From contig NZ_JAAMOW010000003.1 in assembly GCF_011067135.1 (NCBI RefSeq), positions 372,001 to 436,000 on the forward strand: a stretch of 64,000 bases of DNA, written 5' to 3'. This document shows positions 1 through 64,000 of this stretch, one piece after another. The notes beneath the pieces were generated by a model. That model made no database searches and was not told the origin of the DNA. It saw only the letters and a list, made by a program, of their open reading frames with translations. A program made the position numbers and the translations under genes. The stretch's first letter is position 1. Each line of letters begins with the position of its first letter. The stretch is from Solimonas terrae (lineage in GTDB: Bacteria > Pseudomonadota > Gammaproteobacteria > Nevskiales > Nevskiaceae).

Positions 1-186
1 GGCGCCGGTCTGCGGATTGGTGGCAGTGCCGCGGCCGGTCAGCAGGATCACTTCGCCGGCCGGCGTCGCGTGGCTCGACGCCGGCGCGGCGCTGTCCGCC
101 GCGAATGCCGGCGACATCAGGGTCATGGCGCTCACTGCGAGCAGAACGGACAGCTGGCGCATGGGGGTTCTCGGTAGCGCGTTCAT
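1..186 (-). CDS. N-terminus of exported protein, cut by window edge
   Basis: Only the first 62 residues lie in the window; the gene runs off the left edge. A Sec signal peptide is clear: a basic start, a hydrophobic core (LSVLLAVSAMTLM) and an Ala-X-Ala type end (SPAFAA). The mature start (GEVILLTGRGTATN) resembles the first strands of FecR-like domains, but this is a weak guess from a few residues. Starts at 192, 186 and 162 are in frame; 186 gives a normal basic n-region. It lies about 100 bp downstream of the TpsB transporter gene on the same strand, so it may be its secreted partner or an accessory protein. Confidence 0.55.
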   Translation of the reverse strand, partial: MNALPRTPMRQLSVLLAVSAMTLMSPAFAADSAAPASSHATPAGEVILLTGRGTATNPQTGA

Positions 187-296
187 GGGCATTGCCTGTA
201 CTCGTCGTCGCGTGTCGTTGTTACGTCGCAGGTCGCACCGATCTCGGCGGGGCGGGGCAAGAGCAGTGGTTTTGCAAGCGGAGCCATGCGCCGGCC

Positions 297-1925
297 CTAG
301 AACGCAACCGCCAGCGATCCGAACACGCGGCTGCTGTCGCGGTCGTCGCTGACCGTGCGATTGTCGAGCGGGAATGACCAGTCGGCATGAACCGTCACGC
401 GATTCCAGTTGACGTCGGTGCCGATGCCGGCCGACGTCAGCGACTCCTTGCTGTCGACGCCGGTGGGCGCGTCGATCAGAAACGTGCTGCCGGCCTCGAT
501 GAACGCGCGCGGCACCCAGTGCAAGCCGGCCCAGTCGACCGGTCGGCGCAGCGTCAGCGAGCCCTGATAGCCGCGATCACCGCGGATTTCGCCGGACGGA
601 TAGCCGCGGATGCTGTCCGGGCCGCCCAGCGAATAGGCTTCGGTGTCGACCAGCGGGTCCGGTGAATAGACGCCGTTGAAATGAGCGAGCAGCTGCGTCA
701 GCCCGAACAGCGGCTGCAGATGCTGGACGTCGACTTCCCAGCGCAGCCGTTCGCGACCGTGCGGGACCGACCCGGCCGCCAGATCGTTGCGGTCCTGGGA
801 TTCGAAATTGCTGTGGATCGTCGTGCTGAGCTGCGTGACGGCGAAATCGGCGTAGCTGTGGGTAAGCAGGGCCCCGATTTCGAGCAGCGAGATCGCGGTG
901 CGACTGAAGGTCGTTCCGGTGAAATCGGCATTGGCAATCGTCCGCGACACTCCACCGTTGACCGACAGCTGCGTCGCGCCGTGATTCAGCAACGACTGCT
1001 CGAGTTGCAGACGGCCGGCGCGATTGCGGCCATCGATCGTCGAATTGCGGACGTCGAACTCGGCGTCGCCGTACGACATATGCAGGCGCGCGCCGGTGAA
1101 ATTCAAAGGCAGGCTGTACTCGACGTAACCGTAATCGAGCAGGCCGTTCTCGGAGCGCAGGGCCATCAGGCTGAGCTGATCCTCGACATGCAGCGGATCA
1201 TTGAACCGGGCGAGCGCCGAGATGCGGAATTCGCCGATGTCCTTGCGTCCGTAATTGTCGATGTTCAACGAGCCTTCGATCGGCTTTTCGTCGACCTTCA
1301 CGATCAGATCGCTGGTCCCGTAACTCGCGCCCGGTTTGAGCACCGCGCGGGCCTTGAGGCCGGGCAGGGTGTTCAGCGTGCGCAGACTGTCCTGGACCCT
1401 GTCGCCACGGTAGACGCTGCCCGGCGCTGCCGCGGGAAAATAGCGCCGCACTTCGTCGGCGCTGTACAGCTTGTTGTTTTCGACCGCGATGCGCGCGATC
1501 CGGCCTTCGCTGACCAGCAGCCGAACAACCCCGTCGCTGATGGTCTGTGGCGGGATGGTGACCGATGCCAGCGTGTAGCCGCGGCTGGCGTAGAAATCGG
1601 CGACACGGTCGGCGGCTTCATACAAGTCGAACAGGGTGACCGGCCTGTGCGTATAGCTGGCAGTGATCGCGCCGAGCTCGGCCTCCGAGAACAGGGTGTT
1701 GCCGGTGAACTCGAACTGGCTGACGGTGACCGTCTTGCCGCCCGGAGCGACCCGGCTGTCGGCGGGGCTGCCGTGCTCGATGGAAGGGGCGGACGGTGCG
1801 GCAGGCACCGGTTCCGGCCGCTTCAGGCTGTCGCCGACCTGCCCGGGTGTCGACTGCCCCGCGGCAATGCCGGATACCAGCACGCCAGAGAGAACCAGCA
1901 CTGCGCTCGCCGCTCTTTTCTGCAT
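297..1925 (-). CDS. ShlB/FhaC/HecB-family two-partner secretion transporter (TpsB)
   Basis: An outer membrane beta-barrel that exports a large TpsA exoprotein. The 542-residue chain has a signal peptide (MQKRAASAVLVLSGVLVSGIAAGQS), a POTRA domain at about 60-135 (VSQFEFTGNTLF to RLLVSEGRI), a second POTRA at about 135-215, then the barrel. The conserved loop-6 motif is seen as SIRGYPSGEIRGDRG near residue 435, and the chain ends in Phe as usual for barrels. The reading frame is open 35 codons further upstream, but the Met at 1925 gives a proper signal peptide. The following gene on the same strand is the exported protein at the window edge. No TpsA is visible inside the window. Confidence 0.9.
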   Translation of the reverse strand: MQKRAASAVLVLSGVLVSGIAAGQSTPGQVGDSLKRPEPVPAAPSAPSIEHGSPADSRVAPGGKTVTVSQFEFTGNTLFSEAELGAITASYTHRPVTLFDLYEAADRVADFYASRGYTLASVTIPPQTISDGVVRLLVSEGRIARIAVENNKLYSADEVRRYFPAAAPGSVYRGDRVQDSLRTLNTLPGLKARAVLKPGASYGTSDLIVKVDEKPIEGSLNIDNYGRKDIGEFRISALARFNDPLHVEDQLSLMALRSENGLLDYGYVEYSLPLNFTGARLHMSYGDAEFDVRNSTIDGRNRAGRLQLEQSLLNHGATQLSVNGGVSRTIANADFTGTTFSRTAISLLEIGALLTHSYADFAVTQLSTTIHSNFESQDRNDLAAGSVPHGRERLRWEVDVQHLQPLFGLTQLLAHFNGVYSPDPLVDTEAYSLGGPDSIRGYPSGEIRGDRGYQGSLTLRRPVDWAGLHWVPRAFIEAGSTFLIDAPTGVDSKESLTSAGIGTDVNWNRVTVHADWSFPLDNRTVSDDRDSSRVFGSLAVAF

Positions 1926-2254
1926 CTCGATCCCCGTCCCCGTCGCCTGCGATCCCCGGGAGCGGCGCTCCCACCGATCGATGACACGCAGTTCACTATA
2001 AGCCGATGTTCGGTGCCGAAGAAGAGGCAAAACGCGGTTCCCACAGGCCTGCCGAGCACTGCATCACGCAGCGCCGCGAAAAATCTTCTCGCCCGCGCGG
2101 CGCCGGCTCGCTATCATCCTGCCTCGCCCGATGTCGGCCGACCCCCGGTACGGGTTATGGCCGAAAGCGGTGCGATTCGCGATCCCCGGCCACCGGTATC
2201 GCGCCCGATCCCGCGGACACTGAAGTTCGGGCCGCTGCACGCGAGCTTGAACGG
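1926..2254. other. Intergenic stretch, no convincing gene
   Basis: About 330 bp between the TpsB start and the first copy of the gcv leader repeat. Both strands have open frames, but they are arginine-rich shadows with no ribosome binding site or recognisable product. A TATCAT at 2112-2117 could be a weak -10 element; its -35 partner is not convincing. It must hold the promoter of the TpsB gene, which I could not pin down. Confidence 0.4.
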
Positions 2255-2268
2255 ACGGGCCGTGGATG

Positions 2269-2393
2269 GATCGGGAGCTGAAGTGTCGTCGGAGACGGCG
2301 GCGTGGAACTGCATTAAAGTGGGAAAAGCATCGCGCGAGAGACCATCTTCATCGATGGCGCCGAAGGCGCAAATCCGCCCGGAATCGCTCAGG
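2269..2393 (+). repeat. Direct repeat copy 1: leader plus truncated glycine aptamer 1
   Basis: This 125-bp segment repeats at 2469-2593 with an offset of exactly 200 bp. I count seven mismatches, all in the first 53 bases; the last 72 bases, which cover the aptamer part, are identical. Weaker similarity runs back to about 2255/2455. Copy 1 carries the 5' strand of aptamer 1 up to CGCTCAGG but stops before the closing strand (AACGGAGCGCGATGC in the intact copy), so it cannot close the P1 stem in the normal way. It also duplicates the upstream GCATTAAAGT box, which may be a -10 region. Confidence 0.85.
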
Positions 2394-2438
2394 GTCCAAT
2401 GCCGCGCTTGCGAAGCGAAGCTTCGCGCGACATTGGAC
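2394..2438. repeat. Strong 45-nt hairpin between the two leader copies
   Basis: Outer arms GTCCAAT (2394-2400) and ATTGGAC (2432-2438) enclose a second stem, GCGAAGC and GCTTCGC, with a three-base GAA loop. It begins exactly where the truncated aptamer copy ends. No T-run follows, so it is not a standard intrinsic terminator. It could be a small palindromic repeat insertion that broke the first copy, or a structural cap on the truncated aptamer. Confidence 0.6.
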
Positions 2439-2468
2439 GCCCGGTCAGGGATGGCCGGGCCGGGAGTC

Positions 2469-2593
2469 GATCGGGAACTGAGGTGTCGCCAGGGACGGCA
2501 GCGTGGAACTGCATTAAAGTAGGAAAAGCATCGCGCGAGAGACCATCTTCATCGATGGCGCCGAAGGCGCAAATCCGCCCGGAATCGCTCAGG
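2469..2593 (+). repeat. Direct repeat copy 2: leader plus intact aptamer 1
   Basis: Second copy of the 125-bp repeat, offset 200 bp from the first. Here the sequence continues without a break into the 3' strand of aptamer 1 and then into aptamer 2, so this is the functional copy. The segment before the aptamer (2469-2521) is likely the promoter and 5' leader start; GCATTAAAGT at 2511-2520 is a candidate -10 region with a poor -35. Confidence 0.85.
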
Positions 2594-2685
2594 CAAACGG
2601 AGCGCGATGCCGCAGCAACACTCTGGAGAGAGCCGCCGTATTGCGGCCACCGAAGGCGCGCCAACGCTCAGGTCACCGGACAGAG
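2528..2685 (+). ncRNA. Tandem glycine riboswitch (two aptamers) upstream of gcvT
   Basis: Aptamer 1 spans 2528-2610, with P1 formed by GCATCGCGC (2528-2536) and GCGCGATGC (2602-2610). Its core shows the family signatures GAGAGACC, GGCGCCGAAGGCGCAAA and CGCTCAGGCAAACGGAG. A 10-nt linker leads to aptamer 2 at 2621-2685, which opens with CTCTGGAGAG, has CACCGAAGG and CGCTCAGGT, and closes with GGACAGAG. These are the conserved elements of the glycine riboswitch, which normally turns on glycine cleavage genes when glycine is bound. Position, 43 bp before gcvT, and downstream gene content agree. Confidence 0.95.
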
Positions 2686-2687
2686 GG

Positions 2688-2728
2688 GCGGTTTTCGTAT
2701 TCGTAATGATTCATTACACGGGAACCGC
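2688..2728 (+). promoter_or_regulatory. Possible SD-masking stem (expression platform) before gcvT
   Basis: GCGGTTTTC (2688-2696), just 3' of the aptamer 2 P1 strand, can pair with GGGAACCGC (2720-2728), which holds the likely ribosome binding site of gcvT directly before its ATG. The loop contains a perfect palindrome, GTAATGATTCATTAC (2703-2717), that would form its own hairpin. There is no T-run, so translational rather than transcriptional control is suggested. The structure is inferred by eye. Confidence 0.45.
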
Positions 2729-3850
2729 ATGCTCAAGAAAACCGCCCTGCACGCCGAACACGTTCGCCTCGGCGCCAAACTCGTCGACTTCGCCGGTTGG
2801 GACATGCCCATCCAGTATGCGTCCCAGCTCGATGAGCATCACGCCGTGCGCCAGGCCGCCGGCATGTTCGATGTCGCGCACATGGCGGCGGTCGATCTGT
2901 CCGGGCCGCGAACCCGTGAACTCCTGCAGAAGCTGCTCGCCAACGACGTCACGCGGCTGACGCAGCCGGGCAAGGCCCTGTATTCGTGCATGCTGCGCGA
3001 AGACGCCGGCGTGATCGACGACCTGATCTGTTATTTCATCGACGATCACCACTATCGTCTGGTCGTCAATGCCGGCACCACGGACAAGGATCTGGCCTGG
3101 CTGCGCGAGCAGGCCCTGTCGTTTGCGGTCGAGATCCGGCACCGCGACGACCTCGGAATCCTGGCCGTGCAGGGGCCGCAGGCGCGCAGCCTGGTCACGC
3201 CGCTGCTGCCGGTCGAGATGGCTGCGGGCGTCACCGCGCTGGGCAATTTCCAGGCCGCCTGGTCCGGCGACCGCTTCGTCGCCCGCACCGGCTATACCGG
3301 CGAGGACGGTTTCGAGCTGATCCTCCCGCATGCCGAACTCGTCGCGCTCTGGAAGAAGCTGCTGGACGCCGGCGTCAAACCCTGTGGCCTGGGCGCGCGC
3401 GACACCCTGCGTCTGGAAGCGGGCATGAACCTCTACGGTCAGGACATGGACGAATCCCGGCATCCGCTGGAATCGGGTCTCGGCTGGACGGTTGCCTGGG
3501 GCGAGCCGCAGGGCGGCGCGCCGGTCCGCGCGTTCATCGGCCGTGCGGCGCTCGAAAAGTGGCGTGGCAACAGTCCGGGAAAATTCGTCGGCCTGCTGCT
3601 TGAAGGGCGCGGCATCATGCGTGCCCACATGAAAGTCCGCTTTGCCAATGGCGCGAAGGGCGAGACCACCAGCGGCGGTTTTGCCCCGACGATGAAGCAG
3701 TCGATCGCGCTGGCGCGCGTCGATGCGATGGCGGACGGCGCTTGCGAGGTGGAAATTCGCGGACTGTGGGTGGCGGCGCGCGTCGTCAAGCCGCCGTTCG
3801 TTCGCAACGGCAAGGTTCTGATTCAGGAAAAAGGTCAAGGAGAGGTCTGA
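2729..3850 (+). CDS. gcvT: Aminomethyltransferase, glycine cleavage T-protein
   Basis: T-protein takes the aminomethyl group from lipoylated H-protein, releases ammonia and makes 5,10-methylene-tetrahydrofolate. The 373-residue protein has the GcvT_N folate-binding domain ([61 protein letters not shown]) and the C-terminal barrel ending near residue 370. The frame is open far upstream, but the Met at 2729 matches the family N-terminus and follows the riboswitch. The stop TGA shares one base with the gcvH start, indicating translational coupling. Confidence 0.97.
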
Positions 3851-4239
3851 TGAGCAATGTTCCCGCGGAATTGAAATACGCCAAGTCACATGAGTGGGTG
3901 CGGCGTGAAAGCGATGGCAGCGTGACGATCGGCATCACCGATTTCGCGCAGGGCTCGCTTGGCGATCTGGTGTTCGTCGAGATGCCGGCGGCCGGCCGCA
4001 AGCTGGGCAAGGACGAGAGCTGCGCGGTCGTCGAGTCGGTGAAGGCGGCGAGCGATGTCTATGCGCCGATCGCCGGCGAGGTGATCGCCAGCAACGCCAA
4101 ACTCGGCGACAGTCCGGAAATTCTCAACAGCGATCCTTACCGGGAGGGCTGGATGTGGAAGATGAAGCCGGCCAATGCCGCCGAGCTCGACGCTCTGCTC
4201 GATGCGGCGGCGTACGAGGATTTCCTGAAGACGCTGTGA
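3850..4239 (+). CDS. gcvH: Glycine cleavage system H-protein
   Basis: Lipoyl carrier that shuttles the aminomethyl intermediate between the P, T and L proteins. It is 129 residues, the usual size. The lipoylation site is Lys65 within ESVKAAS, preceded by [15 protein letters not shown], all typical. It starts in the TGATG junction with gcvT, and AAGGAGAGG just upstream is a good ribosome binding site. It is followed after 42 bp by gcvPA. Confidence 0.97.
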
Positions 4240-4281
4240 GCGCGGTGCGCTTCCCATTCACCCTGTGGTCCGATCACTGAC

Positions 4282-5640
4282 ATGCCGTTCATTCCGCATA
4301 CCGAAACCGATGTGAAGGAGATGCTCGCCGCGATCAGGGCGCCGAGCATCGATGCGCTGTTCGACGAGATTCCGGCGGCGCTGCGTTGCGGCGCGCTCGA
4401 GAAGATTCCGGAGGGTCTCGGCGAAATGGCGGTCACGCAGTTGATGCAGACACGCGCGCAAGCCGACAGCTTCGCACTGAACTTCATCGGCGCCGGGGCC
4501 TACGAGCATCACATTCCGGCCGCCGTCTGGGAAATCACCACGCGTGGCGAGTTCTATTCGGCCTACACGCCGTATCAGGCCGAGGCCAGCCAGGGCACGC
4601 TGCAACTGCTGTACGAATACCAGACGATGATATGCGGCCTGACCGGCATGGAGGTTTCGAACGCGTCCATGTACGACGGTGCCTCCGCGCTCGGCGAAGC
4701 GCTGCTGATGGCGGTTCGCGCCAACAAGCAGAACGGCTCGGGGGTCGCGCTGATGCCGCGCGCCGTCAATCCGCTGTATCGGGACGTGGTGGCGGCGACG
4801 ACGCCGGCGCAGGGTGTGCAGCAACAGTTCGTCGACTACGACGCCGGCTCCGGCCAGACCCTGCTCGCGGCCCTGCAGGCGCATGAGGGCAGCAAGCCGA
4901 CTGCCGTTGTCATTCAGCAGCCGAACTTCTTCGGAGTGCTGGAAGACGTTGACGCGATCACCGACTGGGCGCATGCGCAGGGCGCGCTGGTCGTGGCGGT
5001 CGTCAATCCGACCTCGCTGGCGGTGCTGAAGGCGCCCGGGCAATGGGGCGCAAAGGGCGCCGACATCGTCTGCGGCGAAGGCCAGCCGCTGGGCGCGCCC
5101 CTGTCGTCCGGCGGTCCGTACTTCGGATTCCTGACGACGAAGATGGCGTACGTGCGCGAAATGCCGGGCCGCATTGTCGGGCGCACGGTCGATCTCGAAG
5201 GCCGGCCGGGTTACACGCTGACCCTGCAGGCGCGCGAGCAGCACATCCGTCGCGCCAAGGCCAAGTCGAACATCTGCACGAATCAGGGTCTGCTGGTGAC
5301 CGCCGCGACGATCTACATGTCGCTGCTCGGGCCGGACGGCTTGGCGCAGGTCGCATCGGCATCGATCGCCAACACGCGGGCGCTGATCGGCCAGTTGACG
5401 ACGATCGCCGGCGTGGCGCCGGCGTTTGCCGCCGCACATTTTCATGAAACCGTGCTGCGTCTGCCGCAGCCGGTCGCCGGCGTGCTCGAAAAGCTGGCCG
5501 CGCGCGGCATCTTCGGCGGCTGCGACCTGTCGGCGGCCTACCCCGAACTCGGCAACGCGCTGCTGGTCTGCGCGACCGAAACCAAGACGCCGGAACAGCT
5601 CGCGCGGTATCGCGACGCGCTGGCCGACGTTCTCGCCTGA
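4282..5640 (+). CDS. gcvPA: Glycine dehydrogenase (decarboxylating) subunit 1
   Basis: First half of the two-gene P-protein, which decarboxylates glycine with PLP and passes the aminomethyl group to GcvH. At 452 residues it has the normal length for subunit 1, with family features [15 protein letters not shown] at the N-terminus, [31 protein letters not shown] and [12 protein letters not shown] is bound mainly by subunit 2. In many gammaproteobacteria the P-protein is one long fused gene; here it is split, and the two halves are separated by tpx rather than adjacent. Confidence 0.96.
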
Positions 5641-5659
5641 TCAACCTGGAGAACTACCG

Positions 5660-6160
5660 ATGGCCACCGTCACGCTGCATGGCAATCCGTTCAGCACCAA
5701 CGGCGATCTGCCGAAACCCGGCTCGCAGGCACCCGGCTTCAAGCTGGTCGACGCCACGCTCAAGGACGTGGCGCCGTCGGCCTACGCCGGAAAGCGCAAG
5801 ATCCTCAATATCTTCCCGTCGATCGACACGCCGACCTGCGCGATGTCGGTGCGTCAGTTCAACCAGCGCGCCGCCGGCCTCGACAACACGGTCGTGCTTT
5901 GCATCTCCGCCGATCTGCCGTTTGCGCAACAGCGGTTCTGCGGCGCCGAAGGCATCGCCAACGTCGTGACGTTGTCGATGATGCGCGATCGCCACTTCGC
6001 CAAGGACTACGGCGTGCTGCTCGAGGACGGTCCTCTGGCCGGGCTCACCGCACGCGCCGTCGTCGTTCTGGATGCGAACGACCGCGTGCTGCACGCCGAA
6101 CTGGTTGCCGAAATCGGCAACGAGCCGGACTACGACGCGGCGCTCAAGGCGCTCTCCTGA
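5660..6160 (+). CDS. tpx: Thiol peroxidase, atypical 2-Cys peroxiredoxin
   Basis: Reduces hydrogen peroxide and organic peroxides using thioredoxin. The 166-residue protein has the peroxidatic Cys60 in [10 protein letters not shown] and the resolving Cys94 in QQRFCGAEG, matching the two-cysteine layout of Tpx (about 61 and 95 in E. coli). The start at 5660 follows TGGAGAA with good spacing. It sits 19 bp after gcvPA and 20 bp before gcvPB on the same strand, so it is probably cotranscribed with the glycine cleavage genes under the riboswitch. Confidence 0.95.
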
Positions 6161-6180
6161 TTTCCTGCTGTCACTGAACC

Positions 6181-7644
6181 ATGACCGAAAAGCTGATTTT
6201 CGAAGTGTCGCGCCCCGGCCGTACGGCGTTCGCGCAGAACCCCGGTACCGGCGTCGATCTGTCGTCCATTCCCGAGGCGCTGCGCCGCAAGGACAGGCCG
6301 CAATTGCCGGAAGTCTCGGAAATGCAGACCGTGCGTCACTTCACGCGCCTGTCGCAGAAGAACTTCTCGATCGACACGCACTTCTATCCGCTCGGTTCGT
6401 GCACGATGAAGTACAACCCGCGCGCGTGCAACAAGCTGGCGATGCTGCCGCAGTTTCTTGCGCGTCATCCGCTGGCGCCGGAATCGCACAGCCAGGGTTT
6501 CCTCGCCTGCATGCACGATCTGCAGGAAATCCTCAAGCACGTGACCGGCATGGCGGCGGTGTCGCTGACGCCGATGGCCGGTGCGCAGGGCGAGTTCGCC
6601 GGCGTCGCGATGATCCAGGCCTACCATCGGGCACGCGGCGATCTCGCACGCAAGGAAATCCTCGTGCCGGACGCCGCACACGGCACCAATCCGGCGACCG
6701 CGGCGATGCTCGGCTGCACGGTGCGCGAGATTCCGACCAATGCCGATGGCGACGTCGACGTCGAGGCACTGAAAGCCGCGGTTGGTCCGCAGACGGCCGG
6801 CATCATGCTGACCAATCCGTCGACCTTCGGCGTGTTCGAGCGGCGCATCAAGGAGATTGCCGGCATCGTCCATGACGCCGGCGGCCTGCTGTACTACGAC
6901 GGCGCCAACCTCAACGCCATTCTCGGCAAGGTGCGGCCGGGCGACATGGGCTTCGACGTCATTCACATGAACCTGCACAAGACCTTCTCGACGCCGCACG
7001 GTGGTGGCGGTCCGGGCGCCGGGGCGGTCGGCGTCTCCGAGCGCCTCAAGCCGTTCATGCCGACGCCGGTCGTCGGCAAGGATGGCGAGCACTATCGCTG
7101 GCTGACCGAGAAGGATCTGCCGCAGACGATCGGTCGCCTGTCGGCGTGGATGGGCAATGCCGGTGTGCTGCTGCGCGCCTACATTTATGCGCGTCTGCTC
7201 GGTCGCGACGGCATGCATCGTGTCGCCGAATTCGCGACGCTCAATGCCAATTATCTGGCCGCGCGACTGGCGCAGCAGGGTTTCGATCTCGCGTTTCCGG
7301 CGCGCCGCGCCTCGCACGAATTCATCGTCACGCTGAAGAAGCAGAAACAGGCTATCGAGCTGACGGCGACGGACGTCGCCAAGCGCCTGCTCGACTACGG
7401 CTTTCATGCGCCGACGGTGTACTTCCCGCTGCTGGTGCCCGAGTGCCTGTTGATCGAACCGACGGAGTCCGAAGATCGCGAGACCCTGGACGCGTTCGTC
7501 GACGCCCTGGTGGCGATCTGGGAAGAAGCGAAGCAGGACATCACGCGCCTGAAGGGCGCGCCGTACACGATGCCGGTGCGGCGGCTGGACGACGTGCGGG
7601 CTGCGCGCCAGCTCGATCTGCGCTACGTGGCGGCTGGCGGCTGA
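6181..7644 (+). CDS. gcvPB: Glycine dehydrogenase (decarboxylating) subunit 2
   Basis: Second half of the split P-protein, carrying the PLP site. The 487-residue chain has the PLP lysine at about 267 in [17 protein letters not shown], with [11 protein letters not shown] near the N-terminus and [11 protein letters not shown] in the middle, all standard. It forms the active enzyme with GcvPA. The gene ends 17 bp before a strong terminator, marking the end of the operon. Its ribosome binding site is weak, so expression may depend on coupling with tpx just upstream. Confidence 0.96.
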
Positions 7645-7661
7645 GCGGCGCTTTGCAACAG

Positions 7662-7690
7662 AAAAGCCCGCCGTCTCCGGCGGGCTTTTT
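7662..7690. terminator. Bidirectional intrinsic terminator
   Basis: AAAAGCCCGCCG, a four-base loop TCTC, and CGGCGGGCTTTTT. The stem is perfect, with an A-run on one side and a T-run on the other, so it can end both the gcv operon (plus) and the small membrane protein gene at 7719 (minus). Confidence 0.93.
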
Positions 7691-7718
7691 CACGACGCGG
7701 CGATCAGGCCGCGAAGTT

Positions 7719-7934
7719 TCAGGCGGCTTTGAGCAGCTGCTCGTGCACGGGTGCCGTTGCCGGCTTGCCGGCGCCAGCCGCCGGGGCCTGCAGATTCAGG
7801 CTGCGTTGCTGCGAGATCCGGCTACGGGTGCGGCGCCGCTCGGCGAACATGTCGCTGATCGACAGGCCCAGCAGGCCGAGCGTGCACAGGCCGGTACTCC
7901 AGATGATCAGACTGACGAACGGAAGCGTCTCCAT
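7719..7934 (-). CDS. Small single-span membrane protein, unknown
   Basis: A 71-residue protein with one N-terminal membrane span (PFVSLIIWSTGLCTLGLLGLSI), then a basic stretch (AERRRTRSRISQQRS) and an Ala/Pro-rich tail. I do not recognise the family. It is supported by a good ribosome binding site (AAGGAG, seven bases before ATG), an AT-rich promoter-like region upstream, and a terminator directly after its stop. It is divergent from dgkA. Topology would put the basic tail in the cytoplasm. Confidence 0.7.
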   Translation of the reverse strand: METLPFVSLIIWSTGLCTLGLLGLSISDMFAERRRTRSRISQQRSLNLQAPAAGAGKPATAPVHEQLLKAA

Positions 7935-8040
7935 GGTTCAACTCCTTGCTACCTTGGCCGAAGGGGGATGGCCAATGACATGGCAGTATTTAAGGGCACT
8001 TTGCTGCAATGCAACAAGTGATATTTATTGAAATTATTGT

Positions 8041-8053
8041 TTAGTTAAACTAA
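8041..8053. promoter_or_regulatory. Palindrome TTAGTTAAACTAA in AT-rich divergent promoter region
   Basis: A perfect 13-bp inverted repeat (TTAGTT, A, AACTAA) in the only clearly AT-rich patch of this GC-rich region (about 7985-8060), between the divergent small membrane protein gene and dgkA. The arrangement fits an operator overlapping divergent promoters. The binding protein is unknown. Confidence 0.4.
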
Positions 8054-8126
8054 CGAAACTGGCATCGGGCGCCGGCCAGAGCGACGCAATCCTTCATCTT
8101 TCGCAGCAAGCACTTACAGCGATAAC

Positions 8127-8486
8127 ATGGCAGACGGTATCAAGGGCTTTGCCCGACTGGTTCGGGCAACCCGCGTTTCCTACCTGGGTCTGGGTTCGGC
8201 GTGGCGGACCGAAGAGGCGTTCCGCATGGAGGCCAGCCTGTGCGTGCTGCTGGCACCATCCGCGATCTGGCTCGGACATGGCGGTGTCGAACGCGCGCTG
8301 ATGCTGCTGAGCCTGTTCGTCGTGCTGATCACCGAACTGCTCAACACGGCGGTTGAAGTGGTCGTCGACCGCATCAGTCTCGAGCACAACGAGCTGTCCG
8401 GCCGGGCCAAGGATCTGGGCTCGGCGGCAGTGCACCTGTCGCTGTTGCAGGTGCCGGTGGTCTGGGGTTTCGTGTTGTTGAGCTGA
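8127..8486 (+). CDS. dgkA: Diacylglycerol kinase, prokaryotic type
   Basis: Integral inner membrane enzyme that phosphorylates diacylglycerol to phosphatidic acid, recycling lipid released by periplasmic glucan synthesis. It is 119 residues, with three membrane spans and the family signature ITELLNTAVEVVVDR followed by SGRAKDLGSAAV; the catalytic Glu and metal-binding Glu of that signature are present. The Met at 8127 matches the usual N-terminus (short amphipathic helix, then RATRVSYLGL). Confidence 0.95.
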   Translation: MADGIKGFARLVRATRVSYLGLGSAWRTEEAFRMEASLCVLLAPSAIWLGHGGVERALMLLSLFVVLITELLNTAVEVVVDRISLEHNELSGRAKDLGSAAVHLSLLQVPVVWGFVLLS

Positions 8487-8555
8487 AGCGGTGCAGTGCC
8501 CTGGGCCTGCACCCCACAATTGCGGTACCTGCGACATGCCTACCGAGGAGTTTCA

Positions 8556-9488
8556 ATGTCTGCGTTGATCTGCGGTTCGATGGCCTACGACACCATCATG
8601 GTCTACTCCGGCCAGTTCAAGGACGCGATCCTGCCGGACAAGGTCCATATCCTGAATGTGTCCTTCCTGGTGCCGCAGTTGCGCCGCGATTTCGGCGGCA
8701 CCGCCGGCAACATTGCCTACAACCTCAATCTGCTGGGCGAAAAGGCGCTGCCGATGGGCACGGTCGGCCATGATTTCGCTGCCTACGCACAGTGGTTCGA
8801 CAAGAACAAGATCGCGCGCGATTTCCTCAAGGTCGTGCCCGACATGTACACGGCACAGGCCTACATCACCACCGATCTCGACGACAACCAGATCACCGCG
8901 TTTCATCCCGGTGCGATGGCGCAGGCCGATAGCCAGAACATCGCCGGCAAGGGCGTGCGCATCGGCTCGATCTCGGCCGAGTCGCGCGAAGCCATGCTCC
9001 TGCATGCACAACAGTTCGCCGACGCCGGCATTCCGTTCATCTTCGATCCGGGGCAGGGTATTCCGCTGTTCGACGGCGACGAATTCCGCGCGTTCATCGA
9101 CAAGGCCAGCTATGTCGCCGTCAACGACTACGAGGCCGAAGTGCTGATGAAGCGCACTGGCTGGACGCTGGAGCAGATTGCGGGGAAGGTCGATGCGCTG
9201 ATCGTCACGCGCGGCGGCAAGGGTTCGGAAATTCACACCGGCGGCAAGCGCATCGAGATTCCCTGCGCAAAGGCCGATTCGCTGACCGATCCGACCGGCT
9301 GCGGCGACGCCTACCGCGGCGGTCTGCTCTACGGTCTGCTGCGCGGTCTGGACTGGGAAACGACCGGCCGCGTCGCCTCGCTGATGGGGGCGTATTGCAT
9401 CGAACGCTCCGGAACCCAGAATCACCGGTTCTCGATGGCCGATTTCAAGACGCGCTTCAAGAAAGAATTCCGCGGCGAACTGGCCTGA
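8556..9488 (+). CDS. PfkB-family sugar/adenosine kinase
   Basis: Cytoplasmic kinase of the ribokinase fold, 310 residues. The N-terminal substrate motif FGGTAGNIAYNL and the C-terminal catalytic and anion-hole motif DPTGCGDAYRGGLLYG, with the catalytic Asp, are both clear. Similar proteins are usually listed as adenosine kinase-like or carbohydrate kinases; the substrate cannot be fixed from sequence. Start at 8556 follows CGAGGAG. The next gene begins 8 bp after its stop. Confidence 0.88.
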   Translation: MSALICGSMAYDTIMVYSGQFKDAILPDKVHILNVSFLVPQLRRDFGGTAGNIAYNLNLLGEKALPMGTVGHDFAAYAQWFDKNKIARDFLKVVPDMYTAQAYITTDLDDNQITAFHPGAMAQADSQNIAGKGVRIGSISAESREAMLLHAQQFADAGIPFIFDPGQGIPLFDGDEFRAFIDKASYVAVNDYEAEVLMKRTGWTLEQIAGKVDALIVTRGGKGSEIHTGGKRIEIPCAKADSLTDPTGCGDAYRGGLLYGLLRGLDWETTGRVASLMGAYCIERSGTQNHRFSMADFKTRFKKEFRGELA

Positions 9489-9496
9489 AGCCGCCG

Positions 9497-10672
9497 GTGC
9501 TGACCCTCAAGCTCAAGCCGCGCGAAGAACGGCGGCTGCGCGCCGGTCATCTCTGGGTGTATTCGAACGAGATCGAGGTCGGGCCGGAATTCCGCCAGAT
9601 CGAGCCGGGTTCCCTGTGCCGCATCGTCGACAGCCGCGACAAGCCGTTGGGGCTGGGCTACGTCAATCCGCGCACGCTGCTGGCGGTGCGTCTGCTCGAC
9701 GCCGACAGCCAGCGCACGATCGACCGGAGCTGGTTCGTCCGGCGCCTGGCCGCGGCGCTGGCTTTGCGCGAACGCCTCTATGGCGAAGCCTGCTATCGGC
9801 TCGTGCATGGCGAGGGCGACGGACTGCCGGGGCTGATCATCGATCGCTACGGTGACGTGCTGGTCGTGCAGGTCACGACCGCGGGTATGGAGCGCCTGAA
9901 GACCGAATGGCTCGCCGCGCTCGGCGAACTGCTGCAGCCGCGCGGCATCCTGCTGCGCAACGACAATGCCGCCCGCGAACTCGAAGGCCTGTCGCAGGAA
10001 AATGAAGTGATCGGCGAGATCGCCGATCCGCTCGAGATTCGCGAAGAAGGCATCGGCTTCCGGCTGTCGCTGCTCGGTGGCCAGAAGACCGGCTTCTTTT
10101 TCGATCAGCGCGACAATCGTTCGCGCCTGGCCCGTTACGTGCGCGACCGCAGCGTGCTCGACGTCTTCAGCTACGTCGGCGCGTGGGGATTGCGCGCGCT
10201 GCGCGACGGCGCGTCGGCGGCGACCTGTCTGGATTCGTCGCAAGCGGCGCTCGATGTCGCGCAGGCCAGCGCAGGGCTCAACGGTCTGCCGCTGGACACG
10301 ATTCGCGACGACGCGCTGGCCGGCATGAAGGCACTGCGCGCCGAAGGACGGCAATTCGATGTCGTCATCGTCGATCCGCCGGCACTGATCAAGCGGCGCA
10401 AGGACCACGACGCCGGTCTCGAACATTACGCGGCGCTCAATCGCACGGCTCTGCACCTGCTGCGCGACGGCGGCATTCTGGTGTCGTGTTCGTGCTCGCA
10501 TCATCTGGAAGCCGACGAACTGCAGCGCATCCTGCTGCGCGAATCGCGACACCTCGGCCGCCGCCTGCAATTGCTGGAGCAGGGGGCGCAGGGTCCGGAC
10601 CATCCGGTCCATCCGGCGATTCCCGAGACCCGCTATCTGAAAGCCTTCTTCTGCGCGGTATCGGCCGGCTAG
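9497..10672 (+). CDS. Class I rRNA methyltransferase, RlmI/RlmK-like
   Basis: SAM-dependent methyltransferase of the RlmI group, which makes 5-methylcytosine in 23S rRNA. It is 391 residues if started at the GTG at 9497, giving the usual N-terminal PUA domain (LTLKLKPREERRLRAGHLWVYSNEI). The methyltransferase domain has motif I (VLDVFSYVGAWGLRAL), motif IV (DVVIVDPPALIK) and the catalytic cysteine region VSCSCSHHL. An ATG at 9395 is in frame, but would overlap the PfkB gene by 94 bp and add residues outside the family. Confidence 0.88.
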   Translation: MLTLKLKPREERRLRAGHLWVYSNEIEVGPEFRQIEPGSLCRIVDSRDKPLGLGYVNPRTLLAVRLLDADSQRTIDRSWFVRRLAAALALRERLYGEACYRLVHGEGDGLPGLIIDRYGDVLVVQVTTAGMERLKTEWLAALGELLQPRGILLRNDNAARELEGLSQENEVIGEIADPLEIREEGIGFRLSLLGGQKTGFFFDQRDNRSRLARYVRDRSVLDVFSYVGAWGLRALRDGASAATCLDSSQAALDVAQASAGLNGLPLDTIRDDALAGMKALRAEGRQFDVVIVDPPALIKRRKDHDAGLEHYAALNRTALHLLRDGGILVSCSCSHHLEADELQRILLRESRHLGRRLQLLEQGAQGPDHPVHPAIPETRYLKAFFCAVSAG

Positions 10673-10716
10673 GGCTGCCCGAGAACTGTCGCACCGCTGC
10701 CGCTACAATCGCCGCC

Positions 10717-11538
10717 ATGCTCACGCACCCCAATATCGATCCCGTCGCGCTCAAGCTCGGCCCGCTGTCCATTCACTGGTACGGGCTGATGTATCTGCTC
10801 GGCTTCTGGATCGCCTGGGGCATGGCGATCCGGCGCGCGCGGCTGCCGCATGTCGACTGGTCGCGCGACCGCATGGCGGACCTGCTGTTCTATGTCGTGA
10901 TGGGCGTGATCCTCGGCGGTCGCATCGGCTATGTGCTGTTCTACGCCTACGATCCGGCCGGACGGTGGCTGCCGGCGTCCGATCCTTTGATGATCATTCG
11001 CGTCTGGCGGGGCGGCATGTCGTTCCACGGCGGCCTGCTCGGCGTACTGATCGCGATGGGCGTGTTTGCGCGCGTGCAGAAGCTCAAGTATTTCGAAGTC
11101 GCCGACTTCACCGCGGTGCTGGTGCCGATCGGTTTGTTCACCGGGCGCATCGGCAATTTCATCAATGGCGAGCTGTGGGGCAAGCCCACCGATCTACCCT
11201 GGGGCATGGTGTTCCCGACCACGGCACCCGATCTGCTGCCGCGTCATCCGAGCATGCTCTATGAAGCCATACTCGAGGGGCTGGTGATGTTTGCAATCCT
11301 GTGGTTCGTCGGCCGACGGCCGACACCGCGCGGATTGATCAGCGCGCTGTTCCTGTTGCTGTACGGCAGCTTCCGCTTCCTGATCGAGTTCGTGCGCGTG
11401 CCGGATGCGCAGCTCGGTTATCTGCACTTCGGCTGGCTGACGCGCGGGCAGGAACTCTGTCTGCCGATGCTGCTGGGCGGGCTGGTCATCCTGGTCTGGT
11501 CGCTGCGCGATCGGCGCGCCGCAGGAGACGCGACATGA
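10717..11538 (+). CDS. lgt: Phosphatidylglycerol-prolipoprotein diacylglyceryl transferase
   Basis: Inner membrane enzyme that adds diacylglycerol to the lipobox cysteine of prolipoproteins. The 273-residue protein has seven membrane spans and the Lgt signature [13 protein letters not shown] near residue 145, plus [10 protein letters not shown] and FHGGLLG. A TACAAT box lies only seven bases before the ATG. The stop overlaps the thyA start by four bases (ATGA), so the two are translationally coupled, a pairing seen widely in gammaproteobacteria. Confidence 0.96.
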
Positions 11539-12329
11539 AGGCCTATCAGGATCTGATCCGCCGCATCCTCGACGAAGGCGTCGAGCAGCAGGATCGCACC
11601 GGCGTTGGCACGCTGGCGACCTTCGGTCACCAGATGCGTTTCGATCTGGCCGACGGCTTTCCGGTGCTGACGACCAAGAAGCTGCACCTGCGCTCGATCA
11701 TCGTCGAACTGCTGTGGTTCCTGCGCGGCGAAACCAACATCGCCTGGCTCAAGGAACGCAAGGTATCGATCTGGGACGAATGGGCCGACGAAAACGGCGA
11801 TCTCGGTCCGGTCTACGGCAAGCAGTGGCGCGACTGGGTTGCGGCGGACGGTCGTCACATCGATCAGATCAAGCAGCTCGTTGACCTGATCCGCAAGGAC
11901 CCGGCGTCACGCCGCCAGATCGTCAGTGCCTGGAATCCCGGCGATCTGCCGCAGATGGCGCTGGCGCCCTGCCATTGCCTGTTCCAGACCTCGGTGCTGA
12001 ACGGCCGGCTCAATCTGCAGCTCTATCAGCGGTCCTGCGACGTGTTTCTCGGCGTGCCGTTCAACATCGCCAGCTACGCCCTGCTGCTGATGATGCTCGC
12101 CCAGCAGTGCGATCTCGAGCCGGGCGTATTCGTCTGGACCGGCGGCGACGTCCATATCTACAAGAATCATCTCGATCAGGTGCGCGAGCAGATCACGCGC
12201 ACGCCGTATCCGCTGCCGAAGATGCAGATCAAGCGGCGTCCGGCGGCGATCGACCAGTACGAATACGAAGACTTCGAGCTGGTCGGCTACGAGGCGCATC
12301 CGCATATCAAGGGCGCAGTCGCGGTCTGA
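11535..12329 (+). CDS. thyA: Thymidylate synthase
   Basis: Converts dUMP to dTMP using 5,10-methylene-tetrahydrofolate, the product of the glycine cleavage system. It is 264 residues, matching the E. coli enzyme. The active-site Cys146 lies in [11 protein letters not shown], with [19 protein letters not shown] and HIYKNH for nucleotide and folate binding. ATGA overlap with lgt. It is the last gene before the regulator and alginate block; its usual metabolic partner folA lies beyond that block at 34878. Confidence 0.97.
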
Positions 12330-12372
12330 GCGGCCCGCCGCGGGCGTCGCACTCGCGACCGCAGTCGCAACG

Positions 12373-13713
12373 CTATTCGTCGTCTTGCGGCTTGAACTGC
12401 GAGGGCTCGAGACGATAGCGGTTCAGCAGCTTGTAGAAGTCCGTGCGATTGCGCCGCGCCAGCCGCGCCGCACGCGCGATGTTGCCACCGGACAGCTCAA
12501 GCAGCTGACGCAGGTAATTGCGCGCGAACTCGTCGCGCGCCTCGTCGAAGGCCGGCATGCTTTCCGTGGTGTCGCCCAGGCATTTGCGCACCAGCGCGGC
12601 ACTGATCGTCCGTCCCGGTGCTAGCGCCACGGTCTGTTCGACGACGTTGAACAGCTGGCGGACATTGCCCGGCCACGGCGCGGTCGCCAGCACGTCGAGT
12701 GCTTCCGGCGAATAGCGACAGCGCGGCCGGCCCTCGGCAAACAGTTGTTCGAGTCGATGCGTGACGAGCAGGCCGATGTCCTCGCGACGTCGTTCCAGCG
12801 CGGGCAGTTGCAGACGCACGACATTGAGTCGATAGAACAGGTCCTCGCGGAAACGGCCATCGGCGACCCTGGCTTCGAGATCGCAATGTGTCGCCGACAG
12901 CACCCGGACGTTGACCGGTATCGTGCGGGTGTCGCCGACCGGTCGGACTTCTCGTTCCTGCAGGACGCGCAGCAGCTTCACCTGCAGACCGGCCGGCATG
13001 TCACCGATCTCGTCGAGAAACACCGTGCCGCCGTGTGCCGCACGGAACAGGCCGGGATGATCGGCGTGCGCGCCGGTGAAGCTGCCTTTGCGATGACCGA
13101 ACAGTTCGGACTCCAGCAGATCCGCCGGCACCGCCGTGCAATTGATCGCGACGAACGGCGCTTCCCGGCGCGGGCTGCCATCGTGCAGCGCGCGCGCCAG
13201 CACTTCCTTGCCGGTGCCGCTGGCGCCGGTGATCAGCACGGCAGAGTCGGTGCGCGCAACGCGTTGCGCATCCTCGATGACCGCCTGCATCAGCGCGCTG
13301 CGCGTGACGATGCCGCGGGCCCAGCTCGACGCCGGTTCGCTGCCCGGTTCGAGGTGACGTTCGATGCAGCCGACCAGGCGTTCGCGGTCGACCGGCTTGG
13401 TCAGGAAATCGACCGCGCCGGCATGTGTCGCACGCACCGCGTCCGGAATGTCGCCGTGCGCCGACAGGATCGCGACCGGCAGGCTCGGGTGGCGGCTCTG
13501 GATCCGCGACAGCAGCTCGATGCCATCCAGATCGGGCATGCGCAGATCGGCCAGCACCATCTGCGGCCGTACATTGTCGAGCCGCTGCAAAGCTTCGTCG
13601 CCGCTGGCCGTGGCAATCACGCCATAGCCCTCGGCTTCCAGGCGCAGCGTCAGCACGCGCAGCAGCTTGGGGTCGTCGTCAACGAGCAGGATTTGATTTC
13701 GCGGCATTCCCAT
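12373..13713 (-). CDS. glrR: Sigma-54-dependent response regulator, GlrR-like
   Basis: NtrC-type activator, 446 residues. Receiver domain at 3-120 ([11 protein letters not shown]; phosphoacceptor Asp in [11 protein letters not shown]; Lys in FLTKPVD), AAA+ domain at about 140-365 (Walker A GASGTGKE, Walker [12 protein letters not shown]) and a sigma-54 contact loop GSFTGA, close to the classical GAFTGA. The C-terminal Fis-type helix-turn-helix is [21 protein letters not shown]. Starts at 13713 and 13707 are both possible. It is the last gene of a kinase-lipoprotein-regulator operon ordered as in E. coli glrK-qseG-glrR. The AlgB family is an alternative, but the lipoprotein gene between kinase and regulator favours GlrR. 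Confidence 0.9.
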
Positions 13714-14164
13714 TCGTGTCCAGGCTTCTTTCGATGTCGACAATCTTGTCGAGTCTCTGTTGCAGATCGCGGACTTCATTGCGGCAATCGTCGTCGGCAC
13801 TGCCATTGCCGATTTCGGTCAGGCGCACGCGTGCCAGCGCCGCGTCCTCGCTGTTCTTGCTGTAGGAGATGGCGTTGAGGCGCCGGCGCGCTGTATCCGG
13901 GTCGTAGCCGCTGTGTCCGGGCAGGCTCTGCAGCAGGGCGGTTTTCAGCGCCGCGTCACCGGAGTCCTGTTCGTGCTGGACGCTGCGCCACAGGGCCTCG
14001 CGCTTGACCGGCTGGCTGCTGGCAACTGCGAACATTTCGAGCGGCGTCTGCACGTCGTCAGACGGCCAGCGAAAGTTCGGCATCGTGCTGCACGCCGACA
14101 GCATCGACATGCTGAGGAAGAGGGCAGGGCCAGCGCAGCACAAAGCGCGCACCGGGCCGCGCAT
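13679..14164 (-). CDS. qseG: QseG-like outer membrane lipoprotein
   Basis: A 161-residue lipoprotein with signal peptide and lipobox LSAC (SMSMLSACSTMP), then a mostly helical domain ending in DLQQRLDKIVDIERSL. It sits between the kinase and regulator genes, as QseG (YfhG) does, where it interacts with the kinase. The Met at 14164 is needed for a full signal peptide, which makes the gene overlap the kinase 3' end by 107 bp; its own end overlaps the regulator start by 35 bp. Assignment rests mainly on gene order and lipoprotein character. Confidence 0.75.
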   Translation of the reverse strand: MRGPVRALCCAGPALFLSMSMLSACSTMPNFRWPSDDVQTPLEMFAVASSQPVKREALWRSVQHEQDSGDAALKTALLQSLPGHSGYDPDTARRRLNAISYSKNSEDAALARVRLTEIGNGSADDDCRNEVRDLQQRLDKIVDIERSLDTNGNAAKSNPAR

Positions 14165-15542
14165 CGCAGACCTCGACGTGGCCGCCATGCGCCTGCGCCA
14201 CCTCGCGGACGATCGACAGGCCGACGCCGGTGCCGCGGATGCCGCGCTCCTCGGCTTCCGTGCCGCGTATGAAAGGCTCGAATATCCGTTTCTTCTCTTC
14301 ATCCATGACTCCACGGCCGTAATCACGCACCGAGATCTCGCAATGGTTGTCGGGTGTGGCCGTTTCGATCTCGATCACCGAACCCGGCGGGGCATGCTTG
14401 ATGGCGTTGGTCAGCAGATTGTCGAGTGCGAGGCGCAGCTGCGAGCGCTGGCCGAACACGCCGGCCGGCGACAGGTGGAACTGGGTACGCAGCTCGCGCT
14501 TGGCCATCGGCAGCATGTGCAGGGCCAGCAGTTCCTCGAGCATCGGTCTTGCATCGAACCACCGGCGCTGTGCGTGGCGGCGCTCGGAACGCCATTCCGC
14601 GTACGCCAGCAGATTCGAAATCAGCGATTCGAGCTCGACGGTCGACTCGGCGAGAATGCCGGCGACCTCGTGCTGGCGCGGGCTCAGGGGACCGAGCGAA
14701 CCTTCGTGCAGCAGATCGGCGCCTTCGCGCAGACTGGCAAGCGGGGTCTTCAGTTCGTGCGAAACCTGCCGCAGAAACTGATCCTTGTCTGCTTCCAGCT
14801 GGGCCAGCCGTCGTCGCAGCCAGTCGAGCTGGTCGCCGAGGCGGCGCATCTCGCGTGGAAACGAAATGCTGACCGGGTGCGAGTAACGGCCGTGCCCGAG
14901 CGCGGCGATGGTCCGGTACAGATCGCGCAGCGGACGGGTGACGGCCACCGAGCACAGATAGGCCAACAGCGCCGCCAGCGGGATCAGGGTGAGCGCCGAC
15001 AACAGCATGTCGCGGCGCGCATTTCGGCTCGCTCGGCGGACATGCGCGAGGCGTTCGTCGATGCGTTGTCGCGCGGTATCGCGAATCGTGTCGACCTGCG
15101 GCTCGACGGCCTGGATCCGCGACACGGCCTCTTGCATCGATTCGGCCTCGGCCGTGCCGAGCTGCCAGTCGAGGCGCGCCTCGGCAAGTTCGTGGCGAAT
15201 CGCCGAGGCGCGCCGGGCACTGTCCGGATCGAGCTGATGCGCCTCGATTTCGCGAATCAGGTGGTGCAGGTCATTCCAGCGACGATCCGACAGCGACAGC
15301 AGCGCCGGATCCTGCAGCGCGAGGTACTGGCGGATCGTGCGTTCGAGATTCTGCAGCTGGTCGCGCATCTGGTCGCCGAGTTGCGAGACCGCAACGCCCT
15401 GATCGATCAATCGCTCGGTCTGTTGCGTGACACGCTCGAGCGCGAGCTCCGCCAGCAGCAGGGCGATCAGCAGCGGCAGTGCCGCCAGCACGCAACCTGC
15501 GGCGACGAGGCCGGTCATGGTGTTGGGAATTCGAATGGCCAT
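14058..15542 (-). CDS. glrK: Sensor histidine kinase, GlrK/QseE-like
   Basis: Inner membrane kinase of 494 residues. Membrane span at about 8-30 (GLVAAGCVLAALPLLIALLL), helical periplasmic domain to about 175, second span (LLSALTLIPLAALLAYL), HAMP, then HisKA with the phosphorylated His in QVSHELKTPLASL and HATPase (DNLLTNAIKHAPPG; DYGRGVM; GTGVGLSIVREV). It should phosphorylate the GlrR-like regulator two genes downstream. The last 20 or so residues past the ATPase domain come from sequence shared with the lipoprotein gene. It is divergent from algA across a 570-bp control region. Confidence 0.92.
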   Translation of the reverse strand: MAIRIPNTMTGLVAAGCVLAALPLLIALLLAELALERVTQQTERLIDQGVAVSQLGDQMRDQLQNLERTIRQYLALQDPALLSLSDRRWNDLHHLIREIEAHQLDPDSARRASAIRHELAEARLDWQLGTAEAESMQEAVSRIQAVEPQVDTIRDTARQRIDERLAHVRRASRNARRDMLLSALTLIPLAALLAYLCSVAVTRPLRDLYRTIAALGHGRYSHPVSISFPREMRRLGDQLDWLRRRLAQLEADKDQFLRQVSHELKTPLASLREGADLLHEGSLGPLSPRQHEVAGILAESTVELESLISNLLAYAEWRSERRHAQRRWFDARPMLEELLALHMLPMAKRELRTQFHLSPAGVFGQRSQLRLALDNLLTNAIKHAPPGSVIEIETATPDNHCEISVRDYGRGVMDEEKKRIFEPFIRGTEAEERGIRGTGVGLSIVREVAQAHGGHVEVCDARPGARFVLRWPCPLPQHVDAVGVQHDAELSLAV

Positions 15543-15657
15543 TACCGCGATTGCGATCCCTTCGCGATGGGTTGGCGAAATCTGACCGACCCAATGTGCG
15601 CATCGCCGCTGAACTTGCCGTGAACCGGACGCGGGGCGCCGTTCAGCGACGGCGAGC

Positions 15658-15675
15658 TGTCGCCGGCTGGCGACG
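15658..15675 (+). promoter_or_regulatory. GlrR-type site 1: TGTC-N10-GACG
   Basis: TGTCGCCGGCTGGCGACG, a near-perfect palindrome. It differs at one base from the TGTC-N10-GACA consensus known for GlrR at glmY and glmZ. It is the farthest of three sites upstream of the -24/-12 promoter and the closest to the kinase operon start. Confidence 0.6.
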
Positions 15676-15823
15676 CCCCTGCCGCCGTTGCGAGCCTCGA
15701 GTCACGCCCGATCGGTCGCCGGATGGTGCCGATGCCTTGCGCACAACGTGAATCGCGAGCGACGTTCGCGCATCGCCGGGCGAGTGGATCGATGCCGGGC
15801 GCGCGGCACCCTGGGTCCGCCGC

Positions 15824-15841
15824 TGTCTGCATCCGGCGACA
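15824..15841 (+). promoter_or_regulatory. GlrR-type site 2: TGTC-N10-GACA
   Basis: TGTCTGCATCCGGCGACA is an exact match to the GlrR consensus. It lies about 170 bp upstream of the -24 element at 15997, a normal enhancer distance for an NtrC-type activator. Confidence 0.65.
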
Positions 15842-15891
15842 GCATCGCGCGTCTGCGCAGGCGGAACTTTTTCGCGAATCCGGCGTGTTGC

Positions 15892-15909
15892 TGTCGCCGT
15901 TTGGCGACG
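15892..15909 (+). promoter_or_regulatory. GlrR-type site 3: TGTC-N10-GACG
   Basis: TGTCGCCGTTTGGCGACG matches site 1 at all but two central bases and fits the consensus with one difference. It lies about 100 bp upstream of the -24 element. Sites 2 and 3 are 68 bp apart, between six and seven helical turns. Confidence 0.65.
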
Positions 15910-15995
15910 CTTTTTGCGGCGCGACCGGGACGATTCACGTCGCTGGCCGCTGCCCGAATCGATAAGTCGCTGTTCGTGCAGCGATTGCGCGTCCG

Positions 15996-16011
15996 TGGCA
16001 TGGGCGTTGCC
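15996..16011 (+). promoter_or_regulatory. Sigma-54 (-24/-12) promoter of the alginate operon
   Basis: TGGCATGGGCGTTGCC has GG at 15997-15998 and GC at 16009-16010 with exactly ten bases between, and TGGCA-N6-TTGC matches the sigma-54 consensus at all core positions. Transcription would start near 16022, about 90 bp before algA. The three GlrR-type sites lie upstream at enhancer distances, and the gene for an NtrC-type activator is divergent from this region. Confidence 0.75.
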
Positions 16012-16113
16012 CCCTTCCCGGCAAGCGCTTGCGATTCGCCATGAACGCGAGCGACAGGGGCCGGAGCTTCCGGCACGAGGCCATGCGATGCGCTGATGAC
16101 AGACAGGTGAAGG

Positions 16114-17610
16114 ATGAAAACTCCGCCGCGACTTTTTCCGATGACCCAGGCGCGCCTGATGGTGCCCGTGCTGATGGCCGGTGGCAGCGGCACGCGGCTG
16201 TGGCCCTTGTCGCGCGAGCAGCATCCGAAACAATTCCTCTCCCTGCTGGGCCAGCAGAGCCTGTTCCAGCAGACGGTGCTGCGCACGACGACCATCGACG
16301 AGGCCACGGCACCGGTCGTGATCGGATCGGGCACGCATCGTTTCGTGATCGCCGAACAGTTGCGCCAGGCCGGCATTCGCGACGCGGCGATCCTGCTTGA
16401 ACCCGAAGGCCGCAACACCGCGCCGGCCGCCGCGGTTGCCGCCCATTTCGTCGCCGAAGAATTCGGACCCGACGCGATCGTCTTCCTGATGGCGGCCGAT
16501 CATGCGATCGGCGATCAGGCCGCGTTCGAAGCGGCCGTGCAGTCGGCGATCGATGCCGCAAGCCAGGGCTACATCGTCACCTTCGGCATCCGGCCGACGC
16601 GGCCGGAGACCGGTTTCGGTTATCTGAAGGTCAAGCCGAATTCACGGCTGGGCGCGAGTCGGGCGCAGGAAGTCGAGCGTTTCGTCGAAAAGCCGACCAT
16701 CGATCGCGCACGGCAGTTCATCGAGCAGGGCGATCACTACTGGAACGGCGGCATGTTCCTGTTCCGCTCCGGCCGCTTTCTTGCCGAACTGCGGCGTCTC
16801 GAACCGGAGACCTACATCCGCTCGCTCGAAGCCTTGCAGAAGGCCAGGCGCGAAGGCGACACGATCGCGCTCGACGGCCGCGCCTGGAAGGAATGTCGAA
16901 ACGAGTCGATCGACTACGCGGTGATGGAGAAAACCGAGCAGCTCGCGCTGGTGCCGCTCGATGCCGGCTGGGACGACGTCGGTTCATGGAATTTCCTCGA
17001 ACGGCTGCCGGCCAGCGATGCCGAAGACAACCGCACGCGCGGCGACGTCGTGCTCGAAGACGCGCACAACAACCTCGTGCATTCGAGCGGACGACTGGTG
17101 GCGATGGTCGGCGTCGACGATCACGTCGTCGTCGAGACCGATGACGCGGTGCTGGTCGCGCACAAGGATCGCGTACAGGACGTCCGCAAGATCGTGCAGA
17201 ACCTCAAGCGAAAGAAGCGAACCGAAGCCAATGCGCATCGCCGCGTCTATCGGCCCTGGGGCTTCTACGAGACGGTCGCCCTCGGCGAGCGCTTCCAGGT
17301 CAAGCGCATCCTGGTGAAGCCGGGCGAGAAGCTCAGCCTGCAGATGCATTTCCATCGCGCCGAACACTGGGTCGTCGTGCGCGGCACCGCCAAGGTGACC
17401 TGCAACGACAAGACCTTCTACATCTCCGAAGACCAGTCGACCTACATTCCGCTCGGCAACACGCATCGTCTGGAGAACCCGGGCAGGGTGCCGCTGGAGC
17501 TGATCGAGGTGCAGAGCGGTTGCTACCTCGGCGAAGACGACATCGTGCGCATGAGCGATTCCTACGGGCGCAGCGAAACACGCGACGCGCCCACCAAGGC
17601 CGTGGCCTGA
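16114..17610 (+). CDS. algA: Mannose-6-P isomerase / mannose-1-P guanylyltransferase
   Basis: Bifunctional type II enzyme: converts fructose-6-P to mannose-6-P, and mannose-1-P plus GTP to GDP-mannose. It has 498 residues. The guanylyltransferase domain opens with [21 protein letters not shown] and has FVEKP; the C-terminal cupin isomerase domain has the zinc-site motif [17 protein letters not shown]. Starts at 16114 (after AGGTGA) and 16141 are possible. The same family serves alginate (AlgA), xanthan (XanB) and other polymers; the algD-algL genes that follow fix its role here. It is first in the operon, whereas in Pseudomonas it is last. Confidence 0.94.
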
Positions 17611-17620
17611 GCGTGCAACG

Positions 17621-19045
17621 ATGAACGCCCCCCTCGACAGTGGTGCGGTCGTGCGCGACCGGCGGTCCGCGGTGCGTGCGTCGAAGACGCGCAGCCCGCG
17701 TGTGCCCTGCTTCAAGGCCTACGACATCCGCGGCCGGGTGCCGGATGAGCTCGACCAGACGATCGCCTACCGGCTCGGCCTTGCATATGCGGCGCGTTAC
17801 GCGCCACGCCGTGTCGCCGTCGGTCGCGATGTCCGCGAATCGAGCCCGATGCTGGCCGAAGCGCTCGCGCTCGGCCTGGTCCGCGGCGGCGCCGAAGTCA
17901 TCGACATCGGCCTGTGCGGAACCGAGGAGGTCTATTTCGCGGCGTTCCAGGATGGTGTCGACGGCGGCATCATGGTCACGGCCTCGCACAATCCGATCGA
18001 GTACAACGGTCTCAAGCTCGTGCATCGCGGCGCGCGGCCGATTTCCGGTGACAGCGGCCTGCGCGAACTCGAGCTGGCCGTCGCGCGTTCCATCGCCAGG
18101 CCCGGCGGCAAGGCGCCGGTGGTCGCCGGCAGTTTCCGGCAGGCCTACATCCAGCACCTGCTCGGCTACGTCGATGTGGCCGCGTTGAAGCCGCTGAAGA
18201 TCGCGGTCAACCCCGGCAATGGCGGCGCGGGCCTGATCATCGACGCGATCGAGCCGCATCTGCCGTTCCGCTTCGAGCGACTGCACGCCGAGCCCGACGG
18301 CCGTTTCCCGAACGGCATTCCCAACCCGCTGCTGCCGGACAACCGCATTGCCACACGCGATTTCGTGCGCAGCCGGGATGCCGATTTCGGCGTCGCTTGG
18401 GATGGCGATTTCGACCGCTGCTTCCTGTTCGACGAGCACGGCGACTTCATCGAGGGGTACTACATCGTCGGCCTGCTCGCCGAAGCCATGCTCGCGCGTA
18501 CGCCCGGCGCCCGGATCATCCATGACCCGCGCCTGAGCTGGAACACGATCGACGTGGTCACGGCCGCCGGTGGCGTGCCGGTGCAGAGCAAGACCGGCCA
18601 TGCCTTCATCAAGGAACGGATGCGCGCCGAGAACGCCGTGTACGGCGGCGAGATGAGCGCACATCACTACTTCCGTGACTTCGCGTACTGCGACAACGGC
18701 ACGATTCCCTGGCTGCTGGTTGCGCAGCTGATCAGCCAGAGCGGCCGGCGGCTCTCGGAACTGGTCGCTGACCGCCAGCGACGCTTTCCGGCCAGCGGCG
18801 AAATCAATCGCAAGGTCGCCGACATCGGCGCGGTGCTGGCCGATGTCCGGCGTCACTACGCGCCCGGCGCGCAGCGAATCGAGACCGTCGATGGGCTGTC
18901 GGTCGAGTACGCCGACTGGCGATTCAATCTGCGCGGCTCGAACACCGAGCCGGTGCTGCGCCTGAACGTCGAAAGCCGCGGCGACGAGGCCCTGATGCGC
19001 GCCAGGACCGACGAGCTGCTGCTGCGCATCGGCGGCAGCGAATGA
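17621..19045 (+). CDS. algC: Phosphomannomutase
   Basis: Interconverts mannose-6-P and mannose-1-P, the step between the two AlgA activities. It is 474 residues. The phosphoserine is about Ser122 in [12 protein letters not shown]; the metal loop is WDGDFDRCF; the sugar loop is [10 protein letters not shown]; the phosphate loop is [11 protein letters not shown]. It follows algA by 10 bp. The sequence looks closer to the ManB/CpsG branch than to Pseudomonas AlgC, and in Pseudomonas algC lies outside the alginate operon, so its presence here makes the cluster self-sufficient for precursor supply. Confidence 0.93.
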
Positions 19046-19106
19046 CACACGCGGGATTCTTCCCGAGCGAAGCGAACTCCCCCTCGACAACCAACGGTAT
19101 CGGACG

Positions 19107-20417
19107 ATGAACATCAGCATTTTCGGCATGGGTTATGTGGGCGCGGTCTGCGCGGCCTGTTTCGCGGAGCGCGGCCATACCGTGATCGGCGTCGACGTAT
19201 CGGCCGACAAGGTGCGGCTGATCAACGCCGGCAAGTCGCCGATCGTCGAGCCCGGTCTGGAGGAACTGCTCGCGGCCGGCGTGAAGTCGGGGCATCTGCG
19301 GGCGACCAGCGCGACCGCCGAGGCGATCGAGAGCACCGAGATGTCGATGATCTGCGTCGGCACGCCGAGCAAGCGAAGCGGCGATCTCGACCTTGGCTAC
19401 ATCGAAGCGGTCACGCGCGAGATCGGTGCCATGCTCAAGCGCAAGAAGGCAAGGCATACGGTCGTCGTGCGCAGCACAGTGCTGCCGGGCACCGTCAACG
19501 GCCTGGTCGTGCCGCTGCTGGAGGAGGCATCCGGCAAGCTTGCCGGCGTCGATTTCGGCATCGCGGTCAATCCGGAATTCCTGCGCGAAAGCACCGCGAT
19601 CTACGACTACAACCATCCGCCGATGACGGTGATCGGCGAGTGGGACAAAGCCTCCGGCGATCTGCTCGCCTCGCTCTATCAGCACCTGCCGGCGACCATC
19701 ATCCGCAAGTCGATCGAAGTCGCCGAGATGGTCAAGTATTCGTGCAACGTCTGGCACGCGACCAAGATCTCGTTCGCCAACGAGATCGGCAACATCGCCA
19801 AGTCGCTCGGTGTCGACGGCCGGCAGGTCATGGAAGTGGTCTGCCAGGACTCCAAGCTCAATCTTTCCGATTACTACCTGCGGCCGGGCTTCGCGTTCGG
19901 TGGTTCCTGCCTGCCCAAGGACGTGCGCGCGCTGACCTATCGCGCGACGCAGATGGACGTCGAGATTCCCTTGCTGAAATCCCTGATGACGACCAATGGC
20001 GTGCAGGTCAGGAAGGCCTTCGATCTGGTCGAGTCGTTCGGCAAGCGCAAGATCGGCATGCTCGGCCTGTCGTTCAAGGCGAAGACCGACGATCTGCGCG
20101 AGAGCCCGCTGGTCGAGCTGGCGGAGATGCTGATCGGCAAGGGCTACGAGTTGTCGATCTTCGACAAGAACGTCGAATACGCGCGCGTGCACGGTGCCAA
20201 CCGCGAATACATCAACGGCAAGATTCCGCATATCTCGTCCTTGCTCAAGCCGGATCTGCAGGAAGTGATCGACGGCTCCGAAGTGCTGGTGCTCGGACTG
20301 CGCGATCGCAGCTTCGAGAAGTACGTCAACGGCTCGCGCGACGAGCGCAAGGTCGTCGATCTGGTCGGCTTCATGCCGCATCCGTCGACCGACGACATGC
20401 AGGGCATCTGCTGGTAG
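19107..20417 (+). CDS. algD: GDP-mannose 6-dehydrogenase
   Basis: Oxidises GDP-mannose to GDP-mannuronate with two NAD, the committing step of alginate synthesis. It is 436 residues, as in Pseudomonas. The Rossmann start is [19 protein letters not shown], and the catalytic Cys268 lies in [11 protein letters not shown], the same number as in P. aeruginosa Alg[16 protein letters not shown] is specific to this branch of the UDP/GDP-sugar dehydrogenases. A 61-bp gap separates it from algC, the largest in the operon, but I saw no clear second promoter in it. Confidence 0.96.
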
Positions 20418-20431
20418 GCCGGGCACTGACG

Positions 20432-21970
20432 ATGAGTGCGTTCGCGTCCGCCGGCGATGCTGTCCATGCGATGCCGCGTGCCCCGGAAGACCGGCCGCGC
20501 GGCCTCGATCTGGCCGGCTGGCTGATGTATGCCACCGCGCTGGTGTGGATCGCCCTGCTGTTGCCGGCCGACGCGTTCCAGCCCGGCTCGGCGAACTACG
20601 TGCTGGCGATCGGCGCACTCGGCATCTGGCGCTATTCGCTGCGTGCCATCCACTTCGTGCGCGGCATGTTGTTCCTGCATCGCGAATATCCGCGCCTGCG
20701 TCGCGAAGTGGAGGCGCTCGGCGACGCCGCGGCGCCGTCGCATGTGTACCTGATGATCACGAGTTTCCGCATCGACGCGCAGACCACCGCCGAGGTCTAC
20801 CGCGCGACGATCAGCGAAGGCATGCGCTGCGGCTGGCCATGCACGGTGGTCGCTTCGATCGTCGAAATGAGCGACGAGCGCATCGTGCTCGAGCTGTGGC
20901 GGCGCCTGGCACCGCCGGCGCACATGCGTCTGAAGATCGTCCGCATCCCGGGCACCGGCAAGCGCGACGGCCTTGCCCAGGGTTTCCGTGCGATCTCGCG
21001 CGACATGCCGGACCCGGATGCAGTGGTCGCGGTCATCGATGGCGACACCCTGCTGGAACCCGGTGTCGTCAGCCGGACCGCGCCGTTCTTCAGGCTGATG
21101 CCCGGTGTCGGCGGTCTGACCACCAACGAGTTCTGCAAGGTGGAGGGCAGCCATGTGATGAGCGAGTGGCACAAGCTGCGCTTCGCCCAGCGTCACCTCA
21201 ACATGTGCTCGATGGCCCTGACGCGCCGGGTGCTGACGCTGACCGGCCGCATGTCGCTGTTCCGCGTCGGCATCGTCACCGATCCGTGCTTCATCGACGA
21301 CGTGCAGAACGACGCCCTGGACCACTGGCGGCTGGGCCGTTTCAAGTTTCTGACCGGCGACGACAAGTCGAGCTGGTTCAGCCTGATGCGGCTCGGCTGG
21401 GACACCTGGTATGTACCGGACGCGGCGATCAGCACGGTCGAGCATCCGCCGCATCGCAGCTTCATCAAGGCCAGCCGCCAGCTGATGTTCCGCTGGTACG
21501 GCAACTCCCTGCGCCAGAACGGTCGTGCGCTTGCTCTCGGACCGTCGCGGCTGGGCTGGTTCACCTACTACGTGCTGCTCGACCAGCGCATCCTGATGTG
21601 GACCGGCCTGCTCGGCCTGGCGCTGGCGATCGCCGCCAGCATCAAGTTCGGCAGCATCATGTTCCTGGTCAGTTTCGCGCTGTGGGTCGGCATGACCCGC
21701 CTGCTGATGAGCTGGTTGCTGCTGCTGTCCGGCCATCCGATCGGGCCGGCGTTCCCTCTGCTTCTGTACTACAACCAGATCGTCGGCTCGATCGTGAAGA
21801 TTCACGTCTCGTTCCGGCTCGACCAGCAGTCGTGGACGCGGCAGAAGACCCGGCTTGCCACCAGCGGCGACGGCTTTCAGACCCGCTTCAACTGGTGGTC
21901 CTCGCACCTGCTGATGTTCGCCGCGATCAGCGTGTTCGCGGCCGTCGTGCTGTCGATGGTGGAGCTCTGA
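20432..21970 (+). CDS. alg8: Mannuronan synthase, glycosyltransferase family 2
   Basis: Inner membrane polymerase that makes poly-mannuronate. It is 512 residues with N-terminal membrane spans, a cytoplasmic GT2 domain and C-terminal spans. Catalytic motifs are VIDGDT (substrate Asp), [10 protein letters not shown] (the TED-like base) and [14 protein letters not shown] (QxxRW-like). The Met at 20432, 14 bp after algD, gives a hydrophobic segment starting near residue 25. The frame is open much further upstream inside algD, but that is a shadow. Confidence 0.95.
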
Positions 21971-22021
21971 CCGCCATGACGTTCTCCGCAAGCCCCGCAA
22001 CTTTTTCCGAAGGAACCAGCC

Positions 22022-23257
22022 ATGGATGACGGTAGCTCTCCCAATGTCGTGCACGAAGCCGAGGCGCAGCGCCAGCATCCGCGCGTACGCGTGCCGGGTC
22101 TCGTGCACGTGGCGCAATCCGCCGGCGAACATCGCTATGCGCTGCAGGATCTGTCGGCCGGCGGCCTGAGCTTCGTCGTCAGCGACAAGGCCCGCTTTGC
22201 GACGAACGATGTCTATCGGGCGCGTCTGTCGTTCACGATCGCTCCGGTCGCTTTCGTTCTGCCGGTGAGCTTCCAGATCCGCAATGTCAGCGCCGACGGC
22301 AAGCGCGTCGGCGCGATGTTCCAGAACCTCGGTGCACGCGAGATCGCCGTGCTGCGGCAGGTGATCGGCGGCACGCTGGCCGGCGAACTGGTCGCGACCG
22401 GCGATGTCATCACGGCACTGTCACGCGACAACTTCACCAAGGCGCGGCAGACCCAGCCGGCCAGCAGCAGCCTGAGCGGCAAGGCCCGCGCCCGCGCGCT
22501 GACGATGACGGTCGCGATGTTCGCCCTTGGCCTGCTCGCGTTCTTCTATGCGATCGGCAAGCTGTATGCGATGGCGTTCGTCACGCGCGCGTCGGCAGCG
22601 AAGATCGCGGCACCGAGCTATTCGGTGGTCATGCCCCGCGACGGTACGTTCTTCAGCCTCGTGCCGCCGGACGGCATCGTCAAGAAGGGCCAGCCGCTCG
22701 GCTCCTTCCAGGCCGCGATGCTCGATGTCGTGCAGACCGACATCGGTTCGCTGCACCTGTCGCCGGAGCAGCTTTCGCAGCTGATGGGCGACCAGCTCAA
22801 GGGCACCTTGAGCAGCCCCTGCGACTGCAAGGTCCAGCAGCAGTTTTCGGCCGACGGTCAGTATGCGAATCGCGGCCAGCCGCTGTTCGAGCTGGTGCCG
22901 GCCGACGCGCGACCGTATGTGCTGGCGCGCTTCCGTTTCGACAACATCGACGATCTGCCGATCGGCAAGACCGTCGCGTTCACGATTTCCGGCGAGGGTG
23001 GCGAACGCTACGGCAAGGTCAAGGATGTGCGGCTGTTGTCGGCGGCCGGTGCCGAATCGAGCACCAGCAGTGATGCGCGTGGCCTCAACAATCAGGGCTC
23101 GGTTGCCGACGTGATCGTCACGATCGAGCCGATACGCGCACTCGATCCGTCGCTGATCGATCGTCCGGTCGAGGTCCAGCTCGGCGGTCAGACGCTGATC
23201 TGGAGCAAGCTGTCGCACCTCGGCGATCGTCTGGCCCGCGAGGTGCAGCCGGCATGA
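22022..23257 (+). CDS. alg44: Alginate polymerase c-di-GMP receptor subunit
   Basis: PilZ-domain partner of Alg8. It is 411 residues: a cytoplasmic PilZ domain with RQHPR (Arg17, Arg21) and DLSAGG (Asp43, Ser45), the c-di-GMP contacts, nearly in the numbering of the Pseudomonas protein; one membrane span at about 165-185 (TMTVAMFALGLLAFFYAIG); and a periplasmic HlyD-like domain. c-di-GMP binding should switch on polymerisation. Its stop overlaps the algK start by four bases. Confidence 0.95.
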   Translation: MDDGSSPNVVHEAEAQRQHPRVRVPGLVHVAQSAGEHRYALQDLSAGGLSFVVSDKARFATNDVYRARLSFTIAPVAFVLPVSFQIRNVSADGKRVGAMFQNLGAREIAVLRQVIGGTLAGELVATGDVITALSRDNFTKARQTQPASSSLSGKARARALTMTVAMFALGLLAFFYAIGKLYAMAFVTRASAAKIAAPSYSVVMPRDGTFFSLVPPDGIVKKGQPLGSFQAAMLDVVQTDIGSLHLSPEQLSQLMGDQLKGTLSSPCDCKVQQQFSADGQYANRGQPLFELVPADARPYVLARFRFDNIDDLPIGKTVAFTISGEGGERYGKVKDVRLLSAAGAESSTSSDARGLNNQGSVADVIVTIEPIRALDPSLIDRPVEVQLGGQTLIWSKLSHLGDRLAREVQPA

Positions 23258-25599
23258 ACCGGCGCACGCCATCGCGGCTGCCGTCGCGCGGCCTGGTGTC
23301 GCTGGCGGTTGCCGCGCTGGTTTTCGGCGTGCGCTACGACGCTTACGCCTACGGCAATCATCGCGACAAGCAGGGTGAGGGTGCACTGGTCGAACACGCC
23401 GAAGGCCTGCCGGATCTGGCGCGCGGCAGGCAGGCCGCCATCGAGGGCCGGCTCGATGATGCGGAAGCCGATCTGAAGCCGCTCGCCGAGCGGGGTTACG
23501 TCGAGGCGCAGATCGCACTCGCCAGTCTGTACGCCGAACTCGGCACGCCTGAACGCGTCGCCGAGGCGATCGGCTGGTTGCGCACCGCACGCAACAGCAG
23601 CCCGCTCGACACCGAAACGCCTTTGGGTCGCCTGCTGGTCCGACAGAACGACGAGGCTTCGATCGGCGAGGGCCGGGCCTTGCTCGGCGACGCCTGGCAG
23701 CGCCATCACGACCCGGCTGCGCTCGCCGGCCTGATCCGGCTCTACAGCGAGCAACCGCGGCGCGACGCCGATCACCAGGTTGCGGCGCTGGTCGCACAGG
23801 CCGAGCGCATCGGCACGCCGGACGTGCGGGGCGCGATCATCGACTGGTATCGCAGCACGCGCGGCGACGACGGCCATGCCGACAAGCTCGTATCGCTGTG
23901 CGATCGCTGGGTGGACCAGGTGCCGGGCTGCTACGTCGATCTGGCGCGTGCCGCGCGTGCCGACGGCCACGCCGACCGTCTGCAGTCGCTGGTCAAGGCG
24001 GCCGGCGACCGGTACGCCGACGGACGTGTCGATGCGCCGACCCTGGCGTCGCTGGCACGCGTGCTGGTCGCACCGCTGGACACCGGTGACGACGATGACG
24101 ACGACGGTGCGGCGCCGAGCGCGCCGGTCCGGATTTCCGATGTCAGCGAAGACGAAGGCGAACTCGGCGACACCGCCGTGCAGGCACAAGCGGCGCGCGG
24201 CGATGGCAGCCAGGTCTGCACGCGCGTAGTGCTGACGCCGCCCGATGGCGCTGCGGTCGCCACGACGACCGGCGCGTCGGCCGCGCGTGGGTTGCCGGCA
24301 CAGGCCGACATGGCCAATGCGCTGCTCGGCAAGCTGTTCGCCGGGCCGACCGAGGCCGCGGTGCTCGCTGCCGGTGTCGTCGCCCGCTATCCGTATCTGT
24401 TGCCGAACGTCGACGTCCAGGCGCGACTCGAGCGGGGCGCCACCCAGGGCGTGCCCGAGGCGTCGCTGTATCTCGGGCAGCTCTATCTCGGCGGCGAGCG
24501 CACGCAGCGCGATCCGCAGCAGGCCCTGCGTTATCTGCAGCAGGCCGCTGCGCAACCGGCGACCGCGCTCAAGGGCCATTACTACCTCGGCCGCCTGTAC
24601 CAGTACGGCTATCTCGACGAGAGCCGGCCCTTGCTCGCCGCGCAATACCTGATGTGGTCGGCGCGGCGCGGCGATGCCGCGGCCGACGGCGCGCTCGCGC
24701 GCCTGTTCGTCAACGGCAAGGGTCTGTGCCCGAACCTGCGCAACGCCGACGTATTTGCGCGGCTCGGCGCGCACGAGGGCAGTGCGTCGGCCGCGCAGCT
24801 CGAACGACAGATCGCCGCACTGCTGCCGGCCGAGCAGCTGGCCAGCGTCGATCAGATGTACAGCGCCGAACTCGCGGTGCGACCGTCGGCCTACCAGATC
24901 CCGAAGACCATGCTCGCCGAAGCGGCGGCGATCGCGCGCCAGCATGGCATCGATCCCGCAGCCGACGACGCGGCGGTCGACGGCGCCGCCGTCGCGAACG
25001 TCGATCCCGCGACGGGCCGTGGTGGCGACGCAGTCGATCCCGCGATCGACAACGAAGCGGTCGACGCGAGCGCGGCCAGCGATACTCCGGCGGTCCCCGC
25101 TGTGCCCGCCGCCGCTGCGACCTCCGCAGCAGTGGACCCGGCGCCGTCGTCGCCGGCCGCGACGGCGCCGGTGGACCGTGCGTCGCGCGAAGCGCAGACG
25201 ATTCCGGCGTCCGACGCCGATGCCGTGCCGGACATCGCCACGACCACGCCTGCTACGCCACCGTCGGGTGTCGACGCTGCCGTGTCCGAGGCTGCGCCGA
25301 CGCCGCCGGTTCCGTCCGCCACACCGCCCGCGACCGCCGCTCGCGACGCGCTGGCCTTGAAGTTGAGCGCGCGGTTCGCCACGCCGCCGGCGACGCCGCA
25401 GGCACCGCTGCATCTGTCGCATCGCGCGTCGGACGATCCGGCCTTGCGCAAGCTGCTGGAGTCGTCGTCGCAGACTGCCGCCACGCCTTCATCAACGGTG
25501 ACCGAGCCGGTGCAGGCGATCGAATACACCGTACCGCTGCAGACGCCGGCAACGCAGCCCGGCGTTCCCGATCCTTCGCGTTCCGGTGATCCCTCATGA
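23254..25599 (+). CDS. algK: Alginate periplasmic TPR scaffold, long variant
   Basis: TPR/Sel1-repeat protein linking the inner membrane complex to AlgE. Repeats are visible (ARGRQAAIEGRLDDAEADLK; EASLYLGQLYLGGERT; ALKGHYYLGRLYQYG). Two features are odd. At 781 residues it is far longer than the roughly 475-residue Pseudomonas protein: there is an acidic insert near 270-315 (starting GDDDDDDGAAP) and a low-complexity Ala/Pro/Thr/Asp tail from about 567 to the end. And the N-terminus has a signal peptide (GLVSLAVAALVFGV) but no cysteine, so it cannot be a lipoprotein as the Pseudomonas one is. Assignment rests on repeats and position. Confidence 0.85.
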   Translation: MNRRTPSRLPSRGLVSLAVAALVFGVRYDAYAYGNHRDKQGEGALVEHAEGLPDLARGRQAAIEGRLDDAEADLKPLAERGYVEAQIALASLYAELGTPERVAEAIGWLRTARNSSPLDTETPLGRLLVRQNDEASIGEGRALLGDAWQRHHDPAALAGLIRLYSEQPRRDADHQVAALVAQAERIGTPDVRGAIIDWYRSTRGDDGHADKLVSLCDRWVDQVPGCYVDLARAARADGHADRLQSLVKAAGDRYADGRVDAPTLASLARVLVAPLDTGDDDDDDGAAPSAPVRISDVSEDEGELGDTAVQAQAARGDGSQVCTRVVLTPPDGAAVATTTGASAARGLPAQADMANALLGKLFAGPTEAAVLAAGVVARYPYLLPNVDVQARLERGATQGVPEASLYLGQLYLGGERTQRDPQQALRYLQQAAAQPATALKGHYYLGRLYQYGYLDESRPLLAAQYLMWSARRGDAAADGALARLFVNGKGLCPNLRNADVFARLGAHEGSASAAQLERQIAALLPAEQLASVDQMYSAELAVRPSAYQIPKTMLAEAAAIARQHGIDPAADDAAVDGAAVANVDPATGRGGDAVDPAIDNEAVDASAASDTPAVPAVPAAAATSAAVDPAPSSPAATAPVDRASREAQTIPASDADAVPDIATTTPATPPSGVDAAVSEAAPTPPVPSATPPATAARDALALKLSARFATPPATPQAPLHLSHRASDDPALRKLLESSSQTAATPSSTVTEPVQAIEYTVPLQTPATQPGVPDPSRSGDPS

Positions 25600-27050
25600 A
25601 AACAAGATCCGGCCGCTCGACGACGAGCCTGCCCCGCAACACCCTGTCGCTGGCGATCGCCGCGGCTTTCGGTCTGTCCACACCGCTGGCGGCGCATGCC
25701 GTCGAAGCCGACTGGCGTCTGAAAGCGACGCTCGCCGGTGTCGCCGACGGCGGCCGCGATCTCGGTCTGCAGGATGCGAAGGACACGCGCGAGGGCTATA
25801 TCGATACAACGCCATGGCTGCATCTGCAGTTCTCGCCCGACTGGGCGGCGTTCCTGCGAATCCGCGGCTATGCGCCGACCGGCAGCCTGCTGCAGTCGGG
25901 GCAGGACGACAACAACCAGAGCGCCAGCAAGCAGGCCTTCGTCGGCCTGGACGAAGCCTGGTTCGAATACGGCGGCCTGACCAGCTATCCCGGCGAGGCG
26001 CTGCGCATCGGCCGCCAGCGTCTGCGCAACGACGACGCGGAGTTTTTCGATGAAGACATCGATGCCGTGCGCTGGATCTTCGACACCACCCTGCTCGATG
26101 CCGATCTTGGCGTGGCGCGCCAGTCCGACACCTACCGCACGGACGATGTCGAACTGCCGGCGAATCAGGACCATCGTACCTACAGCTTCGGCAGCCTGGC
26201 CTGGGACTGGGCGGCGCGCCAGCAGATCGGCTTTCGCGTCGTCCATGCCGACGACGACAATCATCTGCAGGCGGTCGGCGACACGGTCGAGACCGGGCGA
26301 CGCCTGAGCAAGGGCCAGCAGACCTGGATCAACGCGCACGTCGACAACCATCCGTATGACTGGCAGCAACTGCAGTCGGTGTCGTACTGGCTGTCGGCGA
26401 GCTATCTGACCGGCAGCCGCGACCGACTCGAAGTCACGCCGACGGTCGATCCCGTCAGTGGCGAGACCAGCGAGCTTGCGAGCGCGCAGGTGCACGACGA
26501 TCTCAAGGCCTGGGCCGGCGACGCCGGACTGCGCGTGCGCCTCGGCGGTCCGGTGCAGGCCGGCGTCGCGTACGCGTACAGCGAGGGCGACGGCAACGGC
26601 GAGCAGCAGTACGAACAGACCGGCCTGCAGAGCAACTACTCGCGTTTCACCGGCACGCGCACGCAGATCTATCGCTACAACGATGCGCTGCGCCCCGAAC
26701 TGGGGAACCTGCAGGCCGCGACGGCCTTCCTGTCGGCCGACGCCGGCGCCTGGGATGCGAGCCTGATCTACAACAAGCTGCGCCGCCCCGACGCGGACGC
26801 CCCGATCGTCAGCGACAGCCTGCGCGTGTCGCCGACCGTGGCCTCGCACGATCTCGGTCAGGGCGTCGATCTGGTGCTGACGCGCTACTTCGACATCACC
26901 GGTGCGGGTACCGCGACCGCGTATACGCCGGACGACAGCGGCGACAGTTCGATCCGTCTGCGCGGCTCCTGGTTCAAACCCGGCGATGCCTACGGAAACG
27001 ATGCGAAGAACGAGTATCGCGTCGTGCTGGAGTTCACCGCGTGGTATTGA
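25596..27050 (+). CDS. algE: Alginate export outer membrane porin
   Basis: Eighteen-stranded beta-barrel through which alginate leaves the cell. It is 484 residues with signal peptide (LSLAIAAAFGLSTPLAAHA). Family segments include EAWFEYGGLTSYPGEALRIG, RQRLRNDDAEFFDEDIDAV and a barrel-type C-terminus ending in aromatic residues (LEFTAWY). It overlaps algK by four bases and algG by ten. Confidence 0.93.
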   Translation: MKTRSGRSTTSLPRNTLSLAIAAAFGLSTPLAAHAVEADWRLKATLAGVADGGRDLGLQDAKDTREGYIDTTPWLHLQFSPDWAAFLRIRGYAPTGSLLQSGQDDNNQSASKQAFVGLDEAWFEYGGLTSYPGEALRIGRQRLRNDDAEFFDEDIDAVRWIFDTTLLDADLGVARQSDTYRTDDVELPANQDHRTYSFGSLAWDWAARQQIGFRVVHADDDNHLQAVGDTVETGRRLSKGQQTWINAHVDNHPYDWQQLQSVSYWLSASYLTGSRDRLEVTPTVDPVSGETSELASAQVHDDLKAWAGDAGLRVRLGGPVQAGVAYAYSEGDGNGEQQYEQTGLQSNYSRFTGTRTQIYRYNDALRPELGNLQAATAFLSADAGAWDASLIYNKLRRPDADAPIVSDSLRVSPTVASHDLGQGVDLVLTRYFDITGAGTATAYTPDDSGDSSIRLRGSWFKPGDAYGNDAKNEYRVVLEFTAWY

Positions 27051-28783
27051 GGCCGCAAGCCGGCGTCTGGCTGGCGGCGCTGCTTTGCGCGCTGCTCAGC
27101 GGCATCGCCGCGGCACAGCTCGACGGCGACGCCGCGCCCGACGAGCCGGCGATCGCCGTGCCCCGGGTACCGAGCGGCCCCAGCATCGACAACAGCACCG
27201 ACAACGGCCACGACAATGCCGATGCCGACGATGAAATGATCGACGCCGACAGCGACGATCCCGGCGAGCGCTATCAGACCGACGGTTCCGATCAGGACGA
27301 CAACGCCGAGGACGATCGCATGCTCGCCGACGCGGCGAAGCGGCCGTACGTGGTCGATGTCACCAGCGGTGCGTCGTTGAAACTCGATCCGCCCGAGCTG
27401 CCGGACCTGAGCCGCTACACGGCAGCCAATGCGATCGCCAAGATCCGCAAATCGCCGCACGGCCATGCCGAAGTGCGCAGCATGCTCGACGAGCTTTCGT
27501 TCAGGAGTTTCATGGGGCGCGACGAGCGCATGCGCGACTGGGCGGCGCGCCAGAAGTCGCTGCCCAAGGTGATCTTCGTCCACGGCTACATGACGCCGCG
27601 CGACATCGCGCAACAGGTTCCGCGCGAGTACTTCCAGCAGACCGCCAGGGGCGTGTTCGTCGCGCGTCTGCCGATCGACGTGCGACCGGACGCGACCCTG
27701 CACATCGACGATTCGGTTTCGGACTTCCGTCTGTCCATCAACCGCGGCGCGTTTCTCGTCAACGAGGGCAAGCTGTTCATCACCGGCGCGCGCCTGCGTG
27801 GCTGGGACGAGGCGAAGAACGCGCCTTCGACCTTCATCGACAAGCATCGCTTCCGGCCGTTCATGGTGTCCTGGGGCGGCTCGCAGACCTACATCATCAA
27901 GAGCGTGGTCGCCGATCTCGGCTACGCCGCGTCGAAGTCCTACGGCGTGTCGATCTCGCAGTTCTCGCCGTCGCTGGCGCCGAAGATGAACCGGCCGAAT
28001 CCCACCGGCTGGCTGATCGATTCGGAGTTCTACGACAACTGGTATGGTTTCTACTGCTACGAGGCTGAGGATGTCGTGATCCGCGGCAATGACTATCACG
28101 ACAACATCAAGTACGGCATCGATCCGCACGATCGTTCGCGGCGGCTGATCATCGCCGAGAACAAGGCGCATGACACCAGGGAAAAGCACGGCATCATCGT
28201 GTCGCGCGAAGTCGACGACAGCTGGATCATCGACAACCAAGCCTACGACAACAATCTCTCCGGCATCGTCGTCGACCGCAACAGCATCAACAATGTCGTC
28301 GCCCACAATCGCGTCTACCGCAATCACGCCGACGGCATCACGATCTACGAAAGTCCGAAGACGTTGATCTGGCAGAACCTCGTCAGTGCCAACCGCCGCC
28401 ACGGCATTCGTGTGCGCAACAGCACCAATCTGCGCCTGTACGGCAATGTCGCGATCGGCAACGGCCTGTCCGGCATCTACGGTCACATCAAGAATCTCGC
28501 CGGCACCGGCCGCAACCTGCGGCTCGATCCGTTCCACGAGCGGATTTCGATGACGGTCGTCGGCGGCCAGCTGATCTCCAACGGTTCCAGTCCGGTCGGT
28601 ATCGACCAGCCGCTTAGCCTGGAGTTGTACGACGTCGACATGCGCGCCCCGCAGCGCCAGCTCGGCATCAAGTTCACCGGCATTCTCGGCAAGCACCAGG
28701 AACAGGTGCTCGACGTGCTGATGCGGCAGAAGAAGGCCGTGATCCTGCGGCCCGCCGACGCCACCGTGGCCAGCGCGAAATAG
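27041..28783 (+). CDS. algG: Mannuronan C5-epimerase
   Basis: Periplasmic right-handed beta-helix enzyme that turns some mannuronate residues into guluronate in the polymer. It is 580 residues with signal peptide (WLAALLCALLSGIAAA) from a GTG start inside the end of algE. The catalytic DPHD motif is at 361-364, followed by KHGIIVSREVDD and parallel-helix repeats (NNVVAHNRVYRNHADGITIY). An acidic, disordered stretch follows the signal peptide (about 25-95), longer than I expect for the Pseudomonas enzyme. Confidence 0.95.
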   Translation: MVLRPQAGVWLAALLCALLSGIAAAQLDGDAAPDEPAIAVPRVPSGPSIDNSTDNGHDNADADDEMIDADSDDPGERYQTDGSDQDDNAEDDRMLADAAKRPYVVDVTSGASLKLDPPELPDLSRYTAANAIAKIRKSPHGHAEVRSMLDELSFRSFMGRDERMRDWAARQKSLPKVIFVHGYMTPRDIAQQVPREYFQQTARGVFVARLPIDVRPDATLHIDDSVSDFRLSINRGAFLVNEGKLFITGARLRGWDEAKNAPSTFIDKHRFRPFMVSWGGSQTYIIKSVVADLGYAASKSYGVSISQFSPSLAPKMNRPNPTGWLIDSEFYDNWYGFYCYEAEDVVIRGNDYHDNIKYGIDPHDRSRRLIIAENKAHDTREKHGIIVSREVDDSWIIDNQAYDNNLSGIVVDRNSINNVVAHNRVYRNHADGITIYESPKTLIWQNLVSANRRHGIRVRNSTNLRLYGNVAIGNGLSGIYGHIKNLAGTGRNLRLDPFHERISMTVVGGQLISNGSSPVGIDQPLSLELYDVDMRAPQRQLGIKFTGILGKHQEQVLDVLMRQKKAVILRPADATVASAK

Positions 28784-28797
28784 GGAGCGTCAGAAAA

Positions 28798-30237
28798 ATG
28801 GTCTTTTCATCGAATGTCTTCCTGTTCCTGTTCCTGCCGATGTTCCTGGCGATCTACTACCTGACGCCGGATCGTGGTCGCCTGCGCAACTACGTCGTGC
28901 TGATCGGCAGTTACGCGTTCTACGCCTGGTGGCGGATCGACTTTCTCGCGCTGTTCGCCGCCGTCACGGTGTGGAACTACCTCGTCGGCATGGGCATCGC
29001 CCGCAATGGGCGCGGCACGCCGACGGCGAAGCGCTGGCTGGTCGCCGGCGTCGTCGTCGATCTGGCGACACTCGGGTACTTCAAGTACGCGAACTTCGGC
29101 GTCGGCAGCCTCGATGCCCTGCTGCAAGGTATCGGTCTGCAGCCGTTCGCGTTCGAGCACGTGATCCTGCCGATCGGCATTTCGTTCTACATCTTCGAGT
29201 CGATCAGCTACATCAGCGACGTCTACCGCGGTGACGTCGAAGCCACCGAACATCCGGTCGACTTCGCGACCTTCATCGCGCTGTTCCCGCACCTGATCGC
29301 CGGGCCGGTGTTCCGCTACAAGGATCTCGCCGACCAGTTCGAGCACCGCGAGCACAGCGTCACGCTGTTCGGGCAGGGCGCGCTGCGCTTCATGCAGGGC
29401 TTCATCAAGAAGGTCTTCATCGCCGACTCGATCGCGCCGCTGGTCAGCCACGCCTTCGCGCTGGCGAATCCAACCACGGCCGATGCCTGGCTCGGTGCGC
29501 TGTCGTACACGGTGCAGCTGTATTTCGACTTTTCCGGCTACAGCGACATGGCGATCGGCCTCGGCCTGATGATGGGCTTCCGCTTCGTCGAGAACTTCAA
29601 CCAGCCCTACATCAGCCAGAGCATCACCGAGTTCTGGCGGCGCTGGCACATGAGCCTGTCGAGCTGGTTGCGCGACTATCTCTACATCTCGCTGGGCGGC
29701 AATCGCGGCGGCACGGCGAAAACCTACCGCAACCTGTTCCTGACGATGCTGCTCGGCGGCCTCTGGCATGGCGCCAACTGGACCTTCCTGTTGTGGGGTG
29801 CCTGGCACGGCGCGATCCTCTGCGTCGAGCGCGTGCTCGGCGTGAAGGCGAAGGTCGAAGGTTTTCGCGTCTGGCGCTGGGCGCCGACCTTGCTGTTCGT
29901 CGTGCTCGGCTGGGTCATGTTCCGCGCCGAGAACGTCGGCACGGCGATCGATTTCTACGCCGCCATGTTCCGCTTCGACGGCGCCGGTTTCTCCGACGTC
30001 TACGCCAGCTCGATCACGCAGCTGCAGCTGACGACGATGGCGGTCGCGATCGTCGTGCTGATCGTGCGTGGCGCGATGGTGCATCAGGAGACCGCGGCCG
30101 CCCCGCGGCCGCCGATCCGCGCCGCGCGCCTGCGCGCGATGAGCGCGGCGCAGTGGCTGGTCTGGCCGCTGTTCCTGCTGGCGGTCCTGAAGCTGTCGGC
30201 GCAGAGCTATTCGCCGTTCCTCTATTTCCAGTTCTAG
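28798..30237 (+). CDS. algI: Alginate O-acetyltransferase, MBOAT
   Basis: Membrane-bound O-acyltransferase that passes acetyl groups across the inner membrane for alginate acetylation. It is 479 residues with many spans. The MBOAT active His is at about 324 in GGLWHGANWTFLLWG, and QLYFDFSGYSDMAIGLG and EFWRRWHMSLSSWLRDYLY are family signatures. In Pseudomonas, algX and algL lie between algG and algI; here algI follows algG directly by 14 bp. Confidence 0.96.
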   Translation: MVFSSNVFLFLFLPMFLAIYYLTPDRGRLRNYVVLIGSYAFYAWWRIDFLALFAAVTVWNYLVGMGIARNGRGTPTAKRWLVAGVVVDLATLGYFKYANFGVGSLDALLQGIGLQPFAFEHVILPIGISFYIFESISYISDVYRGDVEATEHPVDFATFIALFPHLIAGPVFRYKDLADQFEHREHSVTLFGQGALRFMQGFIKKVFIADSIAPLVSHAFALANPTTADAWLGALSYTVQLYFDFSGYSDMAIGLGLMMGFRFVENFNQPYISQSITEFWRRWHMSLSSWLRDYLYISLGGNRGGTAKTYRNLFLTMLLGGLWHGANWTFLLWGAWHGAILCVERVLGVKAKVEGFRVWRWAPTLLFVVLGWVMFRAENVGTAIDFYAAMFRFDGAGFSDVYASSITQLQLTTMAVAIVVLIVRGAMVHQETAAAPRPPIRAARLRAMSAAQWLVWPLFLLAVLKLSAQSYSPFLYFQF

Positions 30238-30252
30238 GTTCAAGGACGAACG

Positions 30253-31398
30253 ATGAAAGAGTCCAGGGAAAATCAGGTCGCGCAGGCGGCACGCACGCCG
30301 GCATTGCACGCGCTGCTGTTCATGGCGGCGGTGCTGGCGATCGCGGTCGCGGCCGCCGTGAAGTCGCGCCACTACGAACCGAAAGTCGATCAGGCCGTGC
30401 TCGACGGGCGCATGGCGCACGATTTCGAAACCCAGTACGACCACGATTTCCCGGCGCGCAACTTCGGCATCAGTCTGTGGGCGGCGATCGATTACGTGCT
30501 GTTCCATGAAGCGGGCAGCGGCGTCGTGGTCGGCCGCGACGGCTGGCTGTATACCGACGAGGAATTCAGGGTCGATGACCAGTCGGCCTCGCGTGTCGCG
30601 CGCAATCTGGCGACGATCGCCGAGGTCGACGATCGTCTCGCCGCGAGCGGCGTCAAGCTGGTGGTTGCCATCGTCCCGGCGAAGGCCCGCGTCTATCCCG
30701 AGCACCTCGGCCGGCGCACACCGCCATCGCTGCATCAGGCGCTCTATGTGGAGGCCGGTCAGGCGCTGACGCACGATGGCATCGCCCATGCCGATCTGCT
30801 GACGCCGCTGCGCGACGGCAAGACTCAGGGCGCGAGCTTCCTGCGCACCGATACGCACTGGACGGTTCGCGGCGCGCAGCTGGCAGCGCAGGCGATCGCG
30901 ACCGTCGTGCGTCGGCAACTGCCGGCCGCCGATGCCGCGAAGGCGTTCACGACCACGCGTTCGGCGCCGCAGGTGCATCGCGGCGATCTGCTCAACTTCC
31001 TGCCGCTGGCGCCGTACTTTTCCTGGCTGCTGCCGCCGGCCGAGACGATCGTGCCGGCGCATACGCAGAGCGCCGGCGCCGGCGATCTGCTCGGCGCCGG
31101 TGTCGCGCCGCGCATCGCGCTGGTCGGCACCAGCTACAGCGCCAACCCGAACTGGAACTTCGTCGGCGCGCTGCAGCAAGCGCTCGGCGAGGATGTTGCC
31201 AGCTACGCCAGGGATGGACTCGGCCCTTTCGCGCCGATGCGGGATTACCTCGCCGGCAGCGATTTCAAGGATGCGCCGCCGCAGCTCGTGATCTGGGAAA
31301 TCCCGGAACGCTATCTCGCGGTCGCGGCGCAAGCCGCCCGGCACCCGTCGGCGTCGGCCGCACCCCAGCCGCCGGCCAACGGACCGGCCGGACTTTGA
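30253..31398 (+). CDS. algJ: Alginate O-acetylase, SGNH-like
   Basis: Periplasmic, membrane-anchored acetyl-transfer protein. It is 381 residues with an uncleaved N-terminal anchor (LHALLFMAAVLAIAVAAAV). The catalytic residues are Asp200 and His202 in TDTHWT, and Ser294 in VGTSYSAN, the AlgJ/AlgX layout. It follows algI by 15 bp. A Pro/Ala-rich tail ends the protein. Confidence 0.94.
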   Translation: MKESRENQVAQAARTPALHALLFMAAVLAIAVAAAVKSRHYEPKVDQAVLDGRMAHDFETQYDHDFPARNFGISLWAAIDYVLFHEAGSGVVVGRDGWLYTDEEFRVDDQSASRVARNLATIAEVDDRLAASGVKLVVAIVPAKARVYPEHLGRRTPPSLHQALYVEAGQALTHDGIAHADLLTPLRDGKTQGASFLRTDTHWTVRGAQLAAQAIATVVRRQLPAADAAKAFTTTRSAPQVHRGDLLNFLPLAPYFSWLLPPAETIVPAHTQSAGAGDLLGAGVAPRIALVGTSYSANPNWNFVGALQQALGEDVASYARDGLGPFAPMRDYLAGSDFKDAPPQLVIWEIPERYLAVAAQAARHPSASAAPQPPANGPAGL

Positions 31399-31420
31399 GT
31401 TGATCTTCACGGAGCAAGCG

Positions 31421-32050
31421 ATGAACAAGACCCCATTCCCGATCCGCCGCCTGACACTGCCGCTGGCGACCGCGCTCGCCGCTGCAGCATTGCAGGCCCA
31501 GGCCGGACTCTATCCACCGGCGGCGCCACCGGACTCGGCCTTCGTGCGTGTGTTCAACGACACCACGCAGGGTCGGCTCGACGCGCAACTCGGCGACAAG
31601 CGCGTACCCGATGCCGCGCCGATGGATGCGAGCAGCTATGTGTTCCTGCCGCCGGGTCGGTACGACGCGAAGATCGGCGGCAAGTCCGACAAGCTTTCGC
31701 TCGAAACCAGGCGCTGCTACACGGCGGCGCTGACACCGGCCGAGATCAGGCTGTTCGATCAGGCCTGTTTCAACAGCCAGCTGAAGTCGCTGATCTCGGT
31801 CTACAACCTCGTCGACGGCACCACCCTCACGGTCAAGGCCGGTGACAACGGGCCGGCCGTCGTCGATGCGGTCGCCGCCAACGCGGCCGGCCATCGCGAA
31901 GTCAACCCGGTCAAGGCGTCGCTGGTGGTGTTCAACGGCGACACCAGGCTCGCCGCCGCAAAGCCGGTGACGCTGGAGCGCGGCAAGGTCTACAGCCTGT
32001 TCGTGACGGGCACGACGGCATCGCCGGTGCTGACATGGGTCGTCAACTGA
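31421..32050 (+). CDS. algF: Alginate O-acetylation adaptor AlgF
   Basis: Small periplasmic protein required for alginate acetylation. It is 209 residues with signal peptide (LTLPLATALAAAALQAQAG), matching the roughly 216-residue family. Family pattern: FVRVFND in the first strand and RYDAKIGG. The start at 31421 is chosen for its GGAG ribosome binding site. Its end overlaps algX by 16 bases. Confidence 0.9.
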   Translation: MNKTPFPIRRLTLPLATALAAAALQAQAGLYPPAAPPDSAFVRVFNDTTQGRLDAQLGDKRVPDAAPMDASSYVFLPPGRYDAKIGGKSDKLSLETRRCYTAALTPAEIRLFDQACFNSQLKSLISVYNLVDGTTLTVKAGDNGPAVVDAVAANAAGHREVNPVKASLVVFNGDTRLAAAKPVTLERGKVYSLFVTGTTASPVLTWVVN

Positions 32051-33633
32051 ACGCCGTCGCGCGCTGCCTGCGTGCGCCGCTGCTGGTCGCGGCGCTGGTC
32101 GCCGCGCTCGGGATCGCGACCCCGCGGCCGGCAGCCGCGGACGACGGCGATGCGCCCAGATACGACATCCAGTTGTGCTGCCAGCTATGTCCGAAGGCGG
32201 CCGATCCCGCCGCCTACGACGGCTCGTCCTATCTCGAGGATTTTCGCGTGCTGGAACAGGGACGGGACGACTGGCTGTTCCGCTCCGGCATCGATCTGAC
32301 GACCGACATCGAGATCAGCGATGCCAGCATTGCGCAGCTGCATCGCCTGGCGGCGGCGCTGCGCGCGCGCGGCAGCGAGCTGGTGATCGTGCTGCAGCCG
32401 CCACGCGGCCTGATGGACGTCGACAAGCTGACCGACGCCGAGCGCAAGCACTATGACTTCGCCGCGGCGAAGAAAAGCTACGCACACGCGCTGCAGCGCA
32501 TCCGCTCGGCCGGCGTCGCGGTTGCGCCGATCGATCGGCTGGTCGACGAGCACAAGGGCTATGAATATTTCTTCCGTCGCGATCACCACTGGACGCCGGA
32601 CGGCGCCCGTCACACGGCGGCCGTCGTCGCCGACACGGTACGCGCGCTGCCGGCATTCGAGGACGTGCCGCGCAAGACTTTCGTGACGCACACGGCGAGC
32701 CTGATCGGCAAGCCCGGTACCCTGCAGAAAGTCGCAACGCAGATCTGCGGCGGTTCGTACTCGATGCAATATGTCAGCGGCGATATCACCGAGCCGGCCG
32801 ACGGCGGTGACGCCAATGCGCTGCTCGGCGATGCCGGCGCCGCGGCCGGCGACGATGCCAGCGGCGGCGGCCTGCTCGATGTCGCCGATCGACACGACGA
32901 TGGCGGTGGCCTGCTCGGCGATGCGGGCGATGACGGCGAGGTGCCGCAGATCGTGCTGATCGGCACCAGCAACAGCGACACCAAGGGTGGGTACAACTTC
33001 AACGGTTATCTCGAACAGGACCTCGGCGCCGACATACTCGACACGGCCTTGTCCGGCGGATCGTTCGATGGCTCGCTGCTGCATTACCTGCCGAGCGCGC
33101 TCTACCAGAAGCACCCGCCGAAGATCATCGTCTGGGAAATTCCCTGGCAGAACTGGCCGGGCGCAAGCAAGAACCCGTACAAGACCTACCGCCAAGCCGT
33201 GCCGCTGGTCCACGACGGCTGCGAAGGCCGGCCGGCAGTGCTGTCGAACACCATCGATCTGAAGGCCGGCAGCAACGAACTGCTGTTCAACGGCGGTGGT
33301 GCGGCGCAGCCGCTGGTCGGTGCGCGTTACTGGCTGGACCTGCAGTTCGACGATCCGACCGTCAAGGACCTGCACGCCGTCATCTGGTACTTCAGCGGTC
33401 AGAAGGAATCGCTGAAGATGCATTTCAACCAGTACGTCGACAACGGCGGCCGCTTCGTCACCGAGTTGCGCAACAACCGCCCGGACTACGCGAAGGCGAC
33501 CTTCATGGGCGCAACCGTGGAAATGGACCAGCCGCCCGCCAAACCGCTGCACCTGACCGCCAGGATCTGCGAGGCCGAGGGCGCGCCGGGACAACAGACC
33601 GCGGCATTGGAGCAGGACGATGGCCATGACTGA
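32035..33633 (+). CDS. algX: Alginate O-acetyltransferase AlgX with acidic insert
   Basis: Periplasmic enzyme that acetylates mannuronate in the nascent polymer. It is 532 residues: signal peptide, N-terminal SGNH-like domain with Asp183/His185 in RRDHHWTPDGA and Ser312 in IGTSNSD, and a C-terminal carbohydrate-binding domain from about 390. In P. aeruginosa, as I recall, the same residues are 174, 176 and 269, so this protein has roughly 34 extra residues just before the catalytic serine. They form an Asp/Gly/Ala-rich segment at about 250-302 that repeats GGGLLDV/GGGLLGD. Start overlaps algF; end overlaps algL by 14 bases. Confidence 0.92.
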   Translation: MGRQLNAVARCLRAPLLVAALVAALGIATPRPAAADDGDAPRYDIQLCCQLCPKAADPAAYDGSSYLEDFRVLEQGRDDWLFRSGIDLTTDIEISDASIAQLHRLAAALRARGSELVIVLQPPRGLMDVDKLTDAERKHYDFAAAKKSYAHALQRIRSAGVAVAPIDRLVDEHKGYEYFFRRDHHWTPDGARHTAAVVADTVRALPAFEDVPRKTFVTHTASLIGKPGTLQKVATQICGGSYSMQYVSGDITEPADGGDANALLGDAGAAAGDDASGGGLLDVADRHDDGGGLLGDAGDDGEVPQIVLIGTSNSDTKGGYNFNGYLEQDLGADILDTALSGGSFDGSLLHYLPSALYQKHPPKIIVWEIPWQNWPGASKNPYKTYRQAVPLVHDGCEGRPAVLSNTIDLKAGSNELLFNGGGAAQPLVGARYWLDLQFDDPTVKDLHAVIWYFSGQKESLKMHFNQYVDNGGRFVTELRNNRPDYAKATFMGATVEMDQPPAKPLHLTARICEAEGAPGQQTAALEQDDGHD

Positions 33634-34711
33634 TGCAATGCGCCGCCTGGCGCTGGGCAGCGCGGTGATCGTCGGTTGCGCGATCGGGCCGGCGCTCGCC
33701 GATCGGCTGGTGCCGCCGCCGGGCTACGATGCGCCGGTGTCGCACAGCGGCAAGAGCGAGCCCTGTCCCGCAGCGCCGCCGCCGTTCGCCGGCACGCTGG
33801 ATTTTCCGAGCAAGTACGAAGGCTCGGACAGTGCGCGCGACACCCTCAACGAAGATGCAGACCGTCGCTACAAGATGCTCACGGCGCCGATCACGACCAT
33901 GGAAAAAGGCGCGACCAGGCTGGTCGATGCGTACATGGACAGCGGCTCGCCGCAGACCCTGGATTGCGTGCTGGGCTGGTACGGCAGCTGGGCCGACGCC
34001 GACGCGCTGCTCGGTCCGGCGGCAAATCACACCGGCAAGTCGATGCGCAAATGGGCATTGGCGAGCCTGTCCGGCGCCTGGCTGCGCCTGCAGTTCTCGA
34101 GTTCGCAGCCACTCGCCGCACAGGCGCAGCGTGCCGCGACGATCGAGGCCTGGCTGGGCCGCATCGCGACCCAGGTGCGCAGCGAGTGGAGCGAGGACGA
34201 TCCGCTGAGCAAGATCAACAACCACTACTACTGGGCGGCATGGGCCGTGATGGCGACCAGCGTCGTCACCGATCGTCGTGACCTGTTCGACTGGGCCAGC
34301 GGCATGTACGCGATCTTCGCCCGGCAGGTGGATGCCGACGGCTATCTGCCGAACGAGATCAAGCGCCAGACGCGTGCCGCCGGGTATCAGGTCTACGCGG
34401 TGACGCCGGTGGCGATGCTGGCCGCGTTCGGCAAGGCCAATCACGTCGATCTCGCCAGCGAAGGCCACGACGCCTTGCAGCGTGCCGCCGAGCGTGCGGT
34501 CGGTGCCTACGACGATCCGCGTGCCTACGAAGCCAGGACCGGCAAGCGTCAGGTGCTCGAAGGTGCGGACGAGCAGCGCTCGAAGCTCGCGTGGCTCGAA
34601 GCCTATTGCTGGACGGTGCCGTGCACGGGCGCGCCGGCCGAAAAGCTGGCCAGCCTGCGGCCGCTGAAGAACACGCGGCTCGGAGGCGACCAGACCGCGA
34701 TCTACCGATAG
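33620..34711 (+). CDS. algL: Alginate lyase, polysaccharide lyase family 5
   Basis: Periplasmic mannuronate lyase that clears misrouted polymer. It is 363 residues with signal peptide (LALGSAVIVGCAIGPALA). The catalytic motif KINNHYYWAAW places Asn201 and His202 at the same numbers as the Pseudomonas enzyme. It is the last gene of the alginate operon here, whereas in Pseudomonas it precedes algI. A hairpin follows about 50 bp after the stop. Confidence 0.95.
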   Translation: MAMTDAMRRLALGSAVIVGCAIGPALADRLVPPPGYDAPVSHSGKSEPCPAAPPPFAGTLDFPSKYEGSDSARDTLNEDADRRYKMLTAPITTMEKGATRLVDAYMDSGSPQTLDCVLGWYGSWADADALLGPAANHTGKSMRKWALASLSGAWLRLQFSSSQPLAAQAQRAATIEAWLGRIATQVRSEWSEDDPLSKINNHYYWAAWAVMATSVVTDRRDLFDWASGMYAIFARQVDADGYLPNEIKRQTRAAGYQVYAVTPVAMLAAFGKANHVDLASEGHDALQRAAERAVGAYDDPRAYEARTGKRQVLEGADEQRSKLAWLEAYCWTVPCTGAPAEKLASLRPLKNTRLGGDQTAIYR

Positions 34712-34764
34712 TCCGCCGTGCGAGGCTGCCAGCGGCCGTCGCCGCGAGGGCGCCATCCAGTCGC

Positions 34765-34809
34765 GCAATCGGAAAGGCCAGCGGTGCACCGGCCTTGCGC
34801 CGCGATTGC
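34765..34809 (+). terminator. Hairpin after algL, weak terminator candidate
   Basis: GCAATCG (34765-34771) pairs with CGATTGC (34803-34809), with AAGGCC and GGCCTT forming an inner stem. No T-run follows, so it may be an mRNA 3' stabiliser or Rho-associated structure rather than a classical terminator. Confidence 0.4.
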
Positions 34810-34877
34810 CGAGTGCTCTGCGGCGCGGCGTTATCATGCCGCCCGTCGCGATGTGCGGCGTCAGCGAAGGGCAGGGG

Positions 34878-35378
34878 ATGCGCAGTCTGAGTCTGGTCGT
34901 CGCGATGGACGAGAACCGCCTGATCGGTCGTGCCAACGGCTTGCCCTGGCGCCTGCCCGACGACATGAAGCAGTTCAAGCGCGTCACGCTCGGGCACACC
35001 GTGCTGATGGGGCGCAAGACCTGGGATTCGCTCGGCCGCGCGCTGCCGGAACGTGACAACTGGGTGCTGACGCGCGATCGCGGCTTTGTCGCCGACGGCG
35101 CGCGCGTGTTCCACGATCTCGATGCGGCGCTCGCGGCACATGACGAGGGCGAGCTGATGGTGATCGGCGGCGCCGAACTCTACCGGCAGGCGCTGCCGCA
35201 GGCGCAGCGCATCCATCTGACCGAGGTGCAGGCACGGATTGCCGACGGCGACGCGTGGTTCCCGGATTTCGACCGTGCGCAGTTTCGCGAAACGTACAGC
35301 GAGCCGCATGCCGCGGACGCGCGTCATGCCCATCCGTTTCGCTTCGTCACGCTGGAGCGGCTGGCGGCGCAGCCATAG
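34878..35378 (+). CDS. folA: Dihydrofolate reductase
   Basis: Reduces dihydrofolate formed by thymidylate synthase. It is 166 residues: LVVAMDENRLIGRANGLPWRLPDDMKQFK holds the catalytic Asp, and GRKTWDSLGRALPERDNWVLT and VIGGAELYRQAL bind NADPH. The start at 34878 follows GAAGGG. In many gammaproteobacteria folA lies close to thyA; here the regulator and alginate block lies between them. Confidence 0.96.
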   Translation: MRSLSLVVAMDENRLIGRANGLPWRLPDDMKQFKRVTLGHTVLMGRKTWDSLGRALPERDNWVLTRDRGFVADGARVFHDLDAALAAHDEGELMVIGGAELYRQALPQAQRIHLTEVQARIADGDAWFPDFDRAQFRETYSEPHAADARHAHPFRFVTLERLAAQP

Positions 35379-35440
35379 CCGCCCGGCCGTCGCCGGCGCT
35401 ATGCTGACTTTCTGACAAGCTCACGGGAGGAGAGAAAACG

Positions 35441-35707
35441 ATGGCAGACCTGAAAGCGGATTTCGCCAAGGCGCAGAAAGACGTCAAGACCCTGACACAG
35501 CGTCCGGACAACAACGACATGCTGTTCCTCTACGCGCATTTCAAGCAGGCCAGCGAAGGCGACGTCAGCGGCAAACGGCCGGGCATGCTCGACATGGTCG
35601 GCCGTGCCAAGTACGACGCCTGGGCCAAGCTGTCCGGCAGCAAGCCGGATGCGGCGATGAAGGCCTACATCGACAAGGTCGCCGCGCTGCTCAAGTCGCA
35701 CAAATAG
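35441..35707 (+). CDS. Acyl-CoA-binding protein
   Basis: Small cytoplasmic carrier of long-chain acyl-CoA. It is 88 residues with the four-helix ACBP signature: LYAHFKQASEGDVSGKRPGM and KYDAWAKLSGSKPDAAMKAY, including the Tyr and Lys residues that grip CoA. GGGAGGAGAG upstream is an excellent ribosome binding site, and a strong terminator follows. It is a single-gene unit. Confidence 0.93.
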   Translation: MADLKADFAKAQKDVKTLTQRPDNNDMLFLYAHFKQASEGDVSGKRPGMLDMVGRAKYDAWAKLSGSKPDAAMKAYIDKVAALLKSHK

Positions 35708-35726
35708 GGCTTTCCGTCGCTGCAGG

Positions 35727-35752
35727 AAAAAGGGGCCGTGAGGCCCCTTTTT
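35727..35752. terminator. Intrinsic terminator after acyl-CoA-binding protein
   Basis: AAAAAGGGGCC, loop GTGA, GGCCCCTTTTT. The perfect stem with A- and T-runs works on both strands, ending the plus-strand gene; the minus-strand YXWGXW gene ends about 55 bp away. Confidence 0.93.
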
Positions 35753-35808
35753 CGTTGCGGTGCGCAGTGCCCGGATCGGGCACCGGCGCGGGCCGCTGCG
35801 CCGAGTGT

Positions 35809-36126
35809 CTAGCCGCGCGCCCAGTGACCCGGCACGTAATGCCAGTGCGGGCCGCGCTGCTCCCAGTGGTCGTTGACCCAGTGGCGGCCGTGGCGCGCCG
35901 CGATCCAGCGGCCATCGACCCAGACATGGGCGTGGCCATCCCAGCGCCAGTAGCCCGGCGCGTAGACATAGCCGGGACGCGGCGGCGGTGCGACGATCAC
36001 GCGCGCCGGCGGCGGGCCGACATCGATGTCGACATCGACGTGCGCCTGTGCGGCGAGCGGTGCCAGCGCCGAACCGGCGAGCAGGGCGACGACGAAAGCG
36101 TTTCGAACGGAAAATTTCTTGGACAT
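35809..36126 (-). CDS. YXWGXW repeat-containing secreted protein
   Basis: A 105-residue exported protein with signal peptide (AFVVALLAGSALAPLAAQA) and aromatic repeats of the form Y-x-P-G-Y/H-W-x (YVYAPGYWRWDG, HWHYVPGHWARG, WVNDHWEQRG), typical of the YXWGXW family. Function is unknown; such proteins are common in the envelope. The start at 36126 has a clear AGGAGG ribosome binding site. Confidence 0.82.
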   Translation of the reverse strand: MSKKFSVRNAFVVALLAGSALAPLAAQAHVDVDIDVGPPPARVIVAPPPRPGYVYAPGYWRWDGHAHVWVDGRWIAARHGRHWVNDHWEQRGPHWHYVPGHWARG

Positions 36127-36184
36127 GGCAGCCTCCTGGAGACCTCGCAAGACATGCACGCTTGCCGTCTTTGCGTGCCGCCAT

Positions 36185-36205
36185 GTTCGGATCGACAGAC
36201 CGAAC
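36185..36205. promoter_or_regulatory. Inverted repeat GTTCGG-N9-CCGAAC upstream of YXWGXW gene
   Basis: Six-base arms spaced by nine, about 60 bp upstream of the YXWGXW start on the minus strand. It could be an operator; no regulator is assigned. Confidence 0.3.
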
Positions 36206-36317
36206 GCCAACTGAAAACGCCGTAAAGAAATGTAACCGCCGCCGTCCAGCCGCGGTTCAGGGCAACACGCGGGTGGCCGCGCCTGCGGCATCGCCGCAGG
36301 CGCGGCACGGTGCTCGA

Positions 36318-36758
36318 CTACTCGGCGATGGTCACGCCCGAACCGCCCATCTCCGCCGGAACGTCCTTCATCTTCGGCAGGCCGTCACGGATCGGCAAAC
36401 GGGTTTCCTGGTAGTGCACGTGCACGCCAGGCTGGTACGGGAAGTACGGAATGACGGCGGCATAGACGTCGGTCAGGCCCATGCCGGGATGTTCGGTGAA
36501 CAGGTGGCCGCCACAGACCTTGCACCACTTGCGATAACTGTTCGGCGTCTTGTTGTAGCTGCCGATCTGGTCGGCGCCGCGCGTGACCTTGACGGCCTCG
36601 GGATGCCACAGCGTGAACGCGTTGACCGGCCCGGCCGACCAGCTGCGGCAGGATTCGCAGTGGCAGTAGCCCATGCCGGCCGGTTCGCCGCTGACCGTGA
36701 GTTGCACCGCGCCGCAAAAGCAGCTGCCCTGGTAAGTCTTGTTGCCGTCAGCGTTCAT
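36318..36758 (-). CDS. GFA family zinc-binding protein
   Basis: A 146-residue protein of the glutathione-dependent formaldehyde-activating (GFA/CENP-V) fold. Zinc ligands are seen as CFCGAVQL, CHCESC and CKVCGGHLF. The family includes S-hydroxymethyl-glutathione synthase, but most members have unknown substrates. The Met at 36758 follows AAAAGGGG. It is divergent from an AraC-type regulator, suggesting control by it. Confidence 0.85.
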   Translation of the reverse strand: MNADGNKTYQGSCFCGAVQLTVSGEPAGMGYCHCESCRSWSAGPVNAFTLWHPEAVKVTRGADQIGSYNKTPNSYRKWCKVCGGHLFTEHPGMGLTDVYAAVIPYFPYQPGVHVHYQETRLPIRDGLPKMKDVPAEMGGSGVTIAE

Positions 36759-36791
36759 GTCGATCCCCTTTTCGTTGGTGTCGCCGGCCGT

Positions 36792-36810
36792 GTTCGCGAA
36801 TACCGCGAAC
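36792..36810. promoter_or_regulatory. Perfect palindrome GTTCGCG-N5-CGCGAAC, likely operator
   Basis: Seven-base perfect arms around AATAC, 34 bp upstream of the GFA start and about 117 bp from the divergent AraC-type gene. Position and symmetry suit a regulator binding site in the shared promoter region. Confidence 0.45.
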
Positions 36811-36926
36811 GACGGCGAATGCGCGATCAAGCGGCAAATTGCCCGGCATCGCGGCCGGCGCTAGTATCCGCCAGCCCTCGGCGCCCGCCTTGGCCGACGC
36901 TCCGCGGTTCTTGCCCGAGACCCCTC

Positions 36927-37913
36927 ATGGACGCACTGTCGGATGTTCTCAATTCGATACGGCTGGAGGGCGCGTTCTATCTCAATGCCGAGTTCACCGC
37001 GCCGTGGTGCATCCGCGGCGAGTGCGCTGTTGCCAGCGTGCGGCAACACCTCGCCGGCGCCGAGCACGTGGTGTTTTTCCATTTCCTCGTCGAAGGGCGC
37101 TGCAAGGTGCGGCTCGACGATCACGGCGGCATGCTCGAAGCGAAGGCTGGCGACCTGATCCTGATCGCCCGCGACGATCGCCATCTGCTGGGCAGCGATC
37201 TGCAGATGATGCCGCTCGATGCCGGCAAGCTGGTCGTCGCCGAGGCCGCGAGCGACGACAACTTCGTGCACCTGCGTCACGGCGGTGGCGGCGAGACCAC
37301 GCGTTTCGTCTGCGGTTATCTGGCGTGCAGCCGCAGCGTCTGCCGGCCGCTGCTGGACGCGCTGCCGCGCCTGTTGTGCATTTCGATCGGCGAGGGCCCG
37401 GCGTCGACGCTGCTGCGCGAGCTGCTGCGTGTGGGGGTACGCGAGTCCTCGGCAGCGCGACCGGGCGCCGAATCGATGCTCGCCAAATTGTCGGAGCTGC
37501 TGTTCGTCGAGGCGATGCGTCACCACGTCGCGAATGTGCCGCCGGACGCGCAGGGCTGGCTCGCCGGTGTGCGCGATCCGCACGTCGGTCGTGCGCTGGC
37601 CTTGCTGCATGCGGCGCCTGCCAGGGCCTGGACAGTCGACGAACTCGCCCGCGAAGTGGCGCTGTCGCGCTCGGCACTGGCCGAACGTTTCACGACGCTG
37701 ATCGGCGAGCCCCCCATGCAATATCTGACGCGCTGGCGGCTGGCGCTCGCCGCCCAGGCGCTGCGATCCGGGCGCGACAGCGTCGCGCGGGTCGCCGAGC
37801 GCAGCGGCTACGAATCGGAGGCCGCGTTCTGTCGCGCGTTCAAGCGCGAGTTCGGCACGCCGCCGGCCGCCTGGCGTCGCGCAGGGCAGCACGCGGGCGC
37901 CGTGGCCAGCTGA
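36927..37913 (+). CDS. AraC-family regulator with cupin_6 domain
   Basis: A 328-residue transcription factor: N-terminal cupin sensor (about 1-185; HVVFFHFLVEGRCKV, GDLILIARDDRHLL) and C-terminal double helix-turn-helix (about 215-315; WTVDELAREVALSRSALAERF and RVAERSGYESEAAFCRAFKREFG). Cupin_6 AraC proteins often control nearby oxidoreductase-like genes. It is divergent from the GFA gene with a palindrome between, so autoregulation and control of the GFA gene are likely. Confidence 0.9.
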   Translation: MDALSDVLNSIRLEGAFYLNAEFTAPWCIRGECAVASVRQHLAGAEHVVFFHFLVEGRCKVRLDDHGGMLEAKAGDLILIARDDRHLLGSDLQMMPLDAGKLVVAEAASDDNFVHLRHGGGGETTRFVCGYLACSRSVCRPLLDALPRLLCISIGEGPASTLLRELLRVGVRESSAARPGAESMLAKLSELLFVEAMRHHVANVPPDAQGWLAGVRDPHVGRALALLHAAPARAWTVDELAREVALSRSALAERFTTLIGEPPMQYLTRWRLALAAQALRSGRDSVARVAERSGYESEAAFCRAFKREFGTPPAAWRRAGQHAGAVAS

Positions 37914-37952
37914 GTCACGGGCCGGCCTGCGCCGTTGGTCGCGCGGGTCGCG

Positions 37953-37970
37953 GTGCGGTTCCGCACAGAC
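37953..37970 (+). promoter_or_regulatory. Stress-cluster motif a: GTGCGGTTCCGCACAGAC
   Basis: Contains the palindrome TGCGG-TT-CCGCA followed by CAGAC. It lies 78 bp upstream of the GlsB-like gene. Related sites occur at 38736, 38816 and 40951, and a weak one at 40094, each about 75-110 bp from a start codon. Confidence 0.55.
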
Positions 37971-38048
37971 CGCACAAGCCGTGATGGTTCATCGTCTGTC
38001 CGCAGGGCTTGGGCCGGGCCTGTGACCGGCATCGAAGCGGAGTGGGCA

Positions 38049-38321
38049 ATGAACATCGTCGTCTGGATCTTGGTGGGCGGGATTTGCGGCTGGCTTGTCA
38101 GCTTGCTGGTGGCCACCGATGCCCGACAGGGGTGGATGGAGAATGTCGCGATCGGCATCGTCGGTGCCTTTGTCGGCGGATACCTGGTCGGTCCGTTGGC
38201 GAGTGGCGGTGCCATCGATCAGTTGAAGCTGAGCCCTTCGTCGCTGACCGTGGCCTTGATCGGTGCGGTCACGGTGCTGTCGATCGCCAGACTGCTGCGA
38301 CATGTCACCGCGCAGGATTGA
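38049..38321 (+). CDS. GlsB/YeaQ/YmgE family membrane protein
   Basis: A 90-residue protein with three predicted spans and glycine-rich turns (VVWILVGGICGWLVSLLV, NVAIGIVGAFVGGYLVG), the pattern of transglycosylase-associated GlsB/YeaQ proteins. These are often stress-induced and of unknown function. The start at 38049 follows GGAGTGGG. It carries motif a upstream. Confidence 0.85.
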   Translation: MNIVVWILVGGICGWLVSLLVATDARQGWMENVAIGIVGAFVGGYLVGPLASGGAIDQLKLSPSSLTVALIGAVTVLSIARLLRHVTAQD

Positions 38322-38371
38322 AATCCTGTCGTGCCGCCCGGTGTGGCGATCGGCACGATCGAACGTCAGCG

Positions 38372-38638
38372 TCACAGCACGCGGTGCTGTCGGAGAGTCC
38401 GGAACGAAGCATCAAGACCCAGAAAGCCGAGGACACAGACCGACAACAGGATCAGGATCAGCAGCGGCAGCAGGGAGACCTGTGGCAGGGGCGGGGGGCC
38501 AGCCATGGTCCCGTCGGAGCCGCCGAGGCTGATCGAGAGGGCGTTATCCGCCTGCGTCGCCCGATAGCCGTCAAGGGAATCCGGCCTGTGAAAGCGCGCC
38601 GCTTCGCTGCTGCTGGCGCTGATGGCAAATTGATGCAT
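38372..38638 (-). CDS. Small membrane protein, unknown
   Basis: An 88-residue protein with a soluble N-terminal half and one C-terminal span (LLPLLILILLSVCVLGFLGLD). I do not recognise it. A GAGGGG ribosome binding site precedes the Met at 38638, and motif b lies about 100 bp upstream on the same strand, which supports it as a real gene. The frame is open further upstream, but that part is arginine-rich and probably untranslated. Confidence 0.5.
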   Translation of the reverse strand: MHQFAISASSSEAARFHRPDSLDGYRATQADNALSISLGGSDGTMAGPPPLPQVSLLPLLILILLSVCVLGFLGLDASFRTLRQHRVL

Positions 38639-38735
38639 GCGGGCTTCCCCTCGTCTCCGGTCGGTCCGGACGCTTTTCGCTATCGCTGCGTGAGTACCTG
38701 GCAGCAATTTCAGGATAGGCCTCGCCGCCGCTCGT

Positions 38736-38753
38736 GACTGTGCGGAACCGTAC
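38736..38753 (-). promoter_or_regulatory. Stress-cluster motif b: GTACGGTTCCGCACAGTC
   Basis: Read on the minus strand, it differs from motif a at two of 18 bases. It lies about 98 bp upstream of the small membrane protein start at 38638. Confidence 0.55.
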
Positions 38754-38815
38754 CAACAGGACGACTGCAGCGCTGCCGGCCGGCGACGCTGACTGCAAGT
38801 GCATCGATTCCCGGC

Positions 38816-38833
38816 GTCTGTGCGCTGGCAGAC
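38816..38833 (+). promoter_or_regulatory. Stress-cluster motif c: GTCTGTGCGCTGGCAGAC
   Basis: The reverse complement matches motif d at 15 of 18 bases. The ends GTCTG and CAGAC are themselves inverted. It is about 98 bp upstream of the CsbD-like start at 38932. Confidence 0.5.
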
Positions 38834-38931
38834 GGACGTGGCCGCGGCATCGGCGCATAGAGTGGATCGCCGCAGACGGAACGCGGCACGGCGCGGCATT
38901 TCTGCCGGTCGTCCAGAGACAGGACATCACG

Positions 38932-39246
38932 ATGGACATCGACATCAACCACACGGCCGCAGCCGCCGACGCCGTGCCCGCGGTACGCCCGCTGCCGACG
39001 AAGCTGACCAAGAGTCAGACCCGCGCTGCGGTCCTGGCCGATGCGCTTGCGATCAAACGCAAGTGGAAGACGCTGATCGCGCTTGCCGGCGCCACGTGGA
39101 ACAAATTGCATACCGAGGAACTGGTCCGCGTCGATGGCAACTTCCACAGACTCGCGGGTCTCGTGCAGCTGCGCTACGCGGTCAGTCGCGAGGAAGCGGA
39201 TCGTCAGACGAAGGCATTCTTCGCGCTGCACGACCTCGCGCTGTGA
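38932..39246 (+). CDS. CsbD-like stress protein
   Basis: A 104-residue hydrophilic protein. The part from about residue 40 (RKWKTLIALAGATWNKLHTEEL, then VDGNFHRLAGLVQLRYAVSREEADRQ) matches the CsbD pattern of W-x-x-L-x-G, W-x-K-L-x-x-x-D/E-L and L-x-G-x-x-Q-x-R-Y-x-x-S-R-E-E-A. CsbD proteins are general stress proteins of unknown mechanism. The roughly 35-residue N-terminal extension is unusual. Motif c lies upstream. Confidence 0.72.
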   Translation: MDIDINHTAAAADAVPAVRPLPTKLTKSQTRAAVLADALAIKRKWKTLIALAGATWNKLHTEELVRVDGNFHRLAGLVQLRYAVSREEADRQTKAFFALHDLAL

Positions 39247-39290
39247 TCGCCGGGTAGCCGACGGAGGGCGCCCAGGCGCTTCCGATTTCT

Positions 39291-39983
39291 CTAGTGCATC
39301 AGCTCGCCGTAGGCCAGACGATCGCTGGCGTAGCAGCTGCAGGCGCTTGCTTCCAGTCCCTTGCGATCGAGCACGGTGAGTTCGCCGCGCCGATAGCTGA
39401 TCAACCTGCCGTGTTGCAGGGCGCCGGCCGCGACGGTGATGCCGACCCGGCGCACGCCGAGCATGCGGGCCAGCAATTCGTGCGTGACGTGAAAGCGCTG
39501 CGCATGCGCACGATCCTGGATCATCAGCAGCCAACGCGCGAGCCGCGCCTGGATGAGATGAAAGTGCACGCAGACCGCCGATGTCGCCAGCTGTGCGTTC
39601 GACAGGTACAGGTAGCGTTTCAGGATGCGTTGCAGGGGCGCGCTGCTGGCCAGTTCGCGACGGAACACGGGGATGTGGATTCGCGATGCCGCACCCGCAC
39701 GCAGCACCCTTGCGTCGAGGGGAGCGCTCGCGACACCCAGCACCAGCTCGGCGCCCAGCATGCCTTCGCAACCGACCATCGCGAGTTCCAGTGTGGCCCT
39801 GCCGTCGACCGCCTTGCCGAGCGAAACAATGCTGTCGACCGGAAAATAGACGTGCCGGATGGCCATGCCCCTCTCGCACAGCACGTCCTGGAGTGACAGC
39901 CGCACCGGCTCGCAGATCGCAAGGACGCGCAGACGCTGCCTGCGCGGCAGCAAGGCGATCAGGTGATTCTCGGCGATGGCCAT
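39291..39983 (-). CDS. Crp/Fnr-family regulator 1
   Basis: A 230-residue protein with an N-terminal cNMP-binding-like fold (HVYFPVDSIVSLGKAVDGRATLELAMVGCEGMLG) and a C-terminal winged helix (VTHELLARMLGVRRVGITVAAGAL). There is no Fnr-type iron-sulfur cysteine set, and the ligand residues of Crp are not conserved. It shares layout with the neighbouring paralogue; this branch is common near stress genes in proteobacteria. A degenerate copy of the stress motif (40094-40111) lies upstream. Confidence 0.85.
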   Translation of the reverse strand: MAIAENHLIALLPRRQRLRVLAICEPVRLSLQDVLCERGMAIRHVYFPVDSIVSLGKAVDGRATLELAMVGCEGMLGAELVLGVASAPLDARVLRAGAASRIHIPVFRRELASSAPLQRILKRYLYLSNAQLATSAVCVHFHLIQARLARWLLMIQDRAHAQRFHVTHELLARMLGVRRVGITVAAGALQHGRLISYRRGELTVLDRKGLEASACSCYASDRLAYGELMH

Positions 39984-40093
39984 GCTGACGCTCTCCGGGT
40001 TCTTGCTTCACGCCTGCAGGTGCAGGACTCGGTTCCAGGGGGCGCAGCTGCCGAATCAGCTGTATGTCGAACATGACGGCATCGCTGACATGC

Positions 40094-40111
40094 GTCTGTC
40101 TGCCAGCCCGC
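40094..40111 (-). promoter_or_regulatory. Degenerate stress-cluster motif e
   Basis: Plus-strand GTCTGTCTGCCAGCCCGC matches the reverse complement of motif d at about 11 of 18 positions. It lies about 111 bp upstream of Crp/Fnr gene 1. Weak on its own; listed because its position agrees with the others. Confidence 0.3.
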
Positions 40112-40131
40112 ATAGGGTCCCGCCGCGCAGC

Positions 40132-40854
40132 TCAGCGCGCGGGCGTGCTCGGCAGCAGCCGCCGATATTCCTCGCGCACGACCTCGTAGCATTCGCAGCT
40201 GCGTTGTTCCAGACCCTCCCGGTCGAGAATCTTGATGTGGCCGCGCGCGTAACGGATCAGCCCGGCTCTCTGCAGGTTCAACGCACTTTCGGTGACACCC
40301 TCGCGGCGCACGCCGAGCATGTTGGCGATCAACTCCTGCGTCATGTTCAGCTCGTCGCCCTGCAGGCGGTCGAGACTGAGCAGCAGCCAGCGGCAGAGTT
40401 GCTGGTCGAGCGAGTGATGGCGATTGCAGACTGCGGTCTGCGACATCTGCGTGATCAGCGCCTGCGTGTAGCGCAGCAGCAGATGCAGCACCGGGCCGGC
40501 GCGGTCGAACTCGTCCTTCATCACTTTCGCCTTCAGACGAAAGCCCTGGCCGGCGCTCTGCACGACCGTGCGACTCGTCGTCGATTCGCCGCCCATGAAC
40601 AGTGAAATCCCGACGATGCCTTCGTTGCCGACCACGGCGATTTCCGCCGAGGCCCCGTTTTCCATCACGTACAGCAGCGAGACGATCGCGGTGGTCGGGA
40701 AGTAGACATGGCTCAGGGTGCGTCCGGATTCACAGAGCACCTGGCCCAGCGGCATGTCGACGGCCTCGATCTGCGACTGCCAGCGCAACCACTCGGCGTC
40801 CGGCAGCGCTGCGAGCAGCAGGTTCGTTCGTGGATCGTGGCTTTCGTCGATCAT
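40132..40854 (-). CDS. Crp/Fnr-family regulator 2
   Basis: A 240-residue paralogue of the previous gene (HVYFPTTAIVSLLYVMENGASAEIAVVGNEGIVG; winged helix MTQELIANMLGVRREGVTESALNL). Both share the HVYFP and VVGNEG/MVGCEG segments, so they probably arose by duplication. Motif d lies about 97 bp upstream, between it and the divergent hydroxylase gene. Confidence 0.87.
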   Translation of the reverse strand: MIDESHDPRTNLLLAALPDAEWLRWQSQIEAVDMPLGQVLCESGRTLSHVYFPTTAIVSLLYVMENGASAEIAVVGNEGIVGISLFMGGESTTSRTVVQSAGQGFRLKAKVMKDEFDRAGPVLHLLLRYTQALITQMSQTAVCNRHHSLDQQLCRWLLLSLDRLQGDELNMTQELIANMLGVRREGVTESALNLQRAGLIRYARGHIKILDREGLEQRSCECYEVVREEYRRLLPSTPAR

Positions 40855-40950
40855 CGGAAAAGCTCCGCTGAGAGGCTGAGTCGGAATGGACCGCGGCGGC
40901 GGTTGCGCGGCGTCCGTCGACGAGCGTCAGGCCACCAGCGTAGCCGATAC

Positions 40951-40968
40951 GTGCGTCAGCGCACAGAC
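40951..40968. promoter_or_regulatory. Stress-cluster motif d: GTGCGTCAGCGCACAGAC
   Basis: Palindromic core GTGCG-TCAG-CGCAC plus AGAC. It is midway between divergent genes: about 97 bp from Crp/Fnr gene 2 and 86 bp from the hydroxylase gene at 41055. Confidence 0.55.
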
Positions 40969-41054
40969 GCGGCAGCTTTGCGCGTGCAGCCTCAATGTCG
41001 CGCGGGTGCGCCTGCGCTTCTTACTGCGTCTTCGGACACCCTGCCAGGAATTGC

Positions 41055-41630
41055 ATGGAATGGTTCTCGCTGGAACACGGCAGAACGGCCTACCGCGCCG
41101 ACTTCGTACTGTACGCAGGGCTCGTCATCACGCTGGTCATCGTGCTGATCGTCAACGGGCCCCGCCTGCGGCTGCCGGAATTCGGCGCGCTGGCACTGAC
41201 GGGACTGGTCGGCTGGAGCCTGATCGAATATCTGCTGCATCGCTTCGTGCTGCATGGCCTGCCGCCGTTTCGCGGCTGGCATGCCGAGCACCATCGGCGG
41301 CCTCAGGCTCTGCTCGGCGTGCCGACCGTGCTCAGCGCACCGCTGATCGCCGCATTTGTCTACCTGCCTGCGCTGTTGCTGAGCGATGCCTGGTCCGCCG
41401 GCGCGCTGTCGCTGGGCGTACTGGCCGGCTATCTGGCCTATTCGGTCACGCATCATGCGACGCATCACTGGCACGGCGGCAACGCCTGGCTGAAACGGCG
41501 CAAACGCTGGCATGCCTTGCATCATCATGCCGGCTCGGCCGGCCGATATGGGGTGAGCACGGTGTTCTGGGATCACGTGTTCCACAGCGACGAGTCGAAG
41601 CCCCCGCCGGTGCCGGATGCTGGCGCTTAG
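41055..41630 (+). CDS. Sterol desaturase / fatty-acid hydroxylase superfamily protein
   Basis: A 191-residue integral membrane di-iron protein. Histidine clusters are in place: HRFVLH, HAEHH, HHATHH and WHALHHH, with four hydrophobic spans. The short form with FRGWHAEHHRRP resembles 2-hydroxylase-like members acting on membrane lipids. Start at 41055 follows CCAGGAA. The substrate is not predictable. Confidence 0.82.
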   Translation: MEWFSLEHGRTAYRADFVLYAGLVITLVIVLIVNGPRLRLPEFGALALTGLVGWSLIEYLLHRFVLHGLPPFRGWHAEHHRRPQALLGVPTVLSAPLIAAFVYLPALLLSDAWSAGALSLGVLAGYLAYSVTHHATHHWHGGNAWLKRRKRWHALHHHAGSAGRYGVSTVFWDHVFHSDESKPPPVPDAGA

Positions 41631-41732
41631 CCGCAGGCGGCGCCGCGCCGCCGCGCCCGATCAGCAGACGGCGTCGGCAGCGCGCACTCTCGTGACCGCT
41701 GCCGACGTGGCGCCCGCTCTGCGGCTGCCGGA

Positions 41733-42290
41733 TCAGCGTTTGATTCTGGAAACCTTGCTGCCTTCGATGCTGACGCCGGCCATCAGGCCCTGCTGATTGA
41801 AGATGAACGCATAGGCGTCATCCTTGAGCGTCGAACTCGAAAGATTCTTCGCGACGCCCTCGTCGACGACCACGACCGTCGGTCCGACGCCGATTTCCCA
41901 GCCTTCCGAACGATGGAGGTAGTCGACCGCTTTCTGGTTCATCAGGAACACGACATAGCCGTAGGACTGTGCGCCGGCCTGCAGACCCCAGGAGCCGGTC
42001 ACCGAGTTGTAGTAGCTGTCCACCTTGCCGTCCTGCTTCAGCACACCTTCGCCGTAAGCGCCGCCGAAGACCAGTCCCGCCTTGATGATGTTGGGGAAGA
42101 CCAGTACGGCCCGCGCCTTGTGCGAGATCGCTTCGGCGGCGGGATCGGTCTTGTACAGCTTCTGCAGCGCCTGGTCGGCGTCGCGATCGAGATCCTCGGC
42201 GGTGGCGGCGTATGCAACGCCGAAGGTGGCCAGCGACACGACGCTGGAGATGGCGACCACGGTCGCCAGGAAAATGCTGCGAATGTTCAT
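41733..42290 (-). CDS. SYLF-domain (YSC84-like) exported lipid-binding protein
   Basis: A 185-residue protein with signal peptide ([22 protein letters not shown]) and the SYLF fold: [42 protein letters not shown] and [15 protein letters not shown]. Bacterial members are envelope proteins of unknown role; eukaryotic ones bind phosphoinositides. The start at 42290 follows AGAGG. Confidence 0.9.
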
Positions 42291-42402
42291 GGGTACCTCT
42301 TCGTTCTGGTGGTACAGCTCGTCGCACGGTAGGCAGGACAGCGTGTACAGGCCATGAACGACGACGGCGCCGTCATCTTCATGGCGGCTGTCGGGGCCGG
42401 TC

Positions 42403-43314
42403 TCAATGTCCGGTGCGGGCGACCGGCCGCACCGGCAGCGGCACGTTGCAGACATCGATGTGCCCCGCGGGCGCGACGTACCAGGCATCGCGACGATTGC
42501 GCCGTGATGCGACCAGAGCCGCGAAGCTCGGCGTGTCGGTGCGCAGCACTTCCAGATGTTCGCGCTCGCGATCCGGCAGGTCGGCGGCAATGCGGATGCG
42601 CGTGATCGGCGGCTTGCTCTCCGCGTCCGTGTAGAAGCCCATGGCCGCGCTGCCACGCGGCAGCGACGCCAGCAGTTCCATGCCCTGCACGACACGGCCG
42701 ACCAGCGCGATATTGCGATCGAGCTGGCGCGGTGCCTGGCCGATCACGACATACAGCTCCTTGCCGGACCCGGACTGCGGGTCATTGTCGCGGCCGGCGC
42801 CGACCATGCCGTAGCAGTGCGTCAGCCAGGCCTCGCCGAGCCGGCTGTCGCGCGCGGCCGGCAGGCTGTCGACGAAGCCGGTCTGGGCCGCGTACGCATC
42901 GCGATCCGGCAGCGCGGTGAACGCCAGCCCGGAACTGCGGCGCGTGAACTCGGGCGGCAGCGTGGGGCTTGCGTCGCCGAGGCTGCGCGCGTCGGCTTCG
43001 CCCGCGTGCGGATCGCCCCATTGCGTCACGAAATTGTCCTGCACGCGCGTGATCGCCAGCCCGTCGAAATAGTGCGCGCGCACCAGTGTCTTGATGTTGG
43101 CGACATGCGCCGGCGCGAACTGCGGCGCCAGTTCGATGACGACGCGCCCGCCCGGCAGGTCCATCAACAGCGTGTTGTCGTCATCGAGCGCACGCCAGTC
43201 GGAGGCCCGGGTGGCCGCCAGGATCTCCTGCATGGTCGCGGCATGTGGCGTCGCCGCGAGCGCGAAGCCGGACATCATCGACAGGCCGGCGAGCAGCGCG
43301 ACACCACTACGCAT
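42403..43314 (-). CDS. Periplasmic cyclophilin-type peptidyl-prolyl isomerase
   Basis: A 303-residue exported cyclophilin. Signal peptide [20 protein letters not shown]; the cyclophilin domain follows ([69 protein letters not shown]). It has an insertion between these blocks (about 120-165), as seen in the longer proteobacterial periplasmic forms. Its start overlaps the end of the DUF815 gene by eight bases. Confidence 0.88.
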
Positions 43315-44062
43315 GGCGCCCCGCCCAGTCGCGTGCGAACTGGCGTGCGACGCGGCCCGATCGCGAGGCACGATTCAGTGCCCAGCGCAGCGAGAGCTTT
43401 TCGGTTTCCTCGTCCCAGTGTTCGTGACCGAGCTTGCGCAGGTGCAGGCGGACCGCGTCCAGATACTGGTCCTGCGTGAACGGCAGGAAGCTCAGCCACA
43501 ACCCGAAACGCTCGGACAGCGAGATCTTTTCCTCGGTCGATTCACCCGGATGCAGCTCGTCGTCGAGCCAGTGATATTCGCCGTTGTCCTTCTTCATCTC
43601 CGGCATCAGATGACGACGGTTGGACGTGGCGTAGACCAGCACGTTCTCCGGTGGCTCCTCGATGCCGCCATCGAGTGCGGTCTTCAGCGCGGTCAGCGCC
43701 GGATCGTTGGCCGACACCGAGAAGTCGTCGACATAGAGAATGAAGCGTTCCGGCTGCGCGCGCAGCGGTGCGACGACGTCCGGCAGGTCGATCAGGTCGT
43801 GCGCCGCGAGTTCGACCAGACGCAGACCCTGCGCCGCGAACGGTCCGAGCAGAGCCTTGACGATCGACGACTTGCCGGTGCCGCGCGAGCCGGTCAGCAG
43901 TACGTGATTGGCCGGTTTGCCGGCGACGAACTGGCGCGTGTTCTGGATCAGTGCGGCTTTCTGGCGGTCGATGCCGAGCAGATCGTCGAGCTGCACGGTC
44001 TGCACGAATTCGATCGGCCGCAGCTTCTGCTGGTGCCAGCGATAGGCGAGGTGGGTACTCAT
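43307..44062 (-). CDS. DUF815 AAA-type ATP-binding protein
   Basis: A 251-residue P-loop ATPase: Walker [10 protein letters not shown] in [19 protein letters not shown], Walker [11 protein letters not shown], and family blocks [13 protein letters not shown] and [14 protein letters not shown]815 proteins are widespread and of unknown function. The Met at 44062 gives the usual short N-terminus ([15 protein letters not shown]). Translationally linked to the downstream cyclophilin gene. Confidence 0.88.
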
Positions 44063-44420
44063 GTCGGGGCCGGAAAGGATCGCGGCGCACATCGTAAGCC
44101 GGCCGCTGCGTTCCGTCCTGCTCGAAGCCGACAAGGGCTTGCGGGTTTCGGACAGCGCGCGCGGCATCTTGCGGTCGCCCGCCCGGCCGGCACGCAGACG
44201 ATGGCCATGCGTGCGCTGCCGGCGACCGCGCATCGGGCAGACGATCGCCGTTTCGACTTGCGTTGGTTCACGTTTGCCCGACGCTGCGGCATCCTGCGTG
44301 GCGTTGCCGGGGCTATGCTTCTGCTGTCGGCCGCAAGCCGATCGCCTGGGCAGGGAAGTGATCGTCGTGGTGCGCGACCGAGCGCGAGCGACGGAGGCGC
44401 AATACGTTCGGGGGAACAAC
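44063..44420. other. Divergent intergenic region, nothing certain
   Basis: About 360 bp between the DUF815 and lipoprotein genes. A TATGCT at 44314-44319 could be a -10 element for the lipoprotein gene. I see no RNA gene, operator or supported small gene. Confidence 0.4.
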
Positions 44421-45524
44421 ATGGACCGTAAGGGGATTTGCGTTCTGGCGGCAGCGCTGCTGCTCGGGGCCTGCAGCTCGCAGCCGGTCAGGAACGAGCC
44501 ACCGCCCGCGCCACCGCCGCCGTCGCCGGACATCGGCGTCAGCGACACCGACAGCGACGGCGTGGCCGATCGCGACGATCATTGTCCGGACAGCGAGGCC
44601 GGCGTGGCGGTCGACGCCGAGGGCTGCCCGATGGCGTCAACCACGGCGACGCCGCCCACCGGCAGCGGCGAAACGGCGGCGCGTCCGTCGCACCAGCATC
44701 ACGGTCAGGGAAGCGGCAGCGCACATGCCGCCGGTGGTGACCAGGTGTCGGCGCGACCGCCGACGGCAGGCCGGCCGGCGCCTGCATCGCTGAATTTCGC
44801 CTGGTTGTTCTCGGCAAAAGACGCCAGGCCGGCCGATGCCGTGCGGCAGCTGATTTCGGCTGGTGAGGTCGCCCATCTCTGGGTAGCGGCATCGCTGTCG
44901 CGATCGATCGACGATCTGAAGGCACTGCTCGACGCCCAGTACCGACAGTCGATCGGCCCGGCTTCGCCGGCGCAGACGGCGGCCGGCGGCCAGTTGCTCG
45001 ACATCGAAGGCGCGGGGCCGTTTCTCGCGGCCGATGTCGATTGTCAGGAACTCGATTGCAAGCAAACTCCGGGCGCCGCCGCGGCGCCTGCGCTCAGGAC
45101 CATCGATCTGCGCCAGCGTCCGGTCGCGTACTGGGATTGGCCCGTGAAGGCGCCGACCAAGAGCACGCGTCCGGGTGGCAGCGTCGGTGTCGATCTCTAT
45201 GACGCGCCCGATGCCGTCAGCGCGCCCGCAAAATTCCGCAACGCGATGACGCTGAGTGTCGGCTTCCCGTTCGCGGCAGCAGCGCAGGACGCGCACGAGC
45301 AGGCCGACCCAGCGACACCGACACCGGTGCACGGCTGTCACCTGTTCAGCGGCGGCAATTTCGTCGACAACGCAGTGACCTGCATCGACGCAACGGGCCC
45401 CATCACCCGCTTGCTGCTGGCGCTCGGCGGCCTGTTCACCGTCGTCACCGCCACCGCGAGCAAGGGTCAGGCGATGATCGATACCGTGCGCAAGCTGTTC
45501 GGCTCGGTGCGGCCTTCGGCCTGA
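44421..45524 (+). CDS. Lipoprotein with calcium-binding type repeat, unknown
   Basis: A 367-residue lipoprotein with signal peptide and lipobox LLGAC (Cys18). Next comes a Pro-rich linker and one thrombospondin type 3-like, OmpA-linker-type repeat ([17 protein letters not shown], then [10 protein letters not shown]), which usually binds calcium. The rest (about 130-367) is not recognised; it has four further cysteines, two of them close together ([10 protein letters not shown]), and a hydrophobic stretch near the C-terminus ([19 protein letters not shown]). Start follows GGGGA. Confidence 0.7.
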
Positions 45525-45534
45525 AGGCCGCACC
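45506..45534. terminator. Hairpin over the lipoprotein stop codon
   Basis: GGTGCGGCCTTC, loop GGCCT, GAAGGCCGCACC: a perfect 12-bp stem that covers the TGA at 45522. No T-run, but it sits exactly between convergent genes (ettA ends at 45552). Confidence 0.5.
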
Positions 45535-45551
45535 GACACTCCATAGGCGAC

Positions 45552-47216
<1,665 letters not shown>

Positions 47217-47341
47217 GGGGCTTTCGGGAGTTGACGACGGTCGCCGCAGCGCAAAGGGCGCGGCAGGGGGCCGAATTATCCGGTCCGGCGCCGCCTTTGT
47301 CATGTGCCGCCGGTCACGCACCGGACGTATCGATGCGCGGG

Positions 47342-47347
47342 ATAATC
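47342..47347 (+). promoter_or_regulatory. -10 element for the sulfurtransferase gene
   Basis: GATAAT, 31 bp before the start codon, in GCGGGATAATCGG. A matching GATAAT on the minus strand at 47275-47280 serves ettA. The -35 regions are not clear. Confidence 0.45.
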
Positions 47348-47378
47348 GGCCGGTCGAGGTCTGCCCGGAGGAATCCTC

Positions 47379-48218
47379 ATGAGCGAAACCCTGATCGGCG
47401 CCGAGGCGCTACTGTCGCATCTGCATGATCCGCGCTGGCGGCTGATGGACTGCCGCTTCACTCTTGCCGAGCCGGCGCAGGGCCGCACCCTGTATGCGCG
47501 CGGCCACCTGCCGGAGGCGCTCTACGCGCATCTCGATGACGATCTGTCCGGACCGGTGACCGCCGCCAGTGGCCGCCATCCGCTGCCGGACCCGGCCGCG
47601 TTCGCGCAGCGGCTCGCGGCCTGGGCGATCGGCGACGACACGCAGGTCGTCGCCTACGATCAGGGCAACGGCCTGTACGCGTCGCGCCTGTGGTGGCTGT
47701 TGCGTGCCGTCGGACATCGGCGTGTTGCCGTGCTCGACGGCGGCTTTGCCGCCTGGACCGCGCGCGGCTTGCCGCTGAGCGAGGTGCCGACGGCAGTGCC
47801 GGCGCTGCGCGACGTGCCGGTGCGGCCGTTCGCGGGCTGGCTGGCGTCCGACGAGGTCGAGCAGGCCCTGGCCAGCGACGCGATCCTGCTGGTCGATGCC
47901 CGTGCCGCCGATCGCTTTGCCGGCCGCAACGAAACCATGGACCCGGTCGCCGGCCACGTACCGGGTGCAATCAATCATCCGCTGGCCGACAACCTCGACG
48001 GCGACGGCCGCTTCCTGCCGGCCGACGAACTGCGTCGCCGCTGGCAGCCGCAGCTCGGCGAACGTTCGCCGCGGGAACTGGTATCGATGTGCGGCTCCGG
48101 TGTCACCGCCTGCCACAACCTGCTGGCGCTGGAGATCGCCGGTCTGCCCGGCGGACGCCTGTATCCGGGTTCCTGGAGCGAATGGATACGCGATCCGGCG
48201 CGGCCGGTCGCGCGGTGA
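47379..48218 (+). CDS. sseA: Thiosulfate/3-mercaptopyruvate sulfurtransferase
   Basis: Two-domain rhodanese, 279 residues. The first domain is inactive; the second has the catalytic Cys238 in CGSGVTA, the loop of 3-mercaptopyruvate sulfurtransferases rather than of thiosulfate sulfurtransferases. YDQGNGLYASRLWWLLRAVGH and GHVPGAINHP are also typical. The start follows CGGAGGA. Confidence 0.9.
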   Translation: MSETLIGAEALLSHLHDPRWRLMDCRFTLAEPAQGRTLYARGHLPEALYAHLDDDLSGPVTAASGRHPLPDPAAFAQRLAAWAIGDDTQVVAYDQGNGLYASRLWWLLRAVGHRRVAVLDGGFAAWTARGLPLSEVPTAVPALRDVPVRPFAGWLASDEVEQALASDAILLVDARAADRFAGRNETMDPVAGHVPGAINHPLADNLDGDGRFLPADELRRRWQPQLGERSPRELVSMCGSGVTACHNLLALEIAGLPGGRLYPGSWSEWIRDPARPVAR

Positions 48219-48289
48219 CGGCCATGCGCATCCCGAGATCAGTAAACGCCCTCAGGCGCGATGGTCGCCAGCGGCCGATAATCCGCCGC

Positions 48290-48814
48290 ATGTCGAATGT
48301 CGCTGCCGCCAGTTGTCTGCCCGTCGTCGTCGCGGCCACGGTGCTGTGGTCGACCGCCGCCAACGCGGAGATCTACCACTGCGTGGTCGATGGTGTCCCG
48401 AAATTCAGCGACAAGCCCTGCCATGCCGGCGATGCGCCGGTTTCGGTTCCCGACGTTACCGTGGTGCCGGCGCAGAAGAGCGAGCCGCTCGCCCGGCAGC
48501 ATGACGCGCGCGTGCAGGCGTATCAGAAGGCACGTGCCGAGGAAGACGCCGCCTGGGGTGACGAATATGCCGCTCGGGTGGCCGACGAAGCCAGGATTCG
48601 CAATGCCCGCGTTCGGGGCGAGGTCGTCACCGGCATGAGCGATGACGACGTGCGCAAACTGCTTGGCGATCCGCAGCGGGTCGCGACGCGCACCAATGCC
48701 CGGGGCCGGATCCAGAGCTGGAGCTACAACGACAGCGAACACGGGCGCGTCACCGTGACCTTGCAGGACGACATCGTCGTCGACGTGCGCAGCAGCAAAA
48801 CCCGGAGTCATTGA
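48290..48814 (+). CDS. DUF4124 exported protein
   Basis: A 174-residue protein with signal peptide (LPVVVAATVLWSTAANA) and DUF4124 segment (EIYHCVVDGVPKFSDKPCHAG, two cysteines likely disulfide-linked), then a charged helix and a C-terminal SmpA/OmlA-like pattern (VVTGMSDDDVRKLLGDPQRV, WSYND). Starts at 48290 and 48224 are in frame and neither has a good ribosome binding site. The stop overlaps the ilvA start by one base. Confidence 0.8.
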   Translation: MSNVAAASCLPVVVAATVLWSTAANAEIYHCVVDGVPKFSDKPCHAGDAPVSVPDVTVVPAQKSEPLARQHDARVQAYQKARAEEDAAWGDEYAARVADEARIRNARVRGEVVTGMSDDDVRKLLGDPQRVATRTNARGRIQSWSYNDSEHGRVTVTLQDDIVVDVRSSKTRSH

Positions 48815-50055
48815 TGAACGCTGCAGAGTTGCCGGTATCGTTTCCCGATGTCCGCCGTGCCGCGCAGGTCATCGACGGGCAGGTCGTGCGTACGCCCTGC
48901 ACGCGATCGCGTGTGCTGTCGAAGATCACCGGCGCGGAGGTATGGCTGAAGTTCGAGAACTTCCAGTTCACCGCCTCGTTCAAGGAGCGCGGCGCGCTCA
49001 ACAAGCTGATGAGCCTGAGCGACGCCGAACGTGCTGCCGGGGTCGCCGCCATGTCGGCCGGCAATCACGCGCAGGGCGTTGCCTACCACGCGACGCGGCT
49101 GGGCATCAAAAGCATCATCGTCATGCCCGCGAACACGCCGTTCACCAAGGTCCGCAACACGCGCGAACTGGGCGGCGAGGTCATCCTGCACGGCGAGACC
49201 CTGGCCGATGCGCAGACCTTCCTCGAAAGCGAGCTGATCGAAAAGCGCGGCATGACGCTGGTGCATCCCTACGACGATCCGTACATCATCGCCGGGCAGG
49301 GCACGGTCGGCCTCGAGATGCTCGAGCAGGCGCCCGACCTCGATACCCTGATCGTGCCGGTCGGCGGCGGCGGCCTGATCGCCGGCATCGCCATCGCCGC
49401 GCACGCCATCAACCCGCAGATCCAGGTCGTCGGCGTCGAGTCGGCCGCATTTCCGTCGGCCTATGCCGCTTTGCAGAACGATCCTTCGCTGGTCAAGGGC
49501 GGACAGACGATTGCCGAAGGCATCGCCGTCAAGAACATCGGCCGGCTGACGATCGCGATCATCCGCGAACACGTCGCCGAACTGATGCGCGTCGACGAAG
49601 CGTCGATCGAACGCGCCGTCGGCCTGCTCGCGTCGATCGAGAAAGTGATCGTCGAGGGTGCCGGCGCGGTCGGCCTCGCCGCACTGCTCAGCGATTCGGC
49701 GCGCTTCGCCGGTCGCAAGGTCGGTCTCGTCGTCTCCGGCGGCAATGTCGACACGCGCCTGCTGGCCTCGGTGCTGCTGCGCCAGCTCGTCAACGAATCG
49801 CGGCTGATCTCGCTGTCGATTGACATCGAAGACCGCCCGGGCTTTCTCGCCCGTGTCGCCGGCCGCATCGGCGAATCCGGCGGCAACATCATCCAGGTCC
49901 ACCACGAGCGCCTGCATCGCGGCCACGCCAAGAACGCCACGCTCGAAGTGATGGTCGAGGCCCAGGACGAAGCCCACGCGCGCCAGATCTTCGACGACCT
50001 CGCCGCCGTCGGCTACAGCGTCCGCAAGGGCAGTGGCGGCATGGAATTCGATTGA
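48814..50055 (+). CDS. ilvA: Threonine ammonia-lyase with ACT domain
   Basis: PLP enzyme converting threonine to 2-oxobutanoate. It is 413 residues: the PLP Lys57 in TASFKERGALNKL, phosphate loop VGGGGLIAG, AMSAGNHAQGVA, and one C-terminal ACT domain (about 335-413; LSIDIEDRPGFLARVAGRIGE). One ACT domain and this length fit the catabolic-type or short IlvA form. A TTG codon precedes the ATG at 48814, which I take as the start. Confidence 0.92.
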   Translation: MNAAELPVSFPDVRRAAQVIDGQVVRTPCTRSRVLSKITGAEVWLKFENFQFTASFKERGALNKLMSLSDAERAAGVAAMSAGNHAQGVAYHATRLGIKSIIVMPANTPFTKVRNTRELGGEVILHGETLADAQTFLESELIEKRGMTLVHPYDDPYIIAGQGTVGLEMLEQAPDLDTLIVPVGGGGLIAGIAIAAHAINPQIQVVGVESAAFPSAYAALQNDPSLVKGGQTIAEGIAVKNIGRLTIAIIREHVAELMRVDEASIERAVGLLASIEKVIVEGAGAVGLAALLSDSARFAGRKVGLVVSGGNVDTRLLASVLLRQLVNESRLISLSIDIEDRPGFLARVAGRIGESGGNIIQVHHERLHRGHAKNATLEVMVEAQDEAHARQIFDDLAAVGYSVRKGSGGMEFD

Positions 50056-50197
50056 GTCCGGACATCGCCGGATTCTTCGCCGATTTTGCTGCCTGCCTTT
50101 GCAGGCGGAAAGCCCGCCACAATCACGCCGTAAAGCTCATAGCCGATGGTCCCGAAGGCTGGGGCGTTGCGGCGGAAACAATCGGAGCTCTCCCCGC

Positions 50198-50512
50198 ATG
50201 CATAAGCCCATGTCCTCGCAGAGCATGAAGTGGGTAAATGGCGGCATCTTCGTCGCCTGTGTGGCTACGTACTTCGCTTTCGGACCGATAGCGTTCTACC
50301 GGGCGGTGGGAATCTCGGTTGTTATCGACGGAGCGGCCGCAGCTTGGCTAAAAGAAATTCCGATGGGTATTCGCGGGCGCCCGCCTGCTTTCTATCTGCG
50401 AGGTTCAACCGCGGTCGCGGTCGGCTTACTACTAGCTGCGCTGGGCATGCTGTTAGCTTGGTGGGCGCCGGAGATCGCATGTCACCTCTCAGAGGGAAAG
50501 CTATGTCAGTAA
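50198..50512 (+). CDS. Orphan small membrane protein
   Basis: A 104-residue protein with two predicted spans (GGIFVACVATYFAFGPIAFY; AVGLLLAALGMLLAWWAPEI). Not recognised. Codon use is unlike its neighbours (CTA, TTA, AAA and GTA codons appear), and the region is visibly lower in GC, suggesting recent transfer. A GGAG precedes the start by nine bases. Confidence 0.5.
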   Translation: MHKPMSSQSMKWVNGGIFVACVATYFAFGPIAFYRAVGISVVIDGAAAAWLKEIPMGIRGRPPAFYLRGSTAVAVGLLLAALGMLLAWWAPEIACHLSEGKLCQ

Positions 50513-50558
50513 AGCGCCGAGCCTTTAATAGCGCCGGAACTACGACGACCGTGTCGTG

Positions 50559-50846
50559 ATGAATCACATCTACTTCACGACCCAGCAGAAGGGCGCCGGC
50601 CTGGCCGCGGAGATCGCGAAGGGCGAGGGACGGTCGCGCGTCTATGTCGTCGCGCCGACCGGCACCTTCGAGGATGATCCGAATGTCACGAACAGGAAAT
50701 TCCCGGGCAATCCCACGCGCTCGTACCGAAGCGCACGGCCTTTGAGAATCGTCGGCGAGCTTGAAAGCTGGGAATCCCTCGATCCCGCGTTCATCGAAGA
50801 GCTGAGACGTCGGGTCGACGCGGGCATGGGCGAAATCATCAACTAG
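50559..50846 (+). pseudogene. arr: 5'-truncated rifampin ADP-ribosyltransferase (Arr)
   Basis: The 95 residues from 50559 match the C-terminal two thirds of Arr, which inactivates rifampin by ADP-ribosylation: NHIYFT, VYVVAPTGTFEDDPNVTN, RKFPGNPTRSYRS and PLRIVGELESWE. Homology seems to run back in frame for a few codons before the ATG (NYDDRVV), then hits a TAG at about 50529. The N-terminal third with the YHGTKA NAD-binding motif is missing, so activity is unlikely. Its 3' end overlaps the end of the convergent GH3 gene by eight bases. Confidence 0.75.
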
Positions 50847-53022
50847 CGACCAGTTCGATCCGCGTGCTCAGCAGCTGCGAACGATCGGCATTCGGTCCGA
50901 CCAGAATCTCCAAGTCTCCCGTCTCGAACACCAGTGACAGATCGGCGCCGAGGAAGCGCAGGTCGGAGGCTGCCATCGACATCGTCACGGTGCCGGTCTC
51001 GCCGGGTCGCAGCGTGATCTTGCCGTAGCCGCGCAGTTCGAGCAGCGGCCGCGTGACGCTGGCGACCGGATCGCGGGTGAACAGGAACGCGGTTTCCTCC
51101 GCGGTATGCGGACCGACATTGGTCACGTCGACGCTGACGTCGATGCGCGCGTGCTCGTCGGCGCGCTGAGGACTTGCACGCAGGTTCGTGTAGGTGAACG
51201 CGCCGTAGCCGAGGCCGTGGCCGAACGGATAGAGCGGCTCGTTCGGCACGTCGTGATACTTGCTTGTGAAGTAGTCGTCCGGATTCGCCGGCCGGCCGGT
51301 CGGGCGCTGGCCGAAGAAGAGCGGGGCCTGGCCGACGGTGCGTGGCCAGCTCATTGGCGTACGGCCGCTCGGCGAGACCTTGCCGACCAGCACATCGAAA
51401 AGGGCGTTGCCGGCTTCGGTGCCGAGGAACCACGCGGCGAGAATCGCATCGGCCTTTTCGGCGAGCCACGGGATCGTCAGCGGCCGGCCGGAGAACAGGA
51501 TGGCGATCACCGGAATGCCGTTTGCGCACGCACGTTCGATCGCGGCTTCCGCCAGCGTACGTTGGCGGCCGGGCAGGTCGGGATAAGCGCGGCTGGCCGC
51601 TTCGCCGCTCATCGTCGAACGTTCGCCGAGGCACAGGATCACGGCATCGACGTTCTCGCACAGGGCCACGGCGGCGGCGATGCCGCTGTCGTCCGGGTCG
51701 TCGATCATCGTGCCGGCGGCGTGGCGGATTTCCGTGTTCGGCAGATTGCTGCGCAAAGCGGAGAGAACATCAACGTGCGGTCCGAATTCGCCGGCGCCCC
51801 ACCAGGGGCCGCGCATTTCGATGGCGGCATCGGCGAGCGGGCCGATGACCGCAAGCCGCGGGATTGTCGTCGCCAGCGGCAGCGTGTTCTTTTCATTGCG
51901 CAGCATGACGATGGAGCGGGCGCTGACATCGCGCGCCAGCCGGCGGCGTTCGGCGAGCGTCGCGGCGCTTTCGCTCGTGCTGCCGCGGCGGTAGGGGTCG
52001 TCGAACAGGCCGAGCTGTTCTTTCAGCCGCAGCACGCGACGCACGGAAGTCTCGATTTCGGCCATCGTCACGCGGCCCTGCTTCAGGGCGATCGGCAGGC
52101 CCTTGCGATAGGCGTCCGCCATCATGTCGATGTCGACGCCGGCCTTCAGCGCCAGCACGGCGGCATCGACCGCGTCGGCGGCGACGCCATGCTTGATCAG
52201 CTCGCCGATCGCGTTGTAGTCGCTGACCAGCACGCCGTCGAAGCCGAGCTCGCCGCGCAGGTAATCCTGCAGCAGCGGCTTGTGCGCGCTCATCGGAATG
52301 CCGTTGAGGTCGGTGAACGCCGGCATGATGGTCGCGACACCGGCCTTCACCGCCGCGACGAAAGCCGGCAGATGCACCTCGCGCAGCGTGCGCTCGGAAA
52401 TGTCGACCGACGCGTATTCGCGGCCGGCGTTGACCGGGCCGTAGGCGCAGAAATGCTTGGCGCAGGCGGCGAGCGCCGCGGGGTCCGCGAGATCGTCGCC
52501 CTGGAAGCCGCGAACCTTGGCTTTTGCCACCTGCGAGGCCAGCCACGGATCTTCGCCGGCGCCTTCGGCGGTGCGGCCCCAGCGCAGGTCGCGGGACACG
52601 TCGAGCATCGGCGCGAAGGTCATCGCCAGGCCATCGGCGGCGGCTTCGCGCGCCGCTTCGCGCGCGGTCGCTTCCCAGGCCTGCGGATCGAAGCAGGCGG
52701 TTTCGCCGAGCGGAATCGGGAACAGCGTGCGATGGCCGTGAATGATGTCGAGGCCGATCAGCAGTGGGATGCCGAGCCGTGATTCCTCGACGGCGATGCG
52801 CTGCATCTCGTGCGTCGGTCCGGCGCCGACCATGTTGAGCAGATTGCCGATCGTGCCGTCGCGAATCGAGTCGGTGGAGTCGCCGGCGATGATCGGTCCG
52901 GTCACCGCGTAGCTCGAAGCGGTCATCGTCATCTGGCCGATCTTCTCGGCAAGCGTCATCTCGCGCAGCAGGTTTTCGATGCGGCTCACGGCGGCGGCGT
53001 CTCCCGGCAATGTCCGGTTCAT
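50839..53022 (-). CDS. Glycoside hydrolase family 3 beta-glucosidase
   Basis: A 727-residue GH3 enzyme with the (beta/alpha)8 domain (MLDVSRDLRWGRTAEGAGEDPWLASQ; KHFCAYG; nucleophile about Asp268 in VLVSDYNAI), the alpha/beta sandwich (LPLATTIPRLAVIGPLAD; LPGRQRTLAEA) and a fibronectin type III-like end (DVTNVGPHTAEE). Unlike BglX it has no signal peptide, so a cytoplasmic role is likely. It is divergent from a GH144-type gene, suggesting it cleaves oligosaccharides released by that enzyme. The frame is open far upstream of 53022, but that part is a shadow. Confidence 0.92.
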   Translation of the reverse strand: MNRTLPGDAAAVSRIENLLREMTLAEKIGQMTMTASSYAVTGPIIAGDSTDSIRDGTIGNLLNMVGAGPTHEMQRIAVEESRLGIPLLIGLDIIHGHRTLFPIPLGETACFDPQAWEATAREAAREAAADGLAMTFAPMLDVSRDLRWGRTAEGAGEDPWLASQVAKAKVRGFQGDDLADPAALAACAKHFCAYGPVNAGREYASVDISERTLREVHLPAFVAAVKAGVATIMPAFTDLNGIPMSAHKPLLQDYLRGELGFDGVLVSDYNAIGELIKHGVAADAVDAAVLALKAGVDIDMMADAYRKGLPIALKQGRVTMAEIETSVRRVLRLKEQLGLFDDPYRRGSTSESAATLAERRRLARDVSARSIVMLRNEKNTLPLATTIPRLAVIGPLADAAIEMRGPWWGAGEFGPHVDVLSALRSNLPNTEIRHAAGTMIDDPDDSGIAAAVALCENVDAVILCLGERSTMSGEAASRAYPDLPGRQRTLAEAAIERACANGIPVIAILFSGRPLTIPWLAEKADAILAAWFLGTEAGNALFDVLVGKVSPSGRTPMSWPRTVGQAPLFFGQRPTGRPANPDDYFTSKYHDVPNEPLYPFGHGLGYGAFTYTNLRASPQRADEHARIDVSVDVTNVGPHTAEETAFLFTRDPVASVTRPLLELRGYGKITLRPGETGTVTMSMAASDLRFLGADLSLVFETGDLEILVGPNADRSQLLSTRIELVAS

Positions 53023-53205
53023 GATAGTCAGATCAAGCTGAACTGCTACCGCGGTGCCCGTGATGCCGGCGTCGCCGCGCTGCCCGTTCGACATGCCGGG
53101 CGGCGCGAAGCAGGGCACACTGCACACACACACGCAGATCGCCGTTCGAGGAGACGAACCGGTGCACGACAAACCACTCGCCGCAATGCCGGAAAGGGTC
53201 CGCCG

Positions 53206-54477
53206 ATGACGCCCGCAGCGCTGGCGAAACTCGACGACGAGGCGCTGATCGACGCCGTGCAGCGGCAGACCTTCCGTTTCTTCTGGGACGGCGCGCACCC
53301 GCGCAGCGGCCTGGCGCCGGACCGGCGGACGACGCGCGACGAGCCGGTCGACGATCTGGTCGCGATCGGCGGCTCCGGCTTCGGCGTGATGGCGCTGATC
53401 GTCGCCGCCGAACGCGGCTGGCAGCCGCGCGACGCCGTCGTCGCACGCTTGAACAGCATGCTCGACGTGCTGTGTCGCGCGACCTGCTACCACGGCGCCT
53501 ATCCGCACTTCATGAACGGCGAGACCGGCGCGACGATTCCGTTCGGCCGCAAGGACGACGGCGGCGATCTGGTTGAAACCGCGCTGCTGTTCCAGGGCCT
53601 GCTGTGTGCCCGGCAATACTTCGATCGCGACACGCCGGCCGAGGCATCGATCCGTGATCGCATCACCTGGCTGTGGCGCGATGTCGAATGGGACTGGTAC
53701 ACGCGGGGTGGCCGCAAGCTGCTGTACTGGCACTGGAGCCCGAACAACGGCTGGGCGCTCGATCACGAGATCCACGGCTGGAACGAGTGCCTGATCACCT
53801 ATGTGCTCGCGGCCGGTTCGCCGACCTGTGCCATCGATCCGCTGGTCTATCACCGCGGCTATGCGGCCGGCCGCGATTTCCTCAACGGCAAGTCCTATCA
53901 CGGTATCGAACTGCCGCTCGGCATGCCGTACGGTGGCCCGCTGTTCTTCGCGCACTACTCGTTCTGCGGCCTCGATCCGCACGGTCTCAAGGACCGCTAC
54001 GCCGACTACTGGGAGCTGAACTGCCGGCACGTGAGGATCAACCGCGCGCACTGCATCGCCAATCCCGGCGGCTACAAGGGCTACGGCGAAGCCTGCTGGG
54101 GCCTGACGGCGAGCGATGACTACGCCGGTTACAGCGCGCACGCGCCGGACAACGACAACGGCACGATCTCGCCGACCGCGGCTCTGGCCAGCCTGCCGTA
54201 TGCGCCGGCCGAGGTGATGTCGGTGCTGCGGCATTTCCTCACCGCGCACGGCGAGCGGATATGGGGCCGCTACGGTTTCGTCGATGCGTTCTGCGAACAG
54301 CGGGACTGGGCCGCCGACACCTTCCTGGCGATCGACCAGGGGCCGATCATCGTGATGATGGAGAATCATCGCAGCGGCCTGCTGTGGAAGCTGTTCATGA
54401 GCGTGCCGGAGGTGCAGGACGGCCTGCGCCGGCTCGGCTTCTCCAGTCCGCATCTGGACATCAAGGCCGGTCATTGA
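53206..54477 (+). CDS. GH144-type glucanase (glucoamylase-like, PF10091)
   Basis: A 423-residue (alpha/alpha)6 barrel protein. QRQTFRFFWDGAHPRSGLAPDR, SGFGVMALIVAAERGW, YHGAYPHFMNGETGATIPF, ETALLFQGLLCARQYF and WHWSPNNGWALDHEIHGWNE are the family blocks. Characterised GH144 enzymes are endo-beta-1,2-glucanases. It lacks an obvious signal peptide, unlike many members, and a better N-terminus was not found upstream. Start at 53206 follows GGAAAGGG. Its stop overlaps the next start (TTGA). Confidence 0.85.
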   Translation: MTPAALAKLDDEALIDAVQRQTFRFFWDGAHPRSGLAPDRRTTRDEPVDDLVAIGGSGFGVMALIVAAERGWQPRDAVVARLNSMLDVLCRATCYHGAYPHFMNGETGATIPFGRKDDGGDLVETALLFQGLLCARQYFDRDTPAEASIRDRITWLWRDVEWDWYTRGGRKLLYWHWSPNNGWALDHEIHGWNECLITYVLAAGSPTCAIDPLVYHRGYAAGRDFLNGKSYHGIELPLGMPYGGPLFFAHYSFCGLDPHGLKDRYADYWELNCRHVRINRAHCIANPGGYKGYGEACWGLTASDDYAGYSAHAPDNDNGTISPTAALASLPYAPAEVMSVLRHFLTAHGERIWGRYGFVDAFCEQRDWAADTFLAIDQGPIIVMMENHRSGLLWKLFMSVPEVQDGLRRLGFSSPHLDIKAGH

Positions 54478-55811
54478 GCGCCGAACTGCAAGGCTGGATC
54501 GACGCCGAATATCGCTATGCGGCGACGGCGATGCTGCGCAGCGTGTCGGCGACCGGCCTCGTCAAGCAGCGGGCCGGCTTCGCGCAGACGGTCAGGCCGG
54601 TGCGTGGTTCGATCATCGCCTCGCCGGTGCCCGGCGCCTACGATCCGGACCCGGACTATTTCTTTCACTGGTATCGCGATTCTGCCGTGGTGCTCGAAGC
54701 GCTGCGCCTGCTGTTCGAGGATCACACGCTCGGCGACGAAGCCCACACGCATTTCGCCGACTTCGTGCGCTTCAATCGCGCGCTGCAGCAGCTCGATGGT
54801 CGCGTGCTGACGGCGAACCCGGACCGGCGTGCCGGCATGGCCGCCGACTTCCTGAAGTTTGTCCGTGACGACGACGAACTGTCGCAGGTGCACGGCGCAG
54901 CCGTCGTCGCCGAGACCCGCGTCAATCCGGATGGCAGTCTCGACATCTCGAAGTGGGCACGCCCGCAGCACGACGGTCCGCCCTTGCGGGCGCTGGCGCT
55001 GCTGCGCTGGCTGGCGCGCATCGCGCCGCCGGCCGCGATCGCCGACGAGGCGGCGGCGCTGATTCGCGACGATCTCGCGTTCACCGCCGCGCACTGGCAG
55101 CAGCCGTCCTACGACATCTGGGAAGAAGAGCAGGGCCTGCACTACTACACGCTGCGCGTCAGCGCAGCGGCGCTCGACGAGGGTGCGGACTGGTTGCGGG
55201 CCGGCGGCGAGCGCGATCTGGCGCAAGGCTTTCGTCGCGATGCGGCTGCCATCCTGCAAGCTCTGGACGGTTTCTGGGATGACGCGCTCGGCCACTACCG
55301 TTCGCGCCAGCTGGCCGGCGGCGCGCGTTCGGCCAAGGCGCTCGATATCGCGGTCGTGCTCGCCGCGATCCACGCCGCGCCCGAGGCGCGCGCGGGCCAG
55401 GCACACAGCGCCGCCGACGCGAAGATGCAGGCAAGCTTCGCGCGACTCGAAGCGCTGTTCGATGCCGCGTATGCGATCAATCGCCAACGACCGGCCGGCC
55501 GCGGTGTGGCATTCGGCCGCTATCCGGGCGATGTCTACTACTCCGGCGGCGCGTACTACTTCTCGACGCTCGGTGCCGCCGAGTTCTGCTTTCGCGCTGC
55601 CGCGCTCGGCAGCGAGCCGCAGGTCTGGCGGGCACGCGGCGACAGCCTGCTGGAGATGGTGCGCGCGTACACACCGGCCAGCGGCGAGTTGTCCGAGCAG
55701 TTCGACCAGAACGACGGTCATCAGAGTTCGGCGCGGCATCTGGCCTGGAGTTACGCCGCGTTCATCTCCTGCGTGACGGCGCGCCGGCAGCTGCCGGCGT
55801 CGGCGGGATGA
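54474..55811 (+). CDS. Glycoside hydrolase family 15 (glucoamylase-like)
   Basis: A 445-residue (alpha/alpha)6 barrel glucoamylase-type enzyme that removes terminal glucose. Motifs: DYFFHWYRDSAVVLEAL, SKWARPQHDGPPLRALALL and SYDIWEEEQGLHYYTL with the catalytic acid Glu, and GGAYYFSTLGAAEF near the C-terminus with SEQFDQNDG. The best start is a TTG at 54474 inside the stop of the upstream gene; no ATG nearby fits. No signal peptide is seen. Confidence 0.85.
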   Translation: MSAELQGWIDAEYRYAATAMLRSVSATGLVKQRAGFAQTVRPVRGSIIASPVPGAYDPDPDYFFHWYRDSAVVLEALRLLFEDHTLGDEAHTHFADFVRFNRALQQLDGRVLTANPDRRAGMAADFLKFVRDDDELSQVHGAAVVAETRVNPDGSLDISKWARPQHDGPPLRALALLRWLARIAPPAAIADEAAALIRDDLAFTAAHWQQPSYDIWEEEQGLHYYTLRVSAAALDEGADWLRAGGERDLAQGFRRDAAAILQALDGFWDDALGHYRSRQLAGGARSAKALDIAVVLAAIHAAPEARAGQAHSAADAKMQASFARLEALFDAAYAINRQRPAGRGVAFGRYPGDVYYSGGAYYFSTLGAAEFCFRAAALGSEPQVWRARGDSLLEMVRAYTPASGELSEQFDQNDGHQSSARHLAWSYAAFISCVTARRQLPASAG

Positions 55812-57622
55812 GTCTGCAATCCGAGGCGCGTGCCACGGCTGCCGCGTTCGCGGTGCGACCGGGCTTCGTGCGCCAGCTCCGCCTGATGGTCGCGGCGTGG
55901 CGCGCATCCGGTTCCGGCAAGGCGCTGATTCGCCGGATGCTGACCGTCGTCGTCGTCATTGCGGCAACGGTCTACGGGCAGATCCGTCTCAACCAGTGGA
56001 ACAAGCCGTTCTTCGACGCGCTGTCACGCCGCGACATCAACGACTTCCTCGTCCAGCTCGGCGTGTTCGCCGTCATCATCGGCACGCTGCTGGTGCTCAA
56101 TGTCACCCAGCGCTGGACGGTGGAGAACCTGAAGATCGAGCTGCGGCGTGGATTGGTGCGCGATCTGGTCGGGCACTGGATGATGCCGCGGCGCGCGTAC
56201 TGGCTGTCGCATTCCGGGCCGATGGGCGTCAATCCCGATCAGCGCATGCACGAGGACGCACTGAAGTTCTGCGATCTGACCGCCGATCTCGGCGTCGGTC
56301 TGTTCCAGGCGACGATCCTGTTCGGCAGCTTCGCCGGCATCCTGTGGTCGCTCTCCAGCGATTTCAGCGTGCGTTTCGCCGGCGCGGACTACGTCGTGCC
56401 CGGCTACATGCTGTGGGCGGCGCTGCTCTACGCCGGTCTCGGTTCGTTGCTCAGCTATGGCGTCGGCCGCAACCTCATCCATCGCAACGCCGAGCGCTAC
56501 GCCAGTGAAGCGGTGCTGCGTTTTTCGCTGGTGCGCGTCAACGAACACCTGGATGCGATCTCGCTCGCCGAAGGCGAGGACGACGAGCGCCTGCGCATCG
56601 AGCGCTATCTGGCCGACGTGCTGGCAGCCGTGCGCCGGCTGGCGCTGGGTCTCACCAATCTGGAGTGGGTCAAGGCCGGCTTCGGCTGGATCACCACGGT
56701 GGCGCCGATCCTTGCCGCCGCGCCGCTGTATTTCAGCGGCAAGGTCTCGTTCGGCGGCCTGATGATGGCGGCGGCGGCGTTCACGCAGGTGGAATCGGCG
56801 CTGCGCTGGTTCGTCGACAACTTCAGCATCATCGCCGACTGGCGCGCCGCGCTGCTGCGCGTCGCGAGCTTCCGGCAGGCGGTGATCGCGCACGACGAGC
56901 GGCCTGCGTTCGACAGCCACATCGAATACGCCGACGGCGACGCCGGCATGCTGGTGATCGACGGCCTCGAGATCGGGTCGCCGGCCGGCCACGACGGCCT
57001 CGAACCGGGGCGGCTGGTGGTGAAGGCCGGCGATCACCTGCAGATCGAGGCCGCGCAGGGCACCAGCAAGACGCGGCTGTTCCGTGCGCTGACCGGCCTG
57101 TGGCCGTGGGGCAAGGGCCGCATCACGCTGCCGGGCGGCGAGCGCATCGTCTACGTGCCGCGCGGCACGCCGTATCTGCCGCGCGGCAGCCTGCGGGAAA
57201 TCCTGGCCTATCCGGGCGCGCTCGAAGGCCACGGCGATGCGGCGTTCACGCACGCGCTCGAGCGGGTCGGCCTCGGCCGGCTGGTCGCGCTGCTCGACGC
57301 GACCGAACGCTGGGAGCACGAGCTCAGCCAGGACGAACAGCTGAGCATCGTGTTTGCCCGTATCCTCCTGCAGGCGCCGCCGTGGGTGCTGATCGACGAT
57401 GCGTTCACGGCACTCGATGCCGACATGCAGGAGCGGGTCGCCGACATTTTCGGCAACGCCCTGCCGCAGACCGCGGTGATCCACATCGGCCGCGCCGGGC
57501 CGGTGCTCGATGCCCTGTTCACGCATGTCGCCCGGCTGGTCAAGGTTTCGGGAATGGCGACGGTCGACGATGATGCGCCCGCGCCGGGCTCGACGCCGGC
57601 ATCGCCCTCCGACTCGCCATGA
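55808..57622 (+). CDS. YddA/SbmA-type ABC transporter with degenerate ATPase
   Basis: A 604-residue protein: an ABC membrane domain of the SbmA/BacA-like type (about 1-340; QIRLNQWNKPFFDALSRRDINDFL and GVNPDQRMHEDALKFCDLTADLGVG are signatures) fused to an ATP-binding domain. The ATPase motifs are altered: Walker A reads AAQGTSKTR (Lys421 kept, two glycines lost), the signature reads LSQDEQ instead of LSxGEQ, Walker B reads VLIDDAFTALD with Asp for the catalytic Glu, and the switch His is missing. Overlaps both neighbours by four bases (ATGA). Confidence 0.85.
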   Translation: MSLQSEARATAAAFAVRPGFVRQLRLMVAAWRASGSGKALIRRMLTVVVVIAATVYGQIRLNQWNKPFFDALSRRDINDFLVQLGVFAVIIGTLLVLNVTQRWTVENLKIELRRGLVRDLVGHWMMPRRAYWLSHSGPMGVNPDQRMHEDALKFCDLTADLGVGLFQATILFGSFAGILWSLSSDFSVRFAGADYVVPGYMLWAALLYAGLGSLLSYGVGRNLIHRNAERYASEAVLRFSLVRVNEHLDAISLAEGEDDERLRIERYLADVLAAVRRLALGLTNLEWVKAGFGWITTVAPILAAAPLYFSGKVSFGGLMMAAAAFTQVESALRWFVDNFSIIADWRAALLRVASFRQAVIAHDERPAFDSHIEYADGDAGMLVIDGLEIGSPAGHDGLEPGRLVVKAGDHLQIEAAQGTSKTRLFRALTGLWPWGKGRITLPGGERIVYVPRGTPYLPRGSLREILAYPGALEGHGDAAFTHALERVGLGRLVALLDATERWEHELSQDEQLSIVFARILLQAPPWVLIDDAFTALDADMQERVADIFGNALPQTAVIHIGRAGPVLDALFTHVARLVKVSGMATVDDDAPAPGSTPASPSDSP

Positions 57623-59862
57623 AAATGTCGCCGATCAAATGGCTGTGCCTGTGCGTGCTGATGCTCCTGGCGATGCCGGCGTCGGCGCAGGATCGCCAGG
57701 TGTTCGGCTTCAAGGCGCCGGCCGGCATCGATGCGCCGGAGGTGCCGGCGGTGATGCGCGATCTCGCCGAACGCGTGCTGCCGGTCTACCAGGACCCGGA
57801 CCCCGATCGCTATCTCGCCACTCTGTCCGCATTGCAGTGGGCCGACAGCAACTACAAGGCGGCCGAAGAGACGCGCGAGACCCTGCGCGAGCGCGAATCC
57901 GCCACCGACGCGACCGGGCCCGGCGCCGGTCAGGCGTTGCTGTTCGACGTCTATGCGCGCGCCAAGACCATCGAGGCGACTGGCAGCGCGGGTTTCGCGC
58001 AGGCCTTCACGCAGTCGTTCCACGATGTCGTCGGCAAGCTCGACGACCTGGCGGCGTCGGCGGTCACCAATGCGCTGCAGGCGTCGCCGCCGCCGTTTCG
58101 CGAGGCCTGGCAGCAGGCTCTCGATCGCGCACGCGGCAAGGACAGCATCGAACTGCCGGAAGCGACCGCGCTGATTCGCGCGTACTTCGCCTACGAGGCG
58201 AATCGCGAACTGGCGCCGCTGGCCGCCGCGCTCGGCGCCGACGAAGACCGTCGGCGCTATGCCGTCGACGACGACGTGCTGATCGCGACACCGGCCGGCG
58301 TGCCGATTCACGCGCGCGTGGTGCGGCCGAAGCGCGGCGCCGCGAAGCTGCCGACGCTGCTCGAATTCACCCTGCAACTGTCGCCGGCCGACGCGCGCAC
58401 CAGTGCTGCGCATGGTTATGTCGGTGTCGTCGCCTACACGCGCGGCAAGCTCGGTGGCCCGAAAGCGTCGCTGGTGCCGTTCCGCTATGACGGCGTCGAT
58501 GCGCGCGCGGTGATCCGCTGGATCGCCCGGCAGCCGTGGAGCGATGGTCGTGTCGGCATGTACGGCAGCGACTACGCCGGCTTCGCAGCCTGGGCGGCGA
58601 CCAAGAATGTGCCGCGCGAGCTGAAGACCATCGTCACCGCCGATGCGATCGCCCCGGGCATCAGTTTCCCGATGGAAGGGCACATTTTCCGCAACGAGGC
58701 CCTGCGCTGGGCGACGGATCACGCGGTGCCGGGTGCCGTGATCGATGACGATCGCGACGACGCGCGCTGGCAGGCGCTCGATCGCCGCTGGTATGCGAGC
58801 GGCAAGCCGTATCGCGATCTTGCGGTGCTCGCCGATCTGCCGCGCAGCGTGTTCCGCGACTGGCTGCATCACCCCAGCTACGATCACTACTGGGAACGCA
58901 CCAGTCCGTTCCGGAAGCAGTTCGCGCACATCGGCATTCCGGTGCTGTCGATCGGCGGCTACTACGCGCAGGGCGCGGTCGGCACGCTGTACTACTATCG
59001 CCAGCATCTGCAATACCGGCCGGACGCCGATCACGTTCTGCTGCTCGGCCCCTATGACGACCGCGCGCTGCGCGACGGTCCGGCGCCGAGTCTGCGTGGC
59101 ACGGCGGTGTCGCCCGCAGCGCAGATCGATCTGCTGGCGCTGCGCTACCAGTGGTTCGATCACATCTTCAAGGGCGCGGCCAGGCCGGCGCTGCTGCCGC
59201 AGCGCGTCAACTATCAGCTGATGGGCACCGACGAATGGCGCCACGTGCCGTCGCTGCAGGCGATGGCCAACGGCGTGCTGAAGATCTATCCCGCCGGCGC
59301 CGCGGCTTCGTCGACCGCCGGTGCCCCGGTTCATACGCAGACCGTCGATTTCGCCGATCGCAGCGACACCGCGATACCGGTGCCGCCGCCGCTCATGCCG
59401 ATCTCGCTGCCGGCCGATCCGGGTCTTCTTTTCGAAAGCGAAGCCCTCAAGCAGACCACCGATGTCAGCGGCATCGTCAGCGGCGAGCTCGATTTCGTCA
59501 TCAATAAATACGACTTCGATCTGCGTCTGACGCTGTACGCGCAGAGCGTTGACGGGCACTACCTGCAGCTGGCCGACCCCTACGAGTTCCGTGCCAGCTA
59601 TGCGCGCGACGACGTCGATCGCCACCTGCTGAAAGCCGGCATCCGCCAGAAGCTCAAATTCACGAGCGGGCAGATCGGCGCCATGAGACTGCCGGCCGGC
59701 AGCCGCGTGATCGGCGTGCTCGCGGTCAGCAAGCGACCGGACCGGCAGCTCAACTACGGTGCGGCCGACGACGTCAGCGTCGAATCGATCGCCGCCGCCA
59801 GGGTGCCGATGGAGATTCGCTGGTATGGTGACAGCCACCTCGACGTGCCGGTCCGGCGCTGA
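57619..59862 (+). CDS. CocE/NonD-like exported protein, catalytic Ser and His altered
   Basis: A 747-residue protein with signal peptide (WLCLCVLMLLAMPASAQ). The middle (about 210-535) is an alpha/beta hydrolase of the X-Pro dipeptidyl-peptidase S15 type, and the end (about 570-735) is the jelly-roll PepX_C domain. The nucleophile elbow reads GMYGSDYAGF where the family has GMYGxSYxG, so Asp318 stands where the serine should be; the later GPW-x-H block reads LLGPYDDR, without the His. It may be a binding protein or use another mechanism. Residues 30-200 are a helical domain I do not recognise. Confidence 0.78.
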   Translation: MKMSPIKWLCLCVLMLLAMPASAQDRQVFGFKAPAGIDAPEVPAVMRDLAERVLPVYQDPDPDRYLATLSALQWADSNYKAAEETRETLRERESATDATGPGAGQALLFDVYARAKTIEATGSAGFAQAFTQSFHDVVGKLDDLAASAVTNALQASPPPFREAWQQALDRARGKDSIELPEATALIRAYFAYEANRELAPLAAALGADEDRRRYAVDDDVLIATPAGVPIHARVVRPKRGAAKLPTLLEFTLQLSPADARTSAAHGYVGVVAYTRGKLGGPKASLVPFRYDGVDARAVIRWIARQPWSDGRVGMYGSDYAGFAAWAATKNVPRELKTIVTADAIAPGISFPMEGHIFRNEALRWATDHAVPGAVIDDDRDDARWQALDRRWYASGKPYRDLAVLADLPRSVFRDWLHHPSYDHYWERTSPFRKQFAHIGIPVLSIGGYYAQGAVGTLYYYRQHLQYRPDADHVLLLGPYDDRALRDGPAPSLRGTAVSPAAQIDLLALRYQWFDHIFKGAARPALLPQRVNYQLMGTDEWRHVPSLQAMANGVLKIYPAGAAASSTAGAPVHTQTVDFADRSDTAIPVPPPLMPISLPADPGLLFESEALKQTTDVSGIVSGELDFVINKYDFDLRLTLYAQSVDGHYLQLADPYEFRASYARDDVDRHLLKAGIRQKLKFTSGQIGAMRLPAGSRVIGVLAVSKRPDRQLNYGAADDVSVESIAAARVPMEIRWYGDSHLDVPVRR

Positions 59863-59908
59863 GCGTCGGGTCTGTCACGCTGGCTGCATCACAAACGGAA
59901 CGACGACG

Positions 59909-60382
59909 ATGGCGAAGCGTGATCTCAACCTGTTCGAGTCGGCCACCAGCCGCGCACGAGTGATCCGCCAGGGCGAGATCGTGCAGGTGGTGATCGACGG
60001 CGGCGGTGCGTTCGTGACCTTCATGCAGGAGTTCAATCAGGCCAAGAAGTGGGCGACGCCGAAGACCGCGAGCGGCAACATGATTACCGACCGCGGCCGC
60101 TTCTTCGAACAGATCGGCACGCTGGTGTCGCGACCGGGCAGCATGGTCGGCACGCGCGGCAGCGGCAAATACGTCGAGAACCTGGTGCGCGCGATGAACC
60201 AGGCCGGCTACGACATCGGCGAATGGATGTTGCCGCCCGAACTCAAGGATCTCGCGACTGCACACCTGAAGACCATGCCGAAGCGCGGCGCGCTGGCCGC
60301 CGCCGAAGCGGCCGCGGCCGAAGTACGCGACCGGGCGCAGGCCGACGATCCGGACGCAGCCGGCGACGACGGAAAGCGCTGA
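59909..60382 (+). CDS. Conserved-looking hypothetical protein
   Basis: A 157-residue soluble protein with no signal peptide or membrane span. Not recognised. The central part (RVIRQGEIVQVVIDGGGAFV, AKKWATPKTASGNM) looks folded; the C-terminus is Ala/Glu/Asp-rich (AAAEAAAAEVRDRAQADD). It starts 46 bp after the glucan operon and may be a separate unit. Confidence 0.6.
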   Translation: MAKRDLNLFESATSRARVIRQGEIVQVVIDGGGAFVTFMQEFNQAKKWATPKTASGNMITDRGRFFEQIGTLVSRPGSMVGTRGSGKYVENLVRAMNQAGYDIGEWMLPPELKDLATAHLKTMPKRGALAAAEAAAAEVRDRAQADDPDAAGDDGKR

Positions 60383-60386
60383 ACGA

Positions 60387-61553
60387 TCAGCGCCGCGTCG
60401 CGGCGATCGCCGCCGCGTGATGGCGAAACGCGCGCTGCCCGAGCAGGACCGACGAGACGCCGGCGAAGGCGATCAGCGCGACGACGCCGGACCAGCCGAA
60501 GTGCGTCCATAGCGGTGCCGGCAATACACCGCCGACCGTGCCGCCGATGTAATAGCAGGTGACGTAGAGTCCGACCGCCGCGCCGCGCGCATGCGGCACG
60601 GCCTCGCCGACGAAGGTGGTCGCCGCGGTCTGCGCGCAGAACAGGCCTGCCGAAAACAGCGTCAGACCGACGATCACGCTCGGCAGCGACGGCACGATCG
60701 TGATCAGCAGGCCGGCGATCGCGACGCTCCAGGCAAACGCCAGCACCTGCGAATGGCCGTGACGGTTGAGCAGGCGACCGGACAGCGGCGTCGTCACCAC
60801 GCTGACCAGATAGACGACGAAGATTGCCGACAGTCCGCCGGGGCCGAGATTGAACGGCGCTTCGGCGAGGCGTAGCGAGACGTAGGTGAAGCCGGCGACC
60901 AGTGCGAACAGCAGCGCGAAGCCGGCTGCATAGACCGCGCGCAGCGCCGGATTGCCGAGCAGCGCCGCGAACTTCACGCGCGGACCCTGCGCGGTGCGCG
61001 GCAGCGGCTGGTCCGGCGTCAGCCAGGCGCGGATCAGGACGGCCAGCACGATCTGCAGCAGTGCCAGCGCCGCGAAGCTCCAGCGCCAGCCGCAGAACTC
61101 GGCGACGACGCCGGACAGCAGGCGGCCGCAGAAGCCGCCGGCGATGGTGCCGGCCATGTACAGCGCGGTGACGGCGCGTGCTTCGCCGGGCGGCCACTGG
61201 TCTGCGGTATAGGCGACGGTGACCGCGAAAATGCCGGGCAGTGCCAGGCCTTCAAGCAGCCGGGCGATCACCAGCAGCGCGGGGGTCGGTGCGAGCGCCG
61301 ACAGCAGGCTCGGAATGGCGGCGATGAACGCGGCCAGCACGATCACACGGCGACGGCCGAGGCGGTCGGCGAGTCGGCCGACCAGCGGCGCGGCGACGGC
61401 AACACCGGCGGTGCCGGCAGAGACCACGGCGCCGGCCATCGCGGCGCTCTGGCCGACGAATTCGCGCAGCAGCGGCAGCAGTGACTGCGGCGCGTACAGC
61501 GGCACGAAGGCGGCAGCACCGCAGAGGCAGACAGCGACGCGACGGCGATCCAT
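60387..61553 (-). CDS. MFS transporter, YnfM-like drug/arabinose efflux type
   Basis: A 388-residue twelve-span major facilitator. The loop 2-3 motif is GRLADRLGRRRVIVLAAF, and FAVTVAYTADQWPPGEARA, GWRWSFAALALLQI and VGLYVTCYYIGGTVGGVLP fit the YnfM group. The substrate is unknown. The Met at 61553 gives the usual N-terminus (RRRVAVCLCGAAAFVPLYAP). It is convergent with the hypothetical gene (4 bp apart), and a palindromic element lies 64 bp upstream. Confidence 0.88.
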   Translation of the reverse strand: MDRRRVAVCLCGAAAFVPLYAPQSLLPLLREFVGQSAAMAGAVVSAGTAGVAVAAPLVGRLADRLGRRRVIVLAAFIAAIPSLLSALAPTPALLVIARLLEGLALPGIFAVTVAYTADQWPPGEARAVTALYMAGTIAGGFCGRLLSGVVAEFCGWRWSFAALALLQIVLAVLIRAWLTPDQPLPRTAQGPRVKFAALLGNPALRAVYAAGFALLFALVAGFTYVSLRLAEAPFNLGPGGLSAIFVVYLVSVVTTPLSGRLLNRHGHSQVLAFAWSVAIAGLLITIVPSLPSVIVGLTLFSAGLFCAQTAATTFVGEAVPHARGAAVGLYVTCYYIGGTVGGVLPAPLWTHFGWSGVVALIAFAGVSSVLLGQRAFRHHAAAIAATRR

Positions 61554-61616
61554 CGGGGTTCCGGTTCGAAGGCGCGCGCACGGTACGCCTCGCGCCTGAC
61601 GCTGTCCAACGGCACC

Positions 61617-61885
61617 AGGGCCTGTTAACGCGATGGACGATCGCTGCGTTGCTGCCAGCAATCACGCCAGGCAAGGCACGAGCCGCAGGGCTTGGTGACG
61701 CCAGGCGCAAGGCTCGTAACGCCGCATGGCGAGATTTCTGGCGCAACCCGAATGGGGCGGGGCCGTTTTGGCGCAGGGCGGCGTTGCCAGCCGCTTGCCT
61801 GGCGCCACCAGGCGGCGCGGCTGGCGCCTTGCCCTGCGCCAAAACGACCTCCGCCGCAGCGATTGCCATCGCGTTAACAGGCCCT
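61617..61885. mobile_element. MITE-like element with 20-bp terminal inverted repeats
   Basis: GGGCCTGTTAACGCGATGG at 61618-61636 is perfectly inverted at 61866-61884, and one more base (A/T) matches outside. Inside is a near-complete cruciform: CGTTTTGGCGCAGGGC (61764-61779) with its complement at 61831-61846, then GCCAGCCGC/GCGGCTGGC and GCCTGG/CCAGGC. No gene is encoded. The size (about 270 bp), perfect ends and internal symmetry suit a miniature inverted-repeat transposable element. The right end runs into the hda stop codon. I could not identify a target duplication. Confidence 0.7.
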
Positions 61886-62555
61886 AGGCGGATGTCTTCA
61901 GTACGGTCTGCGCAAACGGGACGGTGAGACGGCGCTTTTCGCGCAGCGACGCCGCATCGAGTGCGGCCAATGCCTCGACCAGCGCGCCCGGCGTACGGGA
62001 CTGGGTTTTCAGCAGCCAGCGCGTGACATCGTCCGGCAGCGCGATGCCGCGGGCCTGCGCGCGATCCCGTAGTAGTGCCGCGCGGTCGTCGTCGTCGAGC
62101 GGGTCGAGGCCGAGCACGACGCAGGCGGCGAGCCGCGTGCGCAGATCGGGCAGGGCGGCCGCCAGATGGTCCGGTGGCGCAAGTGCCGCAAGCACGAACG
62201 CTTGCCCGGCGGCTCGCCGCCGATCGATCAGACGCAGCAGGGCCAGCGCCCAGTCGCGGATGTCGATCACCGCGTCGAGGTCGTCGAGCGCGAGCAGGGC
62301 CTGCGCGTCGAAACCGTCCAGCGCGTCCGGACCATAGCCGGCCAGCTCGCGCAGCGGCAGATAGGCGCCGCCGCGTTCGCGGCACACGGCCTGCAGCAGA
62401 TGCGTGCGGCCGGACTGTGGCGGACCGTAGAGCAGCGTCGGGTGATCGAGCGCGCGCAGCGCGGCGACGACATCGGCGTTGCGGCCGGGCCAATAGCTGG
62501 CGAAGCTCGCCGTGTCGCGCAGTTGCACGGCGAGCGCAAGCTGCCGACCCTTCAT
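61884..62555 (-). CDS. hda: DnaA regulatory inactivator Hda
   Basis: AAA+ protein that promotes hydrolysis of DnaA-ATP after replication starts. It is 223 residues: clamp-binding-like N-terminus (RQLALAVQLRDTASFASYW), P-loop LLYGPPQSGRTHLLQA, Walker B LLALDDLDAV, and the DnaA-like ending. Walker A has Arg for Lys (SGRTH), as is usual in Hda. It starts inside the stop of the AI-2E gene (ATGA overlap), a conserved pairing. Its TAG stop is formed at the border of the MITE-like element. Confidence 0.92.
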   Translation of the reverse strand: MKGRQLALAVQLRDTASFASYWPGRNADVVAALRALDHPTLLYGPPQSGRTHLLQAVCRERGGAYLPLRELAGYGPDALDGFDAQALLALDDLDAVIDIRDWALALLRLIDRRRAAGQAFVLAALAPPDHLAAALPDLRTRLAACVVLGLDPLDDDDRAALLRDRAQARGIALPDDVTRWLLKTQSRTPGALVEALAALDAASLREKRRLTVPFAQTVLKTSA

Positions 62556-63685
62556 GTCGCGGTCGGCGGCTCTTCGCCGTTCGGCGCGGCCGGTTCTTCG
62601 TGCGGCGCGGCGCCGCCACGATACAGCGCGCTGCGCAGCCACTGATCCTTGGCGTGGCGCAGCGCCACGGCGATCACGGCCGACACCGGCAGCGCGACCA
62701 GCACGCCGATGAAGCCGAACAGCTGGCCGCCGGCCATGACCGCGAAGATCACCGCAACCGGATGCATGCCGATCTTGTCGCCGACCAGGATCGGCGTCAG
62801 CACCGCGCTTTCCATGATCTGGCCGATGCCGAACACCAGGCAGATCCACAGCAGCGGCAGCCATTCGTGCGTCTGCACCAGCATCGCGATCAGCGCCGAA
62901 CCGAAGCCGACGACGAAGCCGAGATACGGCACGAAGCTGAGCAGCCCGGCGATCACGCCGATGATCAGGCCGAGCTTGAGGCCGGTCAGCGTCAGGCCGA
63001 TCGAATAGATCGCCGCGAGCGCCGCCATCACCAGCAGCTGACCGCGGATGAACGATCCCAGGACCTCGTCGGCCTCGCGCGCAAAGCGCTGCGAGCGCGG
63101 CAGCGCGCGCGGCGGAATCAGGCTCGCGATCCATGCGACCAGACGATCCCAGTCGCGCATCAGGTAGAAGCTGACGATCGGGATCATCAGCAGATTGGCG
63201 ACCATCGTTGCGAAGGCCTTGCCGGATTCCGAGACCTGCAGCCACAGCGTCTTGACCACGCCACCGGCCTGCGACCAGTGCTCGCTGACGATCTGTTGCA
63301 GGCCTTCGGCATCGAGGTGCGTGCCGGCTGGCAGGTGGATGCCGAGCTTCGGCAGGCCGTTGTCGAGAATCCAGTTGACCCAGGCCGGGATGTTGTGGAT
63401 CAGCGCCACGCTCTGCTCATACAGCATCGGCGCGAGCAGGATCAGCAACAGCAGCATGACGATGACGATGCCGCTGAACACGATCGCGACCGACGCCGTG
63501 CGTGACAGGCCGACCCGTTCGAGACGGTCTGCGGTCGGGTCCCCGAGATAGGCGATGCCGGCGCCGATCACGAACGGGGCCAGGATCGGCGTCAGGAACC
63601 ACAGCAGGATCAGGGCCGCCAGTGCGCCGGCGTACCAGGGCCAGTGCTGTTTGACGGAGGTGCCGACGTCGTCGATTTCGTTCAT
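62552..63685 (-). CDS. AI-2E family transporter, PerM-like
   Basis: A 377-residue membrane protein with about eight spans (WYAGALAALILLWFLTPILAPFVIG; IYSIGLTLTGLKLGLIIGVIAGLLSFVPYLG) and family blocks SFYLMRDWD, GQLLVMAALAAIY and IMESAVLTPILVGDKIG. Transport substrates are uncertain in this family. It overlaps both neighbours by four bases, forming a DUF2066-perM-hda operon as in many gammaproteobacteria. Confidence 0.93.
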   Translation of the reverse strand: MNEIDDVGTSVKQHWPWYAGALAALILLWFLTPILAPFVIGAGIAYLGDPTADRLERVGLSRTASVAIVFSGIVIVMLLLLILLAPMLYEQSVALIHNIPAWVNWILDNGLPKLGIHLPAGTHLDAEGLQQIVSEHWSQAGGVVKTLWLQVSESGKAFATMVANLLMIPIVSFYLMRDWDRLVAWIASLIPPRALPRSQRFAREADEVLGSFIRGQLLVMAALAAIYSIGLTLTGLKLGLIIGVIAGLLSFVPYLGFVVGFGSALIAMLVQTHEWLPLLWICLVFGIGQIMESAVLTPILVGDKIGMHPVAVIFAVMAGGQLFGFIGVLVALPVSAVIAVALRHAKDQWLRSALYRGGAAPHEEPAAPNGEEPPTAT

Positions 63686-64000
63686 CGCACGAGGCGCAGG
63701 CCCAGCGTGCCCGGGGCCGCGTTCGGGTCGCGCACGAACTGCGGGCCGTTGCCGAGTGCGCCGACCAGACGCGCGGCGCCGCCTTCGGCGTCGACCGCCA
63801 GCGACAGGTGATCGGCGTCGGCGCCGAGCACGGCAACCCGGCGCACCCCGGGCACCGCGCGCAGCGCGCTCAGGGTGCGCGCGTAGTCGGCACTGCCGCG
63901 CAGACCGCTGACGACGAGATCGGTGTTCTGCGCCGGTGCCGAGCTGATGCCCCAGACCGGCAGGCCGGCGGCGCGCAGCTGGCGATCGACCGCGGTCTTG
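63682..64000 (-). CDS. C-terminal part of DUF2066-like protein
   Basis: The last 105 residues of a gene that enters from the right edge. Readable segments are AVDRQLRAAGLPVWGIS, VSGLRGSADYARTLSALRAV, VRRVAVLGADADHLSLAVD and the ending GTLGLRLVR. It is coupled to the PerM-like gene by an ATGA overlap. DUF2066 is proposed mainly because that family precedes PerM and Hda in many gammaproteobacteria; the alternating domain pattern agrees but is not proof. Confidence 0.55.
   Translation of the reverse strand, partial: KTAVDRQLRAAGLPVWGISSAPAQNTDLVVSGLRGSADYARTLSALRAVPGVRRVAVLGADADHLSLAVDAEGGAARLVGALGNGPQFVRDPNAAPGTLGLRLVR

Follow-up and report, generated by a model that had tools for sequence, protein, structure and literature searches.

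A conserved sigma-54 promoter with GlrR-type sites points to direct control of an alginate operon by the adjacent regulator

The alginate operon of Solimonas terrae is, with a probability of about 0.9, directly controlled through sigma-54 by the GlrR-type response regulator encoded next to it, judging from comparisons of sequence. The operon and the regulator are part of a window of 64,000 nucleotides (the whole stretch of DNA that was analysed; Table 1), and the intergenic region of 571 bp separating algA from the divergent glrK contains three TGTC-N10-GAC(A/G) sites and one -24/-12 promoter. Such wiring had been proposed in a sequence-only reading of this DNA, and it is strongly supported by the conservation of the layout, as a sigma-54 promoter with GlrR-type sites precedes the alginate operon in all eight of the family genomes that carry the nearer operon type along with GlrR.

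Table 1. Features of the glrKGR-alginate region, in window coordinates
Feature	Coordinates	Strand	Remarks
GlrR-type sigma-54 response regulator	12373..13707	-	start inferred (ORF call begins 13806)
QseG-like lipoprotein	13679..14164	-	lipobox LSAC; start inferred (ORF call begins 14326)
glrK-type sensor kinase	14058..15542	-	HAMP, HisKA, HATPase; 29% identical with GlrK of E. coli across 401 aa
Distal GlrR-type site, TGTCGCCGGCTGGCGACG	15658..15675	.	338 bp 5' of -24 start; near-perfect palindrome
Middle GlrR-type site, TGTCTGCATCCGGCGACA	15824..15841	.	172 bp 5' of -24 start
Proximal GlrR-type site, TGTCGCCGTTTGGCGACG	15892..15909	.	104 bp 5' of -24 start; near-perfect palindrome
IHF-like element, GAACAGCGACTTA	15963..15975	-	between sites and promoter; 2 mismatches
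Sigma-54 -24/-12 promoter, TGGCATGGGCGTTGCC	15996..16011	+	predicted start near 16021-16022
algA, GMP/PMI bifunctional enzyme	16114..17610	+	first gene of operon; TIGR01479 over cut-off
algC-like phosphomannomutase	17621..19045	+	profile search
algD-type GDP-mannose dehydrogenase	19107..20417	+	profile search
alg8-type GT2 glycosyltransferase	20490..21970	+	start approximate; within ORF 19640-21970
alg44	22022..23257	+	PilZ plus HlyD-like
algK	23254..25599	+	NF038194, under its cut-off
algE, alginate export	25596..27050	+	PF13372
algG mannuronan epimerase	27041..28783	+	NF038177, over cut-off
Acetylation genes as a group	28798..33633	+	algI, AlgX/J-like, algF, AlgX-like with CBM
algI	28798-30237	+	acetylation group
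AlgX/J-like gene	30253-31398	+	acetylation group
algF	31400-32050	+	acetylation group
AlgX-like gene with CBM	32035-33633	+	acetylation group
algL alginate lyase	33620..34711	+	NCBIfam model over cut-off

The divergent operon encodes a sensor kinase, a lipoprotein and an NtrC-type activator, just as had been described earlier, and the gene order (kinase, lipoprotein, regulator) is that of the GlrKGR type. The regulator possesses the domains expected of GlrR, a receiver, a sigma-54 AAA+ domain (Pfam) and a C-terminal helix-turn-helix. Aligned over 438 residues, it shares 55% identity with E. coli GlrR, and the two proteins hardly differ in the recognition helix, RNRT(D/E)FYKLL. The best of all models for this protein is the NCBIfam GlrR equivalog PRK15115, at 565 bits versus 349 bits as a PEP-CTERM regulator; as the cut-off of 763 is not reached, the protein is referred to here as 'GlrR-type'. 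The lipoprotein, by its lipobox and its place between glrK and glrR, takes the position of QseG, the periplasmic partner of GlrK in E. coli. Along its full length, its sequence is not significantly similar to that of E. coli QseG, BLASTP gives no match between the two, and in a profile comparison only a C-terminal motif of 15 residues aligns, with a probability of 8% (LDKIVDIERSLD in the lipoprotein, beside LENLTDIERQLS in E. coli QseG).

On the opposite strand, the alginate set is full (AlgA, AlgD, Alg8, Alg44, AlgK, AlgE, AlgG, AlgX, AlgL), and the earlier naming of the operon's first gene as algA is upheld by the TIGR01479 match.

As to the control region, a pattern search recovers the three sites and the -24/-12 promoter at the places originally proposed. 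Two of the sites (15658 and 15892) are indeed near-perfect palindromes, whereas in the middle site (15824) only the half-sites match; to call the promoter 'ideal' was slightly strong, as it carries two mismatches to TGGCAC-N5-TTGCW, with the invariant GG-N10-GC intact. A single TGTC-N10-GACA is unremarkable (two are present in the window, a number reached in 22 of 100 shuffles); three or more such sites within 571 bp, one half-site mismatch being allowed, are rare and arose in 7 of 20,000 Markov shuffles. Conservation of the spacing in eight genomes is the more decisive evidence. A T-run is found at 15910-15914, directly 3' of the proximal site, and most of the eight promoters have a similar run at this place. 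Followed by CTTTTT, the stretch 15892-15909 scores as terminator-like in a scan, and so the palindromes might be regarded as intrinsic terminators, a proposition made highly improbable by the lack of any gene reading rightward into the region, by the absence of a T-run at the middle and distal sites as well as at the sites of E. coli glmY, and by the fixed positions of the sites relative to the promoter downstream.

The distribution of the genes in question across the family is informative as well. Orthologs of GlrR are present in 18 of 58 family genomes and AlgG in 14, and eight genomes have both. Where AlgG is of the nearer type, GlrR accompanies it in 8 of 9 genomes, a contig end interrupting the remaining one, G035; among the 49 other genomes, GlrR is present in 10 (p = 0.0002). 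Five family genomes possess a divergent alginate operon (AlgG 38-48%), and in these GlrR is absent and no pair of site and promoter was found. In a search of 369 genomes of the class, the only AlgG found was that of the window.

The sites in the eight promoters, some of them with one half-site mismatch and the one at 113 bp with two, precede the -24 start by 104/172/338 (window), 104/170/360, 104/173/373, 104/185/284, 113/180, 102/168/325, 104/171/322 and 103/170/322 bp. Conservation of the sites in relatives, which the earlier reading had suggested as a check, is thus borne out, proximal and middle sites being present in 8/8 promoters and distal sites in 7/8. The proximal site is found at 102-104 bp in seven promoters and at 113 bp in one, the middle site at 168-173 bp in six and at 180 and 185 bp in the other two, and the distal site, where present, at 284-373 bp. 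For any one promoter, a site with no more than one mismatch would fall at 102-105 bp by chance with a probability of 0.0005-0.0032, values that are not simply multipliable, as the eight genomes are related and shuffle statistics overstate their independence; the sequence flanking the sites is much diverged among them. Six of the eight promoters carry an IHF-like element at -32/-33, all on one strand, against at most three of eight in 1000 shuffles.

Divergent operons flank the sites, and 116 bp separate the distal site from the glrK start, an arrangement that could also suggest autoregulation of the glrK operon, with the alginate operon being merely a neighbor. One genome, G081, is instructive in this respect: its glrKGR genes are on another contig, three sites are still present at the alginate promoter, and no GlrR-type site was found upstream of its glrK, which ties the sites to the alginate promoter and not to autoregulation. 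In addition, the spacing of the sites is locked to the sigma-54 promoter facing algA, and no sigma-54 promoter facing glrK was matched within the glrK-algA interval, making autoregulation very unlikely as the purpose of the sites. In G010 (L045, C28), of the same genus, the alginate operon is gone, and a match to the 34 C-terminal residues of AlgL is found near 7041, beside glrK. As this piece, which resembles the last 34 codons of algL, is located beside glrK, loss of the operon through deletion is suggested, with glrKGR kept and the algL piece as a scar.

The GlrK-QseG-GlrR system of E. coli and its relatives, alternatively named QseE-QseG-QseF, controls glmY/glmZ and rpoE. To our knowledge, GlrR is known almost solely from enterobacteria, the targets being the sRNAs GlmY and GlmZ, and rpoE, and little is known so far about the GlrK-QseG signal. 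The system in the window shares with that of E. coli the order of its genes, the GlrR-type recognition helix, the consensus of the sites, the distance of the first two sites from -24 and the position of the IHF-like element. It differs in its target, a polysaccharide operon and not an sRNA or a sigma factor, in the much diverged lipoprotein, and in that GlmZ was not found in the genome. In the glmY promoter of E. coli MG1655, sites are located at 107, 170 and 203 bp before -24, and an exact IHF consensus is located at -31, on the strand opposite to that of the element in the alginate promoters. Both the RpoN dependence of glmY, an established target of GlrR and sigma-54, and the consensus TGTC-N10-GACA are derived from the literature (PMC4987338, PMC6075780, PMC8745638). 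In Erwinia amylovora, amylovoran in yfhA/yfhK (glrR/glrK) mutants was not much different from wild type (PMC2698875).

By analogy with these parts, activated GlrK, with the lipoprotein possibly acting as its periplasmic partner, would lead to phosphorylation of GlrR; a GlrR oligomer would then bind the TGTC-N10-GACA-type sites, and looping, presumably aided by IHF, would carry it onto the RNA polymerase-sigma-54 waiting at the promoter, so that transcription of the operon, from algA to algL, would begin near 16022. Envelope stress, named as the input by the sequence-only reading, is carried over from E. coli and goes beyond the sequence evidence. A direct exopolysaccharide target of glmY-like geometry would show what GlrR controls outside the enterobacteria, alginate producers outside Pseudomonas would gain a simple, testable switch, and the slime phenotype would offer an easy read-out for finding the GlrK-QseG signal.

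Alginate regulation in Pseudomonas and Azotobacter involves AlgU/MucA, AlgR, AlgB/KinB and RpoN, and in Pseudomonas, the algD promoter is driven by AlgU. The alginate genes in the window are homologous in type to those of Pseudomonas and Azotobacter, including the PilZ domain of Alg44, but, unlike in Pseudomonas, the operon begins with algA and a sigma-54 promoter with GlrR-type sites is positioned directly before it. NtrC-type regulators and RpoN have already been linked to alginate in Pseudomonas/Azotobacter (PMC12350332, PMC3684759); in Pseudomonas PAO579, RpoN affects alginate indirectly, upstream via pilA and algW (PMC3684759). The substitution for AlgB/KinB and AlgU proposed by the sequence-only reading goes beyond the evidence, though the Pseudomonas circuit may have been replaced: none of the eight alginate promoters matches a promoter pattern of the sigma-E/AlgU type, but a gene for an RseA/MucA-type anti-sigma factor is present in the genome. 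This gene, along with several other NtrC-type regulators encoded in the genome, would also allow for the operon being driven by a different activator of sigma-54, or from a promoter of the sigma-70 or sigma-E type, with a minor role for GlrR. We consider this unlikely, as no sigma-70-type promoter was matched in 15400-16200, the sigma-E-type pattern is missing as noted, and the sites fit the GlrR consensus and occur together with GlrR. NtrC reportedly controls exopolysaccharide in Burkholderia and Vibrio vulnificus, and an RpoN-dependent PEP-CTERM gene is reported to be involved in floc formation (PMC5491218, PMC3162934, PMC9850573); these systems share with the present case an enhancer-binding protein or sigma-54 acting over exopolysaccharide or floc genes, while the regulator here is, in distinction, of the GlrR type. 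Titles and abstracts in the literature searched describe neither control of alginate by GlrR, an absence that is not proof, nor control of exopolysaccharide by QseF, most subscription papers being outside the scope of the search.

Across the whole genome, which possesses two full-length rpoN genes (G000:C16:294089 and C13:529566), the alginate promoter is the single place that fits a strict pattern (site, 80-102 bp, TGGCA-N7-TGC). A looser pattern adds one place, C11:92119, rejected as a second target as it overlaps an FNR-type palindrome. Also rejected was the perfect palindrome upstream of trkA, between rsmB and trkA (TGTCGCCAAATGGCGACA; TGTCGCCATTTGGCGACA at L004 1501-1518, G000:C15:12368-12385), which is without an evident sigma-54 promoter and is not conserved in the genus, being missing from all ten of its other genomes. 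Tandem glycine riboswitch aptamers are present at 2324-2614 of the window.

Similar layouts are found before other genes in relatives. One example is an operon for a polysaccharide (TackOD1/GT2) near glrKGR in G017, G036, G032, G065 and G072; four of these five genomes have a site at 104-105 bp. The operons with TackOD1-domain and GT2 genes near glrKGR correspond to loci L044, L042, L043, L205 and L206, most with the same site spacing. Another example is G020, with sites at 104/171 bp before an uncharacterised gene; divergent from it is a glmS-like gene, which has a sigma-54-like promoter to itself. In this locus (L055), at 3397-3903, GlrR-type sites are thus located between divergent sigma-54-like promoters, one of them facing the glmS-like gene, and direct control of glmS by GlrR, without an sRNA, is possible in this genome. 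Elsewhere in the order, paired sites are found at about 112-116 and 176-183 bp, and in two annotated cases the gene that they precede, next to glrR, is a BON-domain gene or an EF-hand-like gene.

It may be, with the chances about even, that GlrKGR in this order is a regulator of envelope proteins and of polysaccharides at the cell surface, and that a single promoter cassette (sites near -104/-170, an IHF-like site and a sigma-54 promoter) has been placed before alginate genes, TackOD1-GT2 genes and, in one genome, the uncharacterised gene divergent from the glmS-like gene. If so, the plan seen at glmY would be a more general one, with the sRNA targets of E. coli as one of its branches. In the GlrR tree, the alginate-linked GlrRs do not form one clade; a 'rewired' system, as the earlier reading had it, is plausible, and the alginate link either is old and was exchanged or arose more than once.
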